Below are positions 1 to 29,634 of a stretch of DNA of 29,634 nucleotides, piece by piece (positions within the stretch are counted from its first letter, which is position 1; every line of letters starts with the position of its first letter). The DNA is from a virus, in IMG/VR virus record IMGVR_UViG_3300044809_000048, positions 1-29,634 of that record; one strand, 5' to 3'. A model generated the notes under the pieces. It was not told the origin of the DNA. It saw nothing but the letters and a program-made list of their open reading frames with translations, and searched no databases. A program made the position numbers and the translations under genes.

Positions 1-284
1 ACCAGGCCGGACGGGAGGACCACGATGTTGGTGAGGTCCAACGCGGTGGAGCCCGAGTACTTCGGCGTGATGCTCGTGATCGAGACGACCGGCACCGTCG
101 GCAGGATGAGGTTGCCGTTGGTGTTGCCCATCACGACCGTGGTGACCGTGGTCGACGCCAAGGGACCGACCCGCTTGGCCAGCACGGCCTCGGCGGAGTT
201 GATGAACGTCTGCAACTCGGCATCGGTGCCCGAGTCGGTGATGTTCAGGTACGTCTTGGCGTCGGCGAGGGTCAGGACGGACAC
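1..284 (-). CDS. Phage head-tail connector protein (partial, C-terminus off the left edge)
   Basis: The protein starts MSVLTLADAKTYLNITDS and reads open to the window edge for about 94 residues. The opening (LTLADAKTYLNI, then DAELQTFINSAEAVLAKRVG) is the pattern of small gp6-like head-tail connector/adaptor proteins, which join the portal ring to the neck and lie just after the major capsid gene in HK97-type clusters. The GTG start is 1 nt beyond the stop of the preceding gene (286-288), as in a tight phage operon. The family call rests on the N-terminal pattern plus position. The C-terminus is not visible, so length cannot be compared. Confidence 0.75.
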   Translation of the reverse strand, partial: MSVLTLADAKTYLNITDSGTDAELQTFINSAEAVLAKRVGPLASTTVTTVVMGNTNGNLILPTVPVVSITSITPKYSGSTALDLTNIVVLPSGL

Positions 285-285
285 G

Positions 286-516
286 TCAGGCCTTCTTTGC
301 GGCCTTCGTCATGTGGCTGGTGCCGGTCCGCTTCTCGGAGGTGTCAGCCTTCTTCGCGGTCTCGGTCTTGCTGCCGCGCGAGTCGACGGGCTCAGCGACG
401 AGCGACTCGCAGAGCGACTTCGCCTCGTCGGCAGGGACATCGATGGTGTCGCCCTCGGCAGGCCAGGGCTTGCCGTCGCGGACACCGCTGATCTGAGTCA
501 GCATCTTGACCTTCAT
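286..516 (-). CDS. Small hypothetical phage structural-module protein
   Basis: A 76-residue protein starting MKVKMLTQISGVRDGKPWP, with a good Shine-Dalgarno (AAGGAG) just upstream of the ATG. An open frame continues upstream, but the Shine-Dalgarno and the hairpin at 538-578 make 516 the better start. The N-terminal half resembles the short beta-rich hypothetical proteins often found between the capsid and connector genes of actinophages (a DG-WP segment, then DTIDVPADEAKSL). The C-terminal third is Lys/Ala/Thr rich and likely disordered. Exact function is not recognised; a head-module role is inferred from position only. Confidence 0.65.
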   Translation of the reverse strand: MKVKMLTQISGVRDGKPWPAEGDTIDVPADEAKSLCESLVAEPVDSRGSKTETAKKADTSEKRTGTSHMTKAAKKA

Positions 517-537
517 GACTCTCCTTCTGGGTGGAAC

Positions 538-578
538 GACCCCTGCCGCCCGGGACGGAGAACCAGGCGGCAGGGGTC
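538..578 (-). terminator. Hairpin after the major capsid gene
   Basis: Perfect 13-bp inverted repeat, GACCCCTGCCGCC at 538-550 and its complement at 566-578, with a 15-nt loop. It lies between the capsid stop (590) and the next start (516). There is no T-tract, which is common for actinobacterial terminators. It probably attenuates transcription so that capsid is made in excess over downstream connector genes. Confidence 0.55.
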
Positions 579-589
579 GGTGGGGTGGG

Positions 590-1834
590 TCAGGCGGCGT
601 TGCCGATGAAGTGCTTGACAGCGCCGGTGCGGTCGACCAGGGCACCGTCCGCGCGGATGAGCGAGCGGTAGGTGATCAGGTCGGTGTTGAACGCGAACTC
701 GGTCGAGCGCTCGAAGCGCACGCCGCCCGCGATGCGGACCCAGTACTTGGACAGGTCACCGAACGCGACCGACTTCGCAGACAGCGCCGTGGTGGGCATG
801 TTCGGATCGGTGTAGACGGCCTTGCCGAGCAGCGTGTCCGGAACGCCGGCCTGGAGACCGGGCTGCCAGATGTACTGGTTGGTCGTGTCCTTGAACTTCC
901 GGACGGTCGCAACCGTCGCGTCATTCATGAGCCACGCGGCGGTGGGCTGGTTGCGGTACGGAGCCGTGACCGAGAAGAACAGGTCGATCAGGTTGTCCGC
1001 GGTGGGAACACCAACGACACCTGCGCCGCCCGTGACACCGAGGGTGGTGTCGGTGAGCAGACCACGCGGCTTGTTCGTGCCGTTGCCGGTGATCAGGTCC
1101 GCGCCGAGGGCGTTGCCCACACCGCGTCCCATGTCCTCGGCGAGGAACGACTCGATGTCGAACGCCGCGTCGTTGACCAGTTCGTACGAGGCCTGACCCA
1201 GCGCGCCGTACTTGTAGGCCCCGAGGCTGTACTGGCTGAACACCGGCTCCGAGGTTGCGATGGTCCCCGCCTCTGCGACGAGCGCGCCCGTTGCGTGCGT
1301 GGTCGTCACGGCGATCGGCAGCGGGGTGCCGTCCGAGGTGTTCAGGACCCGTGCGCCAGCCCGCAGGATCGCGGAGTTGACGATGAGGTTCTGAACGAGC
1401 TGCGGGTAGAAGCCCGAGGCGACGGCGTAACCACCGGCACCGTTGGACAACTTGGACAGGGTCCGGACCTCGACCACGCCCTGTGCGAGGCCGCGCTGCG
1501 AGCCGTCGACCTCAAGGAAGTGGTTGGGGTTCTTGTTGAGGATCCAGTCACGGACCTCCTGCATGGCCGCCTTGTCGGGCGATGTCGGCGCCACCTCGCG
1601 GGGACGAGACTCGACCTTCTCGACCGACTCGTTGATCTCCGAGGCACGCCGCTCGGCGTCCTCGATGTTCTTGATGCGCTCGTCGTACTTCTCGAGTTCG
1701 ACGTTCATGCGGTCGAACTGAGTGTTCTCGGCGGCATCGAGGCCGCGGGACTCTGCGTCTGCCGCGTCCAGGAGCGACTTCATCTGCTCCCAGGTGTTGG
1801 CCCGCTTCTCCCGCAGCTGTGTGGAGAGAGACAT
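590..1834 (-). CDS. HK97-family phage major capsid protein
   Basis: A 414-residue protein, the usual size for an unprocessed HK97-fold capsid subunit. Residues 1 to about 100 are a charged, coiled-coil delta/scaffold-like domain (LREKRANTWEQMKSLLDAAD and onward). The remainder is Phage_capsid domain, with typical stretches such as GGYAVASGFYPQLVQNLI, the YGALGQASYELVNDAAFDIESFL E-loop/spine region and a C-terminal FERSTEFAFNTDLITYRSL segment. It forms the icosahedral shell after cleavage by the adjacent prohead protease. The ATG has the Shine-Dalgarno AAGGGAAG. A 123-bp spacer separates it from the protease gene. No frame break is seen. Confidence 0.95.
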   Translation of the reverse strand: MSLSTQLREKRANTWEQMKSLLDAADAESRGLDAAENTQFDRMNVELEKYDERIKNIEDAERRASEINESVEKVESRPREVAPTSPDKAAMQEVRDWILNKNPNHFLEVDGSQRGLAQGVVEVRTLSKLSNGAGGYAVASGFYPQLVQNLIVNSAILRAGARVLNTSDGTPLPIAVTTTHATGALVAEAGTIATSEPVFSQYSLGAYKYGALGQASYELVNDAAFDIESFLAEDMGRGVGNALGADLITGNGTNKPRGLLTDTTLGVTGGAGVVGVPTADNLIDLFFSVTAPYRNQPTAAWLMNDATVATVRKFKDTTNQYIWQPGLQAGVPDTLLGKAVYTDPNMPTTALSAKSVAFGDLSKYWVRIAGGVRFERSTEFAFNTDLITYRSLIRADGALVDRTGAVKHFIGNAA

Positions 1835-1869
1835 TGCTCTTCCCTTTCGGCTTGGTGATGGGTGGCTGC

Positions 1870-1935
1870 GGGGCCGTGTGGCGGGCGCAAAGGGGTGGCT
1901 TGTTGCAGGCCGACGAGCCCGGGGCCGTGTGGCGG
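1870..1935. repeat. 15-bp direct repeat between capsid and protease genes
   Basis: GGGGCCGTGTGGCGG occurs at 1870-1884 and again at 1921-1935 in the 123-bp non-coding gap. The period is 51 bp. The role is unknown; it may be a duplication scar or an RNA structure in the leader of the capsid gene. Confidence 0.5.
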
Positions 1936-1957
1936 ACGGGCTGGTCGGGTGGTGCGG

Positions 1958-2611
1958 TCAGCGCTGCTGGAGGAGATCCAGGCGCTGACGACGAAGAGCG
2001 AGGGATGCCTCGGTCTTCGGGTCCAGGGGGTCGGTCCTGCGGAACAGGCGGCGCAACTCGTTGTGCTGCGCCATGTTGCGGACCTCTTCGGGGTCGGCGT
2101 CGAACTTGTCGGCCAGGGAACGGAGTGCGACGGTCGCGTCGGGGTAGGCGGGCGAGTTGACCGGGGCCACGTCGATCAGCCGGACCTCGTGCAGGGTGCG
2201 AAGCAGGACACCCTGGTCGGTCTCACCCCACTCGTCCTCGACCTTGGAGAACGCGAAGGAGGACTGGCGTACGTCGCCGCGCTCCACGAGTTCAACCACG
2301 TCCACACGCGACATGGGCGGGTCGACCTCATACGTCAACCCGTTCTCGTCAATGGACAGGCGCAGTGTCTCGGCCGCGGTGGTGCCGAGCAGGCGGTTGT
2401 CGTCGTGATTGTGCCGAGCGATGACGCCCGGGAACCCGCGACCGTTGGAGCGGTTGAACGCACCGGGCGCGACCTGCTCCACGAAGCCACCGAGGTTGGA
2501 CGAGTACTTGTTGAACACGGCGGCGTAGCCACCGATGGTCCGCACCCCCGGCTTCTTGTCGCGGACCTCCACGACACCCGGGTTGTACCGGCGCTCCAGT
2601 GGCTGGGTCAT
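1958..2611 (-). CDS. HK97-family prohead protease (peptidase S78)
   Basis: A 217-residue protein, within the S78/U35 family range. It opens with the family hallmark GYAAVFN (28-34) and FVEQVAPGAF (43-52). The expected catalytic residues are visible: His in ARHNHD (about 67-69) and Ser in QSSFAF (about 118). The LIDVAPVNSPAYPDA segment near 146-159 is the typical C-terminal core strand. The enzyme processes the capsid N-terminal domain during prohead maturation. The ATG overlaps the portal stop by 4 nt (ATGA), giving translational coupling, and a Shine-Dalgarno (AGGGAG) is present. Confidence 0.93.
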   Translation of the reverse strand: MTQPLERRYNPGVVEVRDKKPGVRTIGGYAAVFNKYSSNLGGFVEQVAPGAFNRSNGRGFPGVIARHNHDDNRLLGTTAAETLRLSIDENGLTYEVDPPMSRVDVVELVERGDVRQSSFAFSKVEDEWGETDQGVLLRTLHEVRLIDVAPVNSPAYPDATVALRSLADKFDADPEEVRNMAQHNELRRLFRRTDPLDPKTEASLALRRQRLDLLQQR

Positions 2612-3801
2612 GCTGCACTCCCTGAGTTGGGGACGGGGCCGTCCTGAGCCGCCTGCTTGGCAGCGGTGTAGGTGGTGATCTCTGCCGCAAGCGGTGTGAA
2701 GTCGTCGCCACCGGGGATCGGTGGCTCGTTCTCGTTCGCCCTGATCTCGTTGACGCTGGTCGCGCCGATCTGGCGCTTGAGGAGGTTGACCCGCCAGCGC
2801 GCCTCGGTGTCTGTGCGCAGCAGCTCGTCGGTGTCGAAGCAGACGTAGACGTTGCTGGGCAGGAGGGCGCTGAGATGGCGCTCGATCCGCTCAAGCCAGG
2901 GGCGCAGGCAGTAGGTCACGAAGTCGATGGACTCCATCTCCACGGTCGAGTAGGTCATCGACCCGCCGGGGTCACCGCCGATGCGAGACGCCGGCACTCC
3001 GTACACCGAGGCCACCGCGTTGGCGACGGACTTCATCGTCTGCTCGTACTCCGCGCTGGTGGCGGGCATCTGCACGGTCGAGTAGTCCCAGTCGGAGCCG
3101 TGGACGATGGGCTGGTGTCGCTGGATCGCGGCGACGAGCCGCTCCTTGATCGTCTCGGCCTCGGTGGAGTCCACGACCTTGTCGATGTTCTTGAACACAC
3201 CGGGCGGGACGCCGCCATTGGAGAACCAATCGTTCTTGTAGTCCATCGCACCGAGCGCGATGGCGACGGAGTGGCGCAGCGAGTCCAGCGGGCTCGGCGA
3301 CACGACCGATCCGGGGACGGGCTGCCAGCGGATGTGGACGATGTCCTCGGTGCTGACCCTCGTGCCGTTGACCAGGTACACGCGGATGCCCGCGCGCTCG
3401 TCCACGACGACCGAGGCTGGGTCGAGCCACTCGATGGCGGACGGGTAGCCGAAGCCGTCGCGCTCCGTGACGTACCCGTACGCGTTGCCGTGCGTGCAGA
3501 TCGAACGGACGAGTTGGGACAGCCACTCCTGGAGGTTCAGGGTCGGGCTGGGCTCGCGCAGCAGGACGGGTGGCGTGATCCGCTCGGGTGTGCCGTCGCT
3601 GGAGTACGACGCGCGGTAGGCGTCGAGCGGCAGCGTGGAGATGTTGCTCGTCAGCAACGAGATCGCCGCCGCGACGCTCGGCACGCTCATGGCGTTTGTG
3701 ACGCCGATGGTGCGCGGGTTCCACGCGCTGCCGACGTTGAACGGAGCGACCGGGACGGACGTGATGGTGCGCATCTCGACGGGGCGCTTGAACAGGCTCA
3801 C
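2608..3801 (-). CDS. Phage portal protein (HK97 family)
   Basis: A 397-residue protein, normal for HK97-type portals. The N-terminus has the family pattern SVAAAISLLTSNISTLPLDAYR (about 42-63). It is followed by an EWLDPASVVV strand, DIVHIRW (about 153-159), PLDSLRHSVAIAL, a stem region and a C-terminal DTEARWRVN clip/crown region ending in NENEPPIPGGDD. It forms the dodecameric ring through which TerL pumps DNA. The GTG start overlaps the stop of the small membrane ORF upstream by 4 nt (GTGA), and its stop overlaps the protease ATG. It is intact. Confidence 0.95.
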   Translation of the reverse strand: MSLFKRPVEMRTITSVPVAPFNVGSAWNPRTIGVTNAMSVPSVAAAISLLTSNISTLPLDAYRASYSSDGTPERITPPVLLREPSPTLNLQEWLSQLVRSICTHGNAYGYVTERDGFGYPSAIEWLDPASVVVDERAGIRVYLVNGTRVSTEDIVHIRWQPVPGSVVSPSPLDSLRHSVAIALGAMDYKNDWFSNGGVPPGVFKNIDKVVDSTEAETIKERLVAAIQRHQPIVHGSDWDYSTVQMPATSAEYEQTMKSVANAVASVYGVPASRIGGDPGGSMTYSTVEMESIDFVTYCLRPWLERIERHLSALLPSNVYVCFDTDELLRTDTEARWRVNLLKRQIGATSVNEIRANENEPPIPGGDDFTPLAAEITTYTAAKQAAQDGPVPNSGSAA

Positions 3802-3944
3802 CTACGGCCTCCCAGCAACCAACCAACGAGAACGAGGGCGGCCCCACCGACGATGAATCCGAGCGGGGGCCAGGTCAGCGCCGCGCCGGCGGTGACACAG
3901 GCGAGGCCGACGACCTCGCAGCCGGTGGAGAAGCGGTCGCGCAC
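3798..3944 (-). CDS. Tiny single-pass membrane protein between terminase and portal
   Basis: A 48-residue ORF (GTG start, MRDRFSTGCEVVGLACVT at the N-terminus) fills the gap between the TerL stop and the portal start. It begins 11 nt after TerL, has a GGGAG Shine-Dalgarno, and its TGA overlaps the portal GTG by 4 nt. Residues from about 9 to 44 are two short hydrophobic stretches broken by a Pro-Pro turn (WPPLGFIVGG), ending in positively charged GGRR. Function is unknown. The exact fit in the operon supports a real gene despite its size. Confidence 0.6.
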   Translation of the reverse strand: MRDRFSTGCEVVGLACVTAGAALTWPPLGFIVGGAALVLVGWLLGGRR

Positions 3945-3955
3945 GGTGGCTCCCT

Positions 3956-5344
3956 TCACCAGACGGATGCGAGCAGGTCGTAGTCGGCGGTCGTGTCGAC
4001 GCCCCAGGCGGCGAGGGTCACGGCCTCAAGCGGCGAGACGTCGAACAGCGCGTACCGGCGCTTGTACAACCAGCGGTCGCCCATGTCGCGGCGGGTTGCA
4101 CCGAGGACGGCGGCGTCCAGGTCGGTTTGACCGAGGTGCCGCACCTTGCCTGCGAGCACCGCGTCGTACACGTCGGCGCAGGCACCGGCCATCTCCTTGG
4201 TGTTCGGCATCGTCAACCGGACGCCCTGCGCGTCGAGCGCGTTGATCAGGGCGGGCTTGTTGGCGGGGCCGACCGAGTCCATGACCACGCCGACCGCGCC
4301 GTGCTTGTCGCGCAGTTCCTTGACGCGCGGCGCGACCCAGTCGAGACCGCGCCGGTAGTCGATGACCTCGAGGTGGAGCAGCCCGTCAGCCGTGTGGCCG
4401 GCCACGCCGATGCACGCGTGGGTCTGGTCGATGGACACGGCGATGCCGAGGGTCAGGTGGGTCGCGATCTGGCTCGTCGCGGACAGGCACTCGTTCCAGG
4501 CCGGTCCGTACAGCCCCGCGTTGACGCCGGACGGCCAGATCGACAGGCGCTCACGTGCGAACGCCTCGTCGCTCATCGCGCCGCGTTCAAGTTGAACGAA
4601 CTCGTCGTTGATCCGGGTGTCGTACGCCGGGTTGGCGGCGCGCCACGCATCACGGTCGTCGAGGTCCGGGACGAACTCGCCGACGTTCCACTCGAACCAT
4701 GCGAGCCGGGGGTCCTCGCCTGCCCGCCCACGGTCGCGGACCTGGGTGAACACCTCGGCGTTGTTCAAGGGGCCGGGCACGGTGCCCGCGTAGACGATCT
4801 GCGCGTTGGGGCTGGCGGACATCGTCGGCACGAGGGCAGACATCTCAAGGTCGCTGAGTTCCTGCGCCTCGTCGATCAGCATCGTGTCGGCGGAGAAGCC
4901 TCGACCGGAGTTCTTGCTACGTGCGATGAACCGGAGGCGGCAGCCGTTCTTGAGTTCAATCAACTCGCCATCGGAGCCGGTGCGGACGTGCTTGACGCGC
5001 CGGGACAGGTGGGGTGTGCCCTCGACCATGCCCTTGATGCGCCGGAACGTCTCCTGCGCGGTTTTGAACTGGTGGGCTGAGTAGACGATCAGCGGCTCGT
5101 TGAACAGGAAGAGTCCGGCCAGAGCTCGTGCCTCAAACCACGCACCCTTGCCGTTCTGACGAGCGACCAGGATCCCGACCTCGGGCGAAGCCCAGCGTCC
5201 GTCCGCACGTTCGCCCAGCGCCTCGCGGAGCAGGTACGCCTGCCAGTCATCCATGTGCAGGCCGCTCGCCGCAGCGAGCGCGATCGCTTCGTCACCAGCC
5301 GACGTCACGTACGACGGCACGCGCGCGATGCGCGGCTCAAGCAC
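3956..5344 (-). CDS. Phage terminase large subunit
   Basis: A 462-residue DNA-packaging motor. The N-terminal ATPase has the terminase-type Walker A ARQNGKGA (61-68), the adenine-motif stretch YSAHQFKTAQETFRRI and Walker B MLIDEAQ (155-161, with catalytic Glu). The C-terminal RNase-H-like nuclease has Asp in SIDQTH (306) and in VVMDS (356). It cuts concatemers and drives DNA into the prohead through the portal. The GTG start lies inside the end of the small-subunit gene (8-nt overlap). All key residues are present. Confidence 0.95.
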   Translation of the reverse strand: MLEPRIARVPSYVTSAGDEAIALAAASGLHMDDWQAYLLREALGERADGRWASPEVGILVARQNGKGAWFEARALAGLFLFNEPLIVYSAHQFKTAQETFRRIKGMVEGTPHLSRRVKHVRTGSDGELIELKNGCRLRFIARSKNSGRGFSADTMLIDEAQELSDLEMSALVPTMSASPNAQIVYAGTVPGPLNNAEVFTQVRDRGRAGEDPRLAWFEWNVGEFVPDLDDRDAWRAANPAYDTRINDEFVQLERGAMSDEAFARERLSIWPSGVNAGLYGPAWNECLSATSQIATHLTLGIAVSIDQTHACIGVAGHTADGLLHLEVIDYRRGLDWVAPRVKELRDKHGAVGVVMDSVGPANKPALINALDAQGVRLTMPNTKEMAGACADVYDAVLAGKVRHLGQTDLDAAVLGATRRDMGDRWLYKRRYALFDVSPLEAVTLAAWGVDTTADYDLLASVW

Positions 5345-5747
5345 CCGACGCGCGGGCCTTCCGGGACTCGCGCTGGCGCGTGACCTCGTCTACCGGGTCG
5401 GACGGGACACCGGTGTCCTCGCCAACCATCACGGCAAGGGCTGAACGCAGCTCCTTGATCGCGGCGACCGAGGGATCGGTGTCCACGAGCCATGCGAGGT
5501 GCTCAACGAGCAACGCATCGGCTGACCCCCGCTGAGCGGGTGTCAGTTTCCGGAGGCTTTCGCGAACCTTCGCGAGGACTGGCTGGGGTTGGTCGAGGTC
5601 CACCGCAACCTCCCCGAGAATCTGGGCGTATATAGAAGTTTTGATGGAAAGGGGGGTCTCAAGTTGCGTGAGAAAAAACTCGAACTGCTCAAGAACTGCG
5701 CTGTGACTCGGCGTGAGCGTTAAGTCGTGTGCACAGTGCCCACACAC
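5337..5747 (-). CDS. Probable phage terminase small subunit
   Basis: A 136-residue, mostly helical protein immediately upstream of, and overlapping, TerL by 8 nt. It has helix-rich segments (VRESLRKLTPAQRG, VAAIKELRSALAVMV) and a basic C-terminus (VTRQRESRKARASGA), as seen in small terminase subunits of this terminase type. Position and length are the main evidence; no decisive motif is visible. The only good start is GTG at 5747, which overlaps the preceding membrane-protein ORF by about 59 nt, so the first residues are uncertain. Confidence 0.7.
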   Translation of the reverse strand: MCGHCAHDLTLTPSHSAVLEQFEFFLTQLETPLSIKTSIYAQILGEVAVDLDQPQPVLAKVRESLRKLTPAQRGSADALLVEHLAWLVDTDPSVAAIKELRSALAVMVGEDTGVPSDPVDEVTRQRESRKARASGA

Positions 5748-5892
5748 AGAGCGCTACGCCCTGCACAAGCAGTGCCTGCACGAACGTCGGGTAGAAGCCG
5801 GTGATGAGACTGAAGGTGATCCCGATGAGGGGTGTCACCACGTAGAGCAGCACGGCGTACTGCCAATAGCTGGCCAGCCACTCCTTCACCAC
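5689..5892 (-). CDS. Small two-helix membrane protein
   Basis: A 67-residue protein with two clear hydrophobic segments (about YAVLLYVVTPLIGITFSLI and FVQALLVQGVALCVWAL) and a charged C-terminus. The GTG start has AAGGAG upstream and overlaps the HNH stop by 7 nt. Size and topology would fit a holin-like or superinfection-type protein, but no family is recognised. It sits between the HNH nuclease and the small terminase subunit, where small membrane genes are not standard, so its role is open. Confidence 0.6.
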   Translation of the reverse strand: MVKEWLASYWQYAVLLYVVTPLIGITFSLITGFYPTFVQALLVQGVALCVWALCTRLNAHAESQRSS

Positions 5893-6164
5893 GCCCTGCT
5901 CCTTCGTGCCACGCCTATGTCTCGCTTACCTCGGCGGGCGTTGCATCGGTTATGGGCTGGTCGCACCCGCTCCAGTGGTGGCACGCCTGCACCCCATGCC
6001 GCTACGGGGTCGAGGTGGTCCCACGTCAGACCCATCGGGTGCCTGCCGCTGAGGGTGTGGTCGATCACCGTGCTGCACAGGTGGCACACGTACGGCGGGC
6101 CGTACACCTGCCGTGCCCGTGCACACAGCACATGCCACCCACGCTGGTACGCCTTACCGGGCAT
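5886..6164 (-). CDS. HNH endonuclease
   Basis: A 92-residue HNH protein of the type encoded next to phage terminases. It has a zinc pair CHLC (27-30), Asp-His in TWDHLDP (49-50), then RPAHNRCNARRG (68-79) supplying the final His, Cys and Asn. Such HNH proteins assist terminase in cleaving DNA at packaging; that role is established for HK97/cos phages and inferred here from position. The stop overlaps the next gene by 7 nt, and the start overlaps the end of the preceding small ORF. Confidence 0.9.
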   Translation of the reverse strand: MPGKAYQRGWHVLCARARQVYGPPYVCHLCSTVIDHTLSGRHPMGLTWDHLDPVAAWGAGVPPLERVRPAHNRCNARRGKRDIGVARRSRAW

Positions 6165-6330
6165 CCTTAATCAGCTCGTTGGTGGCGTACCTGGCCTCAG
6201 TGAGTCGGTCGTACACGATCCACTCGGCTGATGTCATGGGTCGGTTCCAGTTCAGCGAGTCACCCATACAGACCATGGTCAGGCTCCATAGGTGGCGGCT
6301 TGCCTCACGCAGTGAGGACTCATTGGTCAT
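6154..6330 (-). CDS. Small hypothetical protein upstream of HNH gene
   Basis: A 58-residue protein beginning MTNESSLREASRHLWSL, chosen as start because the upstream in-frame part falls in the hairpin at 6364-6410. It is acidic/helical with several Trp and Met residues. No family is recognised. It overlaps the HNH start by 11 nt, so the two are probably co-translated. It is the first gene after the leader/hairpin. Confidence 0.5.
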   Translation of the reverse strand: MTNESSLREASRHLWSLTMVCMGDSLNWNRPMTSAEWIVYDRLTEARYATNELIKDAR

Positions 6331-6363
6331 GTTGTTCGCCTTGGGTGTGGTGCGGGCATGGGA

Positions 6364-6410
6364 AAGCCCCGGCCGGAGCAACGGTGTGGCCGTAACGCGG
6401 ACCGGGGCTT
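6364..6410 (-). terminator. Hairpin directly behind a 12-codon ORF (attenuator-like)
   Basis: Arms AAGCCCCGG (6364-6372) and CCGGGGCTT (6402-6410) are exact complements with a 29-nt loop. Read on the minus strand the stem begins at the stop codon of the short ORF at 6409-6447 and ends in CTTT. It precedes the packaging genes, so it may control read-through into them. Confidence 0.5.
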
Positions 6411-6447
6411 AGTACCCGATGAGGTAGTCGGATGACTTCGCAGCCAT
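6409..6447 (-). other. Possible 12-residue leader peptide
   Basis: A short ORF reading MAAKSSDYLIGY then TAA. The stop overlaps the 5' arm of the hairpin at 6364-6410, an arrangement seen in transcription attenuators. There is no run of one amino acid, so classical amino-acid attenuation is not indicated. It may be chance. Confidence 0.25.
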
Positions 6448-6655
6448 TCAACAGTCCATACTGTAACGGGCTGAGAGGCGTATGGGTCTTACGCTCTTGG
6501 GAGAGGATGCGGGATGAGCGGTCGAAATGTATAGACCTGACTTTCGGTTGGTTCTATGCATACTTAGATGGCATGAGGACCCAACAGCGCCGGTTTGTCT
6601 GTGCGTAGGCGGATCATCAAGACATGGACATCGGACCGTGGGCAGGAGCAGCTCT
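6448..6655. promoter_or_regulatory. Non-coding AT-richer regulatory gap with operator-like dyad
   Basis: No convincing gene is seen here. The segment is less GC-rich than its surroundings and contains an imperfect dyad, ATGTATAGACC at 6527-6537 facing GGTTCTATGCAT at 6550-6561. It lies between the zinc-ribbon gene terminator and the leader/hairpin, so it is the likely place of the promoter for the packaging operon. No confident -35/-10 pair could be assigned. Confidence 0.35.
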
Positions 6656-6681
6656 CTTCCTGGGAACTGTTTCCCGGGAAG
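6656..6681 (-). terminator. Hairpin terminator after the zinc-ribbon gene
   Basis: CTTCCTGGGAA at 6656-6666 pairs with TTCCCGGGAAG at 6671-6681 (11 bp, one G-T pair, 4-nt loop), about 20 nt beyond the stop at 6702. There is no T-tract. It separates the replication genes from the packaging genes. Confidence 0.6.
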
Positions 6682-6701
6682 GGCGGCTGTGGCATGACCG
6701 C

Positions 6702-7475
6702 CTACGCCGCCGTCCTACGCCGAGCGGCAAGCAGGGCGACACCGTCACCGACCCTGTAGACAGGCCGGCCCTTCCGGTCGTGCCCGTGCGCCAGGATCCT
6801 GCCGCGTGACGCCCACACCCTGACCCGGTCGTGCGACACCTTCTCGCCGGTCATCCCTGTCAGGACCTCCGCAAGCGCCTTCGCGCCTACAAGTACGTCT
6901 CCAAGTTGTCCAAGGACATCGGCGCGACGTTCCTCCACGTTCCACATCTCCGAGCAGGCTCCACAACGCACCCATTCGTCGTGTTCTAGGACGTAGAGGT
7001 CTTCCCCACACCCAGCGCCAGGACAGGGACCCAGGTATCTGACCTCCTCGGGCCGGTCCAAGACACGCATCGCCCTGGCCGTGTGGGTTTCAACCCCTCG
7101 GGCCATCTCAGGTGCCCAGTTCGCCAACCTGATCTTCGCCATCGACGCACACAACAACTTCAAGTCGCGCACGAGTCCTTCACCCTCAACCTGCGCGAGC
7201 CGATCCACCCAACCCGCAACATCCTGCGCCAGGAGATCAATCGCCCTCGACGCACCTTCATGCCACATCAGCGGCAGCTCCGAGCCTTTGCCCCGAGGTC
7301 CGCCCAGCCCCAACCTTGCCTGCCGGGTCCTCGTAACCTCAAGGTCACCCACGAGGGCTACAAGCTGACCAAGATGGACTTCCACCGTTTCGGTGCAGGT
7401 CCAGCACAGCGTCCCCTCGTCGGGGATCCTGCGCGAGCAGGCACATACGTTCTCTGTCTTCACCAACGACTTCAT
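6702..7475 (-). CDS. Zinc-ribbon / helix-turn-helix hypothetical protein
   Basis: A 257-residue protein starting MKSLVKTENVCACSRRI, with GGAGGG upstream. A longer form from 7556 (27 more residues, ATG overlapping the rep stop) is possible but would use repeat-derived sequence. An N-terminal Cys cluster (CACSRR, then CWTC) and a second cluster CPGAGCGED with CGAC suggest two zinc-binding units. The C-terminus (HDRVRVWASRGRILAHGHDRKGRPVYRVGDGVALL) resembles a MerR-type winged helix. Proteins of this layout sit beside replication genes in actinophages. A DNA-binding role is likely; the target is unknown. Confidence 0.7.
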   Translation of the reverse strand: MKSLVKTENVCACSRRIPDEGTLCWTCTETVEVHLGQLVALVGDLEVTRTRQARLGLGGPRGKGSELPLMWHEGASRAIDLLAQDVAGWVDRLAQVEGEGLVRDLKLLCASMAKIRLANWAPEMARGVETHTARAMRVLDRPEEVRYLGPCPGAGCGEDLYVLEHDEWVRCGACSEMWNVEERRADVLGQLGDVLVGAKALAEVLTGMTGEKVSHDRVRVWASRGRILAHGHDRKGRPVYRVGDGVALLAARRRTAA

Positions 7476-7529
7476 CAACGCAAACCCTCCGTTTGTAGGA
7501 ATCGGTGTCGTTGCGTCGTTTGGTCCTTC

Positions 7530-7633
7530 AAAAGCGGGCACCGGGCACCGAGCCATTAAGGAAGAAAACCGGTGCCCGCTTTTCTTCCAAAGCGGGCCAT
7601 TGCCCCGGTGCCCGCTTTAGGTGCCCGCTTTGG
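7530..7633. repeat. Cluster of five GTGCCCGCTTT repeats at the 3' end of rep
   Basis: Copies are seen at 7530-7542 (inverted), 7571-7583, 7589-7598 (inverted, partial), 7608-7618 and 7620-7632. The first two form a perfect 13-bp inverted repeat. The cluster covers the last codons of the primase-polymerase gene and the gap after it. Repeats of this kind, at the end of rep, are candidate replication-origin iterons; coding repetition (KAGTG twice) is the alternative explanation. Confidence 0.6.
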
Positions 7634-9697
7634 ATTCAGTGCCCACTCCCTCTGCTGGCCGGACGTCCACGAGACCGCGTTGTCGACCACGGACGGTGTC
7701 TCACCGTCCGTGAGCGCCTTCATGATCGGCGTGACGTACTTCTTGTGGGTGTGCACGTCGGACTGCCCGCCCTCGTCGGCAGACCTCGTGGACCGAGCCT
7801 CCAGGGCCGTGCGCAGCTCGGCGTCCGACCACCCGCTCGTGGGGTTCTTCTCCCGGAGCATCTTGGGTGACTCACCGGTCAGGATTTCCAGGATCGCAGC
7901 CCTGGTACGACGCTCCTTGGCGATCGACTCGTCGGCCTCCTGTGCTGCCTCGGTGGCCGCCAACTCGGACAGGCCCGGCGCGCCGGGGTACCAAACGACA
8001 GGGCCCCGGTCGATCTGGAACCGGAACGGCGCAGGCTTCACGGCACCCTTCACCTTCTGCCACGACACCATCGACGTGTCCTTGTCGGCATACACGAGCA
8101 CGTCCGCCTTGCCACGGACCGACGTCGACCCGCGACCCCGCTTCTCGCCGTACGGCGGGTGGTGGAGGAGCAGGCCGAACGCGCCGCGCGCCACGAGCCA
8201 CCTGCGCACCTTCGCAAGCATCTGGCCCATCTCCGGCTTCATCTCGTCCGTCGCGCCGGTCACGTCGATCTGCGTGTCGAACACGACCAGCACCGGCTCG
8301 ATGCCCTCGATGTCGATGTCCCGCTCCAGCCAGGCGACCGTCTTGTCGTCGGTGAAGTTCAGCTCCTCCTCGTCCAACAGGTAGAGGTTGTCGCCGTTGC
8401 AGCCTGCATGCGCACCCAGCCACGAGTTGATATAGGACTCGATGACCGGGCCGCCCTCCATCGCGACGTACACGACCGGGCCGGGCCGGCGGATCCTGTA
8501 GCCCGCCCACTCCGGGAGCCCGTTCGCGATGGACAGAGCCAGGTCGATGCTGATGATCGACTTGCCGGTGTCCTCCGGGGCCGCGAGCTGTCCGAGCCCC
8601 TTCTCGTGGAGGACGCCCTCGACCAGCCACGGGATCGTCGTGTTGCGGACCAGACCGTCGCCCTTGCGGAGCCGCGACGTATGCGGGGTCTCCACGGGCT
8701 CAGGCTGCGGTGGCTCGTCGGTCACAGCGTGCTCCCTGGCCCACTCGTTCAACTGCTCGTTGTGACAGATGCACGGCGGCTGCTGGTCGTCGCGACCGAC
8801 TAGGGCCTGAGCACCCTCGACGATGCGCTGCCACTCGCCGTCGACCGACCGTTCATCGGTGTCGTCTGCCCCTCGCCTGCTGAACAACTGGTGCCGCAGG
8901 ATCCGAAGCGCGTCACCGTGCCCGCTGTGCCCGTTACGAGCTGCTCGGTAGACCTGAGCCACCGCGTCGCGGATCGTGTCATGGCGGCTCGTGCCCCTGT
9001 TCATCGCCTCGATGGCCGACGTCACGGCCTGCTGGACGACGCCACACACCGCGTCTGTGGAGGGAGGAAGTGGACCCATCTCGACCTTGTCTGGCCGCAG
9101 CCCGGCCAGGAAGTCGACCCACGGCCGCGGCAAGCTCGGGAGCGAGTCGAACATCGGCGGGATGTCGGTGATCTCCCCGGTCGACTCATCGAGCCACTGG
9201 TACGGCGCCCCGCCGGCGTCGGGGTTGCGGCTCGGTGACACGAGGGCGTATCTGTGGCAGTGCCGGATCAGCTCGATCCCGGGTGCACCGCCAATCCACT
9301 CCGACGTGTCCACGCCTTCCGGCAGCTGGTAGTGCCTGATCCCCGACACCGAGTCGCCAGTGAGTCGTGCGCTGCTGCGCCACGTCGGTGGTAGCGGTGA
9401 TCCGACCGCTGCCTCCCAGTCGGCCAGCGTCTCGGCACCTGGCTTGCCCGGGTACGCGTCGACGTCGATACCCAGGGCGTTCTCGTTGACGCGGACCGCG
9501 ATGTTGTACGGACCCTGCCCGAAGATCAGTGTCCAGTTGCTGATGTCGCGTTCGTTCACGTTCTGGCCGCGGTGCCCGGTGTAGCCCGCAGGGACCGGAT
9601 CCTTCATGCCCGGTCTGGTGATCGGCAGCGGTTGCCAGCCCTTGGCGTAGTACTCCTTGGCCGCCGTGCCGAACGGCGTGGTGGTCTCGGTCGTCAT
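7556..9697 (-). CDS. Primase-polymerase / AAA ATPase replication protein (element 1)
   Basis: A 713-residue protein; the ATG at 9697 overlaps the stop of the upstream gene (ATGA), and the in-frame extension upstream is the shadow of that gene. Residues 1-200 are a Prim-Pol (AEP) domain with catalytic Asp pair in GIDVD (78, 80) and a His in RHYQLP. Residues about 350-560 are a RepA-like RecA-fold ATPase with Walker A APEDTGKS (373-380) and Walker B VVFDTQ (471-476). The C-terminus (about 590-713) is likely winged-helix, DNA-binding. It would prime and unwind replication of the element. The final 25 residues are encoded by the GTGCCCGCTTT repeats. Confidence 0.9.
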   Translation of the reverse strand: MTTETTTPFGTAAKEYYAKGWQPLPITRPGMKDPVPAGYTGHRGQNVNERDISNWTLIFGQGPYNIAVRVNENALGIDVDAYPGKPGAETLADWEAAVGSPLPPTWRSSARLTGDSVSGIRHYQLPEGVDTSEWIGGAPGIELIRHCHRYALVSPSRNPDAGGAPYQWLDESTGEITDIPPMFDSLPSLPRPWVDFLAGLRPDKVEMGPLPPSTDAVCGVVQQAVTSAIEAMNRGTSRHDTIRDAVAQVYRAARNGHSGHGDALRILRHQLFSRRGADDTDERSVDGEWQRIVEGAQALVGRDDQQPPCICHNEQLNEWAREHAVTDEPPQPEPVETPHTSRLRKGDGLVRNTTIPWLVEGVLHEKGLGQLAAPEDTGKSIISIDLALSIANGLPEWAGYRIRRPGPVVYVAMEGGPVIESYINSWLGAHAGCNGDNLYLLDEEELNFTDDKTVAWLERDIDIEGIEPVLVVFDTQIDVTGATDEMKPEMGQMLAKVRRWLVARGAFGLLLHHPPYGEKRGRGSTSVRGKADVLVYADKDTSMVSWQKVKGAVKPAPFRFQIDRGPVVWYPGAPGLSELAATEAAQEADESIAKERRTRAAILEILTGESPKMLREKNPTSGWSDAELRTALEARSTRSADEGGQSDVHTHKKYVTPIMKALTDGETPSVVDNAVSWTSGQQREWALNPKRAPKAGTGAMARFGRKAGTGFLP

Positions 9698-10137
9698 CGG
9701 GTCACGAGCCAGTGAGCCCGGGCGATCTCCGATGCGACAATCGCGCCGCTGTCGCCGAACTCGACCCACCCCGCCAGCATCGTGCCGCCGCCGTGGTATC
9801 TGCCGAGGCACGAACACACGCACTCCGCGCCCTTCGCCTGCTGGCATTTGACGTGGCAGCGCTCGGTCGTGAGGTGGTCGGTCCAGACCTCGCATTCGCC
9901 GAACCGGTCGGCTGCCGCTTGAGCGAGCAGGTGCAGGTGCCGGCGGGCAACGAGCCACCTGCCACCAGACCAGGTCGGTCGCGCCCCGAGCGTGTCCTTG
10001 AGCCACTGCCGGTTCGCAGGGCGGTACGGCGTCCAGAGCTCCAGCCGCCCCTTCAGGGGACGCCAGATCCTCGCGCGCTCGATCATGGGGTCATCATCCA
10101 GCGGACGACGACATACGACGTGGTCATCGTGCGTCAC
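9694..10137 (-). CDS. Cys-rich hypothetical protein upstream of primase-polymerase
   Basis: A 147-residue protein (ATG at 10137; an alternative ATG at 10086 would remove 17 residues). The middle has a WRPLKGRLELWTPYRPANR segment and a Cys/His cluster near 94-116 (RCHVKC, ECVCSCLG, then YHGGG) that should bind zinc. The stop overlaps the rep start by 4 nt and the start overlaps the HTH gene by 14 nt. Proteins of this kind are commonly adjacent to rep in actinobacterial integrative elements. Exact function is unknown. Confidence 0.65.
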   Translation of the reverse strand: MTHDDHVVCRRPLDDDPMIERARIWRPLKGRLELWTPYRPANRQWLKDTLGARPTWSGGRWLVARRHLHLLAQAAADRFGECEVWTDHLTTERCHVKCQQAKGAECVCSCLGRYHGGGTMLAGWVEFGDSGAIVASEIARAHWLVTR

Positions 10138-10303
10138 CCAACAGGTGCTGGACCTCGGACAGCAGGATGCGCCGGCTGCGTCGGATCTGGACGAAGGGCA
10201 GTTGGCCGTCAGCCATCATGCGCTTGACGGTGCTGCCGGAGACCTTCAGGATCTCGGCGACCTCGTCCGGGGTGAGGACGGTGTCCTCCAGGGTGTTGTT
10301 CAT
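10124..10303 (-). CDS. Excisionase-like MerR-type helix-turn-helix protein
   Basis: A 59-residue protein from MNNTLEDTVLTPDEVAEIL, with GAGAGGT upstream; the longer in-frame form lacks a ribosome site. It is almost entirely one HTH_17 domain: LTPDEVAEILKVSGSTVKRM, then GQLPFVQIRRSRRILLSEVQHLL. This is the typical actinobacterial Xis/AlpA-like protein. It likely controls excision or represses/activates the element operon. It is the first gene of the minus-strand set. No partner integrase lies within the window. Confidence 0.85.
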   Translation of the reverse strand: MNNTLEDTVLTPDEVAEILKVSGSTVKRMMADGQLPFVQIRRSRRILLSEVQHLLGDAR

Positions 10304-10483
10304 CGGGTACCTCTCACAGCGAAACGGATCGGTCGTCTTGCGTCGTTTCGCCGGGGTCATCCGACTTGGTTGAAACCCTATACCGATCTCGAAAGGTCAA
10401 CGGCCGCTCGCCGCCTGAGAACTGCTCAAGTCGCCGTCACTGACCCCTGTGCTTCTCGGGCTCGTCCCGATCCAATCGGCCAC
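10304..10483. promoter_or_regulatory. Divergent control region between the excisionase-like and WhiB-like genes
   Basis: The gap holds an 8-bp inverted repeat, GCGAAACG at 10319-10326 and CGTTTCGC at 10344-10351, close to the excisionase-like start. On the minus strand there is also a promoter-like TTGACC (10396-10401) and TATAGG pair, with only 12 bp between them, shorter than usual. The dyad is a candidate operator for the HTH protein. Spacing makes the promoter call weak. Confidence 0.35.
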
Positions 10484-10873
10484 ATGCTGCCTCCCGACCT
10501 GACCGCCGCGATCTGCGCTCAACCCGCCCAGGACCAATCGAACTGGCACAGCCGCAACAAGCGCCGACGTGCCTGGGCGAAGGGCAGGTGCACTCTCTGT
10601 CCGTGCCTCGCCGCCTGCCGGGCGTACGCGCTCTCGGGGTACCCGCTCGAACCGGGCGTCCCGGTGATCCTGGCCGCGATGAACGAGAAGGAGATCCGCG
10701 CGGCTCGAGGCGAGACACCCGTCGTCCGGCCCTACTCCCCCAAAGCGCCGGCTCGGGCAGCTACGGGCCGCGCACACCCGGGGCTACCACGAGGGCAAAG
10801 CCGCACCCGCAGTGCCCGAGCTGTCGAAGGTGAACGGCCGGATCGTCGCGACCGACGGCGGCCAGGGCTATGA
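10484..10873 (+). CDS. WhiB-family iron-sulfur regulator, C-terminus apparently frameshifted
   Basis: A 129-residue product as read. The four Wbl cysteines are present with canonical spacing: Cys in TAAICAQ, then after 24 residues CTLCPCLAAC (C-x2-C-x5-C). Such proteins bind a [4Fe-4S] cluster and act with sigma factor; phage and element copies often modulate host genes. The typical G[VI]WGG motif is not seen. The start MLPPDLTAAIC lacks a clear ribosome site and could be leaderless. After the CCCCC run at 10737-10741 the frame becomes an Arg/Pro-rich tail, while the +1 frame carries a better-looking tail to 10967. Confidence 0.7.
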   Translation: MLPPDLTAAICAQPAQDQSNWHSRNKRRRAWAKGRCTLCPCLAACRAYALSGYPLEPGVPVILAAMNEKEIRAARGETPVVRPYSPKAPARAATGRAHPGLPRGQSRTRSARAVEGERPDRRDRRRPGL

Positions 10874-10967
10874 GAACGAGGCGGATGGCCGCAAGATGGC
10901 GGACCGGATCATCTCGGGCGAGTTCAAGGACGCGGAGAAAAAGATCAAGCGACCCGAGAAAAAGTAG
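10743..10967 (+). other. Displaced C-terminal segment of the WhiB-like gene (+1 frame)
   Basis: This frame reads KRRLGQLRAAHTRGYHEGK and continues with an ordinary hydrophilic tail (VPELSKVNGRIVATDGG, then DAEKKIKRPEKK and stop). It has no good start of its own. Removing one C from the CCCCC run joins it to the WhiB-like gene as a 160-residue protein. It could be a mutation, a sequencing error or programmed frameshifting. Confidence 0.5.
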
Positions 10968-11081
10968 CTCCTAGACGGGTCCTGAGAACCACGGAGCGAC
11001 CGAACCGCTGCTCGACGCCTCCATCTCATTGCCCGTGTCGCTGGTGAATTTCGGACTGAATGGGGACTTGCCAACGATCCG

Positions 11082-11111
11082 CTGACAAGGTCGACGCGTT
11101 AGTGCTAGTTT
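11082..11111 (+). promoter_or_regulatory. Promoter-like hexamers upstream of the secreted-protein gene
   Basis: CTGACA at 11082-11087 and TAGTTT at 11106-11111 are 18 bp apart, 28 nt before the GTG start. A short dyad, AGTTTC and GAAACT (11107-11121), overlaps the -10. This is judged by eye. Confidence 0.35.
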
Positions 11112-11139
11112 CGGAGAAACTGCGTTGGAAAGGAACATC

Positions 11140-11886
11140 GTGAAGGTTCGCCTCGCGGCAGTATGCTTGGGGTCTGCGGTACTGCTGGTGTTCCCGGCCC
11201 ACGCCGAAGGCGCCTCGGGTCACCCCTCCCTCTCGGCCACTGCCTCTGTCTCCCCGCCGGCTGACGATGCCCCCGACGCAGATGCATTCGACAGCTCTGT
11301 GACCATTACCTTCGACCAACCCGTGTCGAGCGCCAAAGCCACGCGAGCGATTGGCGACGGGATCGGCGACCAGGCACTAAAGGGGCTCGGGCAGCCAAGA
11401 TTCCACCTTAAGCACGGCCATTTGTCGGTTATGTTCGGAAGTACGGTCCGCCCGTTATCCCGGGCCGTCTCGGGCACGGGCGCGGGGGCAGCGGCCGCAG
11501 ACTCAACCAACTACTACCCGATTTATTGCAACAGGTCGTATAAGTTTCCAGCTGAGAACGGCGATGGCACGATGAGTTGGCAGCGAGAGTGCGGGGTCCT
11601 GACCGCCCCCTGGGGCTTTAATGTCGCCCCCGCACTTGACGCGATTTGCGTGAACCCAATGTATGAAGTTGGCATGACCTGGCATCTGAACGGTTTCGTT
11701 ATGCCGCGCAATGCGGCGCACACCGTTGGCTGTGGATACATTATCCACGGGTCTCTTACCCCTGTGGGCGCTGGCGACAACGTCGACTACTGGGATACGA
11801 TCACTTTCGAACATAACCTGGATGGGGGCGGAACGGTCACCATCTTTAACAATGGACATTTGGCTTTCAAGAACTCTGGCACGTAA
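11140..11886 (+). CDS. Secreted protein of unknown function
   Basis: A 248-residue protein with GTG start and Shine-Dalgarno GGAAAGGA. The N-terminus MKVRLAAVCLGSAVLLVFPA followed by HAEG is a standard Sec signal peptide with probable cleavage after AHA. The mature part has a Ser/Thr/Pro/Ala-rich stretch, then a C-terminal domain from about 125 with four Cys (in YCNR, ECGV, ICVN, VGCGY), allowing two disulfides. The C-terminal WDTITFEHNLDGGGTVTIF looks beta-rich. No family is recognised. Base composition is clearly less GC-rich than neighbours, suggesting separate acquisition. The following small gene starts 11 nt after its stop. Confidence 0.75.
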   Translation: MKVRLAAVCLGSAVLLVFPAHAEGASGHPSLSATASVSPPADDAPDADAFDSSVTITFDQPVSSAKATRAIGDGIGDQALKGLGQPRFHLKHGHLSVMFGSTVRPLSRAVSGTGAGAAAADSTNYYPIYCNRSYKFPAENGDGTMSWQRECGVLTAPWGFNVAPALDAICVNPMYEVGMTWHLNGFVMPRNAAHTVGCGYIIHGSLTPVGAGDNVDYWDTITFEHNLDGGGTVTIFNNGHLAFKNSGT

Positions 11887-11897
11887 GGGCTCCTGGC

Positions 11898-12185
11898 GTG
11901 ATTAGCCCACTGACCGCTATTGAGAAGATCGCGGTTCCGATCATCTCATCGCTCATTAGTGACGGTGAGTGGGATCGTCTGGAATTCGCCATCCTCCCAC
12001 TCGCAAGCGGCAATAGACGCGGGCTCACGCTACGACTTACGTGTGGGCCTGATCTATTCGAATTCTTCGTCATAGACCCGCAAGCCGACATTGAAGAGAC
12101 CGAAGCGCGTCTTAGCGCGCGGCTAAGGTCGGACCTGCAGGATTTTGTATCGCAGAGCAGCTTTGGCTGGGGAGAACAACGCTGA
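11898..12185 (+). CDS. Small cytoplasmic hypothetical protein, partner of the secreted protein
   Basis: A 95-residue protein with GTG start and AAGGG upstream, 11 nt after the secreted-protein stop, so in the same operon. It has no signal peptide; it is acidic with alternating strands and helices (WDRLEFAILPLA, LTLRLTCGPDLFEFFVID, then an acidic helix IEETEARLSARLRSDL). No family is recognised. A small acidic cytoplasmic partner of a secreted protein is the pattern of an immunity protein, but that is inference from layout alone. Confidence 0.65.
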   Translation: MISPLTAIEKIAVPIISSLISDGEWDRLEFAILPLASGNRRGLTLRLTCGPDLFEFFVIDPQADIEETEARLSARLRSDLQDFVSQSSFGWGEQR

Positions 12186-12236
12186 CTGCTGCGCGATCAG
12201 TGCCCTCTGTGTCGTGTTTCTTCTGAAACATCTACG

Positions 12237-12545
12237 TTCGTCGATGCCATGCTCCCCGAGGGCCACCGCCTCCACGTCGTCCTCGAGGGCATCAGCCGTG
12301 GCTGGTCCGCGGTCAACATCCGCAAGTTCGTGCTCACCGCGGCCCGTCTGCACGACCTGGTCGAGCTGCGGACGTTGACGCCGGCGGCGGCCGCCTTCCT
12401 CGAGGCATCGGTCCGGGCCGGCCTCAACATCCTGGTGGCCGGCGCGACCCAGGCGGGCAAGACCACCCTGCTCAACTGCCTGGCTGCCGCGATCCCGGGC
12501 GGCGACCGGGTGATCAGCGCGGAGGAGGTGTTCGAGCTGCGCTTC
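12237..12545 (+). pseudogene. Fragment of a CpaF/TadA-type secretion ATPase
   Basis: About 103 codons of a pilus/type II-IV secretion ATPase survive: FVDAMLPEGHRLHVVLEGIS, then NIRKFVL, the Walker A GATQAGKTTLLN, and RVISAEEVFELRFAHP. In an intact protein of about 400 residues this corresponds to the segment around the P-loop; the N-terminal domain and everything after the Asp/His boxes are missing. The frame then runs into unrelated Arg-rich sequence. Neither end has normal gene context, so this is a relic, probably left by insertion or recombination at this spot. Confidence 0.85.
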
Positions 12546-12570
12546 GCGCATCCGAAACTTCTTGGGGGCA

Positions 12571-12687
12571 ATGCAGTTCACCGAAACGCAGCCCGAACGC
12601 GCCTTCCAGTTGATGCTCGAAACGCTCGGCGACCCTCACGCGCCGTGGCGGGCTGAACGAATTGAGCCAATGGAGGGGCCACGCTAG
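12571..12687 (+). other. 38-residue ORF after the CpaF relic, possible gene remnant
   Basis: It reads MQFTETQPERAFQLMLETLG and ends in IEPMEGPR. Composition looks protein-like, but there is no ribosome site and it begins where the CpaF similarity ends. The TAG overlaps the convergent stop of the next gene (12684-12686). It could be the C-terminal stub of another chromosomal gene. Confidence 0.25.
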
Positions 12688-13838
12688 GCGAGTCCACTTG
12701 GGGTGTCGTCAAAACCCTCGATGATGTGGAAGTCGTCCACCTCGGTGAACCGCAGAGCCCGACCGGGGTCGCGAAGCAGCGTCCCGCTCACGGAGACCGT
12801 GCGTCTGTCGATGTTCGCCTCCCCGGCGGCGTGATATTCGGCGTCGTTGAGGTCGAGCCACACATTGCGGGCTTTGTCGTTGTCAAGCACCCGCAGCGTG
12901 ACACGGCCGACCTCGTCGGTCTCGCCTCTCTCGACTCGCTTCACGTAGCCGACGAGTGTCTGCCTTCCGATCACCGTTTCGCCCTTGAGGATGTCTGCCA
13001 CTCGACGCACACGCGCGGCGACTGCGCTGTCCAACTCGACGTGATCGGCTTCCCTAGCACGAGACACCGGCAGCCGCTCCGCCCACGAGAACGAGACATC
13101 GAGTCTGGCGACGCTGTCGGTCTCAAGTGTGCTAGCGACCGCATCACAGAGTTCTGACGAGACGCCCAAGCCGACGCTCTCGGTGATCTGACTCCCGGAC
13201 ATCTTGGAGGTCGGACTCGTGAGGTCGCGGAGAGCCGTGAGCCCTTGGCGCAGCCGGAGCATCGCCGAACGGGCGAACGGCTGATAGGCCACATCCTCGA
13301 AGAGGATTGCGTCCTCCTCGTCGTCAGGCTCAAGGATCGGCACCCGGCTGATGACCGGCACGATGTAACTGCCGCGCCGGGTTTGGCCCATCCGCACGTT
13401 TCGTGCGTGGTCCCGAGCCGCCTCGGGCAGGCTGTGGCCGTAGTAACTGCGCGGCTGCAGAGTCGAGTTGGCCGACGCTTGCAGCAAGCGACGGACGGAC
13501 TCGATGAAGACCGCCGCGTCACCGAGCGGGATTGAGTCGTCAATGCTCCCGTCTCCGGCAGCGCGGAACTCCGCGATGTCGGAGCCAGCCTTCGTGACCG
13601 CCAGCACGATGCCCTCGGGGTCCGTGTCCAGAGCCTCGGAGAGTCCGTCGAGCATCTCAACCCACCGCAGGTCGAAGTCGGCCGACGCACGAAGCAGAGG
13701 GACAACCACGGCGTAGCGGTCGTTCCCCCATCGTGACGCGACGTCGCCGAGGCGTCCGATCTGAGACCAGCCCTGTGTGGCGAGCCACTGGGCTACGTCG
13801 GAGGGAGCTACCGAGACTGACACCTGCTCCTGCGTCAC
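12684..13838 (-). CDS. Hypothetical protein coupled to the DUF4365-like nuclease
   Basis: A 384-residue protein; the GTG at 13838 overlaps the stop of the upstream gene (GTGA), and the longer in-frame extension is a shadow of that gene. The first 60 residues (VAQWLATQGW, then WGNDRYAVVVPLL) look like an alpha/beta unit. The middle is helical with SLPEAARDHARNVRMGQTRRGSYIVPVIS. The last 100 residues (VIGRQTLVGYVKRVERG, VTLRVLDNDKARNVWLDL, TVSVSGTLLRDPG) are beta-rich and resemble an OB-like fold. No catalytic motif is visible. Coupling to a nuclease beside a restriction locus suggests a defence role. Confidence 0.75.
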   Translation of the reverse strand: MTQEQVSVSVAPSDVAQWLATQGWSQIGRLGDVASRWGNDRYAVVVPLLRASADFDLRWVEMLDGLSEALDTDPEGIVLAVTKAGSDIAEFRAAGDGSIDDSIPLGDAAVFIESVRRLLQASANSTLQPRSYYGHSLPEAARDHARNVRMGQTRRGSYIVPVISRVPILEPDDEEDAILFEDVAYQPFARSAMLRLRQGLTALRDLTSPTSKMSGSQITESVGLGVSSELCDAVASTLETDSVARLDVSFSWAERLPVSRAREADHVELDSAVAARVRRVADILKGETVIGRQTLVGYVKRVERGETDEVGRVTLRVLDNDKARNVWLDLNDAEYHAAGEANIDRRTVSVSGTLLRDPGRALRFTEVDDFHIIEGFDDTPSGLA

Positions 13839-14317
13839 GACGCCCACCTGGCCGCGGACTCCGCCATGAGAGCTTTCATACCGCTCATCGTGAGCAGGTT
13901 CGCCTTCGGAACCGCGAGCCGCACCGTCGCGGTGTTTGGGACAGGCGGCTGGCCGTGGAGACTCAAGTAGTACGCCGTCCACTTGAGGCGCGTCCCGCCC
14001 TCGTCGAACGCGAGCCACTCATCACAGTCGCCATCCACAACGATGAGCGCGAGCACGCCGAGACCGGTCCTTTGGCTCTGCCTGAGTAAGTCGTAGGTCC
14101 GCACGTCGAGGTCAAAGACCAAGTGGTCGCCCTTGTCGTCAGGCTTGGCCGTCGACTTCAACTGGAAGTCGATCGAGTGGTGGTCCCCGCGCACAGTCAT
14201 GTCCACGCCGTGCACGTCGTCGGAGAGGATTGTGTAGGTGAAGTCGGCGGCGGCAGCAGCAGCCACAACCCACGCACGGCTGTACCGCTCCATCTGCTGT
14301 TCCCGAGTGCCCCCCAC
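13835..14317 (-). CDS. DUF4365-like predicted nuclease
   Basis: A 160-residue protein opening with MGGTREQQMERYSRAWVVAA, the helical start typical of DUF4365. The nuclease-like core is HGVDMTVRG (Asp 39), then IDFQLKST (Gln 52 and Lys 54), matching the D-(x)n-QxK form of the PD-(D/E)xK fold. LGVLALIVVDGDCDEWL and the following strands complete the domain. An alternative start at 14293 is possible. It is first in a two-gene operon with the 384-residue protein. DUF4365 proteins are frequent in defence islands; the substrate here is unknown. Confidence 0.75.
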   Translation of the reverse strand: MGGTREQQMERYSRAWVVAAAAAADFTYTILSDDVHGVDMTVRGDHHSIDFQLKSTAKPDDKGDHLVFDLDVRTYDLLRQSQRTGLGVLALIVVDGDCDEWLAFDEGGTRLKWTAYYLSLHGQPPVPNTATVRLAVPKANLLTMSGMKALMAESAARWAS

Positions 14318-14449
14318 AAGCCCCAGACTCTAGCCGCGCGAGACCGTTCGAGCGCCAGAACTGGCCGAAGTCTCCCCATGCCCGGCGACGCTAGGGCGGG
14401 TCGCCGACAGAGGCCCCGCACTGTCGGAGATGCGGCGTAGTCTCGGCGC

Positions 14450-15016
14450 ATGCGCGAGGAGTTTGCCAAGCAGTGGGCAGACTTGCACGCCAAGGGCGAG
14501 GCCGAACACGAACGACTCAGGTCGCGGTTGGGCGACCTGAGCGAGGCGCACGACGCTGCCCAAGAGCAGCGCATGGCTGAGTGGCAGCAACTTCGCGACG
14601 AGACGGACGCGCTTGTTCGAGAGAACGAGCGTGCCGAGGATGATGCGGCAGAGCGGGACGCTCATGAGGAACCCGAGCGCCGACTCGGCTCTGGGGTCGT
14701 CGCACAGGTGAAGATGGAAGGCGTCAAGACGACTCGCCACATGGTTCAAGCCCTCTACGGCGTCGCCTCGTTGGAGGACAAGAGACCTGTCTTCTTTTCG
14801 CTTGCTGGCTACACCCGACAAGCCATCGACTGGGCTGAGTCAGCGGGTGTTGCATGCTTTGAGTTCACGTTCGACGGCGGTGTCGAGGCCAGGACGGGTC
14901 ATGCGCGAGACCTGCGGCCAACGAACCCGCTACGCACCATCGATGATGTCGAGGGGTGGCAGGCTGTCGACGACCCTGTTCGTCTCGACCGAGACGGTCA
15001 CGATCCGGGCGAGTAG
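14450..15016 (+). CDS. Mrr-like nuclease-fold protein with coiled-coil N-terminus
   Basis: A 188-residue protein. Residues 1-75 are almost all charged (Glu/Arg/Ala) and should form a long helix or coiled coil. From 80 on, VVAQVKMEGVKTTRHMVQALYG then PVFFSLAGYTRQAIDWAESAGVACFEF matches the C-terminal half of Mrr-type endonuclease domains, with QVK (86-88) as the QxK motif. The Gly-x-Asp strand that normally precedes it is not recognisable, so it may be inactive or regulatory. Its last 87 bp overlap, antisense, the 3' end of the Type ISP gene. No clear ribosome site precedes the ATG. Confidence 0.6.
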   Translation: MREEFAKQWADLHAKGEAEHERLRSRLGDLSEAHDAAQEQRMAEWQQLRDETDALVRENERAEDDAAERDAHEEPERRLGSGVVAQVKMEGVKTTRHMVQALYGVASLEDKRPVFFSLAGYTRQAIDWAESAGVACFEFTFDGGVEARTGHARDLRPTNPLRTIDDVEGWQAVDDPVRLDRDGHDPGE

Positions 15017-18000
15017 GTCAAGGATGTAGCGCGGGTCGCCGACTTCGCGCGACCAGTCGTTCGGGTCGTTGACGATGCCGGACGCCTTGTCGGTCTTCAC
15101 GTAGTAGCGGTCGATGATCCACTCGATTGCTGACCGCGAGCCGAGCATGTAGCGGTAGGCGTCCTCAGGGATGCCGCCCAGCGTGATCCGGTCGTTGTAG
15201 TGGATCACCGAACGGTCGTACCGCTCGCCCTCGACCTTCCGTTCTGCAGACGCCTTTCCGAACGCCATCTTCCTGTCGCCCACAGCGAAGAACGAGTACG
15301 GATCCCCCAGCGACTCCACGCCCAGTCCGTCGAGCGGATAGAGCGGCGCGGACTCGTAGTTCAGGTGCAGGTCGGAGAGCGCCCGGCCCGCCTCGGCGAA
15401 CCCCCTGTAGTCGCGGACCATCGGGATGCGCGGAAGCATCTTCTTGAGGTCGGCGCCGTAGGTCTCGCGATAGGTCGGTGAGTGAAGCAATCCGTAGACG
15501 TAGAAGAAGATGTCGTCCTTGGTGATCGTCTCGCTGGGGTATGCGGCCTGAAACCACTTGAGCCCCTCGTCGGTGATGTTGTCGATCTTGCGGTAGCCGT
15601 CGATCGCCTCACCGCCGAGGTCAAGATTGAGAGTCTCAGCCGCATCGACAGGCTCGTAACGCCAGCGGGAGAACACCGAACATGTGTGGAGTGTGTGGTA
15701 GCTGGGAAGGACGTCCACCATCAGCGTTGATGGTCCGTCGGATGATCCCGGCCCGACGCACAGCACCGATGGATTGCGTGTTTCGGCCGTGGGAAACAGG
15801 CGGGGAAGTCGATAGACGCGTGCGATCAGCTGGCGGTCGAAGTAGATGTGGGCACGTTGGAAGGGTCGGTAGTGAATCTGGGTGAGGAAGTCTGCATCGA
15901 AGCCTGACGGAGCATCCACCTCCTCAACCAGCAACTGAACGTTGGTCCTTAGCGCATCGGCGCCGTAGTTGACGAGCCACGCGTCGCGCGCTGTCAGCGT
16001 GCCAAGGGAGGACAGCCCGAAGATGCCGGGCTCAGTCACTCCCTGCTTCCCAACCACTGGGATGAATGCACCGAAGTCTTCTCGGCGCTGGTTCAACCAG
16101 TCTCCGTGCTCGTTGGACGTGATTGTGCGTGAGGGAAGTTCAAGCATGCTCTTGGCAGCGACTACTTGGGCGAGTTTCTCCTCGCGGCTGAGGTAGTCAC
16201 CAACGTCGGTGTGGTGGATAGTCGCGGGTCCCCCTTTCGCCGGGTTCTTCACCAGCAGGGTGATTGCGACCGTCGCGCGACTTCCGCCACCGAAGACCTT
16301 GCCGCCCTCCCTACGGGACTGCTCCCCGGCTGTCCGCTGGTTGCCGCGCAAGTTATACACGTAGATGGCGGAGAACTCGTCGGCGAGTGTCTTGCGCATC
16401 CCGTCGGCACTGTTTGAGTCGAGGAATCCGCCGTTTGTCACGTACCCGACGATTCCCCGGTCCTCGATCCGGAGCGAAGCCCACTTGATCGCACGAATGT
16501 AGGAGTCATAGAGGTTCCTAACCAGAGCTGCGTTGGATCTCGCCGCGTAGGAGGCGCGGATCTCAGAATCCAAGCCGGGGTACGACTCGTTCTGGTTGTC
16601 ATCGCGCGCCGACTCCTGACCAACGGACCAAGGCGGGTTGCCAACGATCACCGTGATGGGCAACTTCTTGAGGGCTACGAGGCGCGCGTTGTTCTCGGGG
16701 AACACCTCTAGATCCGGGCGGTCATCGGGTTCCCACGACTGGAACGTGTCGGTGAGGATCAGGCCGGGGAACGCCTCGGACTTGCCGGTCAGATCGGCGT
16801 AGGTCGTCTCGATGTTGACGGCCGCAATGTAGTACGCGAGCAGCAGAATCTCGTTGGCGTGCAACTCGTGGGCGTACTTGCGGGCGAGGTCGTGGGGCTC
16901 GATGAGGCCCGACTGCAGCAGGCGCACCATGAACGTGCCGGTGCCGGTGAAGCCGTCGAGGATGTGGACTCCCTCGTCGGTGAGCCCTTGGCCGAACTCG
17001 GTGCGGAGAACGTCGTCGGCTGACTTCAGGATGAAGTCGACAATCTCGACCGGCGTGTAGACGATGCCCAGTTTGTCGACGGTCTTCTTGAAGGCGCTGA
17101 CAAAGAACTTGTCGTACAACTCGATGAGGATGCGCTGCTTGCCAACGGCGTTGTTGACCCCTTCCACCCGCCGCCGGACTGAGGCGTAGAAGTCTTCCAG
17201 CGTGGCGTTCTCGGAGGCGAGATTGTGCTCGTCCAGAGAGGCCAGCATGAGTTCCATCGTCTGTGCGACGGGGTTGTTGGCACCGAAGTTGCGGCCCTCG
17301 AAGAGTGCCTCGAAGATCGGACGAGTGACGAGGTGCTGGGCGAGCATCTCGATCGCCTCATCGGGGGTGATGTTGTCGTTGAGATTGCCCCGCAGGCCGT
17401 CGAGGAACACCTCGAACTCCTTGGCAGGATTCGAGTCCTCATCGGCTAGTAGTCCGTTGATGCGGATGATGTGCGCTCGGGCGATGTCAGATACGTCCTT
17501 TGCCCACGTCTCCCAGTAGCGGCGCTCGCCGACCTTCTGGACGATGCGGGCGTACATGGCATCGCGGAAGCCGTCGAAGCCGTAGCTGAGAGCGAGTTGC
17601 TCGGTCTCTGCACGCTGGGCCGTGTCGTCGGAGGGGCTCTCCTCCTCGGGTGAGACAACCTCGGGGCGCGGGGTCACATTGTCGATCACCAAGCGGTCGG
17701 TCTTGCGCTTGTTGAGTTCGATCTGATTGACCATCGCGTGGAAGCGGTCGTCGTGGGACCGGAGTGCTTGCAACACCTGCCAGACCACGCGGTAGCGGTC
17801 GTTGTCCTTGAGTGCCTCTTCGGGCGCGATCCCGGTCGGAATGACGATCGGCAGGATGATGTAGCCGAGTTCCTTGCCCGGTGCCCTACGCATCACCCGG
17901 CCAACCGACTGCACCACATCCACCTGCGAGCCGCGCGGGGTCAGGAACATCACTGCGTCGAGCGCAGGCACGTCCACGCCTTCGGAAAGGCAACGGGCGT

Positions 18001-19642
18001 TGCTGAGAATGCGACACACGTCTTCCGGCGTGGACTCCTTGAGCCACGCGAGGTGCGTGTTGCGCTCGTGAATCCCCATCGTGCCGTCCACGTGTGCGGC
18101 CTCGACACGGAGCAGGTGGCGAGGCGTGTCTTCGGCTTCGTCCTGCATGGCCCGGTCCACGAGCACCGGGAAGGATGCAGCGGCGGTTTTGGACGCCTTG
18201 ATGTCCTTGGCGAACGCAACAGCAGTCTTCATCGGCTTGAGGTTGCCGCTCTCTGCCTCCTGTTCGGCCGAGCCATAGTGCTTGGCGAGCCCGTTCCAGC
18301 AGCCGATCAACTTAGCCGCGTCGCCCAGCGCAATCTCCCCGCCAGTCGCCATTGCGCTCTGGAAGTTTGCGGCCACATACTCCTCGTCGACTGCGAGCAC
18401 GAGCACCTTGTAGTCGGTGAGCAGGTCAGCCTCGACCGCATCCCCGAACCCAAGCCGGTGGAACTCTTGGCCGTACCAGTCCTCGTTGTCCATCGACACC
18501 GGCTTCGCCTCTGCGTCCGCAGCCCTGCGTTTCACGTCGTCGCTGAACACGCGCGGGGTGGCGGTCATGTAGAGCCGCCTGTGTGAGCGCAGGTAGTCGC
18601 TGTCATGGACCCGGACGAATGACGACTCTTCTGCGCCAGCGAGAGTGACGCCGGTCGTACGGTGGGCCTCGTCGCAGATCACGAGGTCGAACCCGTCGAG
18701 GCCGAGTCCCTGAGCCTGATGGATGACGTCTATGGACTGGTACGTCGAGAACACGACCGTCATTCGGTCCTTGGAGTGCCTCCCGACACTCATCCGCGCG
18801 ACCAACGTCGCCGCGTCGGTCGTCGCGGGCTCGGTGAGGTCGATCGTGGGCATGTCTGCCTCGTCACTGATGACCTTGCGGCCGACCCGCACGTCGGAGC
18901 AGACCGCGAATGGGCGGATGTCGACCTCGGTGTTCGCCATCCACTCACGCAAACTTTGTGACATCAACTGGATGGACGGGACGAGAAACAGCACTGACCC
19001 GCCCGCCCCGACAAGCTCCTCGGCGATCTTGAGGGAGGTGAAGGTCTTGCCGGTTCCGCACGCCATGATGAGTTTGCCGCGATCGTGCGACCTGAACCCG
19101 TCGAACACGTCCAGAAGCGCGGCCTCCTGATGCGGGCGCAGGGTCTTCTTACCCGTCGAGACGAGCACCTCCGGCGTGGCCCACGAATACTGCGTCCAGT
19201 CGAAGGCGGACTCGTCCAGCCAAGCGATGTCGACACGTTGCACCGGCACCGCCTGATGCATGAGGGTGTCTGTCGCGTTCTGCGACCATGACTTCGCCGT
19301 GTCAAAGATGTAGCGGCGGCTGAACTCCCTGCCGCCGGAGGCGGACAGGAACGAGTCGATGTCCCCCTTGGAGACTGTCGCACCCGGCACGTAGAACTTG
19401 CACTGGATCGCGGCGTAGGAGTCCTCGTCGCGGAGGGCGGCTACAAGGTCGATCCCCGTGTCCGGGCGTCCCTCACGGCCCGGCCACTCCGACCACATCC
19501 AGACGTTGGAGAATCGCGCGCTCCACTCAGGGTCGTTGAGCAGGTAGGTCTTGATGAGTCGCTCGAACTTGTCGCCCTTGTCCCTCTCGTCCAGCGCGTT
19601 TGCTCGAAGGTCACCGAGCACTTCATAGATCGTCGCCGTCAC
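14930..19642 (-). CDS. Type ISP restriction-modification enzyme (single polypeptide)
   Basis: A 1570-residue single chain, the size of LlaGI/LlaBIII-type enzymes. The domains in order are an Mrr-like nuclease (Asp 65 in GIDLV, then QCK at 80-82); an SF2 translocase with Walker A ACGTGKT (194-200), DEAH (324-327), MTATPR (359-364) and GRVMRR (581-586); a helical coupler; an N6-adenine methyltransferase with motif I DGFTGTGTF (896-904) and motif IV NPPW (1002-1005); and a C-terminal target-recognition region. It methylates one strand of an asymmetric site and translocates on unmodified DNA until collision and cleavage. All catalytic motifs are intact. The start is GTG at 19642 with a weak ribosome site. 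Confidence 0.93.
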   Translation of the reverse strand: MTATIYEVLGDLRANALDERDKGDKFERLIKTYLLNDPEWSARFSNVWMWSEWPGREGRPDTGIDLVAALRDEDSYAAIQCKFYVPGATVSKGDIDSFLSASGGREFSRRYIFDTAKSWSQNATDTLMHQAVPVQRVDIAWLDESAFDWTQYSWATPEVLVSTGKKTLRPHQEAALLDVFDGFRSHDRGKLIMACGTGKTFTSLKIAEELVGAGGSVLFLVPSIQLMSQSLREWMANTEVDIRPFAVCSDVRVGRKVISDEADMPTIDLTEPATTDAATLVARMSVGRHSKDRMTVVFSTYQSIDVIHQAQGLGLDGFDLVICDEAHRTTGVTLAGAEESSFVRVHDSDYLRSHRRLYMTATPRVFSDDVKRRAADAEAKPVSMDNEDWYGQEFHRLGFGDAVEADLLTDYKVLVLAVDEEYVAANFQSAMATGGEIALGDAAKLIGCWNGLAKHYGSAEQEAESGNLKPMKTAVAFAKDIKASKTAAASFPVLVDRAMQDEAEDTPRHLLRVEAAHVDGTMGIHERNTHLAWLKESTPEDVCRILSNARCLSEGVDVPALDAVMFLTPRGSQVDVVQSVGRVMRRAPGKELGYIILPIVIPTGIAPEEALKDNDRYRVVWQVLQALRSHDDRFHAMVNQIELNKRKTDRLVIDNVTPRPEVVSPEEESPSDDTAQRAETEQLALSYGFDGFRDAMYARIVQKVGERRYWETWAKDVSDIARAHIIRINGLLADEDSNPAKEFEVFLDGLRGNLNDNITPDEAIEMLAQHLVTRPIFEALFEGRNFGANNPVAQTMELMLASLDEHNLASENATLEDFYASVRRRVEGVNNAVGKQRILIELYDKFFVSAFKKTVDKLGIVYTPVEIVDFILKSADDVLRTEFGQGLTDEGVHILDGFTGTGTFMVRLLQSGLIEPHDLARKYAHELHANEILLLAYYIAAVNIETTYADLTGKSEAFPGLILTDTFQSWEPDDRPDLEVFPENNARLVALKKLPITVIVGNPPWSVGQESARDDNQNESYPGLDSEIRASYAARSNAALVRNLYDSYIRAIKWASLRIEDRGIVGYVTNGGFLDSNSADGMRKTLADEFSAIYVYNLRGNQRTAGEQSRREGGKVFGGGSRATVAITLLVKNPAKGGPATIHHTDVGDYLSREEKLAQVVAAKSMLELPSRTITSNEHGDWLNQRREDFGAFIPVVGKQGVTEPGIFGLSSLGTLTARDAWLVNYGADALRTNVQLLVEEVDAPSGFDADFLTQIHYRPFQRAHIYFDRQLIARVYRLPRLFPTAETRNPSVLCVGPGSSDGPSTLMVDVLPSYHTLHTCSVFSRWRYEPVDAAETLNLDLGGEAIDGYRKIDNITDEGLKWFQAAYPSETITKDDIFFYVYGLLHSPTYRETYGADLKKMLPRIPMVRDYRGFAEAGRALSDLHLNYESAPLYPLDGLGVESLGDPYSFFAVGDRKMAFGKASAERKVEGERYDRSVIHYNDRITLGGIPEDAYRYMLGSRSAIEWIIDRYYVKTDKASGIVNDPNDWSREVGDPRYILDLLARIVTVSVETNRVVDSLPPLDIIDGA

Positions 19643-20001
19643 AGCCCGCAGTTTGCCTCACCGCGCCCGCCTCCGCTTGCGTCGTTCCCTGCGGCACTTG
19701 TCTCTCGGCGGAGCGGCGTCGGACAGCCGACGTATCGGACGATGTCAGTTGTCGAGGAAGAACGGACGGTCCGGGCGGGTTTAGCCGGGGCAAAGTCTTC
19801 ACCGGGGAAGGGCGGGCAGGTGCTCATTCTTGCCAGCGAGGTCCAGCGGCCACGTGATGAGGCCGAGGCGTGGCGGGTCACGCCGGACGAAGACGAATAA
19901 GAACCCCGGCCCGCCGGGCGAGGCGAAGGCCGAGGGCAGTGGGTGAGCCCCGGCCCGCCGGGGAGTACGAATCAACGGCGGGCCGGGGAGTCTGTAGAGG
20001 G
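19643..20001. other. Gene-free stretch upstream of the Type ISP gene
   Basis: No complete gene was found. A minus-strand open frame ending at 19799 reads FVFVRRDPPRLGLITWPLD and ends LPALPR; it looks protein-like but has no start codon and may be the tail of a lost gene. The stretch also contains the GC-rich repeats described at 19904-19988. It should carry the promoter of the Type ISP gene, which could not be assigned. Confidence 0.4.
19904..19988. repeat. GC-rich direct repeat and strong hairpin
   Basis: CCCCGGCCCGCCGGG occurs at 19904-19918 and again at 19948-19962. The second copy forms a perfect 13-bp stem (19948-19960 with 19976-19988, loop 15 nt). It follows the 51-residue ORF on the minus strand, so transcription termination is the simplest role. 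Confidence 0.6.
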
Positions 20002-20157
20002 TCAGCGGACGCGCACCCGAACGGGCTCTAACCGCTCGGTCCTCCGGTCGCGCTCGAACGTCACGCGCCAGACGGAGCCGTCGTCGTAGGTGTGCAGCAC
20101 GAATCCTTCCCCGAGCTCGATCCCCACGATCGAGGGCGGGGGCGGCGAGAGGGTCAC
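20002..20157 (-). CDS. Small hypothetical protein downstream of the 167-residue gene
   Basis: A 51-residue ORF starting (GTG) MTLSPPPPSIVGIELGEGF, then a short beta-hairpin-like part (LHTYDDGSVWRVTFERD) and an Arg-rich end (VRVRVR). The open frame extends upstream to 20220 without a better start; an AGGAGA lies about 25 nt before the GTG, too far for normal spacing. It is 40 nt downstream of the neighbouring gene on the same strand. The family is unknown. Confidence 0.4.
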   Translation of the reverse strand: MTLSPPPPSIVGIELGEGFVLHTYDDGSVWRVTFERDRRTERLEPVRVRVR

Positions 20158-20197
20158 CGAGCCGTTGGGCTCTGGTTCGGTTCTCCTGATTCGGGTC

Positions 20198-20701
20198 TCA
20201 GCCGGGGGTGTCCCAGCCGCTCAGGCTGGTGGCGATGAAGTTGTCGAGGGTTTCGTCGCTCGCCAACGCCCGCTCGAAGTCACGGTCAAAGTCGCTGTCG
20301 GCGATGCGCCGGGCGTTCTCGTTGGCGTCGGGGTAGCCGCCGTACGTCGGCATCGTCGCATCCAGCCGCTCGGCCAGCTCCGCACCCTCGGGGGCGTAGC
20401 GGTTGCCGGTGTTGAACGGCTGGTCGTGCCCGGCCCACTCGTCGGACTGCGCCAACTGGTTCATGGCTCCCTGCGCCTGTGCCGCGACCCGTGTGACTTC
20501 GGCACGTCCCTCGGGGCTGAGGTCCGTGCCTAGGATCGCGTTGCGGCTGAGCCACTGCTGGGCCCTCTGTTGAACGGCCGGTGGACCGACGAGCGCGGGT
20601 AGAAGTTCCTTCACGGCGCTGGGGTCAACGCCTCGCTGGCACCACGCTCGGTACTGCCGGTCGGCGTCGTCCTGACGGCTGTCTCTGATAGTGGTGCTCA
20701 T
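20198..20701 (-). CDS. Hypothetical protein, 167 residues
   Basis: The start MSTTIRDSRQDDADRQYRAW was chosen because GAGGAG lies just upstream; the longer in-frame extension has no ribosome site. The protein is acidic and helical with repeated Asp/Glu-Arg pairs, a short VKELLPALVGPPAV segment and QPFNTGNRYAPEGAELAERL. No transmembrane segment or known motif is visible. It has no recognisable family. It is divergent from the HD operon and shares the 416-bp control region with it. Confidence 0.55.
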   Translation of the reverse strand: MSTTIRDSRQDDADRQYRAWCQRGVDPSAVKELLPALVGPPAVQQRAQQWLSRNAILGTDLSPEGRAEVTRVAAQAQGAMNQLAQSDEWAGHDQPFNTGNRYAPEGAELAERLDATMPTYGGYPDANENARRIADSDFDRDFERALASDETLDNFIATSLSGWDTPG

Positions 20702-21117
20702 GGTCGTACTCCTCGGGCTCATTTCGGTTGGGTGATGTATCGCACCGGAATCGAGGTCACGCCGAGGGCCGTTCCATTCCCCTCTGTCGCACGGGCCAGG
20801 TGGCTTCTGCCACGTCCCGTCGAACAACTCCACGTTATCACCGGCGGGAGTGTGGGAACGGGTGACGGTACCTGAAACGGGACGTTCGCCGAGACTTGAG
20901 CCAGCGCCTAGCGGGCATCCGGCTGCACGCCTGCGGCGCGATGTCGGCGGTCCACGATAGACTCGAACACATGTTCGATCAACTGTCTTGGAGTCACCGC
21001 TCCACCCTCATCTCGCGATCGCTAGCTCCCGGTGGGTTCGTCATGGATTCCCCTGCCAGGATGCAAGGATGCGCACTGACGGGACACGATTCCAGACGTT
21101 CTAACCGGAGGCTGTGC
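20702..21117. promoter_or_regulatory. Divergent control region of the HD operon and the 167-residue gene
   Basis: 416 bp without a supported gene. The frame of the HD gene stays open through part of it, but the good Shine-Dalgarno before 21118 argues against a longer protein. It holds the LexA box at 20963-20978 with TAGACT as a possible overlapping -10. Nothing else stands out. Confidence 0.5.
20963..20978. promoter_or_regulatory. LexA (SOS) box
   Basis: TCGAACACATGTTCGA is a perfect 16-bp palindrome and an exact fit to the Gram-positive/mycobacterial LexA consensus (CGAAC-N4-GTTCG). It abuts TAGACT (20958-20963), a plausible -10 for rightward transcription, so LexA bound here would block the HD operon promoter. 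The start codon is 140 nt downstream. Confidence 0.75.
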
Positions 21118-22491
21118 ATGAGCAGCAGTGAGGTGCGCGATGCCGTCCATGGCCTCATCAGGCTGGAGCCCGAGGAGTGGAAGATTGTCGACACTCAGGC
21201 CTTCCAAAGACTTCGCGGGGTTCAACAGCTCGCGTTCACCCATCTGGTCTACCCGGGAGCGAGACACAGTCGTTTCGAGCATTGTGTCGGCGCATGCCAC
21301 CTAGCGGGCCGCCTCGCGACCGAGCTGAAGCTGGAAGACGACGTCAAGAGGAGGGTTCGGCTAGCCGCCCTATGTCACGACATCGGCCATGGTCCGTTCT
21401 CTCACGTGAGCGAGTTCGTCTTCGAAGCGCTTTCTGGTGCGGACCACATGCACGAGCGCATCTCGGCAGCCATCATTGAACACGATCCCGGCATCGGGAA
21501 AGCCCTCGCCAAGAAGGACCGCGAGTGGATTGCCGAACTCCTGACCGGCCGAGGGCACGCGAAGAAGCGCGGACTGGAGCGTGACATCATCGCTGGGCCG
21601 GCCGATATCGACAAGCTGGACTACCTCCTCCGAGACTCACATTACTGCGGGGTCGAGTATGGGCGGTACGACGTGGACAAGGTCATCGAGTCCGCCAGAA
21701 GGATTGAGCGGACAGATGGGGCGTATCTGGCTTATCACCGCGACGGAGTGTTTGCGATCGAAGGCATGCTACTGGCCCGTCATCACATGCATCGCCAGGT
21801 CTATGGCCACAAGACGCGCCTCGCGACCGACAAGATGCTCGTCCGCGCAATGCTCTTCGGGGTGGATGAGAGCCTCTTGCCGCGAACTGTGTTCGCTCCC
21901 GACGTTGACCACCTCAATGCTGCATTCGTTACCGAGTACCTCTCTTGGGACGACTCGAAGACAATGCGAAAGTTGTGCCTTGCGCCGGAGGGGTCAAAGG
22001 CTCGACAGGTCGCACAAGCACTCGTGGACCGAAAGCTGCTGAAGCGGGTTGCGACACTGGATGTGGATGATCTGAAGGACAACTTTCACTTCGACATGAT
22101 GGCGGCTGGCGAAGCAATCGAACCCAAGGCGGGTGTGCTCAAGGAGTACCAGGCCGACGCCGAGGCGATCGTTGCCGAAGCGGCAGGGGTAGACCCCATG
22201 TGGGTGGTTTTGGACTGGGAACGCCTCCAGAACCCCATCACCTCAAACGATGCCTTCAAAGTGGTGGACAAGGACGTGTTGATCACGGATGACGATCTGA
22301 TCGCTTTGGACAAGTTCACCGAACACTCAGAGATCTTCGGAAACGTGGACTCGCTCGGCGCCAGACGTCGAGTTGTCGCCTACATCCAGCCACCGGAGGG
22401 CAAGCCGTTCACCAGGCGCAAAACAACCGCGATCCGCAAGAGTATGGCAGAAGCACTGCGACCCATCAGTGAAGCCGGAAAGGAGGTCTGA
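21118..22491 (+). CDS. HD-domain phosphohydrolase (SAMHD1/YwfO-like)
   Basis: A 457-residue protein starting MSSSEVRDAVHGLIRLEPEE, with GGAGG 6 nt upstream. The metal-binding HD set is complete: His 55 in RFEH, His 87-Asp 88 in CHDIGHGPFSH, and Asp 168 in DKLDYLLRD followed by SHYCGVEYG. The opening VHGLI and FQRLRGVQQLAFTHLVYPGARHSRFEHC are hallmarks of the SAMHD1/YwfO group, many of which are dNTP triphosphohydrolases. The C-terminal third is less conserved. It forms an operon with the next gene (1-nt gap). dNTP hydrolysis is inferred, not shown. Confidence 0.88.
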   Translation: MSSSEVRDAVHGLIRLEPEEWKIVDTQAFQRLRGVQQLAFTHLVYPGARHSRFEHCVGACHLAGRLATELKLEDDVKRRVRLAALCHDIGHGPFSHVSEFVFEALSGADHMHERISAAIIEHDPGIGKALAKKDREWIAELLTGRGHAKKRGLERDIIAGPADIDKLDYLLRDSHYCGVEYGRYDVDKVIESARRIERTDGAYLAYHRDGVFAIEGMLLARHHMHRQVYGHKTRLATDKMLVRAMLFGVDESLLPRTVFAPDVDHLNAAFVTEYLSWDDSKTMRKLCLAPEGSKARQVAQALVDRKLLKRVATLDVDDLKDNFHFDMMAAGEAIEPKAGVLKEYQADAEAIVAEAAGVDPMWVVLDWERLQNPITSNDAFKVVDKDVLITDDDLIALDKFTEHSEIFGNVDSLGARRRVVAYIQPPEGKPFTRRKTTAIRKSMAEALRPISEAGKEV

Positions 22492-22492
22492 G

Positions 22493-23083
22493 ATGCCACG
22501 TACCACCGCACCACGCCCCAACATGAAACCCCGCGACGTCGTACTTTCCATCATCGGGGAGGTAACTGGTCACGATGAGTTCGGACGTACCTCTCTGCAG
22601 AAGGTATCCTATCTCACATCGCTCTTGATCGGCATGGACCTTGGCCATAGCGCCTACTACTACGGGCCTTATTCTCCCGCTGTGGAAGCCAATGCCGAAG
22701 CCCTTGCGATCGGCGGGCTCATTAAAGAGAACAGCGAGACGATAGGAATCAACGCCAGAGGTTTCCCGCTCCTCAAGTACACCTACACCATCACGGAGCA
22801 AGGTGAAGAGCGCCTTCAGCGCGTAAGAGACGCGCATCCAGACCAGTCGCAGTCGATCAAGGATATCGTTGCCAAGATTGAAGCAACTGCCGGATCCTTC
22901 GATCAGAACACGCTCTCAGCAGTCTCCAAGACCTTTTACATCGCGAAGGAACAGAGCCGACCCATCTCCCCGGGAGAGGTTCAGGAGTTTGCCAAGGAGC
23001 TCGGTTGGACCCTCAGAACTCGGAAGATCGAAGAGGTCATCCAGATGCTGTCGGAGCTGGGTTTGGTCGAAGTCGGACCGTAA
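22493..23083 (+). CDS. YwgA/Panacea-like protein paired with the HD phosphohydrolase
   Basis: A 196-residue protein; the start is ATG at 22493 with AAGGAGGT inside the end of the HD gene. The core GRTSLQKVSYLTSLL, then SAYYYGPYSPAVEANAEALAIGGLI (about 31-77), is the pattern of YwgA-family and Panacea (DUF4065) winged-helix proteins. The C-terminus is helical and ends MLSELGLVEVGP. In Bacillus subtilis ywfO (HD) and ywgA are also neighbours, so the pairing is conserved. It may regulate or neutralise the HD enzyme, or bind DNA. Function remains unproven. Confidence 0.75.
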   Translation: MPRTTAPRPNMKPRDVVLSIIGEVTGHDEFGRTSLQKVSYLTSLLIGMDLGHSAYYYGPYSPAVEANAEALAIGGLIKENSETIGINARGFPLLKYTYTITEQGEERLQRVRDAHPDQSQSIKDIVAKIEATAGSFDQNTLSAVSKTFYIAKEQSRPISPGEVQEFAKELGWTLRTRKIEEVIQMLSELGLVEVGP

Positions 23084-23162
23084 GCCCATCTGGCGGAGCG
23101 AGGACCCTCGCCACTTCCGCGCGCCTCCCAAGAACGCACCGACGAGACTGCAACATGACCCT

Positions 23163-23531
23163 GTGAGCCTCATGGACCAGCTAGCAGCAGCAGACATGAC
23201 CCCCCAGAGAAGCTCACTGCTAGGCACCCGCATCCGGCTCGATCACACCCCAACGCGCATCACGATCACCATCCAGACTGATCGTTCGTGCTGGCAGCTC
23301 ACCATGCCCGACGAGCGCCTCGAACACGAGTCAGTACGTGTCCACCTCCGGGAACTCACCTCTAGGCGCGGCGGCGATTGCTCGGTCCTCATGCCTTGGT
23401 CCGACTACCGACACGCCAGGGATTGGCTACGATGCATCGCAGACGGCTACCCCGAGCGATCTGAGATACAGCCCGCCCTCAAGTCGCTGCGTGAAGCCTT
23501 CTCGGACGTCGCTCAAGCCATGGCTCTCTGA
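23163..23531 (+). CDS. Hypothetical protein after the HD/YwgA pair
   Basis: About 122 residues from GTG at 23163, or 119 from the in-frame ATG at 23172 (MDQLAAADMTPQRSSLLGTR). It continues with TRITITIQTDRSCWQLTMPDE, a short beta unit, then HARDWLRCIADGYPE and a C-terminal helix. No family is recognised and no good ribosome site is visible. It follows the YwgA-like gene by 79 nt on the same strand and could belong to the operon. Composition is protein-like; other frames here look worse. Confidence 0.45.
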   Translation: MSLMDQLAAADMTPQRSSLLGTRIRLDHTPTRITITIQTDRSCWQLTMPDERLEHESVRVHLRELTSRRGGDCSVLMPWSDYRHARDWLRCIADGYPERSEIQPALKSLREAFSDVAQAMAL

Positions 23532-23572
23532 GCTGCTCGGCGAGCCCGTGCTCGTTTACGCCGCCGCTGGGG

Positions 23573-23758
23573 CTACCTCTCAGCGTCGAGGTCATGCAGC
23601 AGCGCCTCGGCTCTGCGTCTCGACTCATTGATCGCGAAGCAGAAGTGCGCAGCTGCCGCGCCGGGTGACTTCTGCTCGTGCGTGTGGCGCACCTTGGCCG
23701 CGAACACCTCGCGGTAGATCGTCAGCGTGAGGTGCTGCCCCTCGTCGGTCTGCGCCAC
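23573..23758 (-). CDS. Small hypothetical protein, end of element 2
   Basis: A 61-residue ORF (GTG start, MAQTDEGQHLTLTIYREVFA) with a basic middle (KVRHTHEQK) and a helical C-terminus (NESRRRAEALLHDLDAER). The open frame continues upstream without a start (GAPLGWPAVAQ). The protein-like upstream part suggests the gene may once have been longer, or continuous with the ORF at 23770-23931 through a -1 shift. The family is unknown. Confidence 0.45.
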   Translation of the reverse strand: MAQTDEGQHLTLTIYREVFAAKVRHTHEQKSPGAAAAHFCFAINESRRRAEALLHDLDAER

Positions 23759-23769
23759 AGCCGGCCAGC

Positions 23770-23931
23770 CTAGGGGCGCGCCCGCGACGCACCGAGTCCC
23801 AGCCCGGATCGTGGGCTGGGCTCGTCATCAAAAACGAACCGGGCGCTCAGAGCGGAGTCCCGCATCGACGCGCTCTTGAGCCCGGCCACGTGCTCGGCCT
23901 GAGCCCTCGCCTGCTTCTCTTCGTCGTTCAC
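23770..23931 (-). CDS. Small ORF coupled to the resolvase stop
   Basis: A 53-residue ORF beginning (GTG) MNDEEKQARAQAEHVAGLKS; the start overlaps the resolvase TGA as GTGA, the usual sign of translational coupling. It is followed by SARFVFDDEPSPRSG and then a Gly/Ala/Arg tail. No family is recognised. The exact coupling is the main support. Confidence 0.45.
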   Translation of the reverse strand: MNDEEKQARAQAEHVAGLKSASMRDSALSARFVFDDEPSPRSGLGLGASRARP

Positions 23932-24509
23932 GCCGCGTACGTGCCCGCGCCGGACAGTGCCGTGTAGAGGGTGGCCCGTGAACAGCCCAGCTCGCGAGCG
24001 ATGCGCGCCTTGCTCACACCAGCCTCCGCCTGCTCACGGGCGCACTCGATCTGCTCGCTCGTGAGCGCGGCCTTCCGTCCCCGGTACTTGCCCTCGGCCT
24101 TCGCCACGGCGATGCCCTCCCTCTGGCGCTCGTGGATGAGCGACCGCTCGAACTCGGCCACAGCGCCGAGCATCGACAGGAGCAGCCGCGACATGGGCTC
24201 GTCGTCGCCCGTGAAAGTGAGCGCCTCCTTGACAAACTCGACCCGGACGCCCTTGCCGGTCAGCGTCGCCACGATCCGGCGGAGGTCGTCCAAGTTGCGA
24301 GCGAGCCGGTCGAGCGAGGCGACCCTCACCGTGTCGCCCTCGCGCACATACTCGATCATTCTCTGCAACTCAGGGCGTTCGGCATTCTTGCCGCTCTGTC
24401 TATCCTCGAAGAGGCGATCGGCGCCGTTCAGAGTTTCGTGCTGACGGGCCGGGTTCTGGTCCACAGATGAGACCCTCACGTAACCGACCGTTTGTCCAAC
24501 AACTGACAT
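23928..24509 (-). CDS. Serine recombinase (resolvase/invertase, Tn3/Pin type)
   Basis: A 193-residue protein, full length for small serine recombinases. The catalytic domain starts GYVRVSSVDQNPARQ (Ser 14 as nucleophile) and has SLDRLARNLDDL (65-76) with the active-site Arg residues, followed by the dimer-forming E helix (LLLSMLGAVAEFERSLIHERQREG). A C-terminal HTH (about 147-185, ending SRATLYTAL) binds the recombination site. It probably resolves multimers of the element or inverts DNA; it is too small to be a large serine integrase. An inverted repeat at 24531-24565 just upstream could be its binding site. Confidence 0.92.
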   Translation of the reverse strand: MSVVGQTVGYVRVSSVDQNPARQHETLNGADRLFEDRQSGKNAERPELQRMIEYVREGDTVRVASLDRLARNLDDLRRIVATLTGKGVRVEFVKEALTFTGDDEPMSRLLLSMLGAVAEFERSLIHERQREGIAVAKAEGKYRGRKAALTSEQIECAREQAEAGVSKARIARELGCSRATLYTALSGAGTYAA

Positions 24510-24878
24510 CTGCCCACCTTCTTGCGTTTCTGTAGAACAACCCCAATCAGGGCTCTAGTTCTACAACGAATGGGCGTCGCTAGAAATTCCAACATGCGTG
24601 TACCCCAACTAGACGGGGAAAGCCCGGTTTCTGCAAAGCGAGCACGACGGGGTTTCGCGCGGTTTGTGGTGGCGGCAGCGTGCTGACAGCGCGGTTGGTA
24701 ATGCCCCGGCGTTTGTACCGGGTTTTGTATCACCTCCGTGAGGGAGCTAGGCCACGCCGTGGGGGCACGTGGAGCGCGGCCACGTACGAGTCCACCCTCC
24801 TCCACCGCGAGCGTGTGGAGCCCTGCCGTCGAGCAAGCCACGTGCTCGTTGCGGTGTGATTCGCCAGGACCTCCGTGG
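24510..24878. other. Non-coding stretch upstream of the resolvase
   Basis: No convincing gene is seen in this part of the 567-bp gap between the resolvase and rep. It contains the inverted repeat at 24531-24565 and several loose GGTTT/CGGTT repeats between 24610 and 24730. The long open frames here are antisense or repeat shadows. It should hold the resolvase promoter and a recombination site. Confidence 0.4.
24531..24565. repeat. Inverted repeat upstream of the resolvase gene
   Basis: TGTAGAAC at 24531-24538 and GTTCTACA at 24558-24565 are perfect complements separated by 19 nt, 22 nt before the resolvase start. Paired arms like this are typical of resolvase binding subsites or autoregulatory operators. 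Confidence 0.5.
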
Positions 24879-25070
24879 GTGGGCTGGGTGGGGTGTCTCT
24901 ATAGACACCCCCACCGCGCAGCCCACCGCCTCGGAGTAGGTCGGTGGGCTGGGTGGGCTGGGAGCGAGCAGCCCACCTGCAGCCCACCTGACAGCCCACC
25001 CGATCAAGTGGGCTGGGAAGTGGGTTGGGACCCCTCGCCAGAAGTGGGCTCAGCCCACTTGGCAGCCCAC
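24879..25070. repeat. Iteron cluster: 11 copies of AGCCCAC in both orientations
   Basis: AGCCCAC occurs at 24920, 24970, 24981, 24993, 25052 and 25064; its complement GTGGGCT starts at 24879, 24944, 24953, 25008 and 25044. Several are spaced 11-12 bp, one helical turn, and the pair at 25044-25058 is a 15-bp palindrome. A hairpin with 9-bp arms lies at 24890-24911. The cluster is non-coding and ends just 3' of the rep gene, so a replication origin is the leading idea. Confidence 0.8.
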
Positions 25071-25076
25071 CTGTTC

Positions 25077-27260
25077 TCATCGATCTTCGCCTTTCTCCCG
25101 GCGAACGCCCCGCTCGGCAATGACGCCGAGGTAGTCGCGGACCCACGTGTAGCGGATCGAGCGGTTCGGCCCCTGCTCGGCCTTGACGTAGCCGCCCTCG
25201 ACCAAATTCGTGAGCAGCCCCGGCAGGTCGCTGTTGTTCACCGAGATGGGCTCGCCGTCGATCCGCCGTTGCTTGACCTCCTCCCGCAGCGTGTTCCGAG
25301 TGAGCCACGGCTCCACGCCCGGCGAGGCTTCGGCCGCGTCGTAGCGGTCGTGCAGCACCGCCGTGGCCGCGATCTGGAACCGCTCGTTCGTGCTCCGCAC
25401 GAGAGTCGTGGCGTCCTCGACCAGCGCGAGGAACTCGGTCCGGCCGTCCGAGACGACGACCCGGAACTTGACCTCTGAGCCGGAGCCCAGCCCACGGAAC
25501 TTCGTGTTCTTGAGAGTGAACACGTCGGAGGAATCGCGCCGTTCGAGAAGCCACGAGTAGCCCACGTCGTCGCTCTTCGCGGACGCACCGCGAGCCCCGA
25601 GGCTCGTGTCCTTGCCGGTGTTGTCGGTGCGGATCACCGTTACTCCACGGCGCTTCAACTCCTCGGCGGTGAGGGTGTAGAACGCGCGGATCGTGTCGTT
25701 GGAGTTCTCCTCACCATCGGTCACCCGCTGGGTGGAGTCGAGCACCACCACATCGCCCTGACCGATCCCATAGTGGTCGAGCAGCTCGAAGAACGCGCTG
25801 GCACCGGCCTTCGTGTCGAGCCCGCCGATCGCCGGGAACGACAACGGCAGGAACGTCGAGCCCCAGAACGGCGCGACGCTCTCCATCGTCAGCCCGAACG
25901 ACAGCAGCCGCTCGCGCCAGTCGTCCTCGGAGTTCTCCTTGTCGAGGTACATCACCTTCCGTCCTTCGCCGAGCGAGACGGCCCGGCTGAGGAACTCGCC
26001 CCGGCCGCTCACCGCCGCGATGGAGAGCGCCAGCGCGAGCAGAGACTTGCCCGTGCCGCCGGGCGCGACGATCGAGACCTGATCGCCCTCGGGCACCACG
26101 CCTTCCAGCAGCCACGCCCGTGGCGGACGGTTCGGGTCGAGCAGCTCCACCCCGAGCAGCGGGAACCGCTCCTCGATCGGCCGCTCGACCTTGACCACCT
26201 TGACCGCGACCTCGACCTCGACCATCTCGGCACGGGTCCGCGCCAACGTCCGGGACTTGATCGGCACACGGTCCGCGTCCCGCAGCACCGTCACGTGCTC
26301 CTCGATCCGGTGGGTGTTGCCGAACAGCCACGAGCCCGCGTGAGCCTCTCCCTGCGTCCACGCATGGTCGGGGTCGAAGGTGCCCTCGGCCTCCGGCGCG
26401 TGCTCGGTGAACACCCGCTCGACCTCGGCCAGCGAGTCGCTGGCGTACGGCCACCGGGCGATCTCGAACAGCCGGGCGGCGAGCCGCCAGAACCCGTCGT
26501 CCCAGCCGACCGGCTGGCGGTTGACCTTGAGCCGCTTGCCCTCGGGCTGAGCCCGCAGTGCGTCCATCTTGGCCGCGATCGAGGCCACAGCCGCCTCCGC
26601 CACGGCCTCACAGCATGGTGCTGGGGCAGAGACCTTCTCGACCTCCTGCAAGGGCCTAGAAGCCCGCTCTCCGGCCCGCTCCGTCGTCGCTCCGGCGCGA
26701 GCCCGAAGCACCTCGACCAGCCAGTCGGGAGCTGGCAGGACCGGCGCGTCCGGCTCCCGGCCGAGCGTGTACCGCTCGCCGGTCGCCTTGATCGAGCCGG
26801 GGGCCACGACGTATGACCGTTCGCCCTTGATGTCGAGCCCGTCGCCGAGCACCTCGGTGCCGCTGTGGACCTCGAAGTCGGGCAGCCGAAAGTAGAAGTG
26901 CAGCCCGCCGCCGCCGGAGTTCACGACGTAGGTCTCGGGCAGGTCGCCGTGCTCGGCGACCAGAGCCGCCAACGACACGTCGCCACCGTTGCGCGGGTCC
27001 ACGTCGAGCACGAACGCGCCGGACTGTCGGCCGGTGCGGACGGCGAGGTTGCCGCCCTTCTCGGCCCACTCGCGGATCATGCCAATGTCGAACCGCTCGT
27101 GCTCCATCGGCCCTCCCTTGCCCCAACCGGCGTCGTCGCGCAGCGGCTTGAGGGACCGGCCGAGCCGGAGATAGGACAACAGCGGGTCGGGCACACACGA
27201 CGCCTTCGGTCCGGGCGCGGCGTCGTCCGGTTGAGAATGATTCTCAGATTGCGTTACCAT
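25077..27260 (-). CDS. Primase-polymerase / AAA ATPase replication protein (element 2)
   Basis: A 727-residue protein. The Prim-Pol domain (about 30-190) has catalytic FVLDVD (Asp 86, 88), the SGGGGLHFYF strand with His 121 and GLDIKGERSYVVAPGS. A linker leads to a RepA/AAA_25-like ATPase with Walker A APGGTGKS (399-406) and Walker B VVVLDSTQ (504-511). The last 100 residues resemble a winged helix (TRNTLREEVKQRR, then DLPGLLTNLVEGGYV). It would prime replication of the second element. The protein is unlike the first Rep in sequence but shares its domain order. ATG at 27260; ribosome site AAAGAGG lies in a duplicated 18-bp leader. Confidence 0.92.
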   Translation of the reverse strand: MVTQSENHSQPDDAAPGPKASCVPDPLLSYLRLGRSLKPLRDDAGWGKGGPMEHERFDIGMIREWAEKGGNLAVRTGRQSGAFVLDVDPRNGGDVSLAALVAEHGDLPETYVVNSGGGGLHFYFRLPDFEVHSGTEVLGDGLDIKGERSYVVAPGSIKATGERYTLGREPDAPVLPAPDWLVEVLRARAGATTERAGERASRPLQEVEKVSAPAPCCEAVAEAAVASIAAKMDALRAQPEGKRLKVNRQPVGWDDGFWRLAARLFEIARWPYASDSLAEVERVFTEHAPEAEGTFDPDHAWTQGEAHAGSWLFGNTHRIEEHVTVLRDADRVPIKSRTLARTRAEMVEVEVAVKVVKVERPIEERFPLLGVELLDPNRPPRAWLLEGVVPEGDQVSIVAPGGTGKSLLALALSIAAVSGRGEFLSRAVSLGEGRKVMYLDKENSEDDWRERLLSFGLTMESVAPFWGSTFLPLSFPAIGGLDTKAGASAFFELLDHYGIGQGDVVVLDSTQRVTDGEENSNDTIRAFYTLTAEELKRRGVTVIRTDNTGKDTSLGARGASAKSDDVGYSWLLERRDSSDVFTLKNTKFRGLGSGSEVKFRVVVSDGRTEFLALVEDATTLVRSTNERFQIAATAVLHDRYDAAEASPGVEPWLTRNTLREEVKQRRIDGEPISVNNSDLPGLLTNLVEGGYVKAEQGPNRSIRYTWVRDYLGVIAERGVRREKGEDR

Positions 27261-27261
27261 T

Positions 27262-27315
27262 GGGATCGAGCCTCTTTCTTGCGTCGGTTGCTGGTTTGGG
27301 GATCGAGCCTCTTTC
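27262..27315. repeat. Duplicated 18-bp leader containing a ribosome site
   Basis: GGGATCGAGCCTCTTTCT is found at 27262-27279 and 27298-27315 (36-bp period). On the minus strand each copy contains AGAAAGAGG; the nearer copy precedes the rep ATG. Confidence 0.6.
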
Positions 27316-27340
27316 TCGTGGAGGCTGACGGGTGATCGAG

Positions 27341-27365
27341 CGGTCCCAGCCGCGTGCTGGGACCG
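27341..27365 (-). terminator. Hairpin between the zinc-motif gene and rep
   Basis: CGGTCCCAG at 27341-27349 pairs with CTGGGACCG at 27357-27365 (9 bp, 7-nt loop), 10 nt after the stop of the zinc-motif gene. It probably ends or attenuates the upstream operon before rep. Confidence 0.55.
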
Positions 27366-27374
27366 TTCGGCGTT

Positions 27375-28004
27375 TCAGGTGCGCCTCGCGGCTTGAATCT
27401 CGCGGGGCGGGCCGTACAACTTGGCCAGCGCACGCTTGACGCGGGGGTCTTCGGGGTCCCGGTGGACGGCGCGCACTATGTCGAACACCCGGCGCTGCAG
27501 TTCGTCGGCGATCCGGTGGTTGAGCGCGAACTCGGCAGCCCGGAACTCATTGGACGCGAGCAGCTTCTCGATCTGCAGGAGGTGGGTACGCTCGCGCTCC
27601 TCCAAGACCAAGTACGGATGCAACACCCCCTCCCACGTCGTGTTAGTGCCCGGCGTCTCGGAAGCGTTGACCTGTTCCTCCTTGGTCTTCCCCCACGTGA
27701 GGTGCTCCTCCTCCAGCTTGCTGATCTGCTTGTGCAGCCACTCGATCCGCCCCTGAGTGCGCAGGTATTCGCCCATCAATCCGGCAGCGGGGTTCGCCAG
27801 CGGGTGGTCGGGCGGCAGAGGCTTGACGAACGCCTCCATCCGGCGCTCGACCTTGGCGACCGCAGACTTCCGCTTGGCGGCCTTGGTCCCTGAGCCGTGG
27901 ATGCGGCACGTCGGGAGCCCGACGAGCGTGGGGTTCTTGCAGCGTTCACCGCTGCCCTTGGCTCGTGCGGTGCACTGGACGTGGTTCTGGTCTGGGAACG
28001 GCAT
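27375..28004 (-). CDS. Zinc-motif protein, terminase-small-like
   Basis: A 209-residue protein; ATG with AGGAGA upstream. The N-terminus has a C-x10-C-x10-C-x2-H zinc motif (Cys 11, 22, 33 and His 36: CTARAKGSGERC, then CRIHG), as found in actinophage proteins encoded near terminase genes. A basic helix (KAAKRKSAVAKVERRMEAF) and a coiled-coil region (IEWLHKQISKLEEEH) follow. This could be a small-terminase-type DNA-binding protein, but no large subunit is nearby. It is 25 nt after the preceding gene in the same operon. Confidence 0.7.
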   Translation of the reverse strand: MPFPDQNHVQCTARAKGSGERCKNPTLVGLPTCRIHGSGTKAAKRKSAVAKVERRMEAFVKPLPPDHPLANPAAGLMGEYLRTQGRIEWLHKQISKLEEEHLTWGKTKEEQVNASETPGTNTTWEGVLHPYLVLEERERTHLLQIEKLLASNEFRAAEFALNHRIADELQRRVFDIVRAVHRDPEDPRVKRALAKLYGPPREIQAARRT

Positions 28005-28029
28005 GACCGTCTCCTGTTCTCGTGAAGGG

Positions 28030-28638
28030 TCAGTAGTAGATGGGTTTGCCGACCCAGACGCCGGACGGCAAGGTGCGGCCGCCCGAGTCGTCCTCGTCCT
28101 CGGCAGTGGCGGGGGTCGGGAAGGCTTCGGGTTGCAAGACTTCGCCGTCGAGCCAAGGCTCGGTCGGCAAGGGGTTCGGGTTCGGCGGAGCCGGAGGCTT
28201 TGGCGGGTCGTAGGACATCAGCGTGTCCAAGGCGGTCGCGCGCGGGGGGAGCGGGAAGTCGGCCAAGTCGTCGTCGCCGTCCGCCGGTACGGCCTCCGGC
28301 GGCTGGACCGGCGCGACGTACGTCTCCGGCTCGAACGCCTCGGCCTCGGACTCGTCAGCGACGGGCTCCTCCGTGTAGTCCCGGGGGTTCACCAGCCGGT
28401 CGAGAGAGGCGGCCGTGACGTGCCTGTGGCCGTTGAGGTCGATCGTCGGCAGCGTGCCGTTCTTCGCGTGCTTGTGGGCGGCTGAACGTTTCCAGCCGAG
28501 CAGGGCTCCGGCGTCCTCGACCGTATAAACGGCCTTCGCGTACCACCGTTCGCTGCCGTTCGGCGAGCGGATCATCACCGCGCCCCGCTCGTCGTATCGG
28601 CCGGTGCCGGGGAACACCTTCGCCTCGCGGCCGCTCAT
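28030..28638 (-). CDS. HTH-like protein with acidic Pro-rich tail
   Basis: A 202-residue protein; the ATG overlaps the stop of the previous gene (ATGA). Residues about 35-85 (YTVEDAGALLGWKRSAAHKH, then GTLPTIDLNGHRHVTAASLDRLV) fit a MerR/HTH_17 DNA-binding domain. The remainder is acidic and Pro-rich (APPNPNPLPTEPW, EDEDDSGG) and likely disordered. It may regulate the element, replacing or assisting an excisionase. The tail function is unknown. Confidence 0.7.
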   Translation of the reverse strand: MSGREAKVFPGTGRYDERGAVMIRSPNGSERWYAKAVYTVEDAGALLGWKRSAAHKHAKNGTLPTIDLNGHRHVTAASLDRLVNPRDYTEEPVADESEAEAFEPETYVAPVQPPEAVPADGDDDLADFPLPPRATALDTLMSYDPPKPPAPPNPNPLPTEPWLDGEVLQPEAFPTPATAEDEDDSGGRTLPSGVWVGKPIYY

Positions 28639-28904
28639 GACTGGCTCCGCGCGATGTTCTCGACCGCCATGTCCCAGACCATCGTGAATCCGGTGTCGCC
28701 GTTGCCGATCCACTCGGCGTTCGGGGTGGTGAGGGCGTCATCGACCTCGGTGACCGTCGCGTCGATCCGGACCTTGATGCCACCGTCGAGCGTGAGCACC
28801 GAGGTGCCTCTGCCGGACGGCTTCGCGAGCACGACCTTCGAGGGGTCGATCAGCACCGTGTTTCTGGTGTCGGTTTCGAGTGCGTAGAGCACGCGGCGCT
28901 TCAT
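28635..28904 (-). CDS. Small hypothetical protein in the element 2 operon
   Basis: An 89-residue protein starting MKRRVLYALETDTRNTVLID; the ATG overlaps the upstream stop as ATGA, and its own stop overlaps the next start the same way. The sequence is beta-rich (VVLAKPSGRGTSVLTLDGGI, then VRIDATVTEVDDAL). No family is recognised. Four-nucleotide overlaps on both sides strongly support its reading frame. Confidence 0.7.
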   Translation of the reverse strand: MKRRVLYALETDTRNTVLIDPSKVVLAKPSGRGTSVLTLDGGIKVRIDATVTEVDDALTTPNAEWIGNGDTGFTMVWDMAVENIARSQS

Positions 28905-29374
28905 CCCACTGACCAACCGTCCGCGAGGATGTCGAGGAGGTTGTCGTACCCGGCGGCTTGGCGAGACTGAGCGACGCTCATGCCCTCCGCGCGCGCGGCG
29001 TCATACCGCCGGAACACAGCGGCCATCCCGGCGCTGACCCGGTGGCGACCACCCTCGTGGTCAACAAGCGTTTGCCCCAGATCGATGACGTCGCCCCGGC
29101 CGCCGAGGTCGAGGTCCCAGTGTGGCGTCATGGAGGTGTCAGCCCTGAGAATGTTTACGAAGTCGTCGTCCCAGTCGTCGTCAGTGACAACGGCGGGTTT
29201 GTGCAACCAAGCGCTGAGGTCGCGCTCGAAGATGCGCAGAGCTGCGCCTCTACCGTTGGGCTGCGCTGCCTTGAGGTTTTTAGCGGCTATCGCGTTACGC
29301 AGTGTGTTCGGGTGAACCTTCGCGCGCCGTGCGGCTTCCGCGAGACTCAACCCCGTGTCGATGTCGGTACTCAT
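28901..29374 (-). CDS. HTH DNA-binding protein, first gene of the element 2 operon
   Basis: A 157-residue protein starting MSTDIDTGLSLAEAARRAKV. Residues 9-56 (SLAEAARRAKVHPNTLRNAI, then GRGAALRIFERDLSAWL) are a clear helix-turn-helix of the MerR/excisionase sort. The rest is acidic with a second helical part (VAQSRQAAGYDNLLDILADGW) that may be another DNA-binding or dimer unit. It likely regulates the element; the two palindromes at 29393-29435 just upstream are candidate operators. Confidence 0.8.
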   Translation of the reverse strand: MSTDIDTGLSLAEAARRAKVHPNTLRNAIAAKNLKAAQPNGRGAALRIFERDLSAWLHKPAVVTDDDWDDDFVNILRADTSMTPHWDLDLGGRGDVIDLGQTLVDHEGGRHRVSAGMAAVFRRYDAARAEGMSVAQSRQAAGYDNLLDILADGWSVG

Positions 29375-29392
29375 CAGGTCGTCCTGCCCGTG

Positions 29393-29435
29393 ACGCGGAA
29401 CGAAGTGGTTCCGCGTTACCCGGGTCCACCGGGTA
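29393..29435. promoter_or_regulatory. Tandem palindromes upstream of the HTH gene
   Basis: Two adjacent dyads are seen: ACGCGGAAC (29393-29401) with GTTCCGCGT (29408-29416), and TACCCGG (29417-29423) with CCGGGTA (29429-29435). They lie 19-61 nt upstream of the first gene of the operon, where an operator or leader hairpin would be. No other feature is seen between 29436 and the window end. Confidence 0.5.
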
Positions 29436-29634
29436 GCCCATCCGGGCGTCGGGCGGCCGCCTGCCGCTGGATTCCGTCGCGCTGAGGGCGACGGTTGATC
29501 GATCGCCGGGCCGTGATGAGGGTCCGACGCCTGAGAGGCCCAGTCGCTCTGTCTTGCGAGCGGTGCACATCAGGAATAACCAGCCTCGGCCTTCCGCCGC
29601 AGAGGGCAGTGGTTCCTTGATTGACATAGGGACA

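Follow-up and report, generated by a model that had tools for sequence, protein, structure and literature searches.

Eleven copies of the 7-mer AGCCCAC begin 7 bp beyond the stop codon of a gene (rep2) that encodes a Prim-Pol fused to a RepA-like helicase and, judging from sequence comparisons, we put at roughly 85% the probability that Rep2 binds this region as a replication origin. The window analysed here, 29,634 bp long, is a complete IMG/VR virus record. A first-pass annotation of the same DNA had read the region just 3' of the Prim-Pol gene as an origin, and was very probably right: the array is most likely a site at which copying starts, because this layout, built on other repeats, is found again in numerous phages and related mobile elements. 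The features of the region are:

24879-25070, both orientations: iteron array and proposed origin, with 11 exact AGCCCAC copies and one-mismatch copies at 24888 and 25020
24890-24911: hairpin GGGGTGTCT-CTAT-AGACACCCC, 22 nt, with 9-bp arms and TA in the loop
25042-25060: inverted iteron pair AAGTGGGC-TCA-GCCCACTT, which includes a 15-bp palindrome
25077-27260, minus strand: Rep2, 727 aa, comprising a Prim-Pol domain (residues 55-180), an AAA_25 RecA-fold helicase (367-552) and a C-terminal region
25080-25418, minus strand: C-terminal region of Rep2 (about residues 615-727), proposed as the iteron-binding domain from family-level co-variation; its models are of low confidence

The array lies entirely outside rep2. 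Its exact copies start at 24920, 24970, 24981, 24993, 25052 and 25064 on the plus strand and at 24879, 24944, 24953, 25008 and 25044 on the minus strand, matching the six direct and five inverted copies counted at first pass, and same-strand neighbours include steps of 9-12 bp, in line with the earlier remark on several steps of 11-12 bp. Across the window AGCCCAC occurs 18 times, against 4.7 expected, and the array is the strongest local cluster of any 7-mer within the record. No 7-mer exceeded 5 copies per 200 bp in 200 dinucleotide shuffles of the window, or 4 copies in 2000 shuffles of the local 277 bp, which bears out the claim that chance does not explain the repeats. The consensus is CAGCCCACY, with C at -1 in 10 of the 11 copies and C (8) or T (3) at +7; this much of the suggested GCAGCCCACYT held, while its leading G is present in just 4 of 11. 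GC content runs from 62 to 74%, there is no AT-rich block anywhere in 24879-25070, and a search of the array for terminator-like sites found none.

Both secondary structures that had been described exist, at other places than stated. The 15-bp palindrome GTGGGCTCAGCCCAC occupies 25044-25058, at the rep-proximal end of the array rather than its centre, and the hairpin, rather than standing beside it, lies some 130 bp off, at the opposite end of the array. Folded as DNA, this hairpin reaches -14.1 kcal/mol (z -4.4), and it is bracketed by two inverted iterons, 24879(-) and 24920(+), that stand 41 bp apart.

In the case of the Rep2 protein, an AlphaFold model built on a 12-sequence alignment was confident mainly over the helicase part. 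When residues 370-615 alone were compared with folds in the PDB, the top match was RSF1010 RepA (1OLO; also 1G8Y), with a Z score of 20.9 over 231 residues and an rmsd of 4.0; since DnaB and KaiC score close behind, the fold class is firm and the ranking of families is not. RSF1010 RepA is also the sole PDB sequence match (phmmer E 5.8e-4). The C-terminal region had no match in Pfam and, modelled alone, gave a pLDDT of 44, its order of helices and strands being a hint of a winged helix and not evidence for one. A single-protein search of IMG/VR found no close relatives of Rep2, and comparison with plasmids and phages returned domain-level matches only. The stretch that separates the rep2 start codon from the next gene upstream contains an 18-bp repeat, GGGATCGAGCCTCTTTCT, in two identical copies (27262-27327), a possible rep2 operator. 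A tRNA-Glu called by ARAGORN at 27284-27354, which had suggested an attachment site, was dropped as a likely false call, as Rfam recorded no tRNA there at its gathering threshold.

The record carries a second gene of this kind, together with its own repeats:

7556-9700, minus strand: Rep1, a second Prim-Pol + AAA_25 gene, with ATG at 9700 as its probable start in a frame open to 10006
7531-7636, both orientations: second iteron cluster, AAGCGGGCACC / GGTGCCCGCTT, proposed as the Rep1 origin and overlapping the 3' end of Rep1

Rep1 is distantly related to Rep2 (about 19% identity over the alignment), and the AAGCGGGCACC repeat at its 3' end, present in four to five copies in both orientations, is unlike AGCCCAC. 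Elsewhere in the record, an HK97-type head module (terminase large subunit, portal, protease and major capsid; 286-5344, minus strand) has an HNH gene and Rep1 upstream of it, an arrangement reminiscent of a satellite that forms capsids or of part of a prophage. A degenerate fragment of a CpaF/TadA (T2SSE) gene lies between the Rep1 and Rep2 regions (12021-12656, plus strand) and hints either that the record spans two elements or that an insertion site was rearranged. In three actinobacterial genomes, Prim-Pol/AAA_25 rep elements (L105, L106 and L107) lie near tad/flp pilus-type genes, possibly a shared integration locus; those of L105 and L107 also have a serine integrase and an HK97 capsid gene. 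A Type ISP restriction-modification enzyme, a single polypeptide of 1570 aa (14930-19642, minus strand), is encoded beside an HD-domain gene (20896-22491, plus strand) and shares 75% DNA identity, over part of its length, with a counterpart carried by a Dermacoccus plasmid. An inverted repeat, TGTAGAAC / GTTCTACA (24532-24565), lies upstream of the gene for the serine resolvase and may be a res or operator site.

The layout at the rep2 3' end was then set against that of other AAA_25 genes, found in genomes and in IMG/VR by searching with both individual proteins and alignments; 59 proteins with enough downstream sequence were left after removal at >70% identity. A gene was scored as iteron-positive when at least 5 copies of one 7-mer fell within 250 bp around its 3' end. 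This was true of 35/59 AAA_25 reps (59%) compared with 14/397 ends of other long ORFs in the same loci (3.5%; p 2e-25), the enrichment was similarly strong with k = 6 and 8, and matched background blocks gave 59% versus 2.6%. As 24 of the 59 reps have no iterons by the 7-mer measure, not every member of the family has the layout. The Prim-Pol genes of Gordonia phages Sapo and Archimedes show no 3' iterons either. Arrays stand just past the stop codon in Nesterenkonia L002 (CTGACAC, 7 copies), L088 (CGGTCAC, 10), L089 (CGGGACG, 12) and L104 (CCGCCAC, 7), span it in L091 (GGGACAC, 10), and fall within the last 400 bp of the gene in the DnaB_N-type group, as they do for gp21 of the cultured Streptomyces phage mu1/6 (CCTGCCC, 10). 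The N-terminal part of these proteins varies (Prim-Pol, Toprim, DnaB_N or none recognised), and so does the iteron sequence from lineage to lineage. Thus, of the conservation in related elements for which the first-pass annotation had called, the layout is found and the word AGCCCAC, private to this element, is not.

Iteron sequence appears to follow the C-terminus of Rep rather than the helicase. Using 32 iteron-positive reps, we compared the region between helicase and array, leaving out any coding sequence that overlaps iterons. C-terminal similarity predicted iteron similarity with the helicase controlled (partial rank correlation 0.33, permutation p 5e-4), a result that depends in part on a small number of groups of related Streptomyces reps, the top pairs often being close relatives; helicase similarity with the C-terminus controlled gave 0.10 (p 0.12) in the same 32 reps. 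Some C-termini of the relatives match helix-turn-helix or winged-helix families, for example HTH_IclR in L217 (7e-5). Taken together, the 3'-end enrichment, this co-variation and the literature on PICIs and SaPIs support an origin next to rep.

Another recurring feature within or near the arrays of the family is a perfect hairpin, short and with TA in the loop, as in L008 (AACATACCC-TTTA-GGGTATGTT), L007 (TCTCCCC-GTA-GGGGAGA) and mu1/6 (CCCTCTC-TAAA-GAGAGGG). It was found within or next to 13/35 arrays and in 38/1427 background spans, with a p of 2e-11 that is optimistic because the motif was noticed, and defined, on inspection of the first eight or so members; among loci fetched after its definition it is present in 6/21. 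In 10/36 arrays two neighbouring inverted iterons, at a distance of 20-60 bp, enclose a hairpin. Across the family, direct neighbours cluster at about 9-13 bp, and inverted neighbours are in excess at about 36-42 bp. The hairpin lies inside coding sequence in L005, L007 and mu1/6, which argues against a simple terminator. It accompanies AAA_25 proteins with DnaB_N (mu1/6, L043, L188, L190), with Toprim (L005, L008) and with no recognised primase domain (L007, L174) and, being present with and without Prim-Pol, tracks the helicase more than the primase. In L003, a Mycobacteroides AAA_25 gene with no detectable iterons has a hairpin, CGTCCCC-TTTA-GGGGACG, at +47 from its stop codon (10929-10946).

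We propose that the region forms part of a self-contained replicon, the sole dedicated protein of which would be Rep2, in which an archaeo-eukaryotic-type Prim-Pol and an RSF1010-RepA-like hexameric helicase are joined to a putative DNA-binding region at the C-terminus. By the family-level co-variation, this last region would bind AGCCCAC in both orientations, and direct iterons one helical turn apart may nucleate the helicase ring. As the array has no AT-rich block, the iteron-bracketed hairpin is the candidate opening site: lying between inverted iterons 41 bp apart, it would extrude under negative supercoiling and Rep binding as a cruciform with TA at its tip, a step to which, taken alone, we give a little less than an even chance. 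Once opened, the hairpin would provide single-stranded entry points in this GC-rich region for helicase rings on both strands, the Prim-Pol would prime the exposed strand and a host polymerase would extend it. Rep2 and its array would in this way unite functions of the RSF1010, pRN1 and PICI types in one polypeptide, acting on an origin located where its own gene ends.

Other explanations of the array have to be weighed against a Rep2-bound origin. Short words do recur in GC-rich DNA, and the 74 IMG/VR matches to a three-iteron AGCCCAC pattern are tandem sites in a single orientation that lack copies on the reverse strand in their vicinity, and none could be recognised as a closely related replicon; yet a chance or coding-driven repeat is a negligible prospect for an array whose 11 copies no shuffle came near, and which occupies both strands outside the rep gene. 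The repeats might instead serve another protein of the element or host, such as a serine resolvase, a partition protein or a repressor, rather than replication initiation: a resolvase/invertase gene (23928-24509) adjoins the region, and arrays of many copies are characteristic of parS or res sites. We regard this as highly improbable, given that arrays recur beside rep in many unrelated loci whatever their other neighbours, that iteron sequence tracks the Rep C-terminus, and that resolvase sites normally consist of fewer, longer repeats. Iterons have control roles in many plasmids, and protein binding to an array downstream of rep could repress replication, so that the repeats might act mainly in copy-number control or incompatibility (handcuffing), or as an operator, with the true origin elsewhere. 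That reading is improbable for an array that stands 3' of rep and not at a promoter (no match to the sigma-70 consensus, the only promoter type sought, occurs in 24450-25120); moreover, the hairpin recurs inside arrays, and the equivalent position is the origin by functional test in PICIs (PMC6092414).

A further alternative accepts the origin and differs over the hairpin, taking it as an ssi-like priming site read by the Prim-Pol and not as a site of melting or loading. It has precedents in the RSF1010 system, with which Rep2 shares a helicase family (that of RepA) and in which ssi stem-loops (ssiA/ssiB) are exposed for the primase RepB' (PMC4234260, PMC4538821), and in pRN1, where a stem-loop that follows the prim-pol-helicase gene on its 3' side is required (PMC4234260). 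A role in priming would be unspecific to Prim-Pol, since the DnaB_N, Toprim and primase-less forms have the hairpin too, and we consider the priming-site reading less likely than not.

A wider formulation is also conceivable. AAA_25 (RepA-like) helicases may be widespread one-protein replicons of phages and satellites, with a constant helicase core, an interchangeable primase part (Prim-Pol, Toprim, DnaB_N or none), a fast-diverging C-terminus that co-evolves with iterons at its own gene's 3' end, and a TA-tipped, iteron-bracketed hairpin in place of an AT-rich melting region; gene and origin would be mobile as one cassette, and two cassettes with different iterons could share an element, as may be the case here. 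We hold this generalisation tentatively, just on the doubtful side. Such a rule, derived from sequence comparison, goes beyond the original finding, should be checked and needs an independent data set; no description of it was found in the open-access literature searched, a body that excludes most subscription journals. Were it true, one could read off the origin, in a large class of replicons from phages and satellites, directly at the helicase gene's 3' end; pairs of C-terminus and iteron would form a natural series from which rules of recognition might be derived, and the hairpin would be a testable answer to how GC-rich origins open without an AT-rich block. Phage mu1/6 offers an accessible cultured system for the 3'-iteron arrangement.

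Among known systems, PICIs have their origin immediately 3' of rep, and rep plus ori sustains replication (PMC6092414), while the SaPI Rep recognises its origin through a C-terminal domain (PMC7581432). The present element shares with them multiple short iterons directly 3' of an initiator-helicase gene and, as proposed here from co-variation, an initiator C-terminus as the recogniser. The likeness to phage satellites drawn at first pass holds for this position and not for the enzyme, in that Rep2 joins a Prim-Pol to a RecA-fold, RepA-like (AAA_25) helicase, whereas SaPI Rep is of the D5/DUF927 AAA+ type. Furthermore, two iteron sets flank an AT-rich region in PICIs, where the GC-rich array described here has its iteron-bracketed hairpin instead. 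No integrase was present among the proteins scanned in this record, which may be a fragment. In RSF1010 (IncQ), RepC binds iterons, RepA unwinds and RepB' primes at stem-loops (PMC4234260). Common to both are a RepA-type RecA-fold hexameric helicase, an AEP-type primase, iterons and short origin hairpins; here, in contrast to the separate RepA, RepB' and RepC, helicase and primase form one protein, no separate RepC-like iteron binder is seen, and the iterons lie in both orientations 3' of rep. The pRN1 protein ORF904 likewise fuses a Prim-Pol to a helicase and has an essential stem-loop origin just 3' of its gene (PMC4234260), but its helicase is of SF3 type and its single stem-loop measures about 100 nt, compared with a RecA-fold helicase and a 22-nt hairpin amid many iterons. 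The same domain order of primase, RepA-like helicase and C-terminal domain is known from PrimQH / all3500, for which a C-terminal winged helix following the AEP and RepA-type helicase was proposed to recognise the origin (PMC5862659); iterons did not turn up in a term search of that publication. On the features tested, the element is a member of neither the PICIs nor the RSF1010 group: the 3' position of its array is PICI/SaPI-like and its parts are RSF1010-like.
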